Assembly: GCF_014639275.1 (NCBI RefSeq)
Contig: NZ_BMFW01000002.1
Location: 248,487-312,486 of the forward strand
Direction: 5' to 3'
From: Arthrobacter liuii
Lineage (GTDB): Bacteria > Actinomycetota > Actinomycetes > Actinomycetales > Micrococcaceae
Length of the DNA stretch: 64,000 nt
The notes under the pieces were generated by a model. The model was not told where the DNA came from. It worked only from the letters and a program-made list of their open reading frames with translations, and made no database searches. The position numbers and the translations under genes were made by a program. Of this stretch, positions 1 through 64,000 are shown piece after piece (position 1 is the first letter of the stretch; every line of letters begins with the position of its first letter).

Positions 1-94
1 TAACCGCAGAACGCGCTATTGACTATTACTCATGGGAAGGGGTCCTAGCCAAGTACGAGGAATCCCTAATTACAGCGCTCAAGGGATGGCGGTC

Positions 95-1204
95 ATGAGT
101 GAAAATTGCTTTATAGAAACGGACGATGAAGTGCAAACTCTTGGCGGCCTTTGCGTTCTCATCGACGGGCATTGGTTAATAGACGGGCCACCCTCCGGGA
201 AGAACGTTCTTGAAGGAATCATTCGCGCGTGGACTGAGGCGTTCCCTCAAGATGAATTGACGATCAGGCTGCCCGCCGGACCCTTGCCGCATTTCGTTGA
301 GAATTTGAGCATCCAACGTAGTGGGCCCCTATCGGGGAAAAATCACGCGTTGAGTGTCTTGACGACAAAAGCACATGAAGATCATTTTGATGCATACTTG
401 TCGCAAAACTTTGGCGGGATACTTGGCTCTACGCCAAAGTTTACATTTCTCCATGATGGCATTTACAAAGCACAACCTCAATGGTTTTCGATGCTTGAAC
501 GCCTATATTTATGCCTCATAAAACCTTCGCTCTTTCGAAGCCGTGCAATCTTCACTTCCTCCGCTTCTGAGAAAAAGCGGATAGAAACTCTGTGGCCGTC
601 TCTGGACGGTAAAGTGGAAGCAATTGGTCTTGCTGTCCCGTATGCGCTAGTTGAAGCAACAGCCTCTGAACCCAACGCACTTCCGATGTTTAGTCGCCCG
701 TATTTGATGACGGTGGGACGCCTTAATATTAGGAAAAACTTGGCACGGCTTATAGAGGCGTACTCAAACAGCCCAATCTCAGACGAATTTGATCTCTACG
801 TGATCGGCGAACCGAACGGCTTAGCGGGCAAAATCGCTCGTCAGCACCCCGGTGTAAATTTTCTTACCGCGGTAAAAGATGATCAACTCCGATGGTTATA
901 CGAGCACGCGACTGCCTTCATCTTCCCTTCTCTAGACGAGGGATTTGGTCTCCCCATAATTGAGGCTGCGTATTTTGGCATCCCGATAGCAGCCAGCGAC
1001 ATTGCGCCGTTTCGAGAGGTCGGAGTTGCAAGTCAATACTTTAACCCAGAAAACATCGAATCAATAAAGCTGGCCATGGAGCGCTTAGTGGATAAATCGC
1101 CTGAGGGCGGAGTTCCTTACGATGCGAGCAAGTTGCGGTCGTGGACAGCAGTTGTTTCCCACTTACGGAATCGCATTCTTACTGAATTGAAAGAGAGTTC
1201 GTAG
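95..1204 (+). CDS. GT4-family glycosyltransferase
   Basis: The predicted 369-residue cytoplasmic glycosyltransferase would add a sugar to a lipid-linked exopolysaccharide intermediate. The C-terminal half has the GT-B/GT4 pattern: a MTVGRLNIRKN stretch and then FPSLDEGFGLPIIEAAYFGIP, where the E-x7-E-type nucleotide-sugar site lies, followed by SDIAPFREVG. I chose ATG at 95 because AAGGGA sits about 8 nt upstream; in-frame starts at 32 and 86 lack a good site. It ends one base before the acyltransferase start, so it opens a tightly packed six-gene operon. Base composition is clearly more AT-rich than the 30-60 kb part of the window, which is typical of horizontally exchanged polysaccharide loci. 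Donor and acceptor sugars cannot be told. Confidence 0.85.
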   Translation: MSENCFIETDDEVQTLGGLCVLIDGHWLIDGPPSGKNVLEGIIRAWTEAFPQDELTIRLPAGPLPHFVENLSIQRSGPLSGKNHALSVLTTKAHEDHFDAYLSQNFGGILGSTPKFTFLHDGIYKAQPQWFSMLERLYLCLIKPSLFRSRAIFTSSASEKKRIETLWPSLDGKVEAIGLAVPYALVEATASEPNALPMFSRPYLMTVGRLNIRKNLARLIEAYSNSPISDEFDLYVIGEPNGLAGKIARQHPGVNFLTAVKDDQLRWLYEHATAFIFPSLDEGFGLPIIEAAYFGIPIAASDIAPFREVGVASQYFNPENIESIKLAMERLVDKSPEGGVPYDASKLRSWTAVVSHLRNRILTELKESS

Positions 1205-1906
1205 ATGCTATTGACGGCAATCAATAACTATTACAAAAAACTTCGTGGCACAAGTGAGGGTCTTGATCCGCGACTGAACCTTTCAATTGTTTTTGCGTTT
1301 GTCGCGTCGAAGTTAGTCCAAAGGGGTCGTTCCATTTTGCATGGACGTCCTGGCGCTTTCCAAGGAACGGGTGTAAAAATTGTCGCGCGCGGACTTTTGC
1401 AGATCGGTACGGGGGTCGCCCTTGCTGACAATGTCGCTATAAACGCGGCCTCAACTGATGGAATCGTCCTCAACTCGAATGTAACACTTGATAACCACGC
1501 AATACTGCGGGCATCGGGTGTCCTTCGAAACCTCGGTGTAGGCATTGTAGTAGGTGAGAACAGCTCAATCGGGGCCTATAACTTCATACACGGTGGTGGG
1601 GGTGTCAAGATTGGAGCCAATTGTCTTCTCGGTCCCAACGTTTCGATATTCTCTGAAAATCACAATTTTGAGGATGTTGCGAGACCAATTCGTTTGCAGG
1701 GTGAATCGCGATTGGCCGTCTTTATAGAGGACGATGTCTGGGTTGGCGCCGGCAGTACGATCCTACCTGGAGTCATAATAGGAACCGGGGCTATCATTGC
1801 GGCAGGATCCGTGGTCACACGCTCCGTTCCAGCGTTTGCCGTAGCCGGCGGTGTTCCTGCCAAAATTATTAAAATGCGCACAGGAGCTGCTAGTGACCGT
1901 CTTTAG
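1205..1906 (+). CDS. Left-handed beta-helix (hexapeptide) acyltransferase, WbbJ/CysE-like
   Basis: The 233-residue protein has a run of hexapeptide-repeat turns from about residue 60 to 215, with the candidate catalytic histidine in SENHNFED and the C-terminal [20 protein letters not shown] signature of the WbbJ/maltose-acetyltransferase group. It would O-acetylate a sugar of the polysaccharide built by the neighbouring glycosyltransferases. The start codon follows directly on the stop of the gene before it, and its end overlaps the GTG start of the next gene by 14 bp, which implies translational coupling. The acyl group (probably acetyl) is inferred from the family. Confidence 0.85.
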
Positions 1907-2843
1907 CTTAGCCATAGTCATTGTCACGTATAATAGCGCTGACGTCATTGGGGCATGTCTACAGGCCCTAGCTCCCGTCGAGGACCTGGAACTTGAAATA
2001 ATTGTTGTAGATAATGCCTCTGCGGATGACACGGCCGATTTCGTTCGTTTGAACTATCCTGAGGTTCGCCTCATTCAGAACTCTGAAAATGTTGGTTTCG
2101 CGAAAGCAGTAAATCTTGGGGCTTCTATGTCAGGCAGTGATAATCTAGCCCTGGTGAATCCAGACGCGATAGTTTCCTCGACTGCGCTGCGACAGCTTTT
2201 GAAAATTCAGGATTCAAGGGCTACGCCCTCGATCATTGCTCCTCGAATTATCCAACCCCAGGGTCGCCTACTGATCAGTTCCGGAGGTCACTTTCCAACA
2301 GTATGGCGAATGTTATGTCATTATTTTGCCATTTCTCGGATTATTGATTCTCCGCGCTTTGAGGGACACTATCTACTAGAGCACCAGCTGGATGCTCTCG
2401 AGTCTGTCGATTGGGTGACGGGTGCCGTTTGGATCATTCCAACAGCGCAATGGCGTAGGCTGAATGGCCTTACTGAGCGCTGGTTCATGTACGCGGAGGA
2501 CGTTGAGTTCTGCTGGAGGGCCAAGAACAATGGTCTAGATGTGTTGATGGCGCGTGATATCGCCGCCACGCACCTCGTAGGAGGAAGTTCCGGTCACCTC
2601 CGCTCTACGCGTTCTGACTGGATTGTGAATCTTTTCGATTTCTACTGTTCATCGGTTACTAGTAATGTCTTTGCACGTGTTGCATGGAAGATGGTGGTTT
2701 GCTCAGGTCTAATGGCTAGATCCGGGGCCTATCTAATAAAAGGAATGGCAGTCAGGAAAGAGTCGGACTCTTATGATTGGAGTTATGAATCAAGACGCTT
2801 CGCCAAGTTTTCTGTTTCTCTCGCGAAGGCTAAGTCAAAATGA
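1893..2843 (+). CDS. GT2-family glycosyltransferase
   Basis: GT-A fold glycosyltransferase of 316 residues. Visible motifs are [13 protein letters not shown] at the N-terminus, [10 protein letters not shown], the substrate-site LVNPDA and the C-terminal acidic motif [13 protein letters not shown]. These match the rhamnosyltransferase-like GT2 group of surface polysaccharide loci. The start is set at GTG 1893 because CAGGAG lies 7 nt upstream; the longer ATG at 1851 would put the first 14 codons inside the acyltransferase gene. The stop TGA overlaps the ATG of the next gene (ATGA). The sugar specificity is not deducible. Confidence 0.82.
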
Positions 2844-4225
2844 TCTTTACGAATCTCGGGCAAGCGTTCTTATCTATTATGTCGCAGCGCAAGGTTCAGA
2901 ATTATGACAACCCGCCGGTTGTCCTAATATGCGCATATGCTGCCGATCCCAATATTCCTAGTGAACCAACCATCGGGTGGACGTTTATCCGCAGCGCAAT
3001 GAGGGCAGTTTCGGGACGAGAAGTAAAAGTAGTTGTGGTTACGAATCGTCGGTCTGCGCAGGCAATTTGCAGAGCTTTCCCCTTGGAACTTAATGGGAAT
3101 CTAGAGGTTGCTGCCGTAGGATTACCGCAGTGGCTGCGATGGCTAGAGCGGCCTCGTATTAATTTTCTGGCCCGGATCGAGTACTTACTTTGGTTTCTCT
3201 ATGCTAAAAGATCAATTGGCGCAATGGCGCGTAGAACCCAAATTTTACTTGCGCACCACGTTACCTTTGCAACGGAAATGTTGCCAACGCCAATCACGGC
3301 AGCTGGAAAAGGGTCGTTTAAGGTTTGGGGACCTGTAGGCTCAGATGGTGCAGCCGATGTTTATAGGGTTCATCCAACCGTACGTGGTACAGGCCGGGAG
3401 TTCTGGATCCAAGCTCTACGAGATAAATTGTCTGCAATCGTGGCGCCAGTTTTAGCTTCCAGTGTCGATCTAGTGATAACGAGTCAGCAGGGGAAACTTA
3501 GCAAAAACTTGGTCGATCACAATATTAGAGCACTCACCTTTCCTAACCTCATTCTCCCCGAGGAACTTCGCGACACGATCCTATCCGCGCGCCACGCAGC
3601 CAGGAGAAACGGGCCGAGTGACATTCTTGAACTGATGCTCGTTGGTCATTTGATACCCCGTAAGAGACCGGAGTTGGCCATCGCAGCTCTGTGTGAACCT
3701 GCTCTTTCCAAAGCTCGTCTCAACGTATTTGGGGGCGCAACTGGGGGAGATGACCGTACGCTTCGAGATATGGTTCGGCGACTCGGTCTTTCTGACAGGG
3801 TAGTTTTTCATGGAGCTGTCGACCGCTCCGTGATCCTGGACTTCATGTGTAAGTCCGATGTGCTCGTACATCCATCTGGTCGGGAGGGGGCGGTGGGAGT
3901 AATTGGTGAGGCAACCGTTGCAGGCATCCCGGTTGTGTGTTTCGAAGGAACTGGCGCAGCGTTAGTTCTTCGAGCCGCCGGCGGCCATGGTGTCCTGGTT
4001 GATGCTTCCTCCCCTGATCCACTGACTGAATTTGCGTCGGCAATTCACCAGGCGGCAAGGCTGGGCCGAGGTAGTGCCGCCGATTGGTCTGCTGCCCGAT
4101 TTGATGATCTGGAACTGGCCTTGGTGGACTATGCGGTGCGACAAGGTGATGTCCGTGCTGCTACAACGAACTACGCAAACCAAGAGGTCAACGCGTTGGC
4201 TGACAGTTTGTGGTCTCAGCCTTGA
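2840..4225 (+). CDS. GT4-family glycosyltransferase
   Basis: The 461-residue GT-B type transferase shows a C-terminal domain with LMLVGHLIPRKRPELAIAAL, VFHGAVDRSVILDFMCKSDVLVHPSGREGAVGVIGEATVAGIPVV, the typical GT4 nucleotide-sugar binding region with its E/E pair. The N-terminal acceptor domain is divergent. Its ATG overlaps the stop of the preceding GT2 gene, so it is part of the same operon. Role: one of the sequential sugar additions of the repeat unit, on the inner face of the membrane. The N-terminal 20 residues are weakly conserved in style, and ATG 2879 would be an alternative start. Confidence 0.8.
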   Translation: MIFTNLGQAFLSIMSQRKVQNYDNPPVVLICAYAADPNIPSEPTIGWTFIRSAMRAVSGREVKVVVVTNRRSAQAICRAFPLELNGNLEVAAVGLPQWLRWLERPRINFLARIEYLLWFLYAKRSIGAMARRTQILLAHHVTFATEMLPTPITAAGKGSFKVWGPVGSDGAADVYRVHPTVRGTGREFWIQALRDKLSAIVAPVLASSVDLVITSQQGKLSKNLVDHNIRALTFPNLILPEELRDTILSARHAARRNGPSDILELMLVGHLIPRKRPELAIAALCEPALSKARLNVFGGATGGDDRTLRDMVRRLGLSDRVVFHGAVDRSVILDFMCKSDVLVHPSGREGAVGVIGEATVAGIPVVCFEGTGAALVLRAAGGHGVLVDASSPDPLTEFASAIHQAARLGRGSAADWSAARFDDLELALVDYAVRQGDVRAATTNYANQEVNALADSLWSQP

Positions 4226-4287
4226 ATTTCTTGCTCGAAACCGCCAAAAGTGGCAGACCACGGCAAACGACGCGGAAGGGTTCCCAG

Positions 4288-5571
4288 ATGTCGAAGCAGC
4301 TCAAGGGCCTGTGGTTACTGTACTTTGCCGGAATGTCTCTAACTGGTGTGATATTCATGGTGGGACCAGCTTCGGTGCGTCTGGAGCATCTATGTCTACC
4401 GCTACTAGTTTTTCTCACCGTTCGTTTGCTTACGAGTCCTATTCTTCCTAGTGAAACACGGCTGCCTAAGCCCCCTATGGCAATGATCGTTCTTCTAAGC
4501 GTGACTTGGGTTCTTCTCGCGCTTGTCGTCACAGTTGTCCGTGCCCCCGAAGCGAACAAAAGTATTTGGGTATTGGTACAGATTTCTACTGGCATCTTGG
4601 GATTTCTTTTAGTGCGCCCAGTTTCGAATAGCATCAAGATTGAACTAGTGTTAATTGGAACCAAGTTTTTGATGCTGCTTTGTATTGTAAGTGTGTTGAG
4701 CTTCTGTCTAGTCGTCTTTGCTGGCCTTCCCTCGAAGTCGGTAATAGGTGTCTCCAGTGATCTAAGACTTGTCGGAGTGTCTTTTGAACCCAACATTTTT
4801 GCGAGCCAAATTATCGGATGGCTTGCGGTACTCTACTACTGGCGTGATGACCTACCGAGATGGACGCGAAAAGCTTCCGTAGTCCTTGTTGTGGCCGTCA
4901 TTCTCGCTGGTACACGTGCTGCTTGGATTGCGCTAATTATACTGTTCGCATTGTGGGTAGTGACCGGATACAAAGGTCGTCCGATGGCCACTATATTCGC
5001 AATTTTTCCAATCGCCGCGGCTGGATTGTATTTGAGTTTCTACACGCCAGCGACTGGTGTTTATAATCAGCTTCCCCTGGTGGATCGATTTTTTAGCCTC
5101 ATGGACACCGAATCGGGTACCGGCGCCTATCGTCTTCAGATATATGATCTTGCCTATTCTGACATAAATGCATCGGGGAGATGGTTTTTTGGCTCGGGAA
5201 TGAACACTTTTTCGCAGCATAATCTCGTTGATCCAACAAATGTTGGCGCGGCATATCTGAGCTCTGTTTGGTGGGCTCTTTTGTACGATGTTGGAATCAT
5301 TGGGCTCATCTTTTTTGTCGCCATCCTTTTGGTCGGCTTCGTCGGTGCCGAGCGAAAAATTGGCGCTCTGGCGGTGTACGTTGTTGTCCTCGTTTGCGCT
5401 TCGACGACAAATCTCATATGGTTTGCTTACCCGTGGCTTTACTGGGGACTTATCGGGCTGAGAGAATCGAGTGCGGGGCGCGAGGCTGCGTTATCCCATG
5501 GTTTAAGTGACGGGCATAAGCCGTTAGAGAGATTTCGGTACCCTATTAGTCCAAAGGACGTCCTCGGATGA
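4288..5571 (+). CDS. Wzy/O-antigen-ligase-like polysaccharide polymerase
   Basis: This 427-residue integral membrane protein has about ten to eleven hydrophobic segments and a large loop after TM 8-9 (around FFSLMDTESGTGAYRLQIYDLAYSD), a region that in WaaL/Wzy_C proteins carries the functional Arg/His residues. It would polymerise or ligate lipid-linked repeat units on the outer face of the membrane. I start it at ATG 4288, preceded by GGAAGG; the open frame continues upstream to 4210 but overlaps the previous gene. The next glycosyltransferase overlaps its stop (ATGA). Topology plus the glycosyltransferase context support the call; sequence motifs in this family are weak. Confidence 0.75.
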   Translation: MSKQLKGLWLLYFAGMSLTGVIFMVGPASVRLEHLCLPLLVFLTVRLLTSPILPSETRLPKPPMAMIVLLSVTWVLLALVVTVVRAPEANKSIWVLVQISTGILGFLLVRPVSNSIKIELVLIGTKFLMLLCIVSVLSFCLVVFAGLPSKSVIGVSSDLRLVGVSFEPNIFASQIIGWLAVLYYWRDDLPRWTRKASVVLVVAVILAGTRAAWIALIILFALWVVTGYKGRPMATIFAIFPIAAAGLYLSFYTPATGVYNQLPLVDRFFSLMDTESGTGAYRLQIYDLAYSDINASGRWFFGSGMNTFSQHNLVDPTNVGAAYLSSVWWALLYDVGIIGLIFFVAILLVGFVGAERKIGALAVYVVVLVCASTTNLIWFAYPWLYWGLIGLRESSAGREAALSHGLSDGHKPLERFRYPISPKDVLG

Positions 5572-6509
5572 GCAGCATTCGTGTAGAGCCGTCGGCTGTA
5601 AATAGTCGTGTGGCTATCATTGTTGTCACATTCAACTCGGAAATTTCAAAGTTAAGGTCCAGCCTCGAAGCTTTCAAGGATCGGTCATGGATATCAGTAT
5701 TTGTTTCCGACAATAGTACGGACATGGAAGTTCGCTCGTCGCTGACGTCTCTCGCTCAGGACCTTAGTTTTTTTTACGAATACAATAACGGGAATGTTGG
5801 CATCGGTGAAGCGCAGAATCGCGCGATACTCCGCGCGAGGGAGCAAGGGCATGAGTATGCGCTTTTCCTGGATGATGACAGCGCTATTAGTGTCGAGGCA
5901 ATTTCTACACTTCTGAATAGTTTTGTCTCCATATCTGCTTCGGGGCGCCTTGTAGCGGCTGTTGGGCCGGTAATCACAGACGCCCGTTCTCAGGAGTCTC
6001 TCATCTTCAGATGGCAAGGGTCGCGTCTCCGACAGTATTCTCTTCCTGTCGGGGATTCTCCGATCGAGGTGGCCTTCATGTTGAGCTCTGGTTCGTTGAC
6101 GAGCTTTGAGAGATTGAATGAGATCGGACTAATGCGTGCTGATTATTTTATAGATCACGTTGATTTGGAGTGGGGTTTGCGCGCCGCTGCTCGAGGCTAT
6201 GAAAGTTTTGTTATTCCGGCTGCTTTTATGACGCACTCACTGGGCGACACAGTGGCCAGTGCTGGTCGGGGAAATACTTTCGTCTATTCTCATGCGAGCC
6301 ACAAGCGTGGTTTTTACCAATCACGCAACTTATTACTTCTTCTCGGAGACGTAGAGTTAGCGGCTCTCAAAAAAGTTGCCCTATTGCTTCGTCTGATGCG
6401 GAGCCTAGCACGGGACCTTTCTAATTTCCATTCATGGCGCAAGTTACCCTACCAGGTTCTTGGCATCTGGCATGGAATCAGAGGTTTAAGAGGACCACTG
6501 GATCCGTAA
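5568..6509 (+). CDS. GT2-family glycosyltransferase, rhamnosyltransferase-like
   Basis: The 313-residue GT-A transferase has AIIVVTFNSE at the N-terminus, SDNSTD, the metal-binding LFLDDDS triad and DYFIDHVDLEWGLRAAARG near residue 200, a pattern of RfbF/WsaF-type rhamnosyltransferases. The ATG overlaps the polymerase stop codon. It is the last gene of the six-gene polysaccharide operon. The next bases fall into an IS-rich region, so the original operon may once have continued. Rhamnose as donor is an inference from motif resemblance only. Confidence 0.82.
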   Translation: MSSIRVEPSAVNSRVAIIVVTFNSEISKLRSSLEAFKDRSWISVFVSDNSTDMEVRSSLTSLAQDLSFFYEYNNGNVGIGEAQNRAILRAREQGHEYALFLDDDSAISVEAISTLLNSFVSISASGRLVAAVGPVITDARSQESLIFRWQGSRLRQYSLPVGDSPIEVAFMLSSGSLTSFERLNEIGLMRADYFIDHVDLEWGLRAAARGYESFVIPAAFMTHSLGDTVASAGRGNTFVYSHASHKRGFYQSRNLLLLLGDVELAALKKVALLLRLMRSLARDLSNFHSWRKLPYQVLGIWHGIRGLRGPLDP

Positions 6510-6870
6510 AGGTTGCTTGACCCAAAATTTTTGGCTCGTCGTCAGAGCTTCTGCTTGTCTGTTCTGCTTTGGCGCTTAAACAGGTGAACAGGGTCCGGAT
6601 TAGCGTCTTACTATACCGTCTTGGCAGATTAGCGACAGGCGGATTGATTTGATGCAATAAGAGGACCTCCGTGGGTTGTGTGGTGCTTGTCGAGAGCCAA
6701 CACAAACCAGGAGGTCCTCGTGTCCCACCTTAAAGCGTGTTCGGCCTATTGAGGGCATCTGCAGGTGGTCCGGTACATTGTGGTGACCGCAGCGTCGGGA
6801 TGCTGAGCGGTTCGGTGTCTCTGTGCCGATGGCGGTACTATGATCCCGCCGCTACCGGGAGGTGGGTGAA
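6510..6870. other. Intergenic debris between EPS operon and IS
   Basis: About 360 bp with no credible gene. It contains a strong hairpin (6661-6720) followed by GTGTCCCACC and a frame that stops after ten codons, which looks like the 5' end of another insertion sequence (IS481-like start is my guess). The rest shows no recognised motif. Confidence 0.5.
6661..6720. repeat. Long imperfect hairpin, possible IS end
   Basis: GAGGACCTCC at 6661-6670 is the exact reverse complement of GGAGGTCCTC at 6711-6720, and the inner arms GGGTTGTGTGG and CCAACACAAACC also pair with small mismatches. It is directly followed by a short GTG-initiated reading frame. It could be a terminator for the EPS operon or the translation-attenuating hairpin at the left end of a lost transposon. 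Confidence 0.5.
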
Positions 6871-8324
6871 GGGGCTCTCCGTGGTTCGTGGTGAAACGGA
6901 TTCTGTGTCTTGAAAGCTGAAGGGCTCGTAGCCCTGCTGTGATGAATGTTCTCTACGCATTCATCAAGAGTCAGGAGCTACGAGCCTTGATCGAGCCTAC
7001 TTCCCCGCACCCCGATGCTGCCACCGCCATTTTCAACCTGCCCGATTGCCGCGCCACCGATACTGATGTCCTCACTTTAGGACAGTGGCGGGTCAATATC
7101 GAAGCCACGGCCGAGGCCGGCTGCCCGTCCTGCGGAGTGATCAGCGCTCGGGTGCATTCACGCCGGCCACAACGTCTGCGCGACATCCCTATCGCTGGCC
7201 CGGTCGAAGTGGTCTGGGCCAAGCGGAGATTCTTCTGCGATGAGTACCTCTGCCCGCGGCGGACGTTCGTGCAGGAAACAGCCCAGATCCCGCGCCGGGC
7301 ACGGTCCACCCGCCGACTCCGCGACATCCTGGTGGCCGCCGTCATCGGATCCGGACGGGCCGCGGCGGAAGCGGCTTCCTCGTTCGGGTGTCTCCTGGTG
7401 GCTGGTGCAGCGGGCCTTGGATTCCGCAGCACTGACTCTGCCCAATGTGGCTCTTCGCCTTGGCTCCCCGGATGCTCGGGATCGACGAACACCGCTACCG
7501 GTCTGTGCGGTTTTCCGTGACCCGGCCACGAAGGCCTGGAAGCGCTACGATCCCTGGATGACCACCATTGTCGATCTGAACACCGGACAAGTGCTCGGGA
7601 TCGTTGACGGCCGCGACAGCGAGGGCGTCGCAGAATGGCTGTTCGCCCGGCCACTGCAGTGGCGTCTGGGCGTGCAGGTCGTCGTGATCGACCCGTCAGC
7701 GGGCTTCCGCAAGGCACTGCGGATGTGGCTGCCACGCACCGCGGTCTCGGTCGACACGTTTCATCTGGTCAAGCTCGGCAACGACATGCTCACCGTGGTC
7801 CGGCAACGCCTCACCCAGCAGGTGCATGGCCGGCGAGGACGCTCCATCGATCCGGTCTGGGCCAACCGGCGACTGCTCCTGCGGGCCGGGGACACGCTAT
7901 CGGACCGGGCCCGGAACAGGCTAAGCACAGTGTTCGCCACCGACGATGCCACTGGGAAACTGCAGGCCGCCTGGCTGGTCAAAGAACAGCTGCGGACCCT
8001 GCTCGCTAGCGGATCCCTCGCCGATGCGGCCGCCGCGAAAGACCGACTCCAGGCCTTGGCAGAATAATCCGCACAGCGGGAAACCAGCCGGCTCTGACGC
8101 ACAATCTGCCGATGGTGGAAAGAGATCGAAGTCCTGATTGTCACCGGCGCGACAACGGCGAAAGTGGAAGCCATCAACACCGCGATCAAGTACATCAAAA
8201 GGACAGGCCTGGGATTCACCAACGCACGCAACTACAAAATGCCTATCCTGTTGCGCAGTGCCGCCAAAACAGCGGCATGAACATTCATCACAGCAGACCA
8301 TTCACCACAAACAGCGAAGAGCCC
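6871..8324 (+). mobile_element. ISL3-family insertion sequence, degenerate
   Basis: The left end GGGGCTCTCCGTGGTTCGTG (from 6871) and the right end, read on the minus strand from 8324 as GGGGCTCTTCGCTGTTTGTG, form imperfect terminal inverted repeats of about 28 bp. A GGCTCTTCG-type end is typical of ISL3 elements. No 8-bp target duplication is evident in the flanks (TGGGTGAA against TTCGGGGC), which suggests an old or rearranged insertion. The transposase inside is inactivated. Confidence 0.8.
6942..8280 (+). pseudogene. ISL3-family transposase, multiply frameshifted
   Basis: The pieces of a single transposase are spread over all three plus-strand frames. The N-terminal zinc-ribbon (CPSCGVISARVHS and CDEYLCPRRTF) is in the first frame up to about 7385. 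The GIDEHRYRSVRF motif with the first catalytic Asp (7472 onward) is in another. The long DPWMTTIVDLNTGQVLGIVDGRD...VVVIDPSAGFRKAL part runs in a third from about 7515 to 8064. TAA at 8065 and TGA at 8095 interrupt the C-terminal part, which resumes as WWKEIEVLIVTGATTAKVEAINTAIK to the final TGA at 8278. At least three frameshifts and two stops mean it cannot make an active enzyme. Confidence 0.88.
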
Positions 8325-8468
8325 CTTCGGGGCACAACGATATGCTTCGATCCCCGACGGAACGGTGTCGGGCGGCTGTCCTAGTAGCGTGGGGCAGGAG
8401 TAGATAGAGTCGAACTTGTTACATACGGCTATGAGCGACCGCAGACGGGAAACCTTGTCAAAAACATC

Positions 8469-8507
8469 ACAATCGGTTAAACGCATCCATGACGTTCAAC
8501 CGATTGT
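8469..8507. terminator. Stem-loop terminator downstream of Wzz/BY-kinase gene
   Basis: ACAATCGGTTAAACG (8469-8483) pairs with CGTTCAACCGATTGT (8493-8507), 14 of 15 positions, with a 9-nt loop. It lies 15 bp past the stop of the minus-strand tyrosine-kinase gene, the expected place for its terminator. Confidence 0.65.
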
Positions 8508-8522
8508 ACTGTAAAAGCTTTA

Positions 8523-10040
8523 TCAGCTTTGAGAGCGATCTGAGGCCGAGATTCGATTTGGAAATGAGCTCGGGGGCCGACGATCTTCTAATTCGGGCAA
8601 CGCGTCGTGATCAATCTTATCGATGTACTCGTCCCTGAAATTAGAGTTGTTGACCGTGCGGCGGCCAGACGACTTTTTTTTCTGTTTGGGTGCATCAGTG
8701 CGGTAGTAGTCGTAGCGGTAGGCGTCTGGACCTTTTGCGGGCAGTCGGTTTAGGACAGCCCCGAGAAGGTTTGCGTCGACCAACTCTAACGCTTTGAAAG
8801 CCTTCTCGAGTTCATTCTTTCGTAGCTTTTTTGACCCAACTACCAAGACAACCCCACCGACATATTGTGCTAGAACTGCCGCGTCCGTAACCGGCAACAA
8901 AGGTGGGGCGTCAATAACGACAGTATCGAAGTGTCCCTCCAAACGAGCAAGTGTCGCCTTCATAGCCTGCGAACCAAGCAATTCGCTGGGATTAGGGGGA
9001 GTGACGCCGGAAGTTAGGACGTAAAGGCTGTCATCGCCCCATGGCTGAAGCAGGTCATCTACGTCGGCTTGACCGAGAAGCGCCGTTGTCAGCCCCGCGC
9101 TTCGTTCCAAACCTAGGTACTCAGCCACCATTGGTCGACGCAAGTCCGCGTCAACGATGCATACCGACTGTCCAGACTGGGCCAATGCAATAGCGAGATT
9201 CGTGGCGGTTGTGCTTTTACCTTCTCCGGGGAGGGAGGATGTTACAAGGACTGTACGAGCCTGGCCAGACACATTGGCAAACTGAAGGTTAGTCCTAAGT
9301 TGTCTGAAGGATTCTGCCCTGGGACTTTGAGCTGCTGCTTGCGTCAGAAGGGGCCGGCGTGAAGCCTCTTGATCAAATGAGATTCCACCTAGAACAGGGA
9401 TCGGGCTGATCCGCCGGAAATCCTCTTCGCCCCGAATTCTATTATCGAGGGTTGTTCGCAGGAAGCTGAGTCCTAGACCGAGTGCAAGGCCGACGACGAG
9501 TCCGGCCGCTATATTGAGTCTTGTATTTGGAGCCGACGGGCTCGATGCTGCCGTTGCTGGCTTGATGATTGAGAGTCCGACCGGTGAAGCGCCACCAGCT
9601 TTCGGGCTTTCGAGCTTCTCGACAGCGCGAACTAGGCTGTCCGCAATGGCGCGGGCTATCGCAGCGGCCCTGCTTGGTGACGTGTCACTCACAGATATGT
9701 TGATAAGTACCGTGTTGAGGTCAGTGCCTGCGGTTACACGCGCTGCTAACTGTTCAGGTGTCTCGCTGAGACCAAGTTCGTCGATGGCTGGCTGCAGGAC
9801 CATAGGCGAAGCGATGGTTTTGACATATGACTGAACGCGCGCCTGGCTGAAGGTGTTACCCTGCTGAAGCTCCTGAACACTGCCGGAATTTTGTATCGCA
9901 ACGAAGAGCTGGGTGCTTGACGTGTAAGTAGGCGTAGTCAATACGGACGCGCCGGCTCCGGCGATCAGCCCAACAAGAGTCCCGCCGACGAGTAGCATCC
10001 AGTTCCGCTGGAGAATACGGAAGAACTCATGCAAATCCAA
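8523..10040 (-). CDS. Wzz-type chain-length regulator fused to BY-type tyrosine autokinase
   Basis: The 505-residue inner-membrane protein controls polymer length and export of exopolysaccharide. Residues 1-200 form a Wzz domain: TM helix around 15-35, then an extracellular domain, then a second TM around 175-195. Residues 235-450 form a CpsD-like P-loop kinase with Walker A GEGKST (272-277), Walker A' VCIVDADLRRP and Walker B VVIDAPP. The tyrosine cluster YRYDYYR near the C-terminus is the autophosphorylation site. A TTG codon at 10040 is the likely start; no upstream in-frame ATG exists nearby. It is convergent with the EPS operon but clearly belongs to it functionally. Confidence 0.9.
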   Translation of the reverse strand: MDLHEFFRILQRNWMLLVGGTLVGLIAGAGASVLTTPTYTSSTQLFVAIQNSGSVQELQQGNTFSQARVQSYVKTIASPMVLQPAIDELGLSETPEQLAARVTAGTDLNTVLINISVSDTSPSRAAAIARAIADSLVRAVEKLESPKAGGASPVGLSIIKPATAASSPSAPNTRLNIAAGLVVGLALGLGLSFLRTTLDNRIRGEEDFRRISPIPVLGGISFDQEASRRPLLTQAAAQSPRAESFRQLRTNLQFANVSGQARTVLVTSSLPGEGKSTTATNLAIALAQSGQSVCIVDADLRRPMVAEYLGLERSAGLTTALLGQADVDDLLQPWGDDSLYVLTSGVTPPNPSELLGSQAMKATLARLEGHFDTVVIDAPPLLPVTDAAVLAQYVGGVVLVVGSKKLRKNELEKAFKALELVDANLLGAVLNRLPAKGPDAYRYDYYRTDAPKQKKKSSGRRTVNNSNFRDEYIDKIDHDALPELEDRRPPSSFPNRISASDRSQS

Positions 10041-10333
10041 ATCGATGCCCCCTGAAGCAGCCTATATGGGCTCTTATCGCCCGCAACGTGGGCGCGTAGG
10101 GCGCCGACGGCACAATTGTACGGGGTGTTACACCCAACTCCGGCGGGGGGCAGGCTGGTTTCTTTCGGGTTGGCCTTGGAGGGCCCGCTCCGGCAGCCGC
10201 ACTTGGGCGCAAGCCCATGCGCCGGGTACTCGCCAAATCTGTTCAGGTGATGAGCGCGTCAGACGCAACAATCGAGCTGGCGGACGTGCAGCGGGTAGGA
10301 TCAACTAACTGCTATTTGCCGTGGGGGAAGTTC

Positions 10334-11344
10334 ATGCGTGATGCGAAAAGCGGCCGCGGATACCTGTGGATGGACCTTGTCCGAGGGCTGGCCATTGTGT
10401 TGGTCATTGCTTGGCATGCTCAAGCTATACCCGCGTTGAACGGTTACGGGTGCCGAGATGGATAGCAGAGTTGAACACTTTCTTCCTGCCCTTTCGCATG
10501 CCAACCCTGATGTTCCTTTCTGGGATGCTACTCCCGCGATCCCTTACTAAGGGGACGTTACGGGTATTACGTGGGAAAGCTGCGTTATGTGGGATGGCCC
10601 TACGTAATTTGGGCTGCCATTTTTCTAGGCGTATTTTCTGGGATCCAGGCAATGCTGAATCCCCGCTCCTGGATAGCCACCGATTACCTATGGTTCCTCT
10701 TCTTTATCGGTTGTTACTATTGTATAGCGCCGGTATTTAGGAAGTTGCCTCATTGGATTCTTACAATATTAATGCTGCTTGCTTCGATTCCGTGGACACA
10801 CAAGCTGATGGTTTGACCAGGCGGTTTCTCTACATGGGCGCATTTTTTCTTGGGGAATTTGGCCGCACATTCTAAAGGCATTTTTGAACGCCTTATAGGA
10901 AATGTGTGGGTGGTTTCGGTTTGTCTTGTTGCGTCTACTGTCGTGGGAATGCTTTCCATTAGCATTGGCGTTGAGCACCGAGGCCAATATGCTCCCCTTG
11001 TCATCTGCGGTATAGTGGGGATTTCTGGAGTCGCAAACAGGATTGCGAATTAGAGCTTTCTGAGTCCGCTGCTATTCATGGGCGTAAATTCGATTGTATT
11101 TTATGTGGCGCACTTCCCAATAATCTTGGCAATAGTCCGTGCAACTCATGGGACGACCGGCATAAATCTCTTGATCCCTGCTGTATTCTTGGCGGCTATG
11201 CTGGTCGGGTTTGTCCTATCTTCCTTCCGTCGATTCATCCCGGTCAAATGGCTATTCGAACTGCCAAGTCCGCAGGATTTTGCACGTGTGAAGGCATCGG
11301 GAGACCCTGTTGTCGGGACGGCTCCATCTCGAAGGCAGGGGTGA
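10334..11344 (+). pseudogene. Acyltransferase-3 (OafA-like) family gene, broken
   Basis: A membrane acyltransferase gene is recognisable from MRDAKSGRGYLWMDLVRGLAIVLVIAWHAQ through FFLPFRMPTLMFLSGMLLPRS, RYVGWPYVIWAAIF, a hydrophobic middle and a C-terminal TM pair with VFYVAHFPIIL. The reading frame shifts near 10450 and back near 10560, and in-frame stops occur at 10814 (TGA) and 11051 (TAG). It would have O-acylated the surface polysaccharide. AT-rich composition links it to the EPS island rather than to the downstream chromosome. Confidence 0.82.
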
Positions 11345-11449
11345 CGCAAATCCCGCGTAATCGCTCTTGCAGTTCCGCATGGATTATGCGGAGTGGGTAC
11401 AATCGGTCACCAGACGGACGCACACTGCTTTGCCGGAGGTACGAAAATA

Positions 11450-12277
11450 ATGTCGGAATGGCTCGAAGTCGGCATGGACAACTATGTACTGGTCACTGAA
11501 GGATCCCTGCTGAACACGGGCCTGATTGTCGGCTCTGAACGCGCCATGGTCATCGACACCGGATGCGGACCCCGCCAGGGACGCCAGATCCTGGACGCGG
11601 TCAGGGAGAAGACAGACCTGCCGCTCGTGGTCGTCAACACCCACGCCCACTACGACCACTTCTTCGGCAACGCCGTCTTCGCCGAAGCCGGCGTCACCGA
11701 ATTCTGGGCGCACCAGAACTGTGCAAGCGAGATTGACCAGCGTGGTGACGTGCAGCGTCGGCACGTTGGAACGCTTGAGCCTGAGATGGCCGCCGGTGAG
11801 GGCGAGAACGTCGAACTCGTGGTTCCCAACGCCATCGTCAAGGACCAGCCTGTATGGGTGGACCTTGGCGGCCTCACGGCAACGCTCTTCTATCTGGGCC
11901 GCGGCCACACGGACGGTGATCTCCTGGCGGGAACGGCCACCACTCTCTACGTCGGTGACCTGGTGGAACAGGGCGCCCACCCTTCGTTCGAAGACTCGTA
12001 CCCCGAGGAATGGGCCGACGCACTCCGGCACATCTCCGCCCTGCGCCACCGTTACGAATTCCTGATCCCCGGCCACGGCAGGCCGTGCAGCGACCAGTTC
12101 GTCAAAACTATGGCCAACACCATGACCACCGCCGTCCGCCAGGCCCGCCAGTCCATCCGCGACACCCCCAACGACGCCACCAAAGCGATTCCCGTCCTGC
12201 CCTACGGCCCTGAGCAGTCCCGGTGGTTCATCAAGCGGCTCCAGGAGAACCGGCGCAGCAGCCACGAAGCCTCGTAA
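11450..12277 (+). CDS. MBL-fold metallo-hydrolase
   Basis: The 275-residue protein carries the metallo-beta-lactamase fold signature THAHYDHFFGN (HxHxDH, about residues 64-74), a later His in GRGHTDGDL, Asp in YVGDLV and His in LIPGHGRP, so both zinc sites appear complete. The substrate is unknown; relatives include glyoxalase II-like and quinoprotein-relay hydrolases. It starts at ATG 11450 behind GGAGG at 11434. It marks the return to GC-rich chromosome after the EPS island and has no operon partner apart from a possible 47-residue membrane peptide downstream. Confidence 0.85.
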   Translation: MSEWLEVGMDNYVLVTEGSLLNTGLIVGSERAMVIDTGCGPRQGRQILDAVREKTDLPLVVVNTHAHYDHFFGNAVFAEAGVTEFWAHQNCASEIDQRGDVQRRHVGTLEPEMAAGEGENVELVVPNAIVKDQPVWVDLGGLTATLFYLGRGHTDGDLLAGTATTLYVGDLVEQGAHPSFEDSYPEEWADALRHISALRHRYEFLIPGHGRPCSDQFVKTMANTMTTAVRQARQSIRDTPNDATKAIPVLPYGPEQSRWFIKRLQENRRSSHEAS

Positions 12278-12327
12278 CAAACGGCAGTTCCCGGGCAATC
12301 TTGAGGTTTGCTCCTTATGGTCAGCGC

Positions 12328-12471
12328 ATGAGCCGGCACGGGGGAAGTTACGACGTTTGCTATTCGAAGCGGGATGCACGGCAGCGCAGGCTGCGGTACA
12401 TCTCTTATGTGGCACTGGCGGCTCTGGCCGTTGCCACCATAGGGGTGGTCCTGATGGCGGTGGAGCGCTGA
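12328..12471 (+). CDS. Small single-pass membrane protein
   Basis: The 47-residue product has a basic, hydrophilic first half (KRDARQRRLRY) and one hydrophobic helix (ISYVALAALAVATIGVVLMAV). It follows the MBL gene by 50 bp. I do not recognise a family. The typical shape of a small actinobacterial membrane protein supports it, but no strong ribosome binding site is visible, so it may not be translated. Confidence 0.4.
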   Translation: MSRHGGSYDVCYSKRDARQRRLRYISYVALAALAVATIGVVLMAVER

Positions 12472-12517
12472 GCGCGCCACCCGCCCACAGAACGCGCTCA
12501 CAGCGTCGAAAATCAGT

Positions 12518-12557
12518 CCTGACCTGCATAAACACCCATTCTTGAGTCAACCTTGAG
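12518..12557 (+). promoter_or_regulatory. Direct-repeat element CTTGA-N6-CTTGA (site A)
   Basis: CTTGAG at 12541 and CTTGAG at 12552 are 11 bp apart, about one helical turn, as in OmpR/PhoB-type response-regulator sites. CCTGACCTGC precedes it at 12518. The same 40-nt layout recurs, 30 of 40 positions identical, on the minus strand at 21194-21233 upstream of the TasA-like gene. It lies 46 bp before the BcsB-like reading frame. Confidence 0.6.
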
Positions 12558-12602
12558 GGCGCACCGCAGGATAAATTGAGTTCGCCCCGCCAAGGTGGAG
12601 GC

Positions 12603-13802
12603 ATGCTCTCACGTCTCCGGGCAGGGAGCGTTGTTCTCACCTGCGCCCTGCTTGCCGCCGTCCAATTCCAGCCCGCCACCGCCACGGCCGCGGCCGCCGC
12701 GCCCGCCGCAGTACCTGCGGACAACGCCGCCGCGTCCCACACCAGCCCGGCCACCGCCTCCGCCGGCCTGGGCTCCGTCTCGGCCATGCCCGGCCAGTCA
12801 GGCCAACAGCTCGCCGTTCCGGTCGCCCAGGGCCTGCAGCCCGCGCGCATCACCGGCACCATCCGCGTCAGCGCCCAAGGCCGCACCCTTCTCGAAGCAC
12901 CCGCCAAGGGAACCATCGTCCTGGACGCCCCCCCTCAGCGCGGCAGACCTCACCGACCACCAGTTGGTCCTGGCCCTCGAATATGACCCCGCCGTCCGGG
13001 ACGTCTGCACCGCCACCCAGTCCACCGCCACGCTCAGCAGCATCAGCCTCACCACCCAGGGCGCCGAAACCGCGCCCACCACCGTGGCCGAATTCCTGGC
13101 CCCCTCCGTGCCCGCCATCCTCATCCCCGTCCCGGCCGACCTGGCCCACCGCTACCCGGACGCCGCACTCAAGCTAGTGCCGCCGTCGGACGTGGACGCC
13201 CAGGCCGCCGCCCTCCCCGCCGGCTCCCGCATCATCAGCATCAGCAGCACGCACGGCGCCGCCAGCACCACGCTCGGCACCCAGGCCGGCCGCCCCGCCC
13301 TCACCACCACCGGCACCGGCCAGGGGCTCCGCACCGCGCCACGCGCCCTGGCCGACACCAAATCCACCCTGGCGGACGGCGCCACCGTCACCGGCATGAC
13401 CGCCACCGTCCCCGCCGCCGGGCCCGAACAAACTTCACGGACCGGGGCGCCCAGGCCATCCGGCTGGCCGGCTACGGATCCCAGGAAACCTACCTGGGCG
13501 TCAACCAGTCCCAGCTCGGCGGACCCCTCTCTCCCATCAGCCTCCAGCTTCGCGGCACCCACTCCGCCACCCCACCACGGGCAGGCTGCGCTCTCCGTCC
13601 CTGGAACGATTACCTGCTCGGCTCCCAAACCCATGACGGCGACACCTTGAACATCACCTCAGACGCCCCGGGCGCCGGGGACTGTTCCGGCCCTGCCGAC
13701 CTGCTTCCCGCGGAACACCTGGGACTCCACCGGCAACTCCATCAACCCCGGCTTCGAACGCTTCCCCAGGGGCGGGGCAGCGTACTGCCCCTAGCGTTCT
13801 GA
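12603..13802 (+). pseudogene. BcsB-like secreted protein gene, frameshifted
   Basis: A signal peptide (MLSRLRAGSVVLTCALLAAVQF...) starts at ATG 12603 behind AAGGTGGAGG. The body resembles the cellulose-synthase regulatory subunit BcsB: TDRGAQAIRLAGYGSQETYLGVNQSQLGGP, ISLQLRGTHS, a NDYLLGSQ strand and a terminal PGFERFP. The frame shifts near 12930, returns near 13430, and is disturbed again around 13710-13775, so at least four indels separate it from an intact gene. The family call rests on these motifs only. No BcsA-type synthase is seen in the window. Confidence 0.6.
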
Positions 13803-14178
13803 CCCGGGCGTCGGCACCCGACGTCGCCAGCGGCCTCCTTCAGCCCTGATCCGGGTGTGAGGGGTCCGGGCCAGCCAATGGGGCGGCCGGTCTCCGTCAC
13901 TACGTTGTCACGTCGCTTGACACCGTGTGCACCAGCCTGTCGCGGAGAATCGGCTAAATCGGCTTTGACCTGCGGCTTTAGTCCCGTTTGGAGTGGCTGT
14001 TTCGGCACCTTCAGGCGCACCACCCCTGTCAATATGGGCAGCAATCGTGGATGTTCGGCCCCGCATCTGGGTTGGCACAGTTACCTCCGATTCGTTGACA
14101 CGTTTGTCAAATGCGTTGACGCGTGATTGAGTTCATTGAAATGGGGAACGGAAAGACTACTTACCAATGGAGGCTTCT
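13803..14178. other. Gene-free leader region
   Basis: About 375 bp without a credible gene, upstream of two small membrane proteins and the MinD-like gene. It holds an inverted repeat (14095-14110) and several short stem-forming stretches. I looked for c-di-GMP or c-di-AMP riboswitch cores and did not find one. Confidence 0.5.
14095..14110. promoter_or_regulatory. Perfect inverted repeat TTGACA-N4-TGTCAA
   Basis: TTGACACGTTTGTCAA is a perfect 6-bp-arm palindrome about 70 bp ahead of the GTG start at 14179. Its left arm is also a consensus -35 hexamer, and a second TTGACG follows at 14116, so it may be an operator overlapping the promoter. Confidence 0.45.
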
Positions 14179-14331
14179 GTGACGTTTTCGGACTATGCCC
14201 TCGCACTGACCGCTCTACTGAGTACCCTGCTGGTTCCCTTTGCCATCATGTACCAGCTGCTGAGGCTCAAGCGCCGCGCGCTCCGGATCCCCGTCCCTAC
14301 CGCGCCCGCACCCAGAGGCAATCAACGCTGA
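14179..14331 (+). CDS. Small membrane protein, 50 residues
   Basis: Begins at GTG 14179 behind a good AATGGAGG site. The product starts MTFSDYALALTALLSTLLVPFAIMYQLLRLKRRAL, one hydrophobic helix followed by a basic tail with a Pro-rich end. It ends 2 bp before the next small gene, so the two are probably co-translated. Its position ahead of the MinD-like gene suggests an accessory membrane subunit; function unknown. Confidence 0.55.
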   Translation: MTFSDYALALTALLSTLLVPFAIMYQLLRLKRRALRIPVPTAPAPRGNQR

Positions 14332-14333
14332 CC

Positions 14334-14453
14334 ATGCCGTATGTCGATATTAACCCCCATAAAGGCCGTCCCAAGTGGGTGGGCTACGCCATTCTTGCCG
14401 TCCTCCTGGTGATCACCGCGGCCGTGGTTTCAGCCGCCCTCATCCACCACTGA
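14334..14453 (+). CDS. Small membrane protein, 39 residues
   Basis: ATG 14334 follows the stop of the previous small gene by 2 bp. The peptide begins MPYVDINPHKGRPKWVG and has a single hydrophobic helix (YAILAVLLVITAAVVSAALI) near the C-terminus. Family not recognised. The pairing of two tiny membrane proteins in front of a MinD-like ATPase looks like an operon. Confidence 0.5.
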   Translation: MPYVDINPHKGRPKWVGYAILAVLLVITAAVVSAALIHH

Positions 14454-14551
14454 CCAGACCTGCTGGGCAGCGCCTGGTACCGAACCCCCTAGACTTACTG
14501 ATTGAACCAGTGCCGCACAACCGCTTGCCGAGAACGTCCGGGGGGACAGAC

Positions 14552-15931
14552 ATGCCACATCCGGCGGATCAGAATGCAGGCGACCCAGCAGAGGATGCAG
14601 GGCAGCCGCAACTGCGCCGACGCCGCGACCTTCGTCGTGCCGACGGCTCAGTTCAGGATGCCTGGACAGGAACCATGCCAGCCGTTGCCCCCGATACATC
14701 TAGTTCCAGCGACGCCGGGAAGCCGGTATCACGCCGCTCCTCCTGGGCGGAAGCGGCTGCTGCCGCCGACGCCACCAAGCCCTCCCGCGCGCCTTCCCCC
14801 GCGCAGCCCCCGCATCAGCCTTTCGCTCCTCCTGCCGATCCTTCACCGGCGCCCATCGCTTCCGAACCTGCCGCTGCGCCGGCTCCTGTACCGGGCGGCC
14901 CCTCCGGCGGACATGCCCCGGAAGCCGTCGCACCGCCGCCGGACGGCCCCGCGTTCCGCCGAAGTCGGCCCACCGTGGCCGACGAAATCGACGAAAGCCC
15001 CATGCCGGACTTCATCGGCTCGCCCGGCTTGTTCGTCAAGGAGCAGAAGCCGCGTCCCCGGGGCGGCATCCGCGGCGCCCTCTACAACATGAGCGGCGGC
15101 GCGTGGAACCTGGGCCCCGGGCCGAAGCAGCGTCAGGAGGACGAGCTGGGCCGCCGAATCTCACGCCAGCTCCAGGGCAGCTACAACACGGCCGTCCTGA
15201 GCCTCAAGGGCGGGATCGGCAAAACCTCCACCACGGTGGGCGTAGGCCTGACTTTGGCCGAATACCGTGGCGATGCTCCATGTGCCATCGACGCCAACCC
15301 GGACTCCGGTGACCTGGTGGAGCGTGCCTTGGGTGAAGGCATCTACCAGCAGTCCAGCCCCCGGACCATCACGGACCTGCTGGAAAACATCGAGTCCATC
15401 AACTCCCTGACTTCGCTGGCCCGTTACATGCACCACGCAGGCCGGCTCCACCTGATCGCGGGAGAGCAGGACCCTGAGGTCTCTGACTCGCTGACGGCCG
15501 AAGAGTACCTGAGGATCCGCAGACTGATCTCCAGCTACTACTCGGTGGTGCTGACGGACTGCGGCACCGGCGTGACCCACAACGCGATGAGCGGGATCCT
15601 GCAGTCGGCCGACAACCTGGTGATCGCCGCCGGCTATGCGGTGTCCGGTGCCAAGCGGGCCCGCAGCACACTTCATTGGCTGGCCAGCCACGGCTACGAG
15701 GACCTGGCCCGCAACGCGGTTGTAGTCATCACGGACAAGGACGAGGTGTCCTCTCGTGTGGACAAGGACGCGATCGAGGAGCACCTGGCGGGGATCTGCC
15801 GCGAACTCATCGCCGTGCCGCATGACCGTGGCGTTGCCGACGGCGACCTGGTGACCCTGGACGCGCTAAAGCCCGAGACGCGGCGTGCCTACAAGGAGAT
15901 CGCCGCTGCGATTGTGGACGGGTACCGGTAG
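14552..15931 (+). CDS. MinD/ParA-like ATPase with Pro-rich N-terminus (EspI-like)
   Basis: The 459-residue protein has about 170 residues of low-complexity Pro/Ala-rich sequence and then a deviant Walker A KGGIGKTSTTVGVG, a switch region with AIDANPDSGDL and DCGTG as Walker B, the arrangement of MinD-like ATPases. In actinobacteria the same architecture occurs in ESX-associated EspI; in cellulose loci BcsQ is also MinD-like. ATG 14552 follows GGGGGGA. No ESX core genes are nearby, so a role with the upstream BcsB-like relic and small membrane proteins is possible but unproven. Confidence 0.8.
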   Translation: MPHPADQNAGDPAEDAGQPQLRRRRDLRRADGSVQDAWTGTMPAVAPDTSSSSDAGKPVSRRSSWAEAAAAADATKPSRAPSPAQPPHQPFAPPADPSPAPIASEPAAAPAPVPGGPSGGHAPEAVAPPPDGPAFRRSRPTVADEIDESPMPDFIGSPGLFVKEQKPRPRGGIRGALYNMSGGAWNLGPGPKQRQEDELGRRISRQLQGSYNTAVLSLKGGIGKTSTTVGVGLTLAEYRGDAPCAIDANPDSGDLVERALGEGIYQQSSPRTITDLLENIESINSLTSLARYMHHAGRLHLIAGEQDPEVSDSLTAEEYLRIRRLISSYYSVVLTDCGTGVTHNAMSGILQSADNLVIAAGYAVSGAKRARSTLHWLASHGYEDLARNAVVVITDKDEVSSRVDKDAIEEHLAGICRELIAVPHDRGVADGDLVTLDALKPETRRAYKEIAAAIVDGYR

Positions 15932-16018
15932 GTTTTCCTTCTCCCAGTAGTGACCGGGTTCAAAGACAGGTAGCCGATACCGGGGTAATCCCTGCTGCGG
16001 AACCCTAACCTCGTCACC

Positions 16019-16225
16019 ATGATGGAACTCATGGACGGTGCGCCCCGACCTCGCCGCCTGCCGAAGCGCGAGACGTTGGAGATTATTGGCTTCACAGCCC
16101 TGTCAGTGGCCGCCGCAGCGGTGCTGCTCCCTGCGATCGGGGTCAAGGCCGTGGTGGGTGCCCTGCCGTTCGTCAGGAAGCATGCCGGTCCGATCGAGCC
16201 TGAGGACTCTTACCTCATCAACTAG
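16019..16225 (+). CDS. Small hypothetical membrane protein, 68 residues
   Basis: The product has a basic N-terminal segment (PRPRRLPKRE) and a hydrophobic stretch (IIGFTALSVAAAAVLLPAIGVKAVVGALPF) that could be one long or two short helices. It stands alone about 90 bp after the MinD-like gene. No family recognised. Codon use fits the surrounding chromosome. Confidence 0.45.
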   Translation: MMELMDGAPRPRRLPKRETLEIIGFTALSVAAAAVLLPAIGVKAVVGALPFVRKHAGPIEPEDSYLIN

Positions 16226-16341
16226 CGTTTCACGCTCCGGGGCGTGCCGCCGTCGTACTTCCGGAGATTGCTCGACAAAAGATGCCCACCCCTGACTGAA
16301 TGGGGCGGGCGTCTTTCCTACTGGACAGTGGTTGCGAAGAC

Positions 16342-16989
16342 TTATAGGGGCACGCTCTCAGCCGGCGCAGTCTGGGCATCCCCCGCGAAAATGCTTGCGT
16401 CCAGGCCCGCGACGGCGGACTTGCCGACGAAGCCCATGGCTCCCTTCAACTCCTCCTGGAGGATGCTGATCACTCGATCAACCGCCGGCTCCCCTCCGGT
16501 GGCGAGTGCGTACGCGAAGGGATGCCCGGCCAGCGTCGCCTTGGCGCCCAGCGCCACTGCCTTGACGATGTCGTGCCCACGCCGGATGCCGCCGTCGAGG
16601 TAAATCTCCGCCCGGCCGCCCACAGCCTCGACGATGGACGGCAGGACGTCGATGGTGGCCGGCTGGGAGTCGAACTGCCGGCCGCCGTGGTTGGAAACGA
16701 AAATGCCGTCCGCCCCCTCGTTCACCGCCCGGGCCGCGTCCTCGGCGTCCATGATGCCCTTGATCACCAGGTTCCCCTTCCACTCAGCGCGGAGCTTGGC
16801 GAAGTCCTCCCAGTTGGCGCCCGGGTTCTTGTTGGACGCCATCCAGTTGTTCATCCCGTCCATGCGCAGCGGGCGGCCGTTGATCTGGTAGTTCCCGTAC
16901 GTCATCTTCCGGCCGGTGAGCCACCGCCATAGCCAGCCCGGGCGGGTGGCGGCGTTGAAGTAGTCCGCCACCGGCGGGCACGGCGGCAT
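16342..16989 (-). pseudogene. lldD: FMN-dependent L-lactate dehydrogenase, N-terminally truncated
   Basis: The 215-residue frame matches only the C-terminal half of alpha-hydroxy-acid dehydrogenases: the FMN/substrate motif SNHGGRQFDSQPATIDVLP with the catalytic His and Arg, LDGGIRRGHDIVKAVALGA and LAGHPFAYALATGGE. About 180-190 N-terminal residues of the TIM barrel are missing. Upstream DNA turns within 40 bp into the end of the anti-sigma gene, so a deletion seems to have fused the two regions. A half barrel lacking the first FMN-binding strands should not be functional. Confidence 0.85.
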
Positions 16990-17028
16990 GGACAGCCCGT
17001 GCGTTGCTGGTGCCGCCTGCCCGGACCC

Positions 17029-17844
17029 TCAGGTTTTGGAGTTGAGCCTTCCCCTGGCGACGCTGTCGTCGGAGTGTGCAGGATTCCCGTTGTACGCCTG
17101 ATCGGAGATGTCCACGATGGGATATTGGGCCAGGTCGATCCCGGCGGGGATGGTAAAGGTGCCGGTCCCGTCGGCCAGGACACCCAGGCTGACCATTCCG
17201 GTGAGGTCGCTGGTGCCGACCCATACCTGCTGGTAGCCCGTGGTCTTATCGGCGCTGAGACGGATGGTGAGTTGGCGGGTTCCGTCGGGCAGCTGCCTCA
17301 CCTGTGCCTCTCCGCTGCCTGTGTGTGCGGGCAATGGGGTCAGCGGTGTTTGGGCGAGGACGATGGAGGTGGGGCCGGGGACAGGGGTGCCCGGTTGCCC
17401 CGTGATGCCGGCCGCGGTCCAGCCGGCGGCCGTGCCCAGGAGGATGCCGGCGGCGGCCGCCAGCCAGAGTCCGGGACGGGGACGGCGCCGGTCTCTGGTT
17501 GCAGGCCGCAGGAAAGGGGGTGCGGCGTCCGGTTCGTTGCCGGGCTGCGGGGGCGTTTCCACCGCAGCCAGCCTGATGCCTGGGCTCTCCGGCCGGGTCA
17601 GTGGATCCGGTGCAAGGGCAGGCGACAGCCCGAGGGCCTGATGGATCGCCGCCCAGGTCTGGGGGCCGGGCTGCTCAAGTTTGATGCCGGCGGGCTCGAG
17701 GGTGGCGATGTCCCGGACCAGTTGGAGGCCCCGCAGGGTTTCGGCGCATTCCTGGCAGTTGGCGAGGTGGTCTGCGTCGGCGTCCGTGCCTGCTGTCTCA
17801 CCGAGCGCCATCAGGCTCAGGAGTTCCGCGTCAAGGTGTTCCAT
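17029..17844 (-). CDS. RskA-type anti-sigma factor
   Basis: The 271-residue membrane protein has an N-terminal zinc-binding anti-sigma domain with HLANCQEC (His26, Cys30, Cys33), one TM helix (LWLAAAAGILLGTAAGWTAAG, about residues 130-150) and an extracytoplasmic RskA domain ending near residue 255. It would bind and hold the adjacent ECF sigma factor until proteolysis. Its start overlaps the end of the sigma gene by 14 bp, which supports co-translation. The C-terminus is close to the truncated lldD, but the domain looks complete. Confidence 0.88.
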   Translation of the reverse strand: MEHLDAELLSLMALGETAGTDADADHLANCQECAETLRGLQLVRDIATLEPAGIKLEQPGPQTWAAIHQALGLSPALAPDPLTRPESPGIRLAAVETPPQPGNEPDAAPPFLRPATRDRRRPRPGLWLAAAAGILLGTAAGWTAAGITGQPGTPVPGPTSIVLAQTPLTPLPAHTGSGEAQVRQLPDGTRQLTIRLSADKTTGYQQVWVGTSDLTGMVSLGVLADGTGTFTIPAGIDLAQYPIVDISDQAYNGNPAHSDDSVARGRLNSKT

Positions 17845-18403
17845 GTTCCACCTCCAGGCGGGTGCGCAAGCGGATGAGGCTGCGCCGGATATGGCTTTTG
17901 ACCGTTCCGAGCGGCAGGTTCAGGCGTGACGAGATCTGATCGTGGGTCAGGTCATCGTAGAACGCCAGCCTCAGTATTGACTGTTGCGGGTCTCCTAAAT
18001 GTTCCAGTTCATCGTCAAGGATCAGGCGGTCGGCCACTGCCTCCACACTTCCTTCTTCCGGTTCCACGGACGGCTCCGGGAGCAGATGGAGAGCGGCTTG
18101 TTCCAGGTGGCGTTGGCGGGCGCGTTCGGACAGTGCGTCGTTGATGGCATTTCGGGTGATCCCCACCAGCCAGGCGGGCAGCCGTGCAGCTTCCGGCCGG
18201 TAGGTGGTGCGTGACTTCCAGGCGCGGATGAAGACTTCCTGGGTGACGTCATCCGCGGCGCTTCGGTCTCCCAGGGATCTGAGCGCCAGGGTGTACACCA
18301 GCGGGCCCAGCCTCCGGTACGCTTCGGCGAGGGCGCCCTCGTCCCCGCCCGCAAACGCCTGGTCGAAGCCGGGGTCCCAGTCGTGGTTGGCGGCAGCCTC
18401 CAT
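17831..18403 (-). CDS. ECF sigma factor
   Basis: The 190-residue sigma-70 family protein has region 2 (SAADDVTQEVFIRAWKS) and region 4 (LTHDQISSRLNLPLGTVKSHIRRSLIRLR) and no region 1.1 or 3, as in ECF factors of the SigK/RskA-regulated type. I start at ATG 18403, preceded by AAGGAG; an in-frame ATG at 18424 has no such site. Partner anti-sigma follows with overlap. The DUF4397 gene immediately upstream in the same direction is a plausible target. Confidence 0.88.
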   Translation of the reverse strand: MEAAANHDWDPGFDQAFAGGDEGALAEAYRRLGPLVYTLALRSLGDRSAADDVTQEVFIRAWKSRTTYRPEAARLPAWLVGITRNAINDALSERARQRHLEQAALHLLPEPSVEPEEGSVEAVADRLILDDELEHLGDPQQSILRLAFYDDLTHDQISSRLNLPLGTVKSHIRRSLIRLRTRLEVEHGTP

Positions 18404-18591
18404 CGGGTGCTCCTTGAGCGGCAACAGGCCTGATTGAGGCCTATTATGCCGCTGCCCGATGTGGTCCGCTAGGGTCGGCTGGTGCCAAGGGACGCGGGAG
18501 TTCCCGGTGATTGTCCCCGGCGAGGCTGGGCTCTGAACGGCTTCGCCGGGGACAAATCGATGGGACTGGATTTCTTCAGGGCTTCCGGGGA

Positions 18592-19308
18592 TTAGTCATC
18601 ATCGCAGTCGTGCCCGCGTGCGGCGGAGTCCACCACCTGCACGGCAAGCCCGAGGGTCTTGTCAGCCAGGCTGCCCCAGGCGTAGACGATGGTGTTCTTT
18701 CCCTCGGCGACGTTAACGTCGGCGGGCCCGATGAGCGGGGCGGTGGTTCCCGCCGCTGCCACCGAGGCGGAGATGCTTCCCTGCTTGAGGGTGAGGGTCT
18801 TCTCGTCGGGGTTGGTGAGGTCCTTGACGACGGCGGTCCCGCCGGCCAGGATGTCGACGGCCGGGGCGGCTGCGACGTGCCGGACGGTCAGCTTTCCCTT
18901 TCCGTCAGGACTGGGTGTTGTGTCGTTGGTGAACAGTGTGGCCGTGGGGGTTCCGTCAGCGGCCAGGTGCGCGACGGCCGTGTAGTCCCCGCCGGCTTCA
19001 AGGTCCACGGTAACGGGGCCGATCACCGGGTTGTCGGCGCTGGTGGCGTCCGCGCCGGTGATGGCAATTTTATGGTCTCCGTCCGGAACGGTCAGAGGGC
19101 CGGCCAGGGTGCCCGGCTTGAAATTGTCCAGGGTGAGCTTTCCATCCACCCAGACGTCCACGGTCAGGCCAGGGACGCCGTGGAGGACGGAGAGTTTTGC
19201 CGTCTCGTCGTGGCTGTGATGCCAGGTTGATGCCTGGGCCGGGGCGGCCAGGGCCAATGCTGCCAGCAGCGTGGTTGCTCCGGCGGCTGCAGTGAGTGTC
19301 TTGCGCAT
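18592..19308 (-). CDS. Secreted DUF4397-domain protein
   Basis: The 238-residue product has a signal peptide (MRKTLTAAAGATTLLAALALAAPAQAS) and two DUF4397-type repeats: KLSVLHGVPGLTVDVWVDGKLTLDNFKPG and, about 120 residues later, KLTVRHVAAAPAVDILAGGTAVVKDLTNP. It is presumably exported to the cell surface; function of the family is unknown. ATG 19308 is chosen because AAGGAG sits 6 nt upstream. It lies directly before the ECF sigma/anti-sigma pair in the same direction, a common actinobacterial arrangement. Confidence 0.85.
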   Translation of the reverse strand: MRKTLTAAAGATTLLAALALAAPAQASTWHHSHDETAKLSVLHGVPGLTVDVWVDGKLTLDNFKPGTLAGPLTVPDGDHKIAITGADATSADNPVIGPVTVDLEAGGDYTAVAHLAADGTPTATLFTNDTTPSPDGKGKLTVRHVAAAPAVDILAGGTAVVKDLTNPDEKTLTLKQGSISASVAAAGTTAPLIGPADVNVAEGKNTIVYAWGSLADKTLGLAVQVVDSAARGHDCDDD

Positions 19309-19434
19309 TTCCAACTCCTTTTTCGGGCCCCCTTGGGGCCGCCGTTGTGCTTACACCCCTACTACCGGCCGAATGCCCTGCCCGGATGCAGCCTGGCGCA
19401 AAATTTTTTGAACCGGCCCCAACGCGGGATACCC

Positions 19435-19782
19435 CTACATCGTGGAAAAGGGCCGCGCAGCCTGGTTCAGGCGTGCCACGATGTCTCCCAACTGCCGGGT
19501 CTGCACCTGTGCGACGGCGAAGTCCTCGTTCTTAATGGAAGCCTGCAAAGCCAGGCAGCTGGCTTCGATTTCAGAAGCACCGGTCATGGCCGCCGTGATT
19601 TTGAGGCTGAGGACGGCGTCCATGGCATCCTCGCGGTCCTGCGCGGCGACAGCAGTTTGGATGCGGGTGAACCGCGGCGGCAGCATGGCGAGGAAGTCTG
19701 TAAGAAACCGCAGTGCGAGCTGAGGACTGTTCAGCTCCCGGCCAAGGTCCTGGATGATCTGGGGGTCGACGCCGTCGATCAT
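19435..19782 (-). CDS. Hpt-like protein lacking the phospho-accepting histidine
   Basis: The 115-residue all-helical protein aligns by pattern with histidine phosphotransfer domains (FLTDFLAMLPPRFTRIQTAVAAQD ... ASEIEASCLALQ ... QLGDIVARLNQA). At the active helix, where Hpt proteins have AHxLKG, it reads VLSLKITAAMTGA: the His is Leu and the Gly after Lys is Ile. It therefore probably cannot carry phosphate and may act as a binding scaffold. Its ATG overlaps the stop of the SipW-like signal peptidase gene (ATGA), so the two are translationally coupled. No receiver partner is adjacent. Confidence 0.7.
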   Translation of the reverse strand: MIDGVDPQIIQDLGRELNSPQLALRFLTDFLAMLPPRFTRIQTAVAAQDREDAMDAVLSLKITAAMTGASEIEASCLALQASIKNEDFAVAQVQTRQLGDIVARLNQAARPFSTM

Positions 19783-20420
19783 GCCTTTTGTGTACCTGCT
19801 TCCGCCTGCTCAGGCTTCTTGGCCCATGGGTCCTTGCCCCAGATGTTCCTCAGCACCCCGATGACCAGGATGGCAGGAGCCCCATACATGAGTGTGTTCA
19901 GGATGACTGGCTCGCGGATGGCCCGGATGGCGTTCCCCACGTAGGGGATGGTGAAGGCATGCCGGTCCACCGTGGGGGCGTTGAGGGTGGCCAGCCACGG
20001 GTCGATGCCGTTGTTCGCGTCACCCTTGGTCTGCACGACGATGGACCCATCCGGGCTGGTGCTCACCTGGGTGACCCGGTGGGTTTCGACCCGCTGGTCC
20101 TCGACCGGGATGTGGTACGTGATTATGTCGCCGACCTTGATCTCGCTGGCCGGAACCGGCTTGGTGACCACGACGTCGCCCGGATTGATCAGCGGGGACA
20201 TGGACCCCGTAAGCATGGTTAGCGTGTGGTAGCCGAAAATGCGTGGCCCGATGGCCAGGGCCAGGAATGCGGCCAGAGCCAGGGTGAACAAGGTGGTCGT
20301 GATGACGGTCAGGGACCGTCTGAGGAGGTGGACCAGCCGCCCGGAGCCGGACGCTGTACTGCTTTCCTGGACCTCGACGGCCGGACCATGGGGCTTACGG
20401 GCGATGGGCGGTGCAGTCAT
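19779..20420 (-). CDS. sipW: SipW-like type I signal peptidase
   Basis: The 213-residue S26B-type peptidase has a TM helix near residues 38-58, catalytic Ser73 in TGSMSP, a His114 in ETHRVT where bacterial SPases have Lys, the GDVVVTK and GDIITYH boxes, and a C-terminal TM near residues 180-200. The Ser/His arrangement is that of the ER/archaeal-type enzymes such as Bacillus SipW, which process TasA-like matrix proteins. It sits between a TasA/camelysin-like gene and an Hpt-like gene, as expected for a dedicated maturation enzyme. Confidence 0.88.
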   Translation of the reverse strand: MTAPPIARKPHGPAVEVQESSTASGSGRLVHLLRRSLTVITTTLFTLALAAFLALAIGPRIFGYHTLTMLTGSMSPLINPGDVVVTKPVPASEIKVGDIITYHIPVEDQRVETHRVTQVSTSPDGSIVVQTKGDANNGIDPWLATLNAPTVDRHAFTIPYVGNAIRAIREPVILNTLMYGAPAILVIGVLRNIWGKDPWAKKPEQAEAGTQKA

Positions 20421-20465
20421 GGCACGCGTTCAGGTCTGAGGGAGTAGTTCCAGGCGGCCGGCTCT

Positions 20466-21071
20466 TTACCTGACCGTCGCAGCCCGCTGGGTGGCGTCGA
20501 AGGTGAAGCTGATGGTGCTGGCGGCGCCCTGGAAAGCATCCGGAGCCGCGGACGGCAAGGTGGTGGTGACCTTAAGGTTGTCGTTCTTACCGTTGGTGAG
20601 TGCGGTCAGGTTGGTCAGCGCACGGTTGGCCCCAATGATCGGGGAGGAGCCAAGGACCGTGGTCTTGCTGCCGGAGCAGGTGTAGGGCGCGGCGGCTCCG
20701 GTCCAGCCTGTGCTGCAGTTCTCAATGAGCAGCTTCAGGCCGTTGGTTCCGTCGGTGGACAGTGCGGAAACAGGAGTTGCGGTGTCTGCCGTGGTGAGGG
20801 TGACGGTGCCAAGGTCGGAGTTGCCGGTGTTGGTCAGGGTAACGAGCTTTTCGACGGTGTCGCCGGGGAGCAGACCCGCGACGGGAAGGCTGAGGGTGTC
20901 AGCTGTGGTCTGGCCGAGGGTGATCTTTACGGTGCCGGCGGTGACGGACTGGCTGGCCGAAGTGGTGGCGGTGAACCCACCGTAGGTGCCCATGCCGGCC
21001 ACCGCGGCAGCGGTGCCAACCAGTGCGATGGAGGCGAGGATCTTGCCGGAAGTGGTCTTCATGATGCCCAT
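20466..21071 (-). CDS. TasA/camelysin-like secreted protein, SipW substrate
   Basis: The 201-residue product has a signal segment (ILASIALVGTAAAVAGMGTYGGFTATTSASQSVTAGTVKI) with the GTYG.F...ASQS...AGT motif of SipW-processed TasA/CalY proteins, followed by a beta-rich domain with LLPGDTVEKLVTLTNTGNSDL. Such proteins form fibres or surface layers in biofilm matrices. ATG 21071 begins MGIMKTT. It is followed 45 bp later by the SipW-like gene. A CTTGA direct-repeat element lies about 120-160 bp upstream. Confidence 0.82.
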   Translation of the reverse strand: MGIMKTTSGKILASIALVGTAAAVAGMGTYGGFTATTSASQSVTAGTVKITLGQTTADTLSLPVAGLLPGDTVEKLVTLTNTGNSDLGTVTLTTADTATPVSALSTDGTNGLKLLIENCSTGWTGAAAPYTCSGSKTTVLGSSPIIGANRALTNLTALTNGKNDNLKVTTTLPSAAPDAFQGAASTISFTFDATQRAATVR

Positions 21072-21193
21072 TTGCTTAGGTCCATTTCTGTGAAGGCCCA
21101 CCACATGGGCCGGCCGCGGAAGGTCAGGCACACTGCTTGGCCTGACCTCGCATCACCATTCAGGGCGAGCCTCAAGACGTGTCCCCGCATAGG

Positions 21194-21233
21194 CTCAAGA
21201 TTTAGTCAAGAATGAAGATCTGCGCAGGTCAGG
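21194..21233 (-). promoter_or_regulatory. Direct-repeat element CTTGA-N6-CTTGA (site B)
   Basis: Read on the minus strand it starts CCTGACCTGC, then CATTCTTGA and CTTGAG with the two CTTGA boxes 11 bp apart, the same order and spacing as at 12518-12557. A third CTTGAG box lies 23 bp further towards the TasA-like gene (21172). The position fits an activator site of the tasA-sipW-hpt operon. Confidence 0.6.
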
Positions 21234-21294
21234 GCCGTATTGTGATGCGCATCACCGTGAGTTTGCGCGGGGATTGATACGAACCAGACGGGGT

Positions 21295-21310
21295 CTTGAG
21301 ACTTTCTTGA
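21295..21310 (+). promoter_or_regulatory. Direct-repeat element CTTGA-N6-CTTGA (site C)
   Basis: CTTGAGACTTTCTTGA, boxes 11 bp apart, lies 65 bp ahead of the GTG start at 21375 and in the same orientation as that gene. With site B it gives the divergent intergenic region two copies of the element, one facing each way. Confidence 0.55.
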
Positions 21311-21374
21311 TATTCATAGGCGAGGGTAGAAAGCAGTGTTGGCCATGGGCCTTCAGGATCGGTGAAAGGACATC

Positions 21375-21818
21375 GTGGGGGCCGGCAGGAACCATGCAGG
21401 GGGAGCCAGCGCGCTGCTGGTGCTTCTGTTGTCTTCGCTTTTCGTCGGCGTCCCGGCGGCACACGCAGCGTTTACGGCATCGGGCCAGTCCGGTTTCCGG
21501 GTTAGCGCCCTCGTCCTGCAGCCCCCGGTCGCATCAATCACCGCAAGCTGCGCCGGCGGCGGCAGCGGTAAGGGCAAAAACCGGCTGAATATCGCTGTGT
21601 CGAGTGTTGGCTCGGTACCCCGGGCCAACGCCTATGTACTTATCGTGACCGACCCCTCTGGCACGAGTTACACCGTCGACCCCGCCAGTTCCGGGTACTC
21701 CAACCAGTCACCCGCGCTTGGCACCTGGAAGTACTACGTTCAGGCCCAGTACCGGGTTCCTGGCACCACGAACGTCTGGAAGAGCAACACCGCCAATCCC
21801 TTGACTGTTGTTTGCTGA
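21375..21818 (+). CDS. Secreted beta-rich protein divergent from tasA-sipW
   Basis: The 147-residue protein begins at GTG behind GAAAGGA. A signal peptide (LLVLLLSSLFVGVPAAHAAF) is followed by FTASGQSGFRVSALVLQPPVASITASCAGG and a fibronectin-like or Ig-like strand pattern ending in LTVVC; two Cys residues could form a disulfide. Family not named with certainty, but the start AAFTASGQ resembles SipW-type mature ends. Shared regulation with the divergent matrix operon is suggested by the direct repeats between them. Confidence 0.65.
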   Translation: MGAGRNHAGGASALLVLLLSSLFVGVPAAHAAFTASGQSGFRVSALVLQPPVASITASCAGGGSGKGKNRLNIAVSSVGSVPRANAYVLIVTDPSGTSYTVDPASSGYSNQSPALGTWKYYVQAQYRVPGTTNVWKSNTANPLTVVC

Positions 21819-21963
21819 GAGGGAGATGGCAGGCGCTCACCCTGGTCGAAACCCAAGTGCTCGCAGACCACTTAGTGTCCCGGTGTAAAGAATTCGTCAA
21901 GGTTTGGGGCTTGACTATCGGTTACCGGCTTATCCAGCGTGCTGCACGGGTACCTTGGTTGAA

Positions 21964-22004
21964 GTGCCGCCGCCTCATACCCCCCAATAATGAGGCGGCG
22001 GCAC
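21964..22004. terminator. Bidirectional stem-loop terminator
   Basis: GTGCCGCCGCCTCAT (21964-21978) and ATGAGGCGGCGGCAC (21990-22004) are perfect 15-bp arms with an 11-nt loop, followed by GTCTTATTT. It lies between the convergent secreted-protein gene and the COG4705 gene and can serve both. Confidence 0.75.
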
Positions 22005-22042
22005 GTCTTATTTCCCTGGCCGGGAGTATCGCCGCCTGACGG

Positions 22043-22882
22043 TCAGGCTTTCCGGCCCCCGAGGGCTTCCCTGGCAGTCACGGCCGCGATGCAGACCCCA
22101 AGTCCCACGGTGACCAGTCCCGTTCCCCAGCCCAGGCCGCCGCGGTCGGCGCCCACGGCCGTCCAGTCAGCGAAGGACGCGCCCAGCGGGCGGGTCAGGA
22201 TGTAGGCGAACCAGAACGCCGGGATGGCAGCGATCCAGCCGCGCCAGTAAGCCAGCGCTGCCACGCCAATCACCGCCGCGAAAATGAGCCCTGACGCGAA
22301 GTAGCCCAGGTCCAGGCTGTACGCGGTCATGTCGCCGGTGGCGGTCCCCAGCGCGAACGTGGTCAGCACAGCCGCCCAATAGAACATCTCACGGCGCCGG
22401 GTGTCCACGCTGTGAATGGACAGCGTCTTCTCGGTCCGGAACCAGATGAAGAAGACCGCAGAGAGTACGGCCAGGAAGAACACCGCCGACGCCACGTACG
22501 GCACGCCCAGGACCACATGCACGGCGTCGGCCGCCATGGTGCCGAACACGCTGACCATCACCACCGCCAGCCAGTAGATCCAGGCGACGTAGCGGCGCAC
22601 GGCAAACTGCAGGACCAGTGCAGCGGCCAGGCCGGCGGCCCCGAGGGCCAGCGCCACGGCCGGGTCCAGTTGGTGGACCAGGAAATCGGAGGCGGTCTCG
22701 CCCATCCCGGTGGTGAGCACCTTGGCCACCCAGAACCAGGCGGTGATTTCCGGGACCTTGGCCAGGGCCGTTCGCTCCGGCGCGGCCGTCCGTGTGCTTG
22801 TCCCCGGTGTCGTGCTGCCGCCGTCCAGTACCGCCGACGTGGCGCCGTGGGGTTCGATGTTCTGTTGTGGTGGTTCGGTCAT
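22043..22882 (-). CDS. COG4705-type multi-pass membrane protein
   Basis: The 279-residue protein has about eight TM helices after a hydrophilic 40-residue N-terminus. Typical segments are KVPEITAWFWVAKVLTTGMGETASDFLV, FFIWFRTEKTLSIHSVDTRRREMFYWAAVLTTFALGTATGDM and PAFWFAYILTRPLGASFADW, a repeated (T)G.(G/A)(T/E)..D pattern seen in COG4705 proteins of unknown function. It stands alone. A decayed second copy of the same gene is present at 62120-62670. Confidence 0.8.
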   Translation of the reverse strand: MTEPPQQNIEPHGATSAVLDGGSTTPGTSTRTAAPERTALAKVPEITAWFWVAKVLTTGMGETASDFLVHQLDPAVALALGAAGLAAALVLQFAVRRYVAWIYWLAVVMVSVFGTMAADAVHVVLGVPYVASAVFFLAVLSAVFFIWFRTEKTLSIHSVDTRRREMFYWAAVLTTFALGTATGDMTAYSLDLGYFASGLIFAAVIGVAALAYWRGWIAAIPAFWFAYILTRPLGASFADWTAVGADRGGLGWGTGLVTVGLGVCIAAVTAREALGGRKA

Positions 22883-23116
22883 GCGGTGATTGTCCCTTAC
22901 GCACCCGGCAGAAACCTGAAGAAGCGCGCCATCGGTGCCCGCCGTCGTCGTACTTTGACGTGCTGGTGGACGCCACGCGGCTTGCTGATGCGCCGGCAGC
23001 TGCCCGCACCGTGTCTATCAGGGCCGCTGATTGAAGCTGCTCGGTAGGTATTGATCCAGCGAGGTCTGGGCTGGCGGACGCCGCGACGTTTGTGCAGGTG
23101 TTGATTTCTTTGCATT

Positions 23117-23680
23117 GTGACCTTGGCCAAGGGCCAGTGGTCGGTGAACAAAGCGCTGAAGGCTTACCGGGACGGTGCGAAGGCGCATAGTTGGATGATG
23201 ACGGCAATTGATTCCCGGAGTTTTTACACGCGTGGCGACTCCTTCAGCGTTGGAGCTTCACGCGAACATATCGAGCGTGCGCTTGTGGGTTTTGGTGCGA
23301 CGGAGGTTCGTTTCAGCCAGCGCGGGGACCTCAACGCCCTCGCGTTCAGGGCCTGTGGAAGACAGTTCCGCATTGTCGTCTCGGTGCTGCAGTCCCAGGG
23401 AAGTGCAGCTACCGGGGGTGAACCTGAACAGGTTCAAGGGCATGAAGTTACAGCCAAAGCACTGGAACTGAACGCCCGCAGGTTCTGGCACGCCTTCGCC
23501 CTGGCAACAGACGCCAAGCTTGCAGCGGCCACAGCGGGTGTTGCCACGCTCGAATCGGAATTTCTCGCCCATGTTGTTCTCCCCGGTAACCGAACCGTCA
23601 TCGACGAACTCGAACCCGTCATCGCATCTGCGTACCGGTCTGGCCGGCGTCCCTCAATCCGTGCTGCTCTACATCCGTGA
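23117..23680 (+). CDS. Hypothetical protein of a plasmid/prophage-associated family
   Basis: The 187-residue product has SFYTRGDSFSVGASREHIERALVGFGATEVRFSQR and a C-terminal RRFWHAFALATDAKLAAATAGVATLESEFLAHVVLPGNRTV. From memory, proteins with this LALVIKAKL...GI.T.EEEFLAHIVLP pattern occur in actinobacterial phages and plasmids, function unknown. The start is uncertain: GTG 23117 gives extra basic residues, ATG 23195 gives a more compact protein. It suggests that 23-27 kb contains mobile-element leftovers. Confidence 0.55.
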   Translation: MTLAKGQWSVNKALKAYRDGAKAHSWMMTAIDSRSFYTRGDSFSVGASREHIERALVGFGATEVRFSQRGDLNALAFRACGRQFRIVVSVLQSQGSAATGGEPEQVQGHEVTAKALELNARRFWHAFALATDAKLAAATAGVATLESEFLAHVVLPGNRTVIDELEPVIASAYRSGRRPSIRAALHP

Positions 23681-23772
23681 TCGATGATGTTGGCGCCCAT
23701 TTTCGGATTTGATCGCGCGCACGGCCGACGGCCTCGTTTGCCGTTGTTGGGGCAAGAGAGAAGGATGTCGGC

Positions 23773-24009
23773 CTATCGGTTTACTAAGTCGTCTGCTACG
23801 CGGCGAAGGTCCTGGACCCACCCGGTTGAACGGCCCGGCGTTCCCGAACTTGCTTCAAAGTTGCCAAGAGCTTCCGCTATCCGCTCCAATGCTTCCGAGA
23901 GATTGGCTTTTACCGCCTCGTAGCCTTCATCCGAGCGGGGGTCGGATGAAGCCGAGGAGAGCAGTTCCGCTCCCGACTTGATGACCAGCGAAGCCTCGTA
24001 CTCGTTCAC
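23773..24009 (-). CDS. Hypothetical protein, 78 residues, helical
   Basis: From GTG 24009 (AGGTG upstream) it encodes a soluble, acidic, largely helical protein: NEYEASLVIKSGAELLSSASSDPRSDEGYEAVKANLSEALERIAEALGNFEAS. No family recognised. It is convergent with the plasmid-type gene at 23117 and stands about 140 bp past the MarR gene in the same direction. Confidence 0.5.
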   Translation of the reverse strand: MNEYEASLVIKSGAELLSSASSDPRSDEGYEAVKANLSEALERIAEALGNFEASSGTPGRSTGWVQDLRRVADDLVNR

Positions 24010-24152
24010 ACATGCACCTCTTGGCTTCCTTGTGTTGGACGTGCGGTAACTCTTCGTCAGCACAACCATATCTGCGATAGCTGTCCGGTCCGTAGACGTA
24101 AAACGATGTCTGCACTGGTATGGGCGAAGTTCCGTACGGGAGCGGCGGGCCT

Positions 24153-24602
24153 TCAGGAAGATCTGTTGCCGGGTTTTTGCTTGGTGTCGATGGCGAGCAG
24201 GTGAACGATGGTTTGTAGTTCCTTGCGGAGCTTGTCTCCGTCCCCTGCCGCACGTGTCAATATTGTGCGGTCCACTTCACGGGCTTCGCTAATCACCTGC
24301 GCGCCGAGGTCGGTGATGGAGACGACCTGGCTTCTGCGGTCAGACGGGCTGGGCTGTCGGCGGATGTAGGCCCATGCCTCCAGGCGGGATAAGGTCTTTC
24401 CCATTGTCTGGTTCTGAACACGGACCCCTTGGGCAATTTTCGCCTGGCTCATGGGCTCCTCGGCTCTGGATAGAACATCGAGAGCTATCACTCCGGCGTG
24501 GGTGAGCCCGGCGTCGGCCAGTTTCGCATTCCAGGAATGTTCCACGAGTCTGGCCGCTGTTGATAGGAGGCGGCCGGTGGGCCAGGAATTCATGTCGGGC
24601 AT
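24153..24602 (-). CDS. MarR-family transcriptional regulator
   Basis: The 149-residue winged-helix protein has a MarR core: LTHAGVIALDVLSRAEEPMSQAKIAQGVRVQNQTMGKTLSRLEAWAYIRRQPSPSDRRSQVVSITDLG, with recognition helix around residues 60-80 and the wing at DRRSQ. It would act as a dimeric repressor that responds to small phenolic or oxidative signals. The nearest genes are hypothetical; no clear target operon adjoins it. Confidence 0.85.
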   Translation of the reverse strand: MPDMNSWPTGRLLSTAARLVEHSWNAKLADAGLTHAGVIALDVLSRAEEPMSQAKIAQGVRVQNQTMGKTLSRLEAWAYIRRQPSPSDRRSQVVSITDLGAQVISEAREVDRTILTRAAGDGDKLRKELQTIVHLLAIDTKQKPGNRSS

Positions 24603-24733
24603 GAGCGGAGTATAGACCTTCGGCCTACACGCGGCCTGGACGTGGTGGCCCGTTGGAGGGCCGACGTACCGGGCCCTGCGACAACTGTGAAACCGCGGTA
24701 TAAATCGGACCTTCGGGGGCTGCGAGCAGCGGC

Positions 24734-24934
24734 TTATTTCTCGCGCTGCTCAAACTCGGTATCAAGCTCGTGGTGGCGGAAGTCGGTCTCCGGGTGAGAC
24801 TCACCGTCGGCCACGATTTCGTGGTCGAGTTGGCGTTGGACTTGGCTGTCGAGAACCTGCAGCTTCTCGTCTTTCAGTGTTTCCAGATCTTCGGGAAACG
24901 GGTCGGCAGGGGTGATCCGCAGATTGTTTGACAT
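24734..24934 (-). CDS. Small acidic hypothetical protein, 66 residues
   Basis: ATG 24934 follows AAAGGGA. The highly charged product (PFPEDLETLKDEKLQVLDSQVQRQLDHEIVADGESHPETDFRHHELDTEFEQREK) has no membrane segment and may be partly unstructured or coiled. Family not recognised. Confidence 0.5.
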   Translation of the reverse strand: MSNNLRITPADPFPEDLETLKDEKLQVLDSQVQRQLDHEIVADGESHPETDFRHHELDTEFEQREK

Positions 24935-25046
24935 CGGTGTCCCTTTCACTGGCGGCACTCCGTTTCATCGGACACCCGCAACGAGAGTATTCTAGTCGGC
25001 CTCGAGCCCGTCAGGTTCACGCTCCTGAGGTGGCAGGGGCCCTCAG

Positions 25047-25328
25047 TCAGAGCAGGCTTGGTTGGCTGGCGAGGATGTAGTCCACGGCAGCCGGGCCGAT
25101 CATTCGAAGCCCCGGCCGTAGGCGCCCGTGGTCGTTCGCGCCCCGTTCGTGGATGCCTTGCTGGGACATCGCTGCCCAAAACGAAGCGCAGGCTCCGGGG
25201 GCCTGTGCTTGCAGTGCGCACCAGCTCAAGTACACGCCGTAGAACTGGTCTTCAGTGAGTATGTGGTCATCAACCGTATCGGCGGCAATGCTTTCCTGGA
25301 CAAAACGGGCGTAGTCCGGGGTTTCCAT
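25047..25328 (-). CDS. Small hypothetical protein, paralogue of the product at 27178
   Basis: The 93-residue product has LTEDQFYGVYLSWCALQAQAPGACASFWAAM and ends MIGPAAVDYILASQPSLL. The same layout appears at 27178-27543 (DRDTLYGLYTSWCCVSGKEPQTEHDFWAAM ... PAVADYILASYPALV). The helix-turn-helix-like composition suggests a winged-helix nucleic-acid-binding fold, but this is inference. ATG 25328 has GGAG 9 nt upstream. Confidence 0.6.
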   Translation of the reverse strand: METPDYARFVQESIAADTVDDHILTEDQFYGVYLSWCALQAQAPGACASFWAAMSQQGIHERGANDHGRLRPGLRMIGPAAVDYILASQPSLL

Positions 25329-25427
25329 TTGCAACGGCTCCAGCTCCTTGTACGAAATTGTGGATAGGCGGGCCGCAGCATCTTGGAACCAAGGGATCGG
25401 AGAACACTGTGCGCGGGCGATGATGCG

Positions 25428-26069
25428 TCAGGGGCCCATGGGGGCGTCACCTCCGTGGTCCCGGATGAGGGAAGCGGCCATGCGTTTGGCGAAGACGGCC
25501 GCCTGGCGGTCTCCCTCGACCGCTGAAATGATCGATCCCTTTGTCAGGATGTGGCAGGAGCGGGCAAAAATGTCGGGTTGTTCAAGGCCGGCCTCCACGG
25601 CCAGGCCCCGTATGAAGGCCCGGACCTGCGCCAGATACTCGATTGATGCGATACCGAGGGGGTGGGCGGGACCCATTTCCAGCATGGCGCTGACGAAGGC
25701 GCAGGCTTGGAAGTCATCCTGGCGGAACCACCCGTCCAGGACATCGAAGATAGCCGTTATCCGGCCCGTGGGGTTCCCGGTCCGCCTTCCGGTTTCGGCG
25801 ATTAGCCCTTCGACTGTCATGTCCTGGTGGCAGCGCTCCAAGTAGGCAGCGACCAGCTCATCCTTTGACGTGAAGTGCGCGTAGAAGGTTGCTTTGGCGA
25901 CCCCGGCCCGTGAGATCAACTCATTGATGCCGACATCGCGGATGCCCCGGTGCAGGAACAGCTCGTAGGCGGCACTCAGGATGCGCTCCCTGGCACCACC
26001 GGAGACCAGGCGTGCGGGAGCAGAGGCGCCAGCGTCGACGGCGGGCGGCAAGTCATATGTGTGGGCCAT
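25428..26069 (-). CDS. TetR-family regulator
   Basis: The 213-residue protein has an N-terminal TetR HTH: RERILSAAYELFLHRGIRDVGINELISRAGVAKATFYAHFTSKDELVAAYLERC (about residues 28-80) and a helical ligand/dimer domain. It is probably a repressor; the ligand is unknown. An AGTAAGTA-type motif lies 55 bp upstream of its start and recurs upstream of genes at 51829 and 61481, which may be its operator. Start at the ATG 26069; GTG 26072 directly before it is an alternative. Confidence 0.85.
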   Translation of the reverse strand: MAHTYDLPPAVDAGASAPARLVSGGARERILSAAYELFLHRGIRDVGINELISRAGVAKATFYAHFTSKDELVAAYLERCHQDMTVEGLIAETGRRTGNPTGRITAIFDVLDGWFRQDDFQACAFVSAMLEMGPAHPLGIASIEYLAQVRAFIRGLAVEAGLEQPDIFARSCHILTKGSIISAVEGDRQAAVFAKRMAASLIRDHGGDAPMGP

Positions 26070-26123
26070 CACAAGCAGACACTACAGGAAAATCAGACAG
26101 ACCAGTCGGTGCAGGAAATAGAA

Positions 26124-26136
26124 GGATACTTACTAA
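26124..26136. promoter_or_regulatory. TACTTACTAA motif upstream of tetR
   Basis: GGATACTTACTAA (plus strand) lies 55 bp upstream of the TetR start. It shares TACTTACTA with GCAAGCGTACTTACTAA at 51934 and GCAAGCATACTTACTAC at 61554. Could be an autoregulatory operator or a shared promoter box. Confidence 0.45.
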
Positions 26137-26313
26137 AAAATTGCGAACTATCGCGTCAACCCCGTCCGTCACGCCAGACGGAGGGGTCGGGTCCGGGAAA
26201 GGTGCAGTGAAGGAAGGGGCCTCGGCTGTGGCAGGGCATGCAAGCCACCGCCGATCAGGGTGCTGAAGTAGGCACACATAACGGCCCAGTCCCGTGGTAC
26301 AGCGTCAGCGATC

Positions 26314-27003
26314 TTACCCGGCGAGCTGCGCGGCGAGGCCTGAGAGCAAGAGGGTGAGTCCCTGGTCAAGCTCAGCGTCGCCGTCGTAGTCTGCCAGGAC
26401 TGGGCCCAGCGCGCGGAGGGTCGGGAATTCCGTTACAGGCAGACGGTGCAGTCCGAGCCGGAGGAGTGCCACGTTTTCCTCCGGGTCAACGATGTATTCC
26501 TGGAGTTCGTTGAGGATGTGGCCGTAGAGGAAGCCGTAGTAGGCCCGGTAGACATGAAGAGCGTCGGCAGGGGAGAACCCCGCGCCTATCAAGAGTCCCA
26601 AGATTTGTTCGAGGGGGCGCAGCGTGCCCAGCGGGCGCAGGCCCAGAGGTGTGGACAGGGGCCTGGTGACCAGCAGGGGTACAACGTTGGGGTGTCGGAG
26701 GGCCAGTAGCCGCAGGTCGTGAGCTATCCGGCGCAGCTGGGCCTGCCAGTCTGGATCATCGGCGAAGATGGCGAGTTCGTTCAGAACCAACTCGGTGATC
26801 CCGTCCAGCAGGGCGGCCCGGTTGGCGGCGTAGCGGTAGAGGCTCATAGGGTCCCGCTCGAGTTCCTGGCCGAGCCTGCGCATGGTGAGGCCGTCCAAAC
26901 CTTCGGTGTCCACGAGTTCGAGGGCGGTGGAAAGAACGACGTCCCTGTTCAGGGGCACTTTCCTGGAGCTTGGACTATTGGAAATGCCTTTGGGGTTGGC
27001 CAT
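26314..27003 (-). CDS. TetR-family regulator with TetR_C-type effector domain
   Basis: The 229-residue protein has the HTH LNRDVVLSTALELVDTEGLDGLTMRRLGQELERDPMSLYRYAANRAALLDGITE (about residues 18-70), which is of the classical TetR class (LGQEL...LYRYA..RAALLD), and a C-terminal domain with HPNVVPLLVTRPLSTP. Classical TetR-class proteins often control drug efflux, but no pump adjoins it. A perfect AGTCTACA-T-TGTAGACT palindrome 79 bp upstream is its likely operator. Confidence 0.87.
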   Translation of the reverse strand: MANPKGISNSPSSRKVPLNRDVVLSTALELVDTEGLDGLTMRRLGQELERDPMSLYRYAANRAALLDGITELVLNELAIFADDPDWQAQLRRIAHDLRLLALRHPNVVPLLVTRPLSTPLGLRPLGTLRPLEQILGLLIGAGFSPADALHVYRAYYGFLYGHILNELQEYIVDPEENVALLRLGLHRLPVTEFPTLRALGPVLADYDGDAELDQGLTLLLSGLAAQLAG

Positions 27004-27081
27004 GCAAAATCATCCTGTTCATTGCACCAGGCTTGGAGGCAAACCGTATGGAAGCTTGCTTACGGCCTATTCTACGCCTAA

Positions 27082-27098
27082 AGTCTACATTGTAGACT
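27082..27098. promoter_or_regulatory. TetR-type operator palindrome
   Basis: AGTCTACATTGTAGACT has perfect 8-bp arms around one central base. It lies between the TetR gene (starts 27003, minus) and the gene at 27178 (plus), so it could control both. TCTACA-N-TGTAGA is a common TetR-class operator core. Confidence 0.65.
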
Positions 27099-27177
27099 AG
27101 TTGTCGACATGGTGTCAGCCAAGGGACCAAAGTTTGCATAGCCGTCCGGGTGCTCACGTGAACCTTGGGAGAAACAG

Positions 27178-27543
27178 ATGACTGCTCCAACCCTGAACGA
27201 ACACCTCGGGCGCCGCGCACACACGGACCGCGCGTTCTGGTGCCTCGAGCCTGATGGTGGACAACTGCACGTGCTGAAAAGAGCCACGATGGCACAAACA
27301 CCGTTCGACCAGTTCCTTCAGGAAACCACCTACCGTGACCGCGAGCCGGGAAAACACCTGGACCGGGACACCCTCTACGGCCTGTACACCAGCTGGTGCT
27401 GCGTGTCCGGCAAGGAGCCGCAGACAGAACACGACTTCTGGGCCGCGATGCGGGAGCGGCTCGGCGCAGGGGAATTCCTCCATATGAAGAAATGTCCCGC
27501 AGTCGCCGATTACATCCTTGCCAGCTACCCGGCCTTGGTCTGA
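27178..27543 (+). CDS. Small hypothetical protein, paralogue of the product at 25047
   Basis: The 121-residue frame starts at ATG 27178 behind GGGAGA. Its C-terminal 84 residues (from MAQTPFDQF at 27289) correspond to the 25047-25328 protein, including YTSW, FWAAM and ADYILASYPALV. Either start could be used; the longer one has the better ribosome site. It is divergent from tetR across a palindrome and is thus a candidate target of that regulator. Confidence 0.6.
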   Translation: MTAPTLNEHLGRRAHTDRAFWCLEPDGGQLHVLKRATMAQTPFDQFLQETTYRDREPGKHLDRDTLYGLYTSWCCVSGKEPQTEHDFWAAMRERLGAGEFLHMKKCPAVADYILASYPALV

Positions 27544-27689
27544 AACATCGCACCGGCCAGCTACCCGGCCTTTGCCCCATGACCCCCCTCGTTTTTGATA
27601 AAGCGTTGTGTCGCAGGTGTTTGGGGCAGTATACGGACCTCGTTGGAAACCGCCGCCCGTGCCCACCCAGAACTGAAGGCAGGGTAACC

Positions 27690-27830
27690 ATGACTGACAC
27701 CAGCCCAACCCCGGCCCACGCCACAACCGACACCGGTGTTGATGATTTTGACTTGACCCCCGATGGCCTGGCTAACGCCCCGGCCCATGAAGAGGACCAG
27801 GAAAATCTTGTCCATACCGGAAACAGCTAA
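27690..27830 (+). CDS. Small acidic hypothetical protein, 46 residues
   Basis: ATG 27690 behind AGGGTAACC encodes MTDTSPTPAHATTDTGVDDF and a similarly acidic rest ending ENLVHTGNS. It is hydrophilic and probably disordered. Family not recognised. The next 270 bp up to the gadB start hold no further gene. Confidence 0.45.
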   Translation: MTDTSPTPAHATTDTGVDDFDLTPDGLANAPAHEEDQENLVHTGNS

Positions 27831-28099
27831 ACGACCATCTCCGCACCATTGGCGCGGAGCTGGCCAGCGCCCGGTATTTCGCTCGGATTTTGTCTGGGGC
27901 CGATACGAGGAAGGCTCTGATCTGGTTGAGGGCCGCGGTCCGGGCCTTGATCGCTGATGCGCCCCCGGAACGTGTTCCACGTATTACCGTGTCTGGGTGC
28001 CGTGTACAGGTTGTGCATGAATAATACGGAGTGCTGGGAACAGCGGAAGTGCAGCGGCAGGCGCGTGCCTGCGGACGACGGCGGGCGAAGGAGCTGGAC

Positions 28100-29500
28100 A
28101 TGACGAGGTCACACCGGAGCGTACGGCATGAGCCCGAGACGAACGTGGAGCTGAACCCGTTGTTCAGCCGGCCGGGGGAGTCCACCATCTTTCCGCGCTT
28201 CACCATCCCGGACGGGGAGTCCCTGCCGGGCACCGCCTACCAGGTGGTCCACGACGAGGTAATGCTGGACGGCAACTCGCGCCTGAACCTGGCCACGTTC
28301 GTGGGGACCTGGATGGAACGGGAAGCCTCCCAGCTCTATGCGGAAACGTTCGACAAGAACATGATCGACAAGGACGAATACCCGCAGACCGCGCTGATCG
28401 AGACCCGCTGCTGGCGGATGCTCGCGGACCTGTGGAACGCCCCGGACCCGGCGGCGGCCGTCGGCACTTCCACCATCGGCTCCTCCGAGGCGTGCATGCT
28501 GGCCGGCCTGGCCCTGAAGCGCCGGTGGCAACACCGCCGTCGGGCTGACAAGAAGCCTACGGACGCGCCCAACATCGTCCTCAGTTCCGCCGTGCAGGTG
28601 TGCTGGGAGAAGTTCTGCAACTACTGGGAAGTGGAAGCCCGGTACGTTCCGGTGTCAGTGGAGCATCCCACGCTGGACGGCCATGAGCTGGAGCGCTACG
28701 TGGACGAGAACACCATCGGCGTGGTGGCCATCATGGGCGTCACCTACACCGGGGCCTATGAACCCGTGGAGCTGATCTCCGCCGCACTGGACCGCATCCA
28801 GGACGGCACGGGCCTGGACATCCCCATCCACGTGGACGGCGCCTCCGGGGCCATGGTGGCGCCGTTCCTGCAGCCGGACCTGGTGTGGGACTTCCGGCTC
28901 CCCAGGGTGGCCTCCATCAACACGTCCGGCCACAAATACGGGCTGGTGTATCCGGGCCTGGGTTGGATCGTGTGGCGGGACGCAAAAGCCCTGCCGGAGG
29001 ACCTGGTGTTCCACGTCAGCTACCTGGGCGGGGACATGCCCACCTTCGCCCTGAACTTCTCCCGGCCCGGCGCCCAGGTGCTGCTGCAGTACTACCTGTT
29101 CCTCCGGCTGGGCTTCGCCGGCTACAGGTCCGTGCAGGCAAGCTCCCGCGACGTGGCCCTGTACCTCTCCCACGAAATCGGCGCCATGGACGCCTTCACC
29201 CTCTGGAGCGACGGGTCCGACATCCCCGTCTTCGCCTGGCAGCTCACCGACGGCCACAGCCAAAACTGGGACCTGCACCACCTCTCCGAACGGCTGCGCA
29301 TGAACGGCTGGCTGGTCCCGGCCTACCCCCTGCCGGAAGGGCTCAGCGGGATCACGGTGCAGCGGATCGTGGTCCGCAACGGCTTCACCCGCGACCTCGC
29401 CTCCAGCTTCCTGACCGACCTCAAAAAGGAAGTTGCCTACCTGGACGCCCTGACGGCGCCCATGCCCGACGGGAAGCACAAGGAAGCGTTCCACCACTAG
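28100..29500 (+). CDS. gadB: Glutamate decarboxylase
   Basis: The 466-residue PLP enzyme converts L-glutamate to GABA and CO2, consuming a proton; it supports acid resistance or GABA metabolism. Motifs: TSTIGSSEACMLAGLALKRRW, IPIHVDGASGAMVAPF with the PLP-ring Asp, and SINTSGHKYGLVYPG with the Schiff-base Lys near residue 279. Length matches the bacterial GadA/B family. ATG 28100 follows AAGGAG; the open frame extends upstream but without a start signal. No gadC antiporter is adjacent. The downstream amidotransferase starts 17 bp later and may be co-transcribed. Confidence 0.93.
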   Translation: MTRSHRSVRHEPETNVELNPLFSRPGESTIFPRFTIPDGESLPGTAYQVVHDEVMLDGNSRLNLATFVGTWMEREASQLYAETFDKNMIDKDEYPQTALIETRCWRMLADLWNAPDPAAAVGTSTIGSSEACMLAGLALKRRWQHRRRADKKPTDAPNIVLSSAVQVCWEKFCNYWEVEARYVPVSVEHPTLDGHELERYVDENTIGVVAIMGVTYTGAYEPVELISAALDRIQDGTGLDIPIHVDGASGAMVAPFLQPDLVWDFRLPRVASINTSGHKYGLVYPGLGWIVWRDAKALPEDLVFHVSYLGGDMPTFALNFSRPGAQVLLQYYLFLRLGFAGYRSVQASSRDVALYLSHEIGAMDAFTLWSDGSDIPVFAWQLTDGHSQNWDLHHLSERLRMNGWLVPAYPLPEGLSGITVQRIVVRNGFTRDLASSFLTDLKKEVAYLDALTAPMPDGKHKEAFHH

Positions 29501-29517
29501 CCTCTTTTAGGAGCGTT

Positions 29518-30387
29518 ATGTGCCGCTTGTTCGGGCTCCACGCGGGGTCCCGGCCCGTCCGCGCCACCTTCTGGCTGCTGGACGCCCCGTACAGCCTGTC
29601 CCAGCAGAGCCGGCGGGAGCCCGACGGCGCGGGGATCGGGACCTTTGATGACGACGGCGGCGCACGGGTCACCAAACGGCCGCTCGCCGCATGGGAGGAC
29701 CACGCCTTCGCCCGCGAAGCGCGGCAGCTGGTGAGCACCACCTTCCTGGCCCACGTCCGGTATGCCAGCACGGGTGCCCACACACTGGTGAACACCCACC
29801 CCTTCGAGCAGGACGGCCGGCTGTTTGCCCACAACGGCGCCTTCCATGGCCTGGACCGGCTGGACGGGCGCCTTGAGGAGCTTGGCGTGGCGGGACTGGT
29901 GCACGGCCAGACCGACAGCGAACGCCTCTTCGCCCTCATCACGGCCGAGAGCCGGAGGGCCGGCGGGGACGTGGCGGAGGGGATCGCCCGCGCGGTGGGC
30001 TGGGTCGCCGCCGAGCTGCCCGTCCTGGCCCTGAACCTCATTGTGACGACGGCGACGGACCTCTGGGCGCTCCGCTACCCGGCAACCCACCCGCTGTACC
30101 TGTTGGAAAGGGACCCCTCGGCCGAGCCCGCTCCGGCAGCTCCCCTGGACGCCAGGAGCCACCGGATCCACTCCCGAAGCACCGAACTGTCAGTCTTTCC
30201 TTCGGTCCTGTTTGCCACCGAACCGATGAACCACAACCCCGGTTGGCGTCCCCTGGCGCCGGGGGAGCTGGTGCACGTCGGTCCGGACCTGGCGGTGACC
30301 TGCACCTTCCCGTTCCCGGACCAACCCGCCCACCCCCTTACGCTGGCCGACCTGGAACCGTCAGCGGCGGCGTCGCAGATGTCCTGA
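29518..30387 (+). CDS. Class II glutamine amidotransferase, YafJ/EgtC-like
   Basis: The 289-residue Ntn-hydrolase begins MCRLFGLHAG, so after Met removal Cys1 is the nucleophile. HVRYASTGAHTLVNTHPF and LFAHNGAFHG are the conserved Arg and Asn/Gly oxyanion segments. Substrate unknown: EgtC cleaves gamma-glutamyl groups in ergothioneine synthesis, but no other egt gene is here. ATG 29518 follows TTAGGAG. Position right after gadB suggests glutamate/glutamine metabolism; this is inference. Confidence 0.87.
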   Translation: MCRLFGLHAGSRPVRATFWLLDAPYSLSQQSRREPDGAGIGTFDDDGGARVTKRPLAAWEDHAFAREARQLVSTTFLAHVRYASTGAHTLVNTHPFEQDGRLFAHNGAFHGLDRLDGRLEELGVAGLVHGQTDSERLFALITAESRRAGGDVAEGIARAVGWVAAELPVLALNLIVTTATDLWALRYPATHPLYLLERDPSAEPAPAAPLDARSHRIHSRSTELSVFPSVLFATEPMNHNPGWRPLAPGELVHVGPDLAVTCTFPFPDQPAHPLTLADLEPSAAASQMS

Positions 30388-30587
30388 GGGCGTGCATCCG
30401 GATGGGAACCTGACAGCTCTCTAGGATGGTCCCCATGAAGGCTGCCCACGACGCGGACTCCGTTACCCTGGTGATCAATGCGGGTACGCGGCTCGACGGG
30501 TAGCGGGGCGATGGGCGACGACGGAACGACTTGGCGGGTTCGGCGGCGGCCGCGTGCCGCCGTCGTCCGCCGTTCCTGACGTGTGTG

Positions 30588-30643
30588 GGGGCCGGCGGCT
30601 TTTTTCGGATCGACGCTGATCCGTGGCCCCCGCCGCCGGCCCC
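30588..30643. terminator. Nested GC-rich hairpin with T-tract
   Basis: GGGGCCGGCGGC (30588-30599) pairs perfectly with GCCGCCGGCCCC (30632-30643). The loop contains TTTTTT and an inner CGGATC/GATCCG stem. It probably ends transcripts of the gene at 29518. Confidence 0.55.
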
Positions 30644-30669
30644 TGGTCTGTGGGGAATGTGGAATAGGT

Positions 30670-30701
30670 GCCTGGCGGCGCCATTGCTGGTGCCGCCAGG
30701 C
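30670..30701. terminator. Second hairpin, 10-bp arms
   Basis: GCCTGGCGGC (30670-30679) pairs with GCCGCCAGGC (30692-30701). It could be the terminator of the minus-strand gene at 30881, though it lies about 180 bp downstream of that stop. Confidence 0.45.
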
Positions 30702-30833
30702 GTCTGAGACCATCGGTTTTATCCGACGTGGGCGCGGTTAACTGGGTCCCAGTACCCAGGTGCATTAAGGCTGCGTTCCCGTCCCTTGTGCATCACTTTG
30801 CAGATAGGACCTCAAGAACGGGCCCGGATTCGA

Positions 30834-30849
30834 TCAAGAATGCATCAAG
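30834..30849 (-). promoter_or_regulatory. Direct-repeat element CTTGA-N6-CTTGA (site D)
   Basis: On the minus strand CTTGATGCATTCTTGA has boxes 11 bp apart, as at sites A-C. A third CTTGA copy (TCAAG on the plus strand) is at 30812. It does not precede a known coding gene: on the minus strand it points into the hairpin region. Confidence 0.4.
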
Positions 30850-30880
30850 GTCGCCGCAGGTTCCGCAACAGCTGGTCCTC

Positions 30881-31606
30881 TTAGGCGGCCGGCGCTTTCT
30901 TTTCCAGCGCCTGGGCCATCTTCTGGACCATGGCGCCGTACCCGCCGTTGACCGCGGTGTCCTTGATCTTGTTCGCCTGGGCATCAAGGTCAGCCGGGGC
31001 GGCGTTCTTGAGGGCCGTCAGGTCCGCCTGGAGGCTTGCCGGGAGCGTGCCGAACACCTTGGGGTGGCCGATCAGCTGGCTGGCCACCTGCTGGAGCCCG
31101 GCCCCGGGGTTGCCCGAGCTGAACGCGGTGCGCAGCTCCTGGCGCAGGCCGGCCAGGCTGGTGGCGGCCTTCTCCGCCGCGTCGGCACGCTTCTGGATAT
31201 CGGCGCCGTACCCGCCGGACAGTGCCGTCGTGTTGATCTTGTAGGCGTCCTTCACCCGGTCAGCCGGGGCGGCATCCTTAAGGGCGGTCACGTCCGTTTG
31301 GAGGTTTGCGGGGAGCTTGGCGAACAGCTGCGGGTGGTCCACCAGGGCGGTGGCTGCCTTCGCCGCACGGTCCCCTGCCGCCTGCGGGCTGTCGGCCTTC
31401 AGGCTCAGGAAGGCCTCCAGGCCGCCGGAGCCCTTGGCTGCCTTGGCATTAGCGGCCGCTGCAGTTGAGGTTGCAGACGCCGGGGCTGCGCCGGGAGTTG
31501 CGGAAGCTGCACCGACTCCGACGGCGGCCATGGCACCGGCGGCCAGGACGGCTGCCGCTCCGACGCCGATGCGGGTCTTCATTGACGGAATCGCTGGCTT
31601 CGCCAC
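30881..31606 (-). CDS. Secreted helical-repeat protein
   Basis: The 241-residue exported protein begins at GTG 31606 (GGAAGG upstream) and has a signal peptide MKTRIGVGAAAVLAAGAMAAVGVGAASA. The mature part carries two copies of an about 50-residue helical repeat: FAKLPANLQTDVTALKDAAPADR...INTTALSGGYGADIQKRADA and FGTLPASLQADLTALKNAAPADL...IKDTAVNGGYGAMVQKMAQA. A single copy of the same repeat occurs in the secreted protein at 37001. Family name unknown to me. It is divergent from the PBP gene. Confidence 0.8.
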   Translation of the reverse strand: MAKPAIPSMKTRIGVGAAAVLAAGAMAAVGVGAASATPGAAPASATSTAAAANAKAAKGSGGLEAFLSLKADSPQAAGDRAAKAATALVDHPQLFAKLPANLQTDVTALKDAAPADRVKDAYKINTTALSGGYGADIQKRADAAEKAATSLAGLRQELRTAFSSGNPGAGLQQVASQLIGHPKVFGTLPASLQADLTALKNAAPADLDAQANKIKDTAVNGGYGAMVQKMAQALEKKAPAA

Positions 31607-31813
31607 GTTGTGTCCTTCCAAATGTTTGCGTGCACGCCGAACCCAGGAACCGGCGCAGGTCAAGTTTAGGAGCGCAGGCTGGGGAAATGCTGAATGCCGC
31701 CCCATAATCATGCTCGTCCCGCTGTGCCGACCCGTGGTGCGCGGCGCCGGAAGAGTAGGCTGGCCCGGCAGGCAACCGCTGCTGGTACACAACGCAGAAC
31801 CGGAGACACGCGC

Positions 31814-34024
31814 ATGTCCAAGGAAGTTCCTTTCCGACCCACATCCACCGCGTCCCGTGTCCTGAACCTGTTCCGTGCACTGGGAATTACGCTGGGCAGG
31901 TTCACCGGCTTCATTGCCGCCAGTGCAGTGTGCGGGGCCCTTGTTGCGGGCCTGATCATGCCGGCGGCAGCCGTGACCGAGACGGTGGTGGCGGGCGGAT
32001 CCACCGCGCTGACCACCAACCTCCCCAACGACGTATTCTCCGCGCCCCCGGCGCAAATGACGCGGGTGCTGGCAGCGGATGGGTCCCAGATCGCCACCCT
32101 CTTCAACGAGAACCGCACGCGGATTTCCCTTGACCAGATGTCGCCCAACATCAAGAATGCGATCGTTGCCATTGAGGACTACCGGTTTTACCAGCACGGC
32201 GGCATTGATCCCGAAGGCATCTTCCGGGCCCTGGCCGCCGACGCCGCCGGCGGCCACCAGGGCGCGTCGACGCTGACCCAGCAGTACGTCACCAACATGC
32301 TCAACGAAAACCTGATCGCCCAGGGCAAGGACGCCCAGGTGGTGCTTAACGGACAGAAGGGCCTGAACCAGAAGATCCAGGAGATGAAGCTCGCCATCGG
32401 CCTGGAAGAGAAATACTCGAAGGACCAGATCCTTGCCGGATACCTGAACGTGGTGGGTTTCAACACCAACGCGTACGGCATCCAGGCCGCGAGCCAGTAC
32501 TTCTTCTCCGTTGATGCCAAGGACCTCACCTTGCCGCAGGGTGCGCTGCTCGCCGGCCTTGTCAATGGACCTTCGCTCTACGATCCCACCGTCCACCCCG
32601 AAGCCGCCAAAACCCGGCGCGACCTGGTGCTCGATGCGATGCTGCAGCACGGCTACATCGACCAGCAGCAACACGACGACGCCGTGAAAACCCCCATCCA
32701 GCTCAAGGTCAACCCGCCCAAGCAAGGCTGCGCCTACGCTCCCCAGGCGCAGTACTTTTGCGACTACGTCATCCATCAGATCGAGAACGACCCTGCCTAT
32801 GGCGCCACGCAGGACGAGCGTGACCAGAAGATCATGGCCGGCGGCCTGACCATCAAGACCACCCTGGACCCGCGCCTGCAGGGACCAGCCCAGGCCCAGG
32901 TGGACGCCACTGCCGGCGCGAACCCGGACAAGTGGGGGGCCTCGCTGGTAACCATCGAACCTGGCACCGGAAAAGTCCTGGCCATGGCACAGAATTCGCG
33001 GAAGCTGCCCGGCGAAGGTTCCGGATTCGTCTCTGACTACAACTTCAACGTGGACGGCAGTGACGCGGCCGGGAACGCCCTTGGTGGCGTGGGAGGCATG
33101 CAGCCCGGTTCCACCATGAAGCCGGTCACCCTCGCGGCCTGGCTTGGCGAGGGTAAATCGACCAACCAGATCGTCGACGCATCCAAGCGGCGCTACGGCA
33201 TCAACTACCCCTGGAAAACAACATGCCATCCCGTCCAGGGCTGGTTCGACAGCACCGTCCCGCAGTCCTCGGACCTGCAGAACGATGAGCCCAACTGGTA
33301 CCGGCCCATGACGGTCCGGGAAGGCATCTACCAGTCGATCAACACGGCCACCTTCGCTTCGCTTGCCGGGCTCAACGATTTCTGCGACGTCCAGCGCGCC
33401 GGAGATGCCATGGGCCTGCACCTGGGCAGCGGAAAGGACGAAAAGATCGACTTCTCAACGCTGGGAAACATCCTGGGCAGCCAGAACGTGGCACCCCTGA
33501 CCATGGCGAACGCGTTCGCGACGTTCGCGGCCAACGGCACCTACTGTGCTCCCATCGCCATCGCGGAAGTGGACGACGCCCAGGGCAAGAAGATCGGCGG
33601 ACAAACGTCCTCCTGCCAGAACGGCGCCCTGAAACCGGACGTCGCCAAGGCCGTCACCAATGTCCTGCAGGACGTCCTTACCAAGGGCTCCGGGCTGCTG
33701 ATTCCGCAGAAACTCGGAGTCCCGGATGCAGCCAAGACCGGAACCAACGAGTACAACAACCAGACCTGGGTGGTGGGCTACACCAAAGGCCTGTCGACGG
33801 CATCCTTCTTCGGTGACCCGTTCAATGGCGGCCCGAGCCGGTTGGGACGCAACGTCACCGTCAACGGCAAGTTCTACCCCGCGGTGGACGGGGCCTTCAT
33901 CGCCGGTCCGCAGTGGGCGCAGTACATGCAGGGCGCAGTAGGCCTCTACGACCACGGGAACTTCGACGCCCCGCCACAGAACCTCATCAGCGACCCCGCC
34001 GGGCAACGGACCAAGAGCAACTGA
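31814..34024 (+). CDS. Bifunctional penicillin-binding protein, PBP1A/PonA-like
   Basis: The 736-residue class A PBP polymerises glycan strands and cross-links peptides at the cell surface. N-terminal TM near residues 30-55; GT51 domain with AIEDYRFYQHGGIDPEGIFRA (catalytic Glu) and GASTLTQQYVTN, LEEKYSKDQILAGYLNVVGF. The transpeptidase domain has SxxK as PGSTMK (near residue 433), SxN as SIN in YQSINTATF and KTGT as AKTGTNEY (near 641). All catalytic motifs are present. ATG 31814 is the internal start after an unconserved extension. Followed 46 bp later by a DUF2127 membrane gene. Confidence 0.92.
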   Translation: MSKEVPFRPTSTASRVLNLFRALGITLGRFTGFIAASAVCGALVAGLIMPAAAVTETVVAGGSTALTTNLPNDVFSAPPAQMTRVLAADGSQIATLFNENRTRISLDQMSPNIKNAIVAIEDYRFYQHGGIDPEGIFRALAADAAGGHQGASTLTQQYVTNMLNENLIAQGKDAQVVLNGQKGLNQKIQEMKLAIGLEEKYSKDQILAGYLNVVGFNTNAYGIQAASQYFFSVDAKDLTLPQGALLAGLVNGPSLYDPTVHPEAAKTRRDLVLDAMLQHGYIDQQQHDDAVKTPIQLKVNPPKQGCAYAPQAQYFCDYVIHQIENDPAYGATQDERDQKIMAGGLTIKTTLDPRLQGPAQAQVDATAGANPDKWGASLVTIEPGTGKVLAMAQNSRKLPGEGSGFVSDYNFNVDGSDAAGNALGGVGGMQPGSTMKPVTLAAWLGEGKSTNQIVDASKRRYGINYPWKTTCHPVQGWFDSTVPQSSDLQNDEPNWYRPMTVREGIYQSINTATFASLAGLNDFCDVQRAGDAMGLHLGSGKDEKIDFSTLGNILGSQNVAPLTMANAFATFAANGTYCAPIAIAEVDDAQGKKIGGQTSSCQNGALKPDVAKAVTNVLQDVLTKGSGLLIPQKLGVPDAAKTGTNEYNNQTWVVGYTKGLSTASFFGDPFNGGPSRLGRNVTVNGKFYPAVDGAFIAGPQWAQYMQGAVGLYDHGNFDAPPQNLISDPAGQRTKSN

Positions 34025-34070
34025 TAAAGGGCGCTACGAACTGCTGGGACGGCAAGGGTCCGGAAGGGAA

Positions 34071-34601
34071 ATGACCATGGAAAAGACGCGATCGGGAACG
34101 GCCCTGCTCGACAGGACATTCCGTATCTCCCTGCTCCTCAAGGGGCTGGACGGAGTCCTGGAACTCATCGGCGGCTTCCTCCTTTTGGTGGTCACCCCGG
34201 CGCAGATCGGCGAGGTGGGCCGCTTTCTCACCCAGCATGAACTCGCCCAGGACCCCCGGGACCTCGTGGCCAACAGCCTGCTGCACCTGACCTCCAACCT
34301 TTCGGGGTCGGCGTCGTTGTTCGGCGCTGTCTATCTCCTGCTGCATGGCGTGGTGAAAATCGTCCTGGTCTGGGCGGTCCTGAAGGAAAAGCTGTGGGCC
34401 TACCCGTGGATGATTGCATTCCTGCTCGTCTTTATCGCCTACCAGCTGTACCGGATCTCGGTGTCCATCACCTGGGGCATGGTGCTCCTCACCGCATTCG
34501 ACATCTTCATCGTGTGGATTACGTGGCGTGAGTACCGGATCCGGCGGTCCCAGCGCAGTGCGCCGAAGGATGATGTGGGGGCGCCCCCGTCTTCCCGCTG
34601 A
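34071..34601 (+). CDS. DUF2127-family membrane protein
   Basis: The 176-residue protein has about four TM helices: FRISLLLKGLDGVLELIGGFLLLVV, a periplasmic loop, SLFGAVYLLLHGVVKIVLVWAVL, LWAYPWMIAFLLVFIAYQLYRI and MVLLTAFDIFIVWITWREYR. The LKGLDG, HG..K and YQ..R positions match DUF2127. Function unknown. ATG 34071 follows GGAAGGGAA. Its end is 10 bp from the convergent sensor-kinase gene. Confidence 0.82.
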   Translation: MTMEKTRSGTALLDRTFRISLLLKGLDGVLELIGGFLLLVVTPAQIGEVGRFLTQHELAQDPRDLVANSLLHLTSNLSGSASLFGAVYLLLHGVVKIVLVWAVLKEKLWAYPWMIAFLLVFIAYQLYRISVSITWGMVLLTAFDIFIVWITWREYRIRRSQRSAPKDDVGAPPSSR

Positions 34602-34611
34602 GGGTGCGGGG

Positions 34612-36117
34612 TCAGGGACGGACGCTGGCTGCGCGGGGCAGCCGGATGCAGAAGCAGGCGCCGTTTTCGCCTGGGCTGGTGGGTTCCACTGTGAGCTCGA
34701 GGTTCATGCGCTGGGCAAGCCGGTCTGCTATGGACAGGCCGAGTCCACTGCCCGTGGGGCGTTGTCCGTTGTACCGGCGTGCCAGGGCACCGCGGTCGAA
34801 GGCGACGGCGGCGTCCTCCGCGGTGAGGCCGGGGCCACTGTCCCGCACCTGGATCGCGACGATGCTGTTCAGACTGGCCTGCTGGGCGGTGCCATGCGCT
34901 TCTTCGGGCAAGGGGACGGGATCTTCGACGATCACGCGGAGGACCAGGGGCGTCCCGGACGGGGTGACGCGCAGGGCGTTGCCGATGAGCCCGTCGATGA
35001 TTTGGCGCAGCCTTTGCGCGTCGGTGGTGGCCAACAAAGGTTCCCGGGTTGCCGGAGCGGGCAGCTGAAGCATGAGATCCACGCCGGCCTGCACCGCTGC
35101 CGGCTGCCATGCCCGTTGTGCCTGTTCCAGGAGCGCGGGGACATCGACGGGTTGGACATCCAGTGTGAAATCGTCTGCCTCCAGCCGCGCCAGTGCCAGC
35201 AGGTCACGGACAAACCCGTCCAGCCGCTCCGTTTCGTCGGACAGGGTCTGCCCCACACGGACCATGTCTTCGGGCGGGATCAGTCCGTCCTGCAGGGCTT
35301 CGGCGTATCCGCCCAGCGCGGTAAGCGGGGTGCGGATCTCATGGGATATGGAGAGCAGGAATTCACGTTGCCTGCTTTCGCTGGCGAGCAAGGCACGGTC
35401 CAGGGTGTTGATGGCTTCTCCCACGGCGCGGACCTCGGTAACCCCGGCAGGGTCAAGGGGGACGGTCCGTTCACCATCAGCCATCCGCCGTGCTGCGGCT
35501 GCTGTCCTGACGAGCGGCCCCGAGAGCCGCCGGGCAAGCAGCGTCCCGGCCACCCCGGCGATCAGGAGCCCGGCCGCCAACGCCAGGAGCGTCGGTTGAA
35601 GGAGCTGGGCTGATGCGGCGTTAACGTCCGCCAACGACCGGGTCAGGACGATCCCGCCGCCCCGGGTGAGGGGCCTGCCTTCCACCAGGAACTGGACGCC
35701 TCCCCGGGTAAGGGTGCGGGAGATCTTTTGCCCGGAGAACACTTGGTGTACCTCGTCCGGACCGAGGATGACCGCCGCCGCCCCCGTCACGGCGCCGGCG
35801 GGCGTGATGGTGGAGAGGTCGTAATTGTCCGGTCCAAGGAGGTGGCGTTCGCGCAGGTCCAGCGCCTGGGCAGCAACCGGGGCGGCGCTGAAGGCATCGG
35901 CTTGGCGGGAAAGTTGTTCCCTGGCCTGGGTGGCGGCGGCGGAACGGATCAGCGGAAAAGCGACGCTTCCGGTGACCAGGACGGCCAAAATGGCGACGCC
36001 GGCAGTGACCAGGGTGATGCGTCCAGCCAGTGAGCGCAGCCAGAGCACCAGGGCCTGACCCGGCTCCCGCCGCGTGCGCCCCTGGTGCGCGCCCGTTTCA
36101 AGGGGCCCGGCCTTCAC
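34612..36117 (-). CDS. Sensor histidine kinase, HAMP type
   Basis: The 501-residue membrane kinase has TM1 about 33-57, an extracytoplasmic sensor of about 115 residues, TM2 about 173-197, a HAMP linker, the DHp helix with SISHEIRTPLTALGGYAEAL (His259) and an HATPase_c domain with GLIGNALRV, DSGPGL and GSGLGLSIADRLAQRM. GTG 36117 overlaps the stop of the response-regulator gene (GTGA), so the pair is one operon with RR first. The stimulus is unknown; location among cell-wall genes suggests envelope sensing. Confidence 0.92.
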   Translation of the reverse strand: MKAGPLETGAHQGRTRREPGQALVLWLRSLAGRITLVTAGVAILAVLVTGSVAFPLIRSAAATQAREQLSRQADAFSAAPVAAQALDLRERHLLGPDNYDLSTITPAGAVTGAAAVILGPDEVHQVFSGQKISRTLTRGGVQFLVEGRPLTRGGGIVLTRSLADVNAASAQLLQPTLLALAAGLLIAGVAGTLLARRLSGPLVRTAAAARRMADGERTVPLDPAGVTEVRAVGEAINTLDRALLASESRQREFLLSISHEIRTPLTALGGYAEALQDGLIPPEDMVRVGQTLSDETERLDGFVRDLLALARLEADDFTLDVQPVDVPALLEQAQRAWQPAAVQAGVDLMLQLPAPATREPLLATTDAQRLRQIIDGLIGNALRVTPSGTPLVLRVIVEDPVPLPEEAHGTAQQASLNSIVAIQVRDSGPGLTAEDAAVAFDRGALARRYNGQRPTGSGLGLSIADRLAQRMNLELTVEPTSPGENGACFCIRLPRAASVRP

Positions 36118-36824
36118 GCCCGGTCACTGTCGGCGGAATATCCGACGCCGCGCAAGGTCCGGATCGGGTTGCCCGGGCCGAGCTTGGACCGCAGTTGGGC
36201 GATATGCACGTCTACGGTCCGCCCGGCCGAGTAGTCAGCCTGCCCCCACACGGCGGAGAGGAGCTGCTCGCGGCTGAAGACCCGGCCGGGGCTTGCCAAC
36301 AGGTAGGCGAGCACATCGAATTCCCTGGCGGTCAACTCCACGGGCGCGCCTTCCACGCTGGCGGTGCGGTTCTCCGGGTCCAGGGCCACCGAGCCGACCC
36401 GCAGGGTGCCGCTGCCCGGGACTCCGCCGCTGCGGCGGAGAACCGTCTTGAGGCGTATGACCAGTTCCCGCGGCGAAAACGGCTTGGTCATGTAGTCATC
36501 GGCACCCAGTTCCAACCCCAGCAGCATGTCCACTTCCTCGTCCCGGGCGGTGACGAAGATGATCGGTGTCCAGTCGTTCCGGGCACGCAGCCGCTGACAG
36601 AATTCGATCCCATCGATGCCCGGAAGCCCGACGTCGAGCACGATCGCGACTGGCCTGAGGCTCCGGACCCGCTCCAGGCCGCCTTCGCCCGTCGTTTCGA
36701 CGTGCACACCGAAGCCCGCCCTGCTCAGATAGAGCCGCTGCACGTCCGCGATCGCGCGCTCGTCCTCAACCACCAGCACCAGCCCGCGGGCCGGCAGCGC
36801 AGCGGGAGGCGTTGGTTGTTCCAT
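36114..36824 (-). CDS. OmpR/PhoB-family response regulator
   Basis: The 236-residue regulator has a receiver domain (LVVEDERAI acidic pair, phospho-acceptor Asp64 in IVLDVGLPG, Thr/Lys in VTARDEE and MTKPFSPRELVIRLK) and a winged-helix output domain (VELTAREFDVLAYLLASPGRVFSREQLLSAVWG ... RTVDVHIAQLRSKLG ... RTLRGVGYSA). It binds direct repeats in target promoters. The CTTGA-N6-CTTGA elements in this window have the 11-bp spacing such regulators use, but that link is untested. It lies divergent from the secreted repeat protein at 37001. Confidence 0.92.
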   Translation of the reverse strand: MEQPTPPAALPARGLVLVVEDERAIADVQRLYLSRAGFGVHVETTGEGGLERVRSLRPVAIVLDVGLPGIDGIEFCQRLRARNDWTPIIFVTARDEEVDMLLGLELGADDYMTKPFSPRELVIRLKTVLRRSGGVPGSGTLRVGSVALDPENRTASVEGAPVELTAREFDVLAYLLASPGRVFSREQLLSAVWGQADYSAGRTVDVHIAQLRSKLGPGNPIRTLRGVGYSADSDRA

Positions 36825-37000
36825 GTATCCATTGAACGCTACCGCAGCGCCGGCCCGGCGGGACGGCGCCGGGACTTTACCGTCCCCTTACATTCCCCGA
36901 ACACGGCACTGACCTCCCCGGGCGACAGTTAGGAACAGCAAAACAGTGCAGGCCCTGGTTCGAAGCGTTCCAGGGGCACGGAATCTTGAGGAGAAAAACT

Positions 37001-37519
37001 ATGAACACGACCCCCGCCGCACCCCGGAACCGCAGCGCCCGTCCCTGGCGGGTCCGCGCAGGCGCTGCCGCCGCAGGAGCTGTCCTGGCAGGGGGAGCGG
37101 TCCTTGGGGCAACGGCAGCATCGGCAGCCAGCCCAAGCCCGTCCCCGTCCGCCGGCAATGCATCCGCACCGGGTACGACGGCAGCTCCCGGAACCAGCAA
37201 CGGGAAGCACCCTGCCGCTCATCCGTTTGTCCGCGCCCTCCGAACCGAGCTCCGGGTCGACATCCAGGCCGGGGACGGATTCGGAGACAAGGCCCACCAG
37301 ATCGCCTACGTCCTGATTCACCACGCCACGGCTTTCGCCAAGCTCCCCGCAAACCTGCAGACGGACCTGAAGACCCTGGAAGCAGCGGCGGCCTCCGACC
37401 GCGACGGCGATGCAGCGAAAATCAAGGACAACGCCCTTAACGGCGGCTACGGGGACAAGATCCAAAAGGAAGCGAAAGCCATCCAGGCCAAGGGCGCCCA
37501 GACACCCGCGAAGCCCTGA
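37001..37519 (+). CDS. Secreted protein with one helical repeat
   Basis: The 172-residue product starts at ATG 37001 behind GAGGAG. It has a signal peptide (RVRAGAAAAGAVLAGGAVLGATAASAA), a Ser/Pro/Thr-rich linker and one copy of the repeat also found twice at 30881-31606: FAKLPANLQTDLKTLEAAAASDRDGDAAKIKDNALNGGYGDKIQKEAKA. It is divergent from the two-component operon, a typical place for a direct target. Function unknown. Confidence 0.8.
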   Translation: MNTTPAAPRNRSARPWRVRAGAAAAGAVLAGGAVLGATAASAASPSPSPSAGNASAPGTTAAPGTSNGKHPAAHPFVRALRTELRVDIQAGDGFGDKAHQIAYVLIHHATAFAKLPANLQTDLKTLEAAAASDRDGDAAKIKDNALNGGYGDKIQKEAKAIQAKGAQTPAKP

Positions 37520-37532
37520 CCGGTAAGCATGG

Positions 37533-38465
37533 TTATCCCATGACCAACATGGCCACGAAGTAGATGCCACCGCCAACCACGCAATAGATGGCGAACGGCG
37601 TCAAGGTCCTGGTCTCGAAGAACCTGAGGAGGAACTTGGTGGCGAACCAAGCGGCGACAGCGGAGCACAACGCTCCGACGAGGAAAACGCCCCGCTGATC
37701 GGCCATCGCCGGGCTGAACAATTCGGGGAGCTTAAGGACCGCTGCTGCGCCGATGACAGGAGTAGCGAGCAGGAAACTGAACCTGGCCGCGTTCTCATTG
37801 TTCAGCCCGGACAACAGGCCTCCAACCATGGACGAGCCGGACCTGGAGATGCCTGGCACGAGTGCCGCTGCCTGTGCCGCGCCAATGCCCAGGGCCTGCT
37901 TCCAGGACAGCACAGTCGCGATCCCGGCATCCGAATCTTCAGCGTTTGCTGCCGGTTCCCGCGGTTCCTGTGCGCCGTGCGGGCTGGTGCGCGCCGAAAC
38001 TGAGAGCGGCTCAACCCGTTGCGTTTCCCGACGCCGAAGCCGTTCGGCGGTGAACAGGACAAGACCGTTCACCACCAGGAAGGCAGCTGCCGTGAGGGGG
38101 GAGGCGAACAGCGCACGGATGGGTTTTTCCAGGACGAGGCCCAGGATTCCGGCCGGGATGGTGCCGACGATGAGGAGCCAGCCGAGCTTTGCGTACGTGT
38201 CCGTCGGGCTGATTTTTCTCGCGCGCACGGACCGGGCGAGTCCCTTGAAAATCTCGATCCAGTCTTTGAGGAAGAAGATGAACAGGACAATGGCGGTGGC
38301 CAGGTGGGTGGCGATGAGGAACGTAAGGAAGTCACCCGAGTTCTGGTCGAGATTCCACCCGAACAACTTTGGCAGTATGACACTGTGGCCGAGGCTGGAG
38401 ATGGGAAAAAGCTCGGTGAGGCCCTGGAGGAAGCCCAGGATTGCTGCCTGGATCATGTTAATCAC
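37533..38465 (-). CDS. uppP: Undecaprenyl-diphosphatase (BacA/UppP)
   Basis: The 310-residue membrane enzyme removes a phosphate from undecaprenyl diphosphate and so recycles the lipid carrier for peptidoglycan and exopolysaccharide. Motifs: GFLQGLTELFPISSLGHSVI (Glu/Ser box; most homologues read PVSSSGHL) and GISRSGSSMVGGLLSGL with the catalytic Arg/Ser. Central insertion of about 35 hydrophilic residues (RRRETQRVEPLS...) is longer than usual. GTG at 38465 is the likely start, with ATG 38456 as an alternative. Confidence 0.92.
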   Translation of the reverse strand: MINMIQAAILGFLQGLTELFPISSLGHSVILPKLFGWNLDQNSGDFLTFLIATHLATAIVLFIFFLKDWIEIFKGLARSVRARKISPTDTYAKLGWLLIVGTIPAGILGLVLEKPIRALFASPLTAAAFLVVNGLVLFTAERLRRRETQRVEPLSVSARTSPHGAQEPREPAANAEDSDAGIATVLSWKQALGIGAAQAAALVPGISRSGSSMVGGLLSGLNNENAARFSFLLATPVIGAAAVLKLPELFSPAMADQRGVFLVGALCSAVAAWFATKFLLRFFETRTLTPFAIYCVVGGGIYFVAMLVMG

Positions 38466-38582
38466 GGGGTGACCTTACCCGGTGTCGGTAGCGGGAAGGA
38501 AAACGTAGGGCGAACTGGGGCCAGTTTCTGCCCAGATGGGCTGATCCGATTCCGGCCGCTATGAGCCCGTGGGATGGCGGTA

Positions 38583-39185
38583 TCAGCACCCCGGGTGCAC
38601 TGCGACCTTCAGGAATGCGGCCGACTGGTAGGCATATTGGTACGCCCATGCCCCCAACGACAGCTGCGGGCTGTAATCAAGCATCCGTAAATCGCCCGTG
38701 TAGCAGCGAGCGACGATCACCCGGGCCCTGGTGATGTGGAACTGGGCCGTGAGCACATTGGCGCTGTGCCAGCTGTGCTGCTGGGCAAGCGCCTGGAGTG
38801 ACCGCGCTTCGCCCTGGGTGGTGAACGGCTCGGGGTGGAAGCATATGACGGGGTAGGCGGTGGCGGCCTTACAGATGGGTGCGGTGAATTGCCCGGCATT
38901 GTCCACGGGCGAGGACACCGCCAAAGTTCCAGCATCGCCATGTTGCATCAGCTGCTCGGCGTAGTCCATGCGGTCATCAGGCGGCCCGAGGACCAGCAAC
39001 ACGTCAGCACGCCGGGCATGGTCGGCAGGGGGAACGACAAAGAGCCAGAGCCCGGCCATGATCCAAATAACCATCAGAGCCGCGCCGACCACCGCGGCGC
39101 CTCCCAACGCCTGCAGGCCTTTCCGTTCAGCCGGGCCTGGAGGGTGCAGTGGGCCTTCTGACAATGCGTCCGCCCGCGAGTGCAT
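38583..39185 (-). CDS. Membrane-anchored DUF218/YdcF-like protein
   Basis: The 200-residue protein has one TM helix (ALGGAAVVGAALMVIWIMAGLWLFVV) and then an exported domain with ADVLLVLGPPDDRMDYAEQLMQHGD, ICFHPEPFTTQGEARSLQALAQ and VLTAQFHITRARVIVARCY, the order of motifs of the DUF218/SanA/YdcF group. Its role is unknown; some relatives affect envelope barrier function. ATG 39185 is the conservative start. It lies next to the ftsW relic. Confidence 0.72.
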   Translation of the reverse strand: MHSRADALSEGPLHPPGPAERKGLQALGGAAVVGAALMVIWIMAGLWLFVVPPADHARRADVLLVLGPPDDRMDYAEQLMQHGDAGTLAVSSPVDNAGQFTAPICKAATAYPVICFHPEPFTTQGEARSLQALAQQHSWHSANVLTAQFHITRARVIVARCYTGDLRMLDYSPQLSLGAWAYQYAYQSAAFLKVAVHPGC

Positions 39186-39231
39186 GGTGTTGGCCTCCGT
39201 ATGCCTTGACGGGTGAGGTCCCGATGCGAGG

Positions 39232-39651
39232 CTACACATTCTTCCGCGGGGCGGCCAGCCCGGCCGCAGGGGATTCCGGCATGATGATGAAGCATTGCAC
39301 GGCCATGACGAACGATAGTCCGCACGCCAGCAGCTTTCCGAACGCGTCCCTGGTCCCCAGTGCGGCGCGGAACCCGCGGGTGAACAGAATCAGGTACAGC
39401 GACACGATGGCGAAAAGCCCGATCGCGCCAAGCCCTTCACCCACCAGGCCGCCCGCGGCCATTCCGAACAGGCCTTGGACAATCTGGGCGCTTCCTCCGG
39501 GGAAACGCCCGTACACCCCGGGATCGAAAGCGTTCTGCCAGGTGACCGAGCCGGATCCACACGCTGGCGCCTCCACCAATCACCAGGGCCGGCACCAGAA
39601 GCAGGGCCTCCGCGTTCCGTTCACGGGTGCGGTCCCAACTTGGCCGCCCAT
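39232..39651 (-). pseudogene. FtsW/RodA-family relic
   Basis: Two parts of an FtsW gene remain. Near the start, ERNAEALLLVPALVIGGGASVWIRL resembles the N-terminus of the intact gene at 46630-48000. After a frameshift and loss of about 250 codons, the end reads WQNAFDPGVYGRFPGGSAQIVQGLFGMAAGGLVGEGL, then FTRGFRAALGTRDAFGKLLACGLSF, almost the same as the intact protein but missing the segment around ANSDMIVASLGEGLG. Upstream DNA (ACGAAAAGAGCAT) is also shared. It is thus a decayed paralogue. Confidence 0.85.
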
Positions 39652-39801
39652 GGAATGCTCTTTTCGTGTCGCGACTCGGTACCGGGCCTCCGGCCCACTT
39701 GGTCCTGGACTCGGGAAGGGCCAATTCCCCACTCCTTCCGGGAACCTGTGAAAAAAACCCGGAATCCCATGAGGGCACCCTGTTGATGGTCCGTGTCGCC
39801 G

Positions 39802-40866
39802 TCAGGACGTGGTGGCCACGGCGAAAAGGCCAGCGACGCCAACCAGGTAGAGAATCAGCACCGCCAACGAGTCTGCCCCCATGCCGAGGCGCTTCTTTTT
39901 TGGCCGGAAAAGAAGGCCCAGGAGGTAGGTCAGGGTCAGCAGGATGGCCAGGGCGGTGAGGTAGATGTCCGTGGCCTGGGCCTGGGGCAGGACCGGCTTG
40001 CCGGTGATGAGGACTGCCACCAGGAACAGGACGGGCAGGAACGCGTTGCCGCCGAAGATGTCGCTGAAGGCCAATTTGTAGTCGCCCTGCTTCACCGAGG
40101 CCAACCCGGTGGAAATTTCGGGCAGGGATGTGGCCAGGGCCAGGAAGGTGGCGCCGAAGAGGACCCCGGACAGGCCGATATGCCCGGCGATCGCGTCGCC
40201 GCTGCGTTCAAGGACGACGCCGGCGCCCAAGGTTGCAAGGGCCGCGGCGGTGAAGATCAGGGCCGACTTGGCCGTGCTGACGTGCCGGGTCTTTTCGCCG
40301 GTTTTCTTCTTGGAGTGTCCCTGGGGCTGGTCCTGGCCGCCCGGGGCATCGCCTTGCTGATGCCAGGGAAGGCCCTTCTGGGAGCGTTGGACGAGGATCA
40401 TTCCGAGGACCCAGATCACCGCAATCAGAACTGCAGCGGGAGTCAGGCGGAAGGCCACGAGCGAGTTCGGCATTTGGCTGCCCGCGATCACCACGCCCAG
40501 GACTGCGATGACAGTGACGGCTTCAATGACCAGGGTCAGCGAGGCTGCCTTGTAGCTGAGCGGATCGGTGCCCCTGGTTCCAAACACATCGAGGATGGCC
40601 AGCACCACCGTCTGGATGGCGATGCCGCCCAGGATGTTTCCGACGGCCACTCCGATGTTGTTGGAAGCGGCTGCGCTGACCGTGATGGCTATCTCCGGCA
40701 GGTTGGTGGCGATGGCCAGCAGGATCAGGCCGCCCAGGGACGACCCCAGGTGCAGCCGGTCATCAAGGACGTCCGTCTGTTTTGAGAGGTGGATTCCCGC
40801 CACCCAGATCACCGCTGCGGCTCCGGCGAAAATCAGCAGCAGAACCGCTACGGGCAGTGACTCCAT
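39802..40866 (-). CDS. CaCA-family sodium/calcium (cation:proton) antiporter
   Basis: The 354-residue membrane protein has the two alpha-repeat motifs of Na+/Ca2+ exchangers: GGLILLAIATNLPEIAITVSAAASNNIGVAVGNILGG in the first half and GATFLALATSLPEISTGLASVKQGDYKLAFSDIFGGNAFLP in the second, with a hydrophilic His/Lys-rich loop between. About ten TM helices. It would export Ca2+ or exchange cations across the membrane. Start ATG 40866 follows GGGAGAG. Single gene. Confidence 0.87.
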   Translation of the reverse strand: MESLPVAVLLLIFAGAAAVIWVAGIHLSKQTDVLDDRLHLGSSLGGLILLAIATNLPEIAITVSAAASNNIGVAVGNILGGIAIQTVVLAILDVFGTRGTDPLSYKAASLTLVIEAVTVIAVLGVVIAGSQMPNSLVAFRLTPAAVLIAVIWVLGMILVQRSQKGLPWHQQGDAPGGQDQPQGHSKKKTGEKTRHVSTAKSALIFTAAALATLGAGVVLERSGDAIAGHIGLSGVLFGATFLALATSLPEISTGLASVKQGDYKLAFSDIFGGNAFLPVLFLVAVLITGKPVLPQAQATDIYLTALAILLTLTYLLGLLFRPKKKRLGMGADSLAVLILYLVGVAGLFAVATTS

Positions 40867-40946
40867 GGCTCTCCCTTCCGTGGGTGGTGGTCACCCGCGT
40901 CTACGAAAGCACGTACCCATCGACTCAGTGGAAACGGTGACCAGAC

Positions 40947-41057
40947 GCTGGGAACACGCTGGGAATCAAGGCCTCCCGGTCTGCCCGGATGGCGAATCGG
41001 GCTGTTGAGGGCCGGCGTTGACGGGTAGCTACCCTGCCGGGAGGACCATCATGGACA
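40947..41057 (+). repeat. 111-bp duplicate of the hemerythrin upstream region
   Basis: This block matches 52024-52134 over the same length without gaps, with about nine differences, and includes GTTGACGGGTAGCTACCCTG, the ribosome site and the first codons ATGGACA. Confidence 0.85.
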
Positions 41058-41095
41058 GTGTGGAAGCAGCTGGGCATGAGGCCTTCCTGCCGGCC
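41051..41095 (+). pseudogene. Hemerythrin relic with internal deletion
   Basis: After ATGGACA the sequence jumps to GTGTGGAAGCAGCTG, which in the intact gene at 52128 lies about 100 bp further (52230). The deletion removed most of the first helix and its metal ligands; similarity ends soon after. Confidence 0.7.
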
Positions 41096-41186
41096 TTCAT
41101 TACAACCGCAATCAGCATGCGTGACTGGGTGCCGCGCATAAGAGCACGAAATAACTTGCAAGGCGTTGGCGCCCAGGAGCCTTTCC

Positions 41187-42942
41187 GTGAAAATTAAGCG
41201 TTCTCTAACATGGTTAGCCCAGTCCGTTCTTGCGGTCCTGGTTGTTGCAGGGTCGTTCTTGGCGTGGTCCCCCGTGGCCTCAGCTGATCCCGTCTACGGT
41301 ACGCAAAGCATCTCCTACTCCGGGGTTGCAAATCCGCCTACTTCGGATAAACCCCAGAGCAAGCTTTGGTGGAATGACGGCTCTTGGTGGGCGGATATGT
41401 GGACCACCGGCAGCGGCTGGCACATTTACCGGCTCGACCGGGGAACGCATACCTGGGTGGATACCGGAACACTGAACGATGCGCGCGGAAACACCCTGGC
41501 CGATGCGCTTTGGGACGGCACTCATTTGTATATTGCTTCCCACGTCGTTGGCGTCTCGACTAACTCCAAGCCAGCCCGCTTACCTTTACCGGTACAGCTA
41601 TGCCGGGGGCAAGTACACACTCGACGCGGGCTTTCCCACGGTCATAACTAATAACAGCAGTGAATCGATGACCATTGACGAAGACAGCACTGGCGCCCTC
41701 TGGGCCACGTGGACCCAAGTCGCCGGCAACTCCACCAGTGGCTTTACCAACACCGTGTATGTGAACGACTCGGCGCCCGGAGGCACCAGTTGGGCCAGCC
41801 CGTTCGTCATCCCGGTCTCCAATCCGCACCCCGCCCCCGACGACATCTCCGCAGTTGTCGCCTTCAGCAAGAGCAAAATCGGGATCATGTGGAGCGACCA
41901 GCTCACCGGATCCGTCTGGTGGGCCACACACAATGACGGCACCACTCCGACGGCAACTTCCTCGTGGAACTTCCAACCAGCCATCCGTGGCAAAGGGCAG
42001 GCCGATGACCATCTCAACCTCAAGTCGCTGCAGGCTGATCCCAGCGGCCGGGTCTTCGCCGCCGTAAAGACCAGCCTTAACGACACGTCCTCGGATCCCA
42101 CCCTGCCCCAACACTTGCTGCTCGTGTTTAAACCCGGGACCGGGGCCTTTACCCAGTCCACGATCTCCACCACCGGCGTGACCACCACCAAACAGGGCGT
42201 CAACGGCACTTCCGGCTTGGTGGTGCTGGCCAGCGACGACGTCGCCAAGACCTACTGGTTCTCGGACCGGCCACTTGGACCGGCCAGCCCTGCTCCGGTG
42301 GCGTCGTTCACGGCTACCCCGACGTCGGGTACGGCGCCATTGAGCGTTTCTTTTACTGATACCTCCACGGGGACCCCGACGTCCTGGGCGTGGGACTTCG
42401 GTGACGGCGGGACCTCTACGGTCCAGAATCCCACGTACAGCTACGCCGCGCCGGGGACCTACACCGCCAAGCTCACCGCGACGAACAGCACCGGTTCAGG
42501 GTCGGCCACCGGCACGGTCACGGTCACGACAGCCACCACGTCCACGCCGCTTGAGCTGAATGACGCCACCGTTGGTACGGGGTTGAACCAGTTCAATTAC
42601 AGCGGCTCCTGGAGCGTCAGCAACCCGGCGGCTGCCTACCAGTCCGACAACCATTTCGCTAACGCCACCAATGCCAGTTACCAAGTGCAGTGCAGTGGCA
42701 CGCAGGCCAAAATTTTTGCCGAAAAAAGCTCGGCCCTGGGAATCGTGGGTGTGTCCATCGACGGCGGTGCCGAGACCATGGTCGATCCCTACGCCTCGTC
42801 ACGGTCAGAGCAGAACCTGTTGTACACCAGCCCCACTCTGGTCAGCGGCACGCACACGCTAAAGGTGCGGATAACAGGAACCAAGAATCCTTCGGCGACC
42901 GGCACCTACGCCGCCGCGGACCGGGTGGAAATTTCGAACTAA
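41187..42942 (+). pseudogene. Secreted PKD-domain protein with one frameshift
   Basis: From GTG 41187 (CAGGAG upstream) a signal peptide (WLAQSVLAVLVVAGSFLAWSPVASA) leads to a sialidase-like or beta-propeller-like region (WWNDGSWWADMW...YRLDRGTHTWVDTG...LYIASHV). Near 41570 the frame shifts; it continues from PAYLYRYSYAGGKYT to the end. A PKD domain (PVASFTATPTSGTAPLSVSFTDTSTG.PTSWAWDFGDGG) lies at 42290-42530 and a jelly-roll-like carbohydrate-binding region follows. Total about 585 residues if the shift is removed. One indel only: either recent inactivation or a sequence error. Confidence 0.8.
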
Positions 42943-43012
42943 CGTCAGCGAATGGGGCGAGCTCAGATCGCCACTGAGCCTGAGCGGCATGGCTTCATTG
43001 TTTGTTCCCGTT

Positions 43013-44311
43013 TCAGTCTTCCGGTGAGCGGTGGCTGGTTGTGTTTCGGTTGGGTTCCCGGTGTGCCCAGTCCGGGGGGATGGCGGCTTCGAGGGCGTCA
43101 TCGACGGTGATGACGCCCAGGATGTGGCCGTGGTCGTCCAGGACGGGGAGCGCGAGGAGGTTGTAGTCGGCCATGGTGGTGGTGACGTCGATGATGTCGT
43201 CCCCGGTGGTTGCGCTGACCGGTTCCGGGTCGGCTGTATCCCCGAGCAGGGCCGTGGGATCGGCCTGCAGTGCCTGGACCAGGCCGATGACCCCGGCGAG
43301 GGTTCCGTCCGGGTTGAGGCTGTAGATGGTGGTGAGGGCTTCGGGTTGTTCGGTGGTGGCGGTGCGGACTCTCTGGAGGGCCTCGGCGATGGTGGCGGTG
43401 CCGGGGAGGGCGAGGAAGTCGGTGCCCATGAGGCCCCCGGCGGTGGCGTCATGGTAGCCGAGCAGTGTCATGACCTTGGTCTGCTGCGCGGCGGGGAGGA
43501 GTGTGAGGATGCCCGTACGTCGTTCCTGCGGGAGGTCCATGACGGCGTCCGCGGCGTCGTCGGCTCTCATGTGGGAGAGGACGTCCGCGACTTCGGCGTC
43601 AGTGCGGTCTTTGAGGATTTTTGACTGGCGGTCCTCATCGAGTTCTTCGAACACGTCGGCTTCGAGTTCTGGGTCGGTGTGGACCCGGGCGAGGAGTTCA
43701 TCCTGTTCCTTGTCTGAGGAGTCCTCGATCAGGTCCGCGATCTGGGCCGGTTTGAGTTGGGCGAACCGGGCGGAGAGGGCGCGTGTCTTGCTGGATTCTT
43801 CGTGGCCGATCAGGGGAAGGAACCGGTTCCAGTCCAGGAACGGGTGGGTGTCGTGAGCCCGGTTGAGGCTGAACCAGCGCGGTTTGTGCACGTCCAGGCC
43901 CGTCGCGCTCCATCCCGTGGCCGTGATGTTCAGTTCAACGTCGTACGCCTTGACCATGGCGGTGTGGTCGGTATCGATGAGCCGGTGGCCCAGGACGTCT
44001 TCCTTGAGCAGGACCTCGCCCTCGCGCCGGGTGAAGGGGCGCAGGTCCAGTGTTGCTGTGCGCAGGCGGATCCCGTCCACGTCGATCCCGGAGAGGTTGT
44101 CCAGCGGGGCGAAGACCCGGTTTGATCCGACGGCGAGGACCAGGCCGGCCAGCCGCGGGTAGCCGCCGTCCTGTAGCCGGACGATGGCGTCGGCCAGGGT
44201 CCCGATCTGGTTGCCTTTGGTGTCCAGGACGGGGCGGCGCAGCAGGGCCGAGAGCCTGAGGGCCGGTCCTCCCGTGGGTGCGGTGGTGCCAGTAGTGCCG
44301 GGCGTGCTCAT
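43013..44311 (-). CDS. PRC-barrel / MgtE_N / CBS-domain protein
   Basis: The 432-residue cytoplasmic protein has an N-terminal PRC-barrel-like region (LSALLRRPVLDTKGNQIGTLADAIVRL), a second similar module, an MgtE intracellular domain (SARFAQLKPAQIADLIEDSSDKEQDELLARVHTDPELEADVFEELDEDRQSKILK...ADDAADAVMDLP) and a CBS pair (about 285-410). It lacks the MgtE membrane pore. MgtE_N-CBS modules sense Mg2+, so it may be a regulatory partner of the NRAMP-type transporter whose gene lies upstream in the same direction under an M-box. Confidence 0.85.
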   Translation of the reverse strand: MSTPGTTGTTAPTGGPALRLSALLRRPVLDTKGNQIGTLADAIVRLQDGGYPRLAGLVLAVGSNRVFAPLDNLSGIDVDGIRLRTATLDLRPFTRREGEVLLKEDVLGHRLIDTDHTAMVKAYDVELNITATGWSATGLDVHKPRWFSLNRAHDTHPFLDWNRFLPLIGHEESSKTRALSARFAQLKPAQIADLIEDSSDKEQDELLARVHTDPELEADVFEELDEDRQSKILKDRTDAEVADVLSHMRADDAADAVMDLPQERRTGILTLLPAAQQTKVMTLLGYHDATAGGLMGTDFLALPGTATIAEALQRVRTATTEQPEALTTIYSLNPDGTLAGVIGLVQALQADPTALLGDTADPEPVSATTGDDIIDVTTTMADYNLLALPVLDDHGHILGVITVDDALEAAIPPDWAHREPNRNTTSHRSPED

Positions 44312-44383
44312 CTTTGGCGGTGCCTTTCAGGAAAACGAGATGGGGGATAATTCCGTCGTAAGGGGAATTTACGCTGTAGCGGC

Positions 44384-46030
44384 TCAGCCGCCAAGGGCGA
44401 GCTGGACCACCCGGACGATCACCAGGATCATTGCGATCAGCAGGTAGGTCCGCAACACGGTCAGGCCCCAACGGCGGGCGGTGGAGAGTTTGGGGGCGGT
44501 CAGCAGTGCCAGGGGAGGCATGCGCCAGTCCTGTTTCCCGGTGCGGTCGACCGGTGCTGCGTTGCGGCCGGGGCGGGCCCTGGCATAGAGCAGGTATCCG
44601 GCCCCGCCCACCACGCAGGCTCCGGCCCCGGTGGCCAGGATACCCACGATCACATCGGCGCCCATATCGGGGAAGAGAACCCCGGCGGTCAGGACGATGG
44701 AGAGGATCACCAGGACGGCGATGATGAGCGCGGTAAAAACGTTCGTGGCCCTGCCGTTCACCCAGGGACCCAGGACCTGCTTGTCATTGCACAACAGCAG
44801 CAGGAACACCGTGGCCGAGGGCAGGAGCACACCGGCGAGTACCTGGACGCCGACGGTCAGAAGCCCCAGCGGAGCCCCCGGGATCAGGACGATGACCGCC
44901 GAGATGACCAGGATCCCGGCGAACACGGCGTAGAAGCCCTTCGCATCGGAGATCTTCCGGTGCAGGGAATGCTTCAGCCCAAGCACGTCCCCCAGTGCGT
45001 AGGAGGTGGAGAGCCCGACGGCGGCTGCACCGATGATGGAGGCGTCAATCAACGCCACGGCGAACAGCACCCCGGCTGCCTTCCCCACGTACTTTTCCAG
45101 GCCGTCGGCCACCCCGCCGGCGTCGGTGAAGTTCCCGAATTCAGGTTGTCCGGCGAACGTGGCCGCGGTGAAGCCCACGATGGCGCCGGCACTGATGATC
45201 ACGATGACGATCCCGAGCCACAGATCGACTTTCTCGTACTTCATGTACCGGGGGGTGATGCGTTTGTCGATGACGTAGGACTGCTGGAAGAACAACTGCC
45301 ATGGGGCAATCGTCGTCCCCACGATGCCGATGATCAGCAGCGTGACCGTCGACAGCTCCGACCCCGCGGGCAGGCCCGGAATGAAGAAATCATGGGCAAC
45401 CTGTCCCAGGTCCGGGTGGACCATGACGATAACCGGCACCAGCACCAACGACCCCGCCACCAGCGTCATGCACACCCGCTCGAACCGTTTGAACGACCCC
45501 GTGGATGCCGCGCCGATGATCACCACGGCGGCCACGAGCACGCCCGCGGCCTTGGGGATGCCCAGATAGTCAAGGCCCAGGCTGATGCCAATGAACTCGG
45601 TCACAATGGTCAGGGCGTTGAGGATGAACAGGTCGATGACGCTGAATGCGCCCCAGAACTTACCGAACCGTTCCAGGATCAACCGGGCGTGTCCCACACC
45701 GGAAACGACCCCGAGGCGCAGGACCATTTCCTGGTTCACGTACAGCACCGGAACCAGCAGCAGAAGCGTCCACAGCAATGACGTGCCGTAGTTCTGTCCC
45801 GCCTCTGTATACGTCCCGAATGCGCCGGCATCATTGTCCCCGACCATCACAATCAGCCCCGGCCCGATAATGGCCAGGAGCGTCTTAGCGCGGGCCCGCC
45901 AGCCGCTGGGCGCGTTCTCCTCGTGCAGCCGGATCGAACCGAATGCGCCGTGGATATCGCCCACATGGGCCGAATCCAACGCTGCCCCGCCCGGCGGGGC
46001 ACTGCTACTGGTCTCATGGTGCTTGATCAT
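44384..46030 (-). CDS. NRAMP-family transporter, likely Mg2+ (NRMT-type)
   Basis: The 548-residue protein has 11-12 TM helices of the NRAMP fold. In TM1 the metal motif DPGN is replaced by D67-A-G-A70 (VGDNDAGAFGTY), and in TM6 the MPHN motif is replaced by APWQ (IVGTTIAPWQLFFQQ, residues 242-245), so the methionine that favours Mn/Fe is gone. Such changes are described for NRAMP-related Mg transporters. An M-box riboswitch lies upstream and an MgtE_N/CBS protein follows 72 bp downstream. ATG 46030 is chosen because the frame further upstream lies in the leader. Mg2+ specificity is inferred. Confidence 0.85.
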   Translation of the reverse strand: MIKHHETSSSAPPGGAALDSAHVGDIHGAFGSIRLHEENAPSGWRARAKTLLAIIGPGLIVMVGDNDAGAFGTYTEAGQNYGTSLLWTLLLLVPVLYVNQEMVLRLGVVSGVGHARLILERFGKFWGAFSVIDLFILNALTIVTEFIGISLGLDYLGIPKAAGVLVAAVVIIGAASTGSFKRFERVCMTLVAGSLVLVPVIVMVHPDLGQVAHDFFIPGLPAGSELSTVTLLIIGIVGTTIAPWQLFFQQSYVIDKRITPRYMKYEKVDLWLGIVIVIISAGAIVGFTAATFAGQPEFGNFTDAGGVADGLEKYVGKAAGVLFAVALIDASIIGAAAVGLSTSYALGDVLGLKHSLHRKISDAKGFYAVFAGILVISAVIVLIPGAPLGLLTVGVQVLAGVLLPSATVFLLLLCNDKQVLGPWVNGRATNVFTALIIAVLVILSIVLTAGVLFPDMGADVIVGILATGAGACVVGGAGYLLYARARPGRNAAPVDRTGKQDWRMPPLALLTAPKLSTARRWGLTVLRTYLLIAMILVIVRVVQLALGG

Positions 46031-46199
46031 GGTCGCCGGCTTTCTGCCCGGGCTACCGGGCGCACAGAAGTCACAGGAAACGCGCCCGGCATAAACCGAA
46101 ACCGGACACGAAGCGTGAAAAGAGATGGGGAGGGGGACCGAGAATCCCGGGGAAATCAGAAAGAAATCGTGGAATGGAGGGAACAATGATGACTATCTG

Positions 46200-46440
46200 T
46201 CATGACAAGCTCTCACCTCCCAGGCGCTGAACCTGTGCCGCAAGGGAGCGCGGGGATGAAAACCCCGCGGGCACCCCTCCTCGTAAGACCTTTGGCACTC
46301 CACGTCGTAAACCCGAAAACCGGGAGCCAATCGGGGTATCCCCTTAGGCCGGGGAAACCTGTCCTGACCCGGGGCGTCTCTCGACGGGAGGGGTCGTTGG
46401 CATGTATCCGTGAAGGAGCCTCAGCTAACAAACGGCACCT
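46200..46440 (-). promoter_or_regulatory. M-box (ykoK) magnesium riboswitch
   Basis: Read on the minus strand the leader has GTTAGCTGAGGCTCC near its 5' end, then ACGGATACATGCCAACGACC, a G/C-rich stem with GGTCAGGACAGG, and at the 3' side GGGAGGTGAGAGCTTGTC. These are the conserved blocks of the M-box aptamer, which senses Mg2+ and switches off magnesium-transporter genes. It ends about 170 nt before the NRAMP start; that space would contain the expression platform, whose terminator I could not define. Confidence 0.85.
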
Positions 46441-46449
46441 TGCACAACG

Positions 46450-46480
46450 ACTATAAACCCTCCCGGCGCCGAACCGCCAA
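46450..46480 (-). promoter_or_regulatory. Putative promoter of the M-box leader
   Basis: On the minus strand TTGGCG (46480-46475) and TATAGT (46455-46450) are separated by 19 nt, just upstream of the aptamer 5' end. Spacing is slightly long. Confidence 0.45.
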
Positions 46481-46629
46481 AACAACCCGGTCCCGCACTA
46501 CTGCGACCACCAAAGTAACCGGCTCCGCGGTCCCCTGGAACCAGGATCAACTGGGAATTGAGGGACCATGAGAATCGCTTCACCAGTTACCGTTCGGAAT
46601 CGCGGGAATTTATTGCCGCGATGACAGGG

Positions 46630-48000
46630 TTACATGGCGGGCGTTTCCGCCATGATTCCCGAGTTTGTCTTTATGGGCTCGGGCCTGCGCGCGGAGTGGC
46701 TGATGCCCAGTAGTACTGCCACGATAATCCAGTTGGCCAGCAGGGATGACCCTCCGGCCGAGAGAAAAGGAGTGGTCAGGCCAGTGAGCGGAATCAGGCG
46801 GGTCACGCCCGCGGTGATGACGAAGCACTGCAGGGCCAAGCCGAAGGACAGCCCGCATGCGAGCAGTTTTCCGAACGCGTCCCTGGTTCCCAGGGCGGCA
46901 CGGAACCCGCGCGTGAATAGCATCAGGTACAGCAGCACGATGGCGAAAAGCCCGATCAAGCCCAGACCTTCCCCCAATGAGGCCACGATCATGTCGCTGT
47001 TCGCAAACGGCACCAAATCCGGTCGTCCAAGGCCCAGCCCTTCCCCGACGAGGCCGCCTGAGGCCATCCCGAACAGGCCTTGGACAATCTGGGAGCTTCC
47101 GCCGGGGAAACGCCCGTACACGTCGGGATCGAATGCGTTTTGCCAAGCATCGATTCGCAAGGCGACGTGCGGGAAGATTTTGGCGGCGAAATACATGCCG
47201 ACGGCCATCAGGACCAGACCGAGGCCGAGCCACGTGACGCGACTGGTTGCAACGTAGATCATGACCATGAACAATCCGAAGAACAGGATGGACATGCCGA
47301 GATCGTGCTGGAAGACCAACAGTCCCACAGCGGCGGCCCACGCGGTCACCATAGGCCCCAGGTCCTTCACCCGCGGGAACTGCAGAGGGCCAATCTTCCG
47401 GCCGGCGAGCAGAATCAGGTCCCGGTGGCTGGACAGGTAGCCGGCAAAGAAAACCGCCAGCGTGATCTTCGCGATTTCCCCGGGCTGGAAAGTCATGGGG
47501 CCGAAGCGGATCCACACGTTGGCACCGTTTATGTCGCCAGCAGAAATGCCTGGCACTAAGGGCAACACCAACAAGATGGCGCTCACAGCCAGGGAAATGA
47601 AGGTGTAGCGGGCCAGTTTCCTGTGATCCTTCAGGAACCACAGGACGACGGCGGCGAGAAGCATCGAAAGCCCGGTCCACCGGAGTTGGTTCGTGCCGGC
47701 GTCGCTCCCGGTGGCCTGGTCAAGGCTTTGGATGACGGCAATTCCAACCCCGTTCAAGGCCACCACGATGGGAAGGATCAGCGGGTCCGCGTACCGGGCG
47801 CGCAGCCGCAGGACTATGTGAAAGGCCGCCGCGAGGACGGTCTGGGTGGCGGTCTGGACCCAAAAGTCCTGACTCAGCGGCTGGTTCCTGTCCAGCGCAA
47901 CCACTGCGCTGGCGCCCGCCCCAGTCATCAGCGCCAATACCAGAAGAAGCGCTTCCAGATTCCGGTCCCGGATTGCGAACCCGGTTTGCGCGCCGTTCAT
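46630..48000 (-). CDS. FtsW/RodA/SpoVE (SEDS) family glycosyltransferase
   Basis: The 456-residue SEDS protein has about ten TM helices and the family motifs NGANVWIRFGPMTFQPGEIAKITLAVFFAGYL, VFQHDLGMSILFF, YGRFPGGSSQIVQGLFGMASGGLVGEGLG and SDMIVASLGEGLGLIG, and ends in a GGSSLLANW motif. SEDS proteins polymerise peptidoglycan with a class B PBP. Start ATG 48000; the long upstream frame contains a tandem repeat and is not used. A decayed copy lies at 39232. Divergent from a second SEDS gene. Confidence 0.9.
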   Translation of the reverse strand: MNGAQTGFAIRDRNLEALLLVLALMTGAGASAVVALDRNQPLSQDFWVQTATQTVLAAAFHIVLRLRARYADPLILPIVVALNGVGIAVIQSLDQATGSDAGTNQLRWTGLSMLLAAVVLWFLKDHRKLARYTFISLAVSAILLVLPLVPGISAGDINGANVWIRFGPMTFQPGEIAKITLAVFFAGYLSSHRDLILLAGRKIGPLQFPRVKDLGPMVTAWAAAVGLLVFQHDLGMSILFFGLFMVMIYVATSRVTWLGLGLVLMAVGMYFAAKIFPHVALRIDAWQNAFDPDVYGRFPGGSSQIVQGLFGMASGGLVGEGLGLGRPDLVPFANSDMIVASLGEGLGLIGLFAIVLLYLMLFTRGFRAALGTRDAFGKLLACGLSFGLALQCFVITAGVTRLIPLTGLTTPFLSAGGSSLLANWIIVAVLLGISHSARRPEPIKTNSGIMAETPAM

Positions 48001-48307
48001 GGCATGCTCTTTTCGTATTGACGTGATGGCGGCACCAGCATGCGTTGACGTGATGGCGGCACCGGCATGCGCTGGCGGTTCCCGCCGGCGACGGCCGCGC
48101 CGCAGGGAAGAACCCATTATCCACTTCACCGGCGCAGTCTGTGTAGATACCTGAAATAAGCTGCAAGCAGCCTGTTAATCCCGGCCAGCTCTGCGTGGTG
48201 TCGCGGGCACGTGAGCGCTTCCGCGTACCGTGGCCGGTGGGTCGGTGTTCCTCCTGAAGGGGAGGGCTCAGGGGGAACCGAAATCTTCGCGTTTGAGGAA
48301 TGACACT
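48001..48307. other. Intergenic region between divergent SEDS genes
   Basis: About 307 bp with promoters expected for both directions. Apart from the tandem repeat at 48018-48071 I see no further motif or gene. Confidence 0.5.
48018..48071. repeat. 27-bp tandem repeat, two copies
   Basis: TTGACGTGATGGCGGCACCR followed by GCATGCG is present at 48018-48044 and again at 48045-48071 with one difference. It lies just upstream of the SEDS gene on the minus strand, between the two divergent SEDS genes. Confidence 0.8.
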
Positions 48308-49564
48308 ATGAACGTTCGGCGGAAGCGGCCTCTCTGGGACCGGAGCGGCAGGCGGGGCCTGGGGAAGCTGGCCCTCTGGCTTGAGGACGATTCCCCGGGC
48401 CGGCTGCGGCCGCTGATCCTGGCCGCTGTCCTAAGCCTGTCCGCCATCGGCCTGGTAGAGGTGGCATCGGCGTCGTCCGTAGAATCTGTAGCCGCCGGAA
48501 TCAATCCCTATGACCTGCCGATAAAGCAGGGCATGTGGACCATTGCCGGTGTGGTGATCATGCTGGTGCTGGCCCGGTTCCCGGTGGAGCGCATCCGGAA
48601 GCTGGGCTGGCCGATGCTCATCGGAGCGGTCATCGCCCTGATACTGGTGTTCACCCCGCTTGGCATGACCGTTAATGGCAACCGGAACTGGATCGGCGTA
48701 GGTGGCTTCACCGCCCAGCCCTCCGAGTTTGCCAAGCTCGCGCTGATCGTCTGGGCAGCGGGAATCCTGGAACGCAAGCAAGTTCTGCTGGGCCAGTGGA
48801 AGCACGCAGCGATCCCGCTGCTGCCTGCGGGCGCCTTGATTATGGCAGTGGTGGCCTTGGGCCACGACCTCGGAACCACGCTCGTCATCATGATGATCCT
48901 GGCCGCCACCTTATTTTTCGGGGGAGTACGGATGAAGGTCTTCTCCGTGGCAGCACTTATTTGCGCGGTGGCGGCGGTGCTGCTGGCCGCCAGCAGCGGC
49001 AACCGCATGGGCCGCATTTTTAGCTGGCTGGGCGCCGGCTCAGGCGACGATGCCCAGGGTGTGGGGTACCAGGCCACAAATGGGCTCTATGCGCTGGCCT
49101 CCGGCGGCTGGTTTGGCGTCGGACTGGGCCAAAGCCGGCAGAAATGGAACTGGATACCAGAGGCGCACAACGACTTCATCTTCACTATTTTGGGGGAGGA
49201 GCTTGGCCTGGCCGGCACCCTGCTGGTCCTCGCACTGTTCGCGGTCTTGGCGATCGCCGTCTTCAAGACGATTGCCGGCAATACGGACACGTTCTCCCGG
49301 ATCGTGGCCAGTAGCATCATTGCCTGGATCATCGGACAGGCCGTCCTCAACATGTCCATGGTTAGTGGACTATTACCGGTCATTGGTGTTCCGTTGCCCT
49401 TCATCTCCTACGGCGGCTCCGCCATGGTTTCCACCCTGGCCGGAATGGGCGTCATCCTCGCCGTCACCCGGCCGCCGGTATCCCCGCCGTCGGCAACCGC
49501 TCCCCAACCCAAGCGATTCCGACTGCGCTCGCCCAACCGGGCCAAGTCCGGAACCCAGCGCTGA
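48308..49564 (+). CDS. FtsW/SpoVE-type SEDS glycosyltransferase
   Basis: The 418-residue protein has the SEDS motifs NGNRNWIGVGGFTAQPSEFAKLALIVWAAGIL, GHDLGTTLVIMMI, GYQATNGLYALASGGWFGVGLGQSRQKWNWIPEAHNDFIFTILGEELGLAG and PLPFISYGGSAMVSTLAGMGVIL, closer to canonical FtsW than its divergent neighbour. It starts at ATG 48308 (GAGGAATGAC upstream). No dcw-cluster genes (murD, murG, ftsQ) flank it, so it may be an accessory SEDS protein rather than the essential divisome FtsW. A class A PBP lies 14 kb upstream; no class B PBP is in the window. Confidence 0.9.
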   Translation: MNVRRKRPLWDRSGRRGLGKLALWLEDDSPGRLRPLILAAVLSLSAIGLVEVASASSVESVAAGINPYDLPIKQGMWTIAGVVIMLVLARFPVERIRKLGWPMLIGAVIALILVFTPLGMTVNGNRNWIGVGGFTAQPSEFAKLALIVWAAGILERKQVLLGQWKHAAIPLLPAGALIMAVVALGHDLGTTLVIMMILAATLFFGGVRMKVFSVAALICAVAAVLLAASSGNRMGRIFSWLGAGSGDDAQGVGYQATNGLYALASGGWFGVGLGQSRQKWNWIPEAHNDFIFTILGEELGLAGTLLVLALFAVLAIAVFKTIAGNTDTFSRIVASSIIAWIIGQAVLNMSMVSGLLPVIGVPLPFISYGGSAMVSTLAGMGVILAVTRPPVSPPSATAPQPKRFRLRSPNRAKSGTQR

Positions 49565-49592
49565 CACACTAAAGAAGGGCAGCCTGGTTTTC

Positions 49593-49961
49593 CTAGGTTG
49601 CCTCCGAGTCAAAGGGGACGCCTTGCCCAGGCAAAAGCCCCTGCGGCGGGGACGGAACCTCCATCGCAGCGGTCTTCTTCGTGGCGGGACTCCGCTGGAC
49701 GTCGGCAGGGTCATCCAAAAGCGCGTCACGGATGATCCGGCGGGGATCATACTGGCGCGGGTCGAGCCTGTTCCAGTCGATGTCCTCGAACTCAGGGCCG
49801 AGTTCCTGGCGGAGCTGCTCTTGGGCGCCGGTGGCCATACGGCGCAGTTCCCGGACGAGATGGCCAAATTTGGCAGCGTATTCAGGCAGTTTGTCCGGGC
49901 CCAGCACCAGGGCCCCGATGATGAGGAGCACGAATAGTTTTTCGGCGTCGATACCGAACAT
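49593..49961 (-). CDS. tatB: TatB-like Sec-independent translocase subunit
   Basis: The 122-residue protein starts MFGIDAEKLFVLLIIGALVLGPDKLPEYAAKFGHLVRELRRMA, the short TM, Gly-Pro hinge and amphipathic helix of TatA/TatB; the longer acidic tail (GPEFEDIDWNRLDPRQYDPRRIIRDALL) is typical of actinobacterial TatB. It functions with TatA and TatC in exporting folded proteins, but neither is nearby. ATG 49961 (MFG) is the usual family start; the preceding in-frame ATG is also possible. Confidence 0.82.
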   Translation of the reverse strand: MFGIDAEKLFVLLIIGALVLGPDKLPEYAAKFGHLVRELRRMATGAQEQLRQELGPEFEDIDWNRLDPRQYDPRRIIRDALLDDPADVQRSPATKKTAAMEVPSPPQGLLPGQGVPFDSEAT

Positions 49962-50044
49962 CACATTATTTTACTGCGGGCGGGGCTGTGGTTGGCAGGG
50001 AGTTTTACGTCATCAACCGCGCCGCTTATCGCCGGGAATCCCGG

Positions 50045-50719
50045 TTAGTGGATCAGGCCGGAAACGAGATTGATGGTGGTGGCCAGGACTATGGCGCCGA
50101 GGAGGTAGGACAGGAGCGCCTGGCGCAGCGCCGTGGTGCGGATCGCATCGGTTTTCAGGTCGGTGTCGGAGACTTGGAAGGTCATCCCGACGGTGAAGGC
50201 CAAGTAGGCGAAATCGGCGTACCGGGGCGGGGCCTTTTCGTTGAAGTCCACGCCCGTTCCGTCACGGTAGTAGATGGAGGCGTACCTAAGGGTGTAGAGG
50301 GTGTGGACCAGGAACCAGGACAGGGCGATGCTGCCCAATGCCATGGCGACGATGGCGTCCTTAGCCGAACCCTGGGCGTTAGAGGCGTCCACCAGGATCA
50401 GCACTACCCCGGCGAAGCTTGCCACAGTTGCCGTGAGGACCAGAACGTCCGAGAACACCCGGCCCGGGTCCTCTCTGCGGGCGTGAGCTGCTGTATCGTC
50501 GGGACCCATGCGGCCTATGACGCTCCATACCCAGGCCAAATACGTAGCCGAGGCCGCAGCCCAGCCCAGTGCGGGCGCGTAGGCCCAATGCCCGGTTGAA
50601 CCCACCAGCGCCGCAACTACCAAGCCAATGCAGAGCATCGCCAGCAACCTCAGACGGGAATGATGGGAGCGGGAGTTGTAGTCTGCGGCTTTTTCTTCCG
50701 GTAGAGCATTCGGATCCAT
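50045..50719 (-). CDS. DUF1345-family membrane protein
   Basis: The 224-residue protein has about five TM helices; FSDVLVLTATVASFAGVVLIL, LGSIALSWFLVHTLYTLRYASIYY and PPRYADFAYLAFTVGMTFQVSDTDLKTDAIRTTALRQALLSYLLGAIVLATTINL are the DUF1345 hallmarks (YA..YY, DF.Y.aFt.GMTFQVSDT). Function unknown. Single gene. Confidence 0.88.
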   Translation of the reverse strand: MDPNALPEEKAADYNSRSHHSRLRLLAMLCIGLVVAALVGSTGHWAYAPALGWAAASATYLAWVWSVIGRMGPDDTAAHARREDPGRVFSDVLVLTATVASFAGVVLILVDASNAQGSAKDAIVAMALGSIALSWFLVHTLYTLRYASIYYRDGTGVDFNEKAPPRYADFAYLAFTVGMTFQVSDTDLKTDAIRTTALRQALLSYLLGAIVLATTINLVSGLIH

Positions 50720-51061
50720 AGCACGATCTTTCCACGATAATTACGCCATCACGGGATGAAGTATGCAGCGCTGACCGGGTCTCGAAGCCGGTCCAACAGA
50801 TTGTTCCGTGATTGCTGTTGCCTGGCACTCAAAGGCCATGGGCGGGAGCCCAGTTGCTCGAAAGGGCCAGCGTCCCTTGGAGCGGTACAACGGATTCCGG
50901 GGCCCCGAACAGGCCGGTTTTGACGGTTACTCGGTCAAGCTGGCCGGTCTCGTCGTCGGCGAGGATTTAGGCCGATGGTGCCGATCCTGCTCCGTCAGGG
51001 ACGGGGCGTGCCGGGCCGGCAATGGATGAAGATCAAGCAGGCAGAGCCCGGCGCGTTTGGG
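50720..51061. other. Gene-free region containing a PRC relic
   Basis: About 340 bp without a complete gene. Only the short PRC-barrel relic (50892-50964) is recognisable; the flanks show nothing clear. Confidence 0.6.
50892..50964 (-). pseudogene. PRC-barrel (DUF2382-type) gene fragment
   Basis: On the minus strand this fragment encodes LADDETGQLDRVTVKTGLFG plus APES, which matches 17 of 24 positions of the intact PRC/DUF2382 protein at 60663-61481 (DDETGQPNWVTVKTGLFG). Nothing else of the gene remains. Confidence 0.75.
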
Positions 51062-51829
51062 TTAGATCTGGTGTGCGCCGGACTGGTGGGTTTCATCCGA
51101 GGGGAGGTACTGCCCGGCGGCGTCCTTGATCTGTTCAGCGGCAGGGGGTGCGGACTGTGCGTGCGCCTTTATTTTGGGGGCTTCCTCTTCGGCACGGTTC
51201 AGGTACTGCTCCCAGCGGGCGGACATCGGCTTGATAAGGCCGCCGCCCACACCAACCACCACGACGCCGACAATGGCTGCAAGGACGGCAATGAGGATCG
51301 GGGTGGTGACAGTGGTGGCAATATCCACTTGGTTCAGCGCGGCGATGATGCCGATGCCCAGGATGAAGATGCTGGCGATATTGGCCAGGACCTTGCCGTA
51401 GGAAAGGCCGCCGAGGGAGCCTTGGATCAGGGTCTTCACGGCCGCGGCGATCGCGGCGCTGATGATGACGATGATGATTGCAACCACGATCTTCGGCAGG
51501 AATGCGATGATGGCAGCCAGCAGCACGCTGACCGGGTTAGGGCCAAAGACGCCGAAGGCGAACTGCAGCACAAACAGCACCAGGGCGTAGTAAACGATCT
51601 TGGAGATGATGTCGCTGGCATCGAGCGAGGATTTCGCCATGGCGTTCTTAAGCGCACCGCGTTCGACCAGGCGGTCAAAGCCGACCTTGTGCAACACCTT
51701 GGAAAGGGCCTTGGAGATCGCTTTGGCAATCAGGAGTCCCACGATGAGGATGACCAGGAACAGCAGGAACGCCGGGATGAACGTTGCCACCACTGTCAGG
51801 CCGGCTTTAAGCGAGTCGAGAATGTCCAA
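51062..51829 (-). CDS. TM-helix-repeat (MscS-like) membrane protein
   Basis: The 255-residue protein has five to six TM helices. The pattern FIPAFLLFLVILIVGLLIAKAISKALSKVLHKVGFDRLVERGAL followed by SDIISKIVYYALVLFVLQFAFGVFG and PKIVVAIIIVIISAAIAAAVKTLIQGSLGG belongs to the conserved TM helix family related to small mechanosensitive channels; it lacks the MscS beta domain. TTG 51829 is the likely start, behind GAAAGG. A GCAAGCGTACTTACTAA motif lies 105 bp upstream. Confidence 0.8.
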   Translation of the reverse strand: MDILDSLKAGLTVVATFIPAFLLFLVILIVGLLIAKAISKALSKVLHKVGFDRLVERGALKNAMAKSSLDASDIISKIVYYALVLFVLQFAFGVFGPNPVSVLLAAIIAFLPKIVVAIIIVIISAAIAAAVKTLIQGSLGGLSYGKVLANIASIFILGIGIIAALNQVDIATTVTTPILIAVLAAIVGVVVVGVGGGLIKPMSARWEQYLNRAEEEAPKIKAHAQSAPPAAEQIKDAAGQYLPSDETHQSGAHQI

Positions 51830-51933
51830 GGTGTGAACCTTTCAATATGGGAACCGGGAGAGGAGCCCGCCGGTTGGGACCTTCCTGCGCGGCCTCAACT
51901 GGGTCAACTCTAGGCATGTCTTCTGTTATTTTG

Positions 51934-51950
51934 GCAAGCGTACTTACTAA
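51934..51950. promoter_or_regulatory. GCAAGCGTACTTACTAA motif
   Basis: Upstream of the TM-helix gene (minus strand). It differs from the site at 61554 in two of 17 positions and shares TACTTACTAA with 26124. G(C/T)AAG-N4-CTTAC is an imperfect inverted repeat. Confidence 0.5.
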
Positions 51951-52023
51951 TTCTTTACGGAGAGTTCGTTGCTACCGGCAGCATCCGGGCGGCACCCATC
52001 GACGGGCGCAACCGCGGGTGCCT

Positions 52024-52134
52024 GCTGGGAACACGCTGGGAATCGGGGCCTCCCCGGCTGCCCGGGTGGCGAATCGGGCTGTTGAGGGCCAGTGTTGACG
52101 GGTAGCTACCCTGCCGAGAGGACCACCATGGACA
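52024..52134 (+). repeat. Upstream region duplicated at 40947
   Basis: The intact copy of the 111-bp block (about 92% identical to 40947-41057) leading into the hemerythrin gene. It includes TTGACGGGTAGCTACCCTG, GAGAGGACC and the ATG. Confidence 0.85.
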
Positions 52135-52640
52135 TCGTTGAAGTGATTTTGAGTGACCACCACGAGCAGCGGCGCCGGTTCGCCCTGCTCGACGAGATGC
52201 ACGGGTGCGGGCCGTCCGACCTGGAAGCTGTGTGGAAGCAGCTGCGCATCCTGCTGGAAGTGCACGCCAAAGCAGAAGAGGAACTCTTCTACCCGGCGCT
52301 GATGGAATTGGGGACGGGGGCGGGCGGCAAGGATTCCGCGGGGGATGAAACCGAGGACGCGATCCACGACCACAACGAAATCCGGGACGCCATCGGTGAA
52401 GTTGCGCAACACCCGGCAGGTTCACCGGAGTGGTGGGAGGCGATGACAAAGCTGAATGAAGCCAACGGCGATCACATGGCAGAGGAAGAACGTGAAGGCC
52501 TGACCGACTTCCGTCAGCACGCTTCCCTGGAGCTGCGCCACCGCCTGGGCCTGTCGTTCGCCGTTTTCGAGTCATCCCACGCCGACGGCATCAAGCCCCA
52601 GGACATCAGCCCGGAAGAGTACGTCCGCGAGCACGAATAA
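52128..52640 (+). CDS. Hemerythrin HHE-domain protein
   Basis: The 170-residue protein has a four-helix hemerythrin-like bundle: DHHEQRRRF (first ligands), LRILLEVHAKAEEELFYPAL (His/Glu), DAIHDHNEIRDAI, and GDHMAEEEREGL. It likely binds a di-iron centre; roles in oxygen/NO sensing or iron storage are known for the family. ATG 52128 follows GAGAGGACC. Its upstream region is duplicated at 40947 next to a relic of the same gene. Confidence 0.88.
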   Translation: MDIVEVILSDHHEQRRRFALLDEMHGCGPSDLEAVWKQLRILLEVHAKAEEELFYPALMELGTGAGGKDSAGDETEDAIHDHNEIRDAIGEVAQHPAGSPEWWEAMTKLNEANGDHMAEEEREGLTDFRQHASLELRHRLGLSFAVFESSHADGIKPQDISPEEYVREHE

Positions 52641-52665
52641 GGGCCGGGCCTGATGGAGCCAGGGG

Positions 52666-53580
52666 TCAGCGTGCGATCCCTGGCTCCACCGGTTTCTTCA
52701 CCCCGGCGAGCAGGAAGACGCCGGCGACGGCAATGGCTCCTGACACGAGGAACAGGACGATTGCCAGTGCGGGTGCGGAGTCGGCCTCGCCCAGGATGGT
52801 AATCCCGATGGTGACGGCGACCAGTGGGTCGATGACGGTCAGGCCGGCCACCACGAGTTCGGGTGTCCCGCGGGTGTGGGCGTTCTGGACCAGGAAGCTG
52901 CCGGACAGGGCCGCGATGAGCAGCCCCGCCAGGCAGGTCAGGGACAGCCACTCGAAGTCGCCCTGGAACAGCCGGGCGATCACGGTCTTGGCCAGGGCTG
53001 CGACGAACCCGAAAAGGATGCCGGCGCCGGCCGTGAAGAACACCGCGCCAGCTCCGTGCCGCCATAAGGCAAAGGCCACGGCAACGCAGGCCAGCACGGC
53101 GGCGAGCACGAGGAGGATGGTGACCAGGTGCCGGTCGCTGATCTCAACGTCCTGCGCGGACAGCGCCGCCACGGTAACGAAAAGACCCACCCCGCCAACG
53201 CAGAGCCCCACCGCGGTGAGGACACGGCGTCCCGGTGGCCTACGCGTCATTCGCGCGGTCACCAGCGTCGTGACAACCAGGGCGATCGCCCCGATGGGCT
53301 GGACAACAATCAGGGGCGAGAACCGGAGGCTGGTGAGCTGGAGCAGGATCGCAGCACCGAGCATTCCGGTCCCCGCCAGCCACACCGGTTTCCGCAGGAG
53401 GGCCTGGAGGCGCCCGCCGCCCATGCTGCCGGAGGCGCGCCCGGATGCGGCAGGCTGGTCCTCCACGGCCCGGTGCTGGAACAGGGTTCCGAGGGCAAGC
53501 AGGACGGCACCGACGGCGGCGATGGGAATACCCAGCCAGTGATAGGACGTCAAAGCGGACACGGCGGCGGCCTGGATCAT
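52666..53580 (-). CDS. DMT-superfamily (EamA/NIPA-like) transporter
   Basis: The 304-residue protein has about nine to ten TM helices with DMT style: IPIAAVGAVLLALGTLFQHRAVE, RKPVWLAGTGMLGAAILLQLTSLRFSPLIVVQPIGAIALVVTTL, and in the second half PELVVAGLTVIDPLVAVTIGITILGEAD. It resembles NIPA-type Mg2+ transporters and multidrug DMT proteins; substrate cannot be decided. A short decayed copy of the second half lies near 61965-62075. Confidence 0.8.
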   Translation of the reverse strand: MIQAAAVSALTSYHWLGIPIAAVGAVLLALGTLFQHRAVEDQPAASGRASGSMGGGRLQALLRKPVWLAGTGMLGAAILLQLTSLRFSPLIVVQPIGAIALVVTTLVTARMTRRPPGRRVLTAVGLCVGGVGLFVTVAALSAQDVEISDRHLVTILLVLAAVLACVAVAFALWRHGAGAVFFTAGAGILFGFVAALAKTVIARLFQGDFEWLSLTCLAGLLIAALSGSFLVQNAHTRGTPELVVAGLTVIDPLVAVTIGITILGEADSAPALAIVLFLVSGAIAVAGVFLLAGVKKPVEPGIAR

Positions 53581-53690
53581 GCTCCGACCTTACCCAACAG
53601 GAATCCGAAGCCACGATGGAACGGGGCCAGTTTCTGGCCAAGAAGCCGGAACGCCCCTGGCGTTCACCGCCAGGGGCGTGGACCCGGAAC

Positions 53691-54458
53691 TTACCGCTGT
53701 GCGATCTTGAACAGTACCCCGGTGGGATCGGTCAGGGTTGCGATGCGTCCAAACGGGGTGTCCTCTGCAGGTTGGACCACGAGGGCTCCCATGGACGTAG
53801 CAATGTCAACGGTCGAATCGGTGTTTTCGACCGCGAAATAGGTCTGCCAGTTGGACGGCACTCCTTCCGGCAAGTAAGAGGAGGCGTCCATGATGCCGGC
53901 CCGGGCGTCATCCCCGGACCCGAGCGTGGTGTACCGGAAGTCCTCGGTATCGCTCATGACGGCGGTATCCCAGCCGAAGACGTCCTGATAGAACTTTACG
54001 GACGGCGCGTAGCTGCGGGTATGGAGTTCATGCCAGTAGGGGGTCCCAGGTTCACCCTTCGCCTGGAATCCGGTGTGGCCGCCGAACTGCCAGGCGCCAA
54101 CAGCTGCGCCGCCTGCGTCCCCGAGCATCGCCATGTGGCCCTGCTCCGGAACTTCCATGGGCGGCATGAGGATCTGTCCGCCGGCAGCCAGGGCCGCATC
54201 CGCCGTTGCCTGGATGTCCTCGACACGCAGATACGTAGTCCACGCATCCGGATATCCGGACTGGCCGTCGTTCTTCATCATTCCTGCTACGGGTGCGCCG
54301 TTGGCGAAGGCCATAACGTAGCCTCCGTATTTCTCCTGGTCGCCCTCTTCGTAGGTCCATCCGAACAGGCGGGAGTAAAATTCCCGTGACTTTCCAGGGT
54401 CGGAAGTCATTAGGTCAATCCAGCAGGGATCACCGGGGGCGATAACGGGCTTTGGCAT
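53691..54458 (-). CDS. VOC-family (glyoxalase-like) two-domain protein
   Basis: The 255-residue protein has two glyoxalase/bleomycin-resistance modules: PCWIDLMTSDPGKSREFYSRLFGWTYEEGD in the first and TPYWHELHTRSYAPSVKFYQDVFGWDTAVMSD in the second. It resembles the Streptomyces hydroxylase SgaA-type VOC proteins; catalytic role unknown. ATG 54458 follows AGGAG. Single gene. Confidence 0.87.
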   Translation of the reverse strand: MPKPVIAPGDPCWIDLMTSDPGKSREFYSRLFGWTYEEGDQEKYGGYVMAFANGAPVAGMMKNDGQSGYPDAWTTYLRVEDIQATADAALAAGGQILMPPMEVPEQGHMAMLGDAGGAAVGAWQFGGHTGFQAKGEPGTPYWHELHTRSYAPSVKFYQDVFGWDTAVMSDTEDFRYTTLGSGDDARAGIMDASSYLPEGVPSNWQTYFAVENTDSTVDIATSMGALVVQPAEDTPFGRIATLTDPTGVLFKIAQR

Positions 54459-54613
54459 GAGAACTCCTGATGTTTGCGGGTGTGGACCGGGCAAGGCCCA
54501 CCATGACGCTGCACGCCCTGAAAGCCGAGCAGCGCCGGCACGGCCAAAATTGAAGGTTCCCTCGATGGGGTGGCTGTCCGAGGACACCACGCCACACCAT
54601 GCTGCTGTGCCGG

Positions 54614-54820
54614 CTACTCCGCGAGCTTGGCGACCGAGTGCGCCCAGATGAAAAACTTGTTGGTGCCCAGATCCTTGACCGTCTTGATGTTTAGGGCTTC
54701 CTTGAGCTTCTGGGCGTCGCTTTCGGAAAGTCCCTTCAGCGCCTCCACCGGCGCATTCGCGAGGTCGTCGATGCCCTTGTCGATGTATTCCTTGTCGAAC
54801 TTCGAGTTGATTCCAGCCAT
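54614..54820 (-). CDS. Small helix-hairpin-helix-like protein, 68 residues
   Basis: ATG 54820 follows GGAGGACAGT. The product (DKGIDDLANAPVEALKGLSESDAQKLKEALNIKTVKDLGTNKFFIWAHSVAKLAE) has the L.GLSE.DA..L..ALNI.TV.DLG pattern of helix-hairpin-helix modules, with a conserved WA motif. Probably a cytoplasmic stress or DNA-binding protein; role unknown. Confidence 0.7.
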   Translation of the reverse strand: MAGINSKFDKEYIDKGIDDLANAPVEALKGLSESDAQKLKEALNIKTVKDLGTNKFFIWAHSVAKLAE

Positions 54821-54988
54821 ACTGTCCTCCTGGTGCTCGTTTGGGGCGTCATTGTGACGTGGGGCACATTCGCCATTCAACCACGCCAGCCGATATTCCG
54901 CGTTGGTTTTGATGCGGTGACCCGTAACTGCTTTGCCGTGGGCGCAGCTTGGCACCGGGGGCTGGCGGAGGACGGACCGCTGGACGAG

Positions 54989-55387
54989 TCAGCCGGCCAC
55001 TGTATCGCCGTGGCGGTGGGCAACCCGCCATGCACCGTCCTCGCGCCGGAAAACCTGTGTTGCGCGAAGCACATAGGTGCGTGGTTCGCCATCGACCGAC
55101 ACTGAGGTATGTTCCAGCGCGGCCGTATATGCCATGTCGCCCACCACGTCGCAGACAAGAAGCTCGAGCCGGTACGAGGTGCAGTTGGAGAACTGCTTGG
55201 CAAGGCTCGTGAACAGTTCGTCCAGTTCCTCCTGCCCGAAGGCACTGCGCCATGCGCCCAAGACACTCACTGGTTCCCTGCGGGACCAGAGCGCCCTGCG
55301 CGGGGCGGCATCACCGTTGTGGAGGGCCAGTTCTGCGGCGCAGAGCTCGGTCCGCACCCAGGCCAGGAAATCGTCGCGATCGCCCAT
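54989..55387 (-). CDS. SnoaL/NTF2-like protein
   Basis: The 132-residue protein has an N-terminal helix pair (FLAWVRTELCAAELALHNGDAAPRRALWSRREPVSVLGAW) followed by a beta-sheet with DVVGDMAYTAALEHTSVSVDGEPRTYVLRATQVFRREDGAWRVAHRHGD, the SnoaL-like/NTF2 fold pattern (VFR..DG.W...H.H). No specific substrate can be given. Confidence 0.82.
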   Translation of the reverse strand: MGDRDDFLAWVRTELCAAELALHNGDAAPRRALWSRREPVSVLGAWRSAFGQEELDELFTSLAKQFSNCTSYRLELLVCDVVGDMAYTAALEHTSVSVDGEPRTYVLRATQVFRREDGAWRVAHRHGDTVAG

Positions 55388-55542
55388 GTCAACAGTATGG
55401 TCCTGGCCATCCTCCTGCGGCGAGACCGGGATTGCCGATTCGATGTTTCCCCTGTTCGGGCCCGAGGCCCATTACGCAGCATTTCCGCGAATGAAGACGC
55501 ACCCCGACGATTCATCGTGGGGGTGCGTCTTATCTCCGGAAC

Positions 55543-57639
55543 CTAGAAATTGGTTTTCGTCTTCCCGCTGGTGGTAACTCCTGCGGGAAGGGCGTTTCCG
55601 GCCATGTCAGCAGGTCCAGCCGCCGTGCGATACGAGGGAATTCCTTGAGTGACAGGCGTGCTCAAATTTCCCGAGTTCGATCTGTAGGTACCCAGCTTAA
55701 TAGTGAGGATCTTGCCCGTAGCATCCAGCGTCAGGATCGAGGGAGTGCCCCCGTTGCCGTTGCCATTGGCAGCGAAGACTGCAGGGGTGGTTCCCACATA
55801 GTTCGCACCCAGGTAGAGATTTCCGGCGGGTACCACACAGGTGCCGGCAGTAAAACTGATGGTGTCGTTGTTGCCCCCGTCCGCGATCGTAGCAGTTCCG
55901 CTTAGCTCTGCCCCTGACCACCCCGCGCAAAACTTGGCTGGATCCATGGCTTCGGAGAACTCGATGGTGACAAAGTCGCCCTTGTCGAGGGAGTTGGAAG
56001 TCGAGCCAACGCCATTTTGCCCAGTCACATCGACGACGCTGGGAAGCGTGGTGTCCTTGGTGGTGGTGCCACCCGCAGTGACCGTTCCGGTGTTACCCGC
56101 GGCGTCGGCAGCGGACGCCGTATAGGTCAGGGCGCCGTCGCGCAGGCTTGAGATATCCATGGTTGTTGACCACGACGTCCCGGTGGGGTTTACCTGAGTC
56201 GTTACCGTGTTGAGGGCGGAATCACGGACGGTCACGCTCACTACAGTCCCGGCCTCAGTGGTGCCAGTGACTTTGCTGCTGCCGCTGGCGTACATCGGTG
56301 CCGTGATGCTCAGGATCGGCGCCGTAGTGTCCTTCGTGTCTGAGGCAGTAGCGGCTGAGCTGGTGTTGCCCGCCGCATCTGTAACAGTGGCCGTGTAGGT
56401 GACCGTGCCATCTTTGAGGGACCTGAGGTCCAGGTTCAGTGACCAGGAGCCGCCGTTGGCAGCGGCCGTGCCTGTGACAGCGGTGGCGGACCCCGGGCTC
56501 ATGGCGGAAACCGCCACAGTAGCCCCGGCTTCAGCGTTCCCGGAGATACGGATGGAAGCCGCGGTGGCGCTGTTCACGTAGGTCGGCACGCTCCAGGCAG
56601 ACGCCGCGGCCGGAGCCACAGTGTCCTTGGTGCTCGTCGCCGTCTTTGCGGCGCCCACGTTGCTGGCGGCGTCCGTGGCAGTGGCAGAGAACGTCACGGT
56701 CCCCTCGTTCAGACTGCTGAGGTTGAAGGTAGCGGACCAGGCACCGGTTCCGGAGGCGCTAGCGGTCGCCGGGACAGAATGCCCGGCACTGTCGCTGGCC
56801 ACCAGGCTAACCGTCGTCCCGGCTTCGGCGGTGCCGCTGATCGCTACCCCGGAAACGGTGGCCAGGGTTACATAGGTCGGAACGGTTGTGAAGGCGGGAG
56901 CAGCCGGCGCTTGGGTATCAATCCGCACCGTCTGGCTCTGGGGCGACCCGGCGTTGCCCACCTTGTCCGTCGCGAAGTAGGACACTGTGTGCGTTCCGTC
57001 GCCGCTGACCGGGACGGTGGCGACGGCCGCGTTCACCGTCTGCTGCCCGCCGCCGTCGACCGTGTAGGAAATGGAGGCGACGCCGGAACCGGACGTGCCG
57101 TCGTCGGCCGTGATGGTCACCGTAACCGGGCTGGTGTTGTTCCAGCCCGCGGTGTTGGGGGCGGGCGAGATACCCGAAACGGTGGCTACGGGGGCACTCG
57201 CATCATTGCTGGTGCCGCTGCTGCGCGGGCTTTCCGTGCCGGTCCAGAGAGCGATGGCCGGGGTGACGGTGTAGTACCAGATGCCGCCGGGCACAGCCTG
57301 TTCCGTGCAGGCGAGCGTGGTGACCGTCCCGGCGCAGCCGCCGGTGGCCGCAGTGCCAGTGCCGCCCGTGGCCGCGGAATAGCGGGTGACCGTGTAGCCG
57401 GTCGCGGAGCGACCGTTCACAGTGGTTCCGCCGGCCCAACTGACGGTCATCCCGGAATTGGCGGCCGTGACCGCAGGCCTGGAACCGGGCGAGAGCGTGT
57501 CAGCGGCGGCGGCCGCATTGCTGCTGCTGGTGGTGGCGGCCCAGAACGCGTACGCGGCGGTGCCGGTGCCGAGCAGGAGCAACAGGGCGGTGACAATCCA
57601 CGGCAGCCGTCGGGATGGGCGCAGGAACATGAGGCTCAT
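55543..57639 (-). CDS. Secreted multi-Ig-repeat protein
   Basis: The 698-residue surface protein starts at ATG 57639 (GGAGG upstream, overlapping the previous stop). The signal segment ends in GTAAYAFWAATTSSSNAAAAADTLSPG, similar to SipW substrates. It then has a fibronectin-like module, a sandwich with DDGTSGSGVASISYTVDGG, and four bacterial Ig-like repeats of about 85-95 residues (ISGTAEAGTTVSL, ISGNAEAGATVAV, VTGTTEAGTVVSV...). The C-terminal domain SLDKGDFVTIEFSEAMDPAKFC is a Big_5-like module. Last gene of a four-gene operon. It likely forms part of an adhesin or matrix. Confidence 0.85.
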   Translation of the reverse strand: MSLMFLRPSRRLPWIVTALLLLLGTGTAAYAFWAATTSSSNAAAAADTLSPGSRPAVTAANSGMTVSWAGGTTVNGRSATGYTVTRYSAATGGTGTAATGGCAGTVTTLACTEQAVPGGIWYYTVTPAIALWTGTESPRSSGTSNDASAPVATVSGISPAPNTAGWNNTSPVTVTITADDGTSGSGVASISYTVDGGGQQTVNAAVATVPVSGDGTHTVSYFATDKVGNAGSPQSQTVRIDTQAPAAPAFTTVPTYVTLATVSGVAISGTAEAGTTVSLVASDSAGHSVPATASASGTGAWSATFNLSSLNEGTVTFSATATDAASNVGAAKTATSTKDTVAPAAASAWSVPTYVNSATAASIRISGNAEAGATVAVSAMSPGSATAVTGTAAANGGSWSLNLDLRSLKDGTVTYTATVTDAAGNTSSAATASDTKDTTAPILSITAPMYASGSSKVTGTTEAGTVVSVTVRDSALNTVTTQVNPTGTSWSTTMDISSLRDGALTYTASAADAAGNTGTVTAGGTTTKDTTLPSVVDVTGQNGVGSTSNSLDKGDFVTIEFSEAMDPAKFCAGWSGAELSGTATIADGGNNDTISFTAGTCVVPAGNLYLGANYVGTTPAVFAANGNGNGGTPSILTLDATGKILTIKLGTYRSNSGNLSTPVTQGIPSYRTAAGPADMAGNALPAGVTTSGKTKTNF

Positions 57640-58139
57640 TTCCGGACCTCCGCCGTCACGGGAAGGCTGAAGGTTGCGCCCTGGCAGGCTGCGAGCGAGG
57701 TGGTATCCATGGCGGCCGCTCCCGGGAGGGTAATGAGTGCTGACGAGTTGGCGGAAACGTAGGTTGCGGGGGACAGCGGGGCTGAGGTTCCCCGGAAGCT
57801 GACACCTGTGGTGGTGCAGCCTGGATGTGCGGCGTCGGCCGTGGCGGAGCCGTTGGCGGTGACGCTGTACACCTGCACCGGGTAGGGGTTGGGGTTGGTC
57901 AGGCGGAGTACGACGTCGGCGCTGCCGCCGGGAATGAGGACTGTCTTCAGGTTGTCGCTGGCAACCAGGGCGTCGATGGTGACGGTTTGCATGGTGCCGG
58001 CGGCTGCGGACCCGGTGCCGCTGCCTGATCCCGTCCAGTAGGCGTACGCGGTTCCGGCGCCGGCGCTGGCCAGGAGCCCTGCCAGTGCCGCAGCCTTGAT
58101 GCCGCGGCCGCGCCGGGAGGTCCTTGCGGTGGTGGTCAT
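57636..58139 (-). CDS. Secreted SipW-substrate-like protein
   Basis: The 167-residue product has a hydrophobic segment ending AGTAYAYWTGSGSGTGSAAAGTMQTVTIDALVAS, similar to the signal region of the 150-residue protein at 59356, and a beta-rich domain VLRLTNPNPYPVQVYSVTANGSATADAAHPGC. It starts at ATG 58139, 1 bp after the stop of the upstream gene, and its stop overlaps the next start. It may be a fibre subunit or minor matrix protein. Confidence 0.78.
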   Translation of the reverse strand: MTTTARTSRRGRGIKAAALAGLLASAGAGTAYAYWTGSGSGTGSAAAGTMQTVTIDALVASDNLKTVLIPGGSADVVLRLTNPNPYPVQVYSVTANGSATADAAHPGCTTTGVSFRGTSAPLSPATYVSANSSALITLPGAAAMDTTSLAACQGATFSLPVTAEVRK

Positions 58140-58140
58140 C

Positions 58141-59304
58141 TCAGTTCCCCTGTCCTGATCCTGAATACGTGAGCTGGAGGGCTGCGCCTTTGCAGCCGTC
58201 CTGGTTGGCGGAGCTGTCCAGCATGCCCACCCGCGGCCAGGCCTGCTGTGCCACACCGAGCCCGGAGAGTGAGCTGGTCCCGGTGGGAACGGCGAGGGGG
58301 TAGGAGCCCCGGTACTGGGTGACCGCGAAATCCGCAGACGAGCAGGGCAGATTCCTGGCCACGGCGTCCGCGCTCCTGGTAACCCCCGCGATGGCTGCGG
58401 ACAGGTTGGTCAGGGAGAGTGGCTTACCGGTGGGGTTGCTGATCTGCAGATCCAGGCCGGCAGAGGTGCCGGGGGACAGGGTGCCGGGGACGTTGCCGGA
58501 GAGGGCGAACTGCTTGATGGTGGGATCCAGGACCAGTTGGACGTTCGCGTAGGCGTACTGTGCCGTCCCGGACGGGTCCTTTCCTGTTGCCATCAGGTAC
58601 AGGCTGGATGTTCCTTTGGGGGATCCGTCGGTGGTGGCTACCTGGAGGGTGGTGGAGTTGCCGGTGGTGGCGCTGGGCGAGAATGACGCTGTGGCACCGG
58701 CCGGCAGTCCGCCCATGACGCTGAAGTTGACGGGGCCACTGAGGTTGTTGCGGCTCAGCTGCAGCGTGTAGACGGCGGTGGCGCCCGGCGGGATGGTCAC
58801 GGAGTCCGGGGTGGCGCTTACCGAAAAGGAGGTGGAGATCTTGTAGTTCACGGTGAGGCCGGCGGTGGTGCTGCCGGAGACCTTGCCGCTGGTGCCCGTG
58901 ATGGTCAGTGAACTGGTCCCCGCCGGTGTGCCCACGCTGGTGCTGGCGTTTAGGGTGGCGGTTGCAGTGGACCCGGGGTTGAGGATGACGGACGACGGCG
59001 TGAAGGTACCGCTTGCTCCTCCCGGCAGTCCCGCGGTGGCCAGGTTGACGGCCCCGCTGAAGCCGCCGGTGGAGGTAACAGCCACCGTGTAGGAGGCTGA
59101 CTGGCCCTGCTGGACGGACTGGCTGGCAGGGGAAACCTGCACCGCTATGCCCGGTTTCGGATTGTTCGCCGCCGCGATCAGCGACCCCGCGCCCAGCAGC
59201 ATCAGCAACAGTGCCGCAACCGCTGCCTTGATGCCGGTCCACGTACGACGCCGCGGATGTCCGTCTTGGTTGTGCACCTTGTGCCCCCTTGTTCTTTGGT
59301 GCAA
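58141..59304 (-). CDS. Secreted Ig-like-domain protein
   Basis: The 387-residue product has one TM/signal segment (IKAAVAALLLMLLGAGSLIAAA) and three Ig-like modules, the first with SVQQGQSASYTVAVTSTGGFSGAVNLATAGLPGGASGTFTPSSVILNPGSTATATL, the second with SVTIPPGATAVYTLQLSRNNLSGPVNFSVMGGLPAGATASFSP. The C-terminal domain has two Cys (RNLPCSSADFAV and NQDGCKGAAL), reminiscent of the other proteins of the operon. Surface or matrix protein. Start is either at 59304 or at an internal codon. Confidence 0.8.
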   Translation of the reverse strand: MHQRTRGHKVHNQDGHPRRRTWTGIKAAVAALLLMLLGAGSLIAAANNPKPGIAVQVSPASQSVQQGQSASYTVAVTSTGGFSGAVNLATAGLPGGASGTFTPSSVILNPGSTATATLNASTSVGTPAGTSSLTITGTSGKVSGSTTAGLTVNYKISTSFSVSATPDSVTIPPGATAVYTLQLSRNNLSGPVNFSVMGGLPAGATASFSPSATTGNSTTLQVATTDGSPKGTSSLYLMATGKDPSGTAQYAYANVQLVLDPTIKQFALSGNVPGTLSPGTSAGLDLQISNPTGKPLSLTNLSAAIAGVTRSADAVARNLPCSSADFAVTQYRGSYPLAVPTGTSSLSGLGVAQQAWPRVGMLDSSANQDGCKGAALQLTYSGSGQGN

Positions 59305-59355
59305 ATGACGGCAAACCGGGGACGGACTCGCACCGCCCCCGGCCCGCTCGTTTGG

Positions 59356-59808
59356 CTAGTTGCTGGCTACGGTCACCGTGATGGTGGCGTTCTTGCAGGC
59401 GTTCTGGTCGACGGCGGTGTCATCGTTGAGAGTCAGCGTGCCGTTGCCCAGGTCAGTCTTGACAGCATTTCCAGCAACGGTGGCGGTGCCGGTGGGAGCG
59501 GTGGCGACAAACCAGCCGGGCAGGCAGTTTGCGTTGCTGGTGGTAACCACGGGCTTTGCCAGCGTCACTGGCGTGCTGCTGGTGTTAGGGTTTGTGGCCG
59601 TGTAGTTGATGTTCACGGGGCTGCCCGGAGCGACACCCGGGGCCACGGTGACATTGATGGTGATAGGGGACGTCGTGCCAGCTGCCGCACCTCCGCTACC
59701 CGAACCCGTCGTGCTCCAGTAGGCGTAAGCCGCGCCGCCGCCGACTGCGACCAGAGCGGCGGAAGCGGCGACAGCGGCGATCTTGTTTTTCTTGGTCATT
59801 TTGCGCAT
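59356..59808 (-). CDS. Secreted SipW-substrate-like protein
   Basis: First gene of the operon, ATG 59808 behind TTAGGAG. The 150-residue product has MTKKNKIAAVAASAALVAVGGGAAYAYWSTTGSGSGGAAAGTTSPITINVTV and a beta-rich end with two Cys (NANCLPGW and DQNACKNATI). The AYAYW...GSGSG..AAGT motif also occurs in the 167-residue protein two genes on, and resembles the TasA-like protein at 20466. It may be an exported fibre component. Confidence 0.78.
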   Translation of the reverse strand: MRKMTKKNKIAAVAASAALVAVGGGAAYAYWSTTGSGSGGAAAGTTSPITINVTVAPGVAPGSPVNINYTATNPNTSSTPVTLAKPVVTTSNANCLPGWFVATAPTGTATVAGNAVKTDLGNGTLTLNDDTAVDQNACKNATITVTVASN

Positions 59809-60240
59809 GGAAAGACTCCTAATGAATGTGTTGTGAGAACCCGTTCCCCCATTGGTGGCTCCATCCAGGTGCCTTTCGGTGGATCGATGGCCCAATATTC
59901 GCTGGACGGAAATGGGCGCAACAACACGTAGCGGTACCCGAATTTGTGGCGCCTCGAAAAATTGACCACCTGGATAAGCGCCCCACTACTCGTTCCGTTC
60001 GATGGCGCCTGACCTGCAGGGATACACCGAACACGCGGGAATCCAGGCCCCACTACACCAAACAAGTGGTGCGCCCACGGGTGGGGAAACGCTGCTGGGA
60101 CAGCCTCTTGGCCGCGCTCACATCGACCGGCTTTCGAGTATCCGCAACGTCAAGAAGCCGAATTTTCCCCGTCTCTTGCCCTCGGGGAACAGGTGCCGAA
60201 AGTTCCCCAAGTGCGCGCCGCCGTCGTACTAATCTGTGAT
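59809..60240. other. Upstream region of the Ig operon
   Basis: About 430 bp without a gene. It should hold the operon promoter. The only notes are a small hairpin (GGGGAAC at 60184, GTTCCCC at 60202) and a GCCGCCGTCGTACT repeat at 60217. No CTTGA-type direct repeat was seen. Confidence 0.5.
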
Positions 60241-60477
60241 TCAATACCCACATATTCCTTCCACCCCAGCGAAGAGATCGGGGCTTAACTCCTTGGCGCT
60301 GGCCGCAAAGCCGGTGGAGGACAGGAACTCCGTGATATACCTTTCCGGCGGAATGTTCTCTCGAAGGGCCAGGGCTTGCCGCCACCGGTGCATTGCCGCG
60401 CCGATGAGCTCCTGGAACTCCTCCCCGTGTGCTTTTCCGCGGGCGGCCCCGTCACCGTGGACCCGGAGCAGGCGCAC
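60241..60477 (-). pseudogene. C45 acyltransferase/peptidase (AAT-like) N-terminal fragment
   Basis: A 78-codon frame reads RVHGDGAARGKAHGEEFQELIGAAMHRWRQAL...YITEFLSSTGFAASAKELSPDLFAGVEGI and then stops. This is the beginning of an acyl-CoA:6-aminopenicillanic-acid acyltransferase-type protein (typically about 350 residues), without the Cys nucleophile and the Ntn core. It is a truncated relic. Confidence 0.6.
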
Positions 60478-60662
60478 GCCCCGGGCCGTCGGGGTAGTTG
60501 TCAGGGCTGCCCGCAGTTGCCGGATCAGGCACGTCAGGGGTGGTGAAGTTGCTTGAATTCATTCTTTCTTCCGGTCCTCCCACGAAACGCCCCCGGAAGG
60601 AGCGGGTCACTTCCGGGGGCGGGGTTCGTAGCGTCGGCGGCCTTTTGGCCTGCTTCCGGGGG

Positions 60663-61481
60663 CTAGCGGCGGGTGTCGTCTGCTCCGCCGGTGTCGATGT
60701 GCTCCTTGCGCACTTCTTCATTGACGATCTGCTCGTAGCGGACAGTTTCCTTGTCCAGCCGGACCCGCTCCACCGGGACGGCTTCCTTTTCCACCACGGG
60801 GCGCTCTTCGTGGAGGACCACCTCGTGTTCCTCTTCGCTGATGGCAGGTCCGTCGAGGGCGGCGCCGCGGTTGGCGTCGGTGATAGGCTCGCGCTCCACG
60901 CGGACTTCTTCACGCTCCACCGTGATGGTCTTGGTGACATTTTCAGTGGTGACGTACTTGCGCAGCCGGGCCCTGCTGGTTTCCTGCCTCTCCTTGCCGA
61001 CGTTCAACTGCTCCTCGGAACGTGTCATGGCGTCGTCGGTCGTGGGGCCGGACGTGTCATGGCCGACAGTTCCGCGGCCGGTGGTGTCGTAGTCGGTTCC
61101 GGTTCCGGTTCCGCTGGCGGCTTGGCCAGCCGTTCCGGTGGTGGCTTCGGTGTAGGTGCGGCCGCCGTGGAGCCGGTAGTGCTCGTAAAGCCGGTCCTCT
61201 TCAGCTGGGTCCAGATGCCCATCCGGGTCGATGCCCGGGGCGTCCTTCACGTGGTCCTTGGTGTATGGAACTGCCAGGTCCTCGCCTTCAACCCTGGCCT
61301 CCTGGATCGGCACGAATGATTCGCGGGTGCCGAAAAGTCCTGTCTTGACGGTGACCCAGTTGGGCTGCCCGGTCTCGTCGTCGGTGTAGACCTGGCCGAC
61401 GCTGCCGATCTTTTCCCCATTGGTGCCGATGACGTGGCCTCGCGCAGACAGCAGGCGGTCGATGTGCTCGTTGCTGATCAT
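60663..61481 (-). CDS. PRC-barrel and DUF2382-domain stress protein
   Basis: The 272-residue cytoplasmic protein has a PRC-barrel (residues 5-80: LLSARGHVIGTNGEKIGSVGQVYTDDETGQPNWVTVKTGLFG), a low-complexity Gly/Thr linker and a DUF2382 domain (RSEEQLNVGKERQETSRARLRKYVTTENVTKTITVEREEVRVEREPI...VPVERVRLDKETV). Proteins of this type are induced by osmotic or general stress in actinobacteria; activity unknown. ATG 61481 follows AAGGAG. A GCAAGCATACTTACTAC motif lies 73 bp upstream. Confidence 0.9.
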   Translation of the reverse strand: MISNEHIDRLLSARGHVIGTNGEKIGSVGQVYTDDETGQPNWVTVKTGLFGTRESFVPIQEARVEGEDLAVPYTKDHVKDAPGIDPDGHLDPAEEDRLYEHYRLHGGRTYTEATTGTAGQAASGTGTGTDYDTTGRGTVGHDTSGPTTDDAMTRSEEQLNVGKERQETSRARLRKYVTTENVTKTITVEREEVRVEREPITDANRGAALDGPAISEEEHEVVLHEERPVVEKEAVPVERVRLDKETVRYEQIVNEEVRKEHIDTGGADDTRR

Positions 61482-61553
61482 GAGTACTCCTTGTGGATTC
61501 TCGACGCTGGAACATGCCCACCAACCCATCTAAACCACAAGGCAAATGAATTC

Positions 61554-61570
61554 GCAAGCATACTTACTAC
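61554..61570. promoter_or_regulatory. GCAAGCATACTTACTAC motif
   Basis: Lies upstream of the DUF2382 gene on the minus strand; 15 of 17 positions match 51934-51950. May be an operator or alternative-sigma promoter for stress genes. Confidence 0.5.
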
Positions 61571-61618
61571 TTTGGGGACCCCTATAGGTGAGGGCCTCGG
61601 AGAATCGGCGCCCTCGGA

Positions 61619-61790
61619 CTATCGCGTGTCCACGTCCTCGAACACCAGGAACGTTTGGGTGTCCAGCACGCCGGGCATGGTCTGCAGCTGGTCGAAGATG
61701 ACTCGCCGCAGGCTGATGCTGTCCACTGCACGGACCAGCAGGATCGTGTCGAAGTCGCCGCCTACCAGCGCGCATGCCAAGGTGGCGGAC
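61619..61790 (-). pseudogene. Lrp/AsnC-type C-terminal fragment
   Basis: The minus strand encodes ACALVGGDFDTILLVRAVDS and then RRVIFDQLQTMPGVLDTQTFLVFEDVDTR before a TAG. This is the C-terminal part of an Lrp/AsnC RAM domain (GDFD..L.V......L...I...L..M.GV..T.T). The DNA-binding half is absent. Confidence 0.75.
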
Positions 61791-61964
61791 GAGCGCTTTG
61801 AGTGTCAAGGGTGATGTGAATTTGCAAGGACGGGTTCCTGGCTTACACCTGGCACGCGCCGCTCTTACGTCCACGAGCACAAATAACGCTGCGTAGGGCG
61901 CTACCTAGGAGTGGTGTCGATCTTCCGATGACAGTTGAGTCCTGGCCATTAGTCCGTGGTTCCA

Positions 61965-62075
61965 CTGGTTTCCCGACCCTTGGTGAGCAGTGAACAGGTT
62001 GACACGGATGACGCTGGTGGCAAGCTGCCGACAAATGACGTTCAGGCGGGGGATCACGAATTCAGGCGTTCCCCG
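61965..62075 (-). pseudogene. DMT-transporter fragment
   Basis: The minus strand reads RGTPEFVIPRLNVI followed by a degenerate LATSVIRVNLF. It resembles RGTPELVVAGLTVIDPLVAVTIGITIL of the intact DMT protein at 52666-53580. The similarity is short and partly degenerate. Confidence 0.45.
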
Positions 62076-62119
62076 CGGGAAGACTACTGAGGCTCCCAGC
62101 CTACCGTTGGCTCCTCTGG

Positions 62120-62670
62120 GGAGTTAGAGCTTTCCGGGCCGGATTGACTGGCTGGCAACGACGACGGACAGGCAAAGGGCGAGGCCCACGCCGACCTGAC
62201 CAGGTCCCCTGCCGCATGTGGCCGCGGTCTGGAGCCCACGGCCACCCAAACCGGGAAGGACGCTTAAGCAGGCGGGTAAGGATAGGCGAAGCAGAATGAT
62301 GGGATAGAGGCGGACAGGTGCCGCCGAAATGCCACGGCAGCGACGGCGGTGACCGCTGCGCATAAGCTTCCCGACGGAGGATAGCCAAGATCGAGGCCGT
62401 GTGCGGTGAGGCGACGGGTGGCAGTGCCCACTGCCAAGGTGGTCAGCACACCCGCCCAGTCGAACACCTAACGGCGCCGAGTGTGCACGGTGTGGATGTA
62501 CAGCGTCTTTTCGGTCCGGATCCAAATGACGAAGAGTACCGAAAGTACAGTCACAAAGACAATGCCGACGCCGCCTACGGCAGGCCGATCACCACGGGGC
62601 CACAGCGCCGAAGATGAATACAATCACCACCGTCATCCAGCAGATCCAGACGGAATTTGAGCACAGGCTA
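62120..62670 (-). pseudogene. COG4705-type membrane protein, decayed copy
   Basis: Several stretches match the intact gene at 22043-22882 on the same strand: VLTTLAVGTATRRLTAHGLDLGY corresponds to VLTTFALGTATGDMTAYSLDLGY, and WIRTEKTLYIHTVHTRRR to WFRTEKTLSIHSVDTRRR. In-frame stops (for example next to 62467) and frameshifts break it. It is an old duplicate or a remnant of a second locus. Confidence 0.8.
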
Positions 62671-63152
62671 CTCATTCGCCCGCCTTGACTTGTGAAAAGA
62701 ACCTCTGAGTGGGTTCGTGAACGGACCGGCGCGTGCAAGGGGATCAAAGTCATGGACAGCCCATTGCGGGGCTGCATGGCCGCGAAGAAAGCAAGCTACC
62801 ACGCGGGCGGTTGCTGCCCGCGCGTTGGGCCGCGGTCAGGTCGCTGCGCTTCGGTCCTGCAGGCGTCCATGAACGAGAAAGAGGACACCATCTGCTGGAT
62901 GACTTCGTGCTCTGCGCTGTGAACCGTTGACCTGTGTTTGTCTGAACCTCGTGAGGCAAATTCTGCGAAACAGGCCACGATGCAAGTTTGGCAAAACCCC
63001 CAACGACGTACAAAAAGGTTGCCTAAGGTGCCGTAGAGGGAGTGCCAGGACTTCCACAGAGAACTCATAGGAGGCCAGCAGGGAAATCCTGCTTGCACTA
63101 TGGTTCAGTTTTACAATCGGACGGACCAGACACAGAGAAAGCCGGAACGAAA
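62671..63152. other. Gene-free region before the phosphoesterase gene
   Basis: About 480 bp with no credible coding frame and no recognised motif. Open frames here have poor composition and no ribosome sites. Confidence 0.5.
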
Positions 63153-64000
63153 ATGAGCCGAAAAATCGCAAGCGCTCAGAGTCGGCACTTCACGCGGGGA
63201 GTACTTTGGCTTAATTTGGCCGTGGCCCTCAGCCTGGCAGCAACGGGGTGTCAATCCCCGAATCCTGGTCCTGGACCGTCCGATGGGGCCGGCACTTCCG
63301 CTGGCCCGGGCACGTCCACTGCGGCTCCCGAACCCGGTGCCTCCCCGACTTCTCATCCCCCATCGGAGATGGGGGCCTCGAAGAGGCCCGGGCACGTGTT
63401 TGTGATTAACCTTGAGAACAAGGGCTACGACAAGGTCTGGGGACCCAACTCTTCAGCGCCGTACCTGTCCAAAACGCTGCGTGCCCAGGGCGTGCTCCTC
63501 TCGGAGTACTACGGGACCGCCCACAACTCCGCCGCGGATTACATTGCCCAAATTTCAGGCCAGGCGTCGAACGACATGACACGACACGACTGCCCGACAT
63601 ACGCCCCGTTCCGGCAGACGGGAACGGCAGAACACGGGCAGGTCCAGGGCAACGGGTGCGTCTACCCCGCGGCCGTGCCTACCGTCGCGGGGCAGCTCAC
63701 AGCGGCCGGGAAGACGTGGAAAGGCTACATGGAAGACATGGGGACACCATGCCAACATCCTGCCCTTGACTCCAAGGATGACCACCAGGGTGCCAAAGTC
63801 GGAGACCAATACGCCACACGCCATAACCCCTTCGTGTACTTTGAGGCAATCACGTCATCGCCGGACTGCAGGAAGAACGTGGTCAACTTTTCCAACCTGG
63901 CCAGTGACCTGACGTCCATCGCCACCACGCCGAACCTCTCCTACATCAGCCCTAATCTCTGCAATGACGGCCATGACGCCCCGTGTGTGGACGGGAGCCC
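63153..64000 (+). CDS. Phosphoesterase-family lipoprotein (partial at window end)
   Basis: From ATG 63153 the frame is open to the window edge (282 codons). A lipoprotein signal ends at LAATGC, then a Pro/Ser/Thr-rich linker, then HVFVINLENKGYDKVWGPNSSAPYLSKTLRAQGVLLSEYYGTAHNSAADYIAQISGQASND, the metal- and nucleophile-containing start of PF04185-type phosphoesterases (phospholipase C/acid phosphatase group), and later GYMEDMGTPC and ISPNLCNDGHDAPC. The enzyme would hydrolyse phosphate esters at the cell surface. The C-terminus lies outside the window. Confidence 0.85.
   Translation, partial: MSRKIASAQSRHFTRGVLWLNLAVALSLAATGCQSPNPGPGPSDGAGTSAGPGTSTAAPEPGASPTSHPPSEMGASKRPGHVFVINLENKGYDKVWGPNSSAPYLSKTLRAQGVLLSEYYGTAHNSAADYIAQISGQASNDMTRHDCPTYAPFRQTGTAEHGQVQGNGCVYPAAVPTVAGQLTAAGKTWKGYMEDMGTPCQHPALDSKDDHQGAKVGDQYATRHNPFVYFEAITSSPDCRKNVVNFSNLASDLTSIATTPNLSYISPNLCNDGHDAPCVDGS

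Follow-up and report, generated by a model that had tools for sequence, protein, structure and literature searches.

The window (the whole 64-kb stretch of DNA analysed here) contains pairs of CTTGA boxes 11 bp apart, and the question that they raise is whether this spacing marks a regulatory element and, if it does, which protein reads it. A preliminary description had placed such a pair at three sites, all of which are present: site A (12541/12552, plus strand), site B (21210-21206 and 21199-21195, minus strand) and site C (21295/21306, plus strand). There is a fourth exact copy, site D, at 30849-30834 on the minus strand. That description included neither this copy nor two further elements, a -10-like hexamer at a fixed position and a third box 22-23 bp past the second.

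The CTTGA repeat in the window and in the genus

The proposal that the repeat exceeds chance is borne out, since there are four exact matches to CTTGA-N6-CTTGA in the window against 0.05 expected, and none of 100 shuffles of the window reached four. The likeness reported for sites A and B also holds, 30 of 40 positions being identical when counted from CCTGACCTGC on. At both sites a CCTGA, possibly a further box, starts 23 bp upstream of the first CTTGA (12518..12522, plus strand, at site A; 21229..21233, minus strand, at site B).

A scan of the complete genome gave a modest enrichment of the plain repeat (10 matches compared with 5 in reversed controls) but no excess when one mismatch was allowed (126 compared with 167). 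The refined repeat, in which the spacer ends in WWY, occurs 8 times in this genome and not at all in the reversed controls. In 61 genomes of the genus the refined form, CTTGANNNWWYCTTGA, has 168 matches against 11 in reversed controls, and these matches have the 11-bp period of tandem boxes that is a property of PhoB/OmpR-type promoters. The repeat is genuine and clearly exceeds chance expectation.

The position of the element relative to genes, which had been expected to be non-random with respect to gene starts, gave a divided result. We classified 91 of the 168 genus matches (window included) by coding status; about nine matches with the spacer of a ROK-family gene, inside which one match recurs, were excluded on sight, and of these L001/L155 and L073 were inspected. 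Non-coding positions accounted for 87 of the 91 sites compared with 29.5% of random positions, most suspected coding matches having been excluded beforehand. Orientation towards genes did not stand out: 29 of the 87 pointed towards a same-strand called gene no more than 400 bp away, compared with 26.5% of random non-coding positions. This classification is weak, partly because small genes, such as the pseudo-HPt gene that follows the C35 site, escape the simple gene caller. One random background was drawn from the regions around sites and therefore includes real sites.

A composite promoter and its targets

The 131 sites used for grouping (110 distinct) fall into 59 families, from which four coding families (13, 36, 48 and 50) and two kdp families (6 and 26) were dropped, leaving 53 non-coding families. 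A third box is present in 23 of these and absent from 30, with approximately 0.2 expected per position. In 21 of the 23 families a -10-like hexamer (A...T) lies exactly 11 bp past the third box, whereas any other offset is found in at most 3; a promoter-proximal unit in the -35 place at a fixed distance from the -10 is likewise a trait of PhoB/OmpR-type promoters. The hexamer fits an ordinary -10 core, with A at position 2 and T at position 6 each in 22 of 23 families, and is weak, mostly NANNGT. The repeat is thus often the upstream part of a full design, CTTGA-N6-CTTGA-N17/18-NTTGA-N11-NANNNT. Exact matches to this composite number 87 compared with 27 in reversed controls, which means that perhaps a third of them are due to chance. 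In the window the full design is found at sites A, B and D (three composite promoters; none in the reversed control), and site C has two boxes only. A shorter promoter of the site C kind, with the hexamer 11 bp after the second of two boxes, was unconvincing, as it was found in 4 of 30 families, and several other offsets each accounted for 1 to 3 families.

Site B is the composite promoter of a tasA operon on the minus strand, with boxes 1 and 2 at 21195..21210, a third box (CTTGA) at 21172..21176 and the hexamer AATGGT at 21155..21160. The operon consists of a tasA-like gene at 20466..21071 (Pfam Peptidase_M73/camelysin, PF12389, 40.8 bits compared with a cut-off of 22.5), a sipW-like signal peptidase gene at 19779..20420 (Peptidase_S26, PF10502, 21.5 bits, slightly below the cut-off of 22.9) and, as third gene, a pseudo-HPt gene at 19435..19782, whose product has an HPt fold without the phosphorylatable histidine. 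An ECF-type sigma gene adjoins the operon. Site C (21295..21310, plus strand) has no third box and lies upstream of a gene for a small predicted secreted protein (21375..21818, plus strand) that has no Pfam match.

Conservation of the element in orthologous promoters, which the preliminary description had set as a check, is clear at tasA. In a held-out test of the regions upstream of tasA homologues, with a threshold of at most 4 mismatches in 16, the composite element was found at 27 of 30 loci, the other three being distant or partial matches, and the reversed control gave 2 of 30. Among the named genomes it precedes tasA-sipW in all nine with at most 2 mismatches, compared with 6-7 in controls. 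Conservation of the promoter design among related soil bacteria is strongly supported. A TasA-like protein and a SipW-like peptidase also share one operon in Bacillus tapA-sipW-tasA, which has another promoter; the third gene of the operon described here is a pseudo-HPt gene. The Bacillus operon is under SinR/SlrR control. Searches of one open-access library, judged by titles and the beginnings of abstracts, gave no paper on matrix-gene control in this group of soil bacteria.

If the repeat were due to two 5-mers paired by chance, or to coding sequence that is conserved, this would agree with the modest, twofold count for the plain pattern and with the match that recurs inside the ROK-family gene. 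Such an explanation is at odds with the count for the refined form, with the fixed third box and hexamer and with the held-out tasA test; we regard it as barely credible, and for the composite form it is already contradicted. The boxes might instead be promoter elements of an alternative sigma factor and not activator sites. The fixed spacing to the hexamer and the sigma gene beside the tasA operon would suit this explanation, but the hexamer fits an ordinary -10 core. Additionally, sigma factors are not known to contact up to three or more equal boxes spaced at 11 and 22-23 bp, and we know of no sigma promoter that matches this spacing. An origin in a sigma factor is therefore very improbable.

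Site A lies on the plus strand, with boxes 1 and 2 at 12541..12556, a third box (ATTGA) at 12575..12579 and the hexamer CAAGGT at 12591..12596, beyond which, after 6 nt, there is an ATG at 12603. There is a decayed BcsB-like gene on the same strand at 12603..13715, in which three pieces in different frames match an intact relative (12774 to 13715). The intact protein, from locus L090, has a BcsB domain (PF03170, 28.1 bits compared with a cut-off of 21), and the piece at 12964-13650 in the window has no Pfam match. Site A is the surviving promoter of this decayed gene, an example of a promoter that has outlasted the gene it served.

In relatives the composite promoter precedes tasA-sipW operons and BcsB-like, glycosyltransferase and pseudo-HPt genes, and further targets are GGDEF genes and a structured RNA. 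These targets suggest that the regulon mainly builds matrix. A search of this genome for the glycosyltransferase, run without a positive control, found none. Taken together, the data suggest, with a probability of about 0.6, that the repeat forms the upstream portion of a promoter that depends on an activator, with an OmpR/PhoB-type regulator as its putative reader and mainly matrix targets. The response-regulator regulon of the preliminary description is retained in that a conserved promoter of the OmpR/PhoB kind ties a BcsB-like polysaccharide gene to the tasA operon; its choice of reader is not.

The putative reader of the boxes

That choice was the OmpR-type regulator encoded at 36114, which is unsupported as the reader: it has 39% identity to this genome's core module regulator and at most 44% to any site-adjacent regulator, and it has the longest branch in the tree, although the position of long branches is uncertain and its rejection is therefore tentative. 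The likely reader, judged by adjacency and co-occurrence, is instead the OmpR-type regulator of a core module on contig C10 (C10:74003-74758), which lies beside a PAS/HisKA kinase and a pseudo-HPt gene and has relatives on C4 and C63. At 13 of 30 core-regulator loci a composite promoter lies no more than 1.5 kb away, compared with none of 30 in the reversed control. Of the 45 genomes that have the core regulator, 36 contain an exact composite match, compared with 1 of the 16 that lack it; these counts are not corrected for descent. In the tree, the core branch includes four of the five site-adjacent OmpR-type regulators, and the remaining one (L108) belongs to a sister branch from tasA loci, so that a single subfamily for all of them was rejected. 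No site passed the scan in the module at L207.

One genome, G032, is an exception: it has five sites and three composite matches yet lacks both the core regulator and the kinase that goes with it. As the kinase is also missing, a local gap does not explain the absence of the regulator and the exception stands; a larger assembly gap is possible. Genomes that lack the core regulator also have similar repeats ahead of their kdp genes, which suggests that other OmpR-type proteins may read such boxes. The same promoter could thus be served by another transcription factor, either another OmpR-type regulator (possibly that at 36114, which has its own kinase in the window) or a member of another family, with the module as target and not source. 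Both G032 and the kdp-type sites speak for this. In contrast, one regulator branch and its sister adjoin sites in several different contexts, and the proximity and co-occurrence counts also argue against it; we consider another factor unlikely, though not markedly so.

On the activator reading, a dimer of a response regulator of the OmpR/PhoB family would bind the first two boxes, whose CTTGA sequences stand 11 bp apart and are often followed, 22-23 bp on, by a third box in the -35 place. A second dimer would bind around box 3 and touch RNA polymerase in the manner of PhoB at PHO boxes. Less certainly, the reader would be the core-module regulator or its sister branch inside tasA loci. As described in the sources cited, the PHO box of PhoB/PhoP is built of directly repeated units of 11 nt, frequently more than two of them, which a response regulator of the OmpR/PhoB type reads head to tail (PMC4415409, PMC7866108), with the sequences GTTCACC in Streptomyces and CTGTCAT in E. 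coli (PMC4415409). The CTTGA promoter likewise has 11-nt direct repeats and a putative reader of that type. On those accounts it differs in its conserved box, CTTGA, which matches neither PHO-box sequence, in the fixed 22-23 bp gap before the third box and in its targets, which are matrix genes, pseudo-HPt genes and an RNA and not phosphate genes. MtrA and related actinobacterial regulators read GTAAC-N6-GTAAC-type repeats, in which a box of about 5 bp likewise recurs in direct orientation after a spacer of about 6 bp, but these have another box sequence and, to our knowledge, no third box. The architecture found here is fixed and can be searched for; it provides a testable promoter list and a candidate regulator, together with a family of proteins that have the HPt fold but lack the catalytic histidine, and an RNA whose stems covary.

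Pseudo-HPt proteins and a candidate RNA

The HPt fold is indicated by a Pfam Hpt match above the cut-off and by a structural model (pLDDT 90.7) whose closest chains are HPt proteins (Z 15.4, rmsd 2.2 over 113 residues), with a Foldseek E of only 2.2e-3. The phosphorylatable histidine is replaced by Leu, Ile or similar in all 24 aligned rows (22 distinct) and in 7 of 7 from tasA loci. The plant protein AHP6 also has an HPt fold without this histidine and, according to the source cited, negatively interferes with its pathway (PMC5975490). The proteins described here are bacterial and encoded by stand-alone small genes beside OmpR-type regulators, and antagonism on their part is hypothetical. A pseudo-HPt protein would bind the receiver domain and limit the response, but such feedback on the regulator is speculation. 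A wider model is tentative and, on balance, doubtful: the matrix regulon would extend through the genus, have a promoter class of its own and be run by the kinase and OmpR-type regulator. In this model the same promoter would also produce HPt proteins without catalytic function, which would bind the regulator and limit it as a bacterial counterpart of AHP6, and a new structured RNA that would serve as another arm of regulation.

Site D lies on the minus strand, with boxes 1 and 2 at 30834..30849 (an exact repeat match), a third box (CTTGA) at 30812..30816 and the hexamer CAAAGT at 30795..30800. Behind it is a conserved candidate for a structured non-coding RNA of about 200 nt with covarying stems (30588..30789, minus strand), the 5' end being placed from the hexamer and the 3' end from the last helix. 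Comparison with Rfam gave no family at the gathering score and four weak matches, far below it and on the opposite strand; the RNA is an undescribed, structured candidate. The promoter is present with at most one mismatch at all 13 long copies of the RNA. Ten of these had been reached through the motif and the other three were in G037, which is among the genus motif matches listed, G034 and G025, whose copy is not a motif match.

The repeat and the composite promoter

The preliminary description had placed CTTGA-N6-CTTGA direct repeats at three sites in the window, A (12541, plus strand), B (21210-21195, minus strand) and C (21295, plus strand), and each is present there. There is a fourth exact copy, site D (30849-30834, minus strand), giving four in the window against 0.05 expected, so the claim that the repeat exceeds chance holds, as does the reported likeness of sites A and B, which have 30 of 40 positions in common. 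Both also carry CCTGA, possibly a further box, 23 bp ahead of box 1. Over the complete genome of 4.82 Mb in 99 contigs, the exact repeat occurs 10 times against 5 in reversed controls, and with one mismatch 126 times against 167; the bare 5-mers therefore carry limited information. The spacer ends in [AT][CT] in all ten exact matches and in WWY in eight. The refined form CTTGANNNWWYCTTGA is found 8 times against 0 in controls in this genome and 168 times against 11 across 61 genomes of the genus, 48 of which have at least one copy. A sample across the order gave a match in 67 of 297 genomes. In several genomes an exact repeat lies within a ROK-family gene (L001, L073, L155), apparently a coding coincidence.

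Regions were fetched around just over half of the 168 genus matches. The 110 distinct sites, some from other fetched loci, formed 59 families by flanking sequence, and 53 were counted after removal of four coding and two kdp families. A further box is present at +33 in 15 of these families and at +34 in nine (about 0.2 expected per position). Under a stricter NTTGA rule the third box is present in 23 families and absent in 30. The families were picked independently of the -10 region, and A...T lies exactly 11 nt past the third box in 21 of the 23, with at most three at any other offset tried. Within this -10-like hexamer, positions 2 and 6 are A and T in 22 families each, and position 5 is G in 17. 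The data show a promoter class, CTTGA-N6-CTTGA-N17/18-NTTGA-N11-NANNNT (the composite promoter). The exact form CTTGA-N17/18-CTTGA-N12-ANNNT, taken alone, gave 87 matches against 27 in reversed controls over 61 genomes and so has lower specificity than the three-box form. With up to two box mismatches the window contains exactly three composite promoters (A, B and D) and its reversed control none. Site C has two boxes, and a hexamer 11 nt after the second is without statistical support.

The -10 of the composite promoter is placed much as in PHO-box promoters. The repeat period also resembles that of PHO-box activation (PMC4415409, PMC7866108), with a different box sequence and different genes.

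Genes and candidate RNAs behind the promoter

The window operon encodes tasA-like and sipW-like products and an HPt-fold protein. Conservation in orthologous promoters, proposed as a check in the preliminary description, was borne out: in 30 loci gathered by search with the tasA protein, the composite promoter lies upstream of tasA in 27, with at most 4 of 16 specified positions mismatched. Among the reversed controls 2 of 30 reach four mismatches and none has fewer; the three remaining loci (L050-L052) are distant or partial hits. All nine tasA-like loci found separately in named genomes (Arthrobacter, Pseudarthrobacter and one Nocardioides contig) have the promoter with at most two mismatches, against six to seven in controls. 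In genomes with multiple tasA copies the flanking sequence diverges, as judged by eye, close to the element's outer boundary. Four genomes (G022, G033, G038 and G032) have three copies each, with the promoter at every listed copy read and unrelated sequence upstream. On the contig of Nocardioides sp. URHA0032 (L287), outside the usual genera, genes for tasA, sipW, a pseudo-HPt, a regulator and a secreted protein form one locus whose promoter has two mismatches; this may reflect transfer or a misassigned contig. In this locus, as in L286 and L288, a regulator gene separates the tasA operon from the gene of a small secreted protein.

Directly past the tasA operon of the window (17029-19308, minus strand) are genes for an ECF-type sigma factor, a possible anti-sigma factor and a DUF4397 secreted protein. 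More secreted proteins resembling TasA/SipW substrates are encoded at 55543-59808 (minus strand), where the window scan gave no composite promoter.

About 200 nt past site D are conserved in 10 genomes, after which conservation ends. The consensus fold has 55 pairs, with 98.5% of cells paired; sliding by 1-3 columns lowers this to 28.7-43.8%. Eight pairs are changed on both sides, which none of 500 shuffles matched. Rfam gave no family at gathering score for this candidate RNA. A DNA search gave hits in 15 of the 61 genomes; all 13 long copies have the composite promoter with at most one mismatch, and the two short hits, of 62 nt (G020) and 34 nt (G052), have best composites with 3 and 6 mismatches. 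There is no U-run past the last helix, and the 3' end is therefore a guess. Additionally, a second conserved composite promoter (G000:C2:355842-355885, minus strand; L150 and relatives L110, L156, L222, L230, L231, L238, L242, L244 and L248) is followed directly by a G+C-rich hairpin and then by a gene on the opposite strand. This may be a second short RNA.

The site A gene is a broken relic, three pieces of which align with the intact BcsB-domain protein of L090. In L090, L097, L139 and L142 an intact BcsB-domain gene lies behind the same type of promoter and is followed by an MshEN-glycosyltransferase gene, with GGDEF and GGDEF-EAL genes behind a second site. A search with this glycosyltransferase, run without a positive control, gave no match in the window's own genome. 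Further sites face GT2 genes, and one faces a Flp pilin gene. The expected link to gene starts gives a mixed picture: only 29 of 91 sites point to a same-strand called gene within 400 bp, against 26.5% of random non-coding positions. The remaining sites point to such a gene farther away (20) or to an opposite-strand gene (34), or are coding (4) or undecided (4). At seven loci (L064, L112, L116, L118, L121, L152, L158) convergent genes flank a conserved site of two or three boxes, and no gene runs in the repeat's direction. CTTGACG-type repeats ahead of kdpD-like/kdpA-like genes (L070, L076, L077, L085), in genomes without the core regulator described below, may be KdpE sites of comparable type.

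The candidate reader and the pseudo-HPt family

OmpR-type regulators adjoin sites in five genomes. In a tree of 48 rows, rooted by midpoint only, four of these (L099, L120, L122, L148) group with the branch of the core regulator, whose gene in the window's own genome is C10:74003-74758 and which has relatives on C4 and C63. The fifth (L108) falls in a sister branch together with the regulators of tasA loci L286-L288. The OmpR-type regulator at 36114, which had been put forward for a gel-shift test, is not supported as the reader of the repeat: it forms the longest branch of this midpoint-rooted tree, outside the core and sister branches.

The core regulator has an orthologue in 45 of 61 genomes (E <= 1.1e-108) and is adjoined by genes for a PAS/HisKA kinase and a pseudo-HPt, an HPt fold without the phosphorylatable histidine (L200, L204, L207, L219). 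There is a CTTGA site near the pseudo-HPt gene in L204, L219 and L200 (in L200 with one mismatch and about 1.6 kb off); at L207 no CTTGA site passed the scan. The composite promoter lies within 1.5 kb of the core regulator in 13 of 30 loci and in 0 of 30 reversed controls. An exact composite hit is present in 36 of the 45 genomes that have the core regulator and in 1 of the 16 lacking it (Fisher 2.4e-7, descent ignored), the exception, G032, having neither the core regulator nor its kinase. The reader of the promoter is likely to be an OmpR-type regulator, and the best candidate is that of the core module or one of the sister branch. In several genomes (L201, L211-L214, L218) a second module of kinase, regulator and pseudo-HPt genes adjoins a tad-pilus-like gene cluster.

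Five genes of the window's own genome match the pseudo-HPt family: one next to each of the regulators of C10, C4 and C63, one within the tasA operon, and one that follows a composite promoter on C35. The phosphorylatable histidine is absent from all 24 aligned rows (22 distinct) and from all seven pseudo-HPts of tasA loci, and it is present at the aligned position in the solved HPt chains compared. The predicted fold is that of an HPt (top 22 rows all HPt proteins, best Z 15.4; best Foldseek E 2.2e-3). By analogy with plant pseudo-HPts (PMC5975490), we infer that these proteins may act as antagonists; feedback through them is speculation. Across the taxonomic family to which the genus belongs, a match occurs in 52 of 120 genomes, from 16 of 32 genera. 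In three genomes of one other genus (G384, G403, G441) the match lies within open frames of about 620 residues, where the pseudo-HPt is perhaps fused to other domains.
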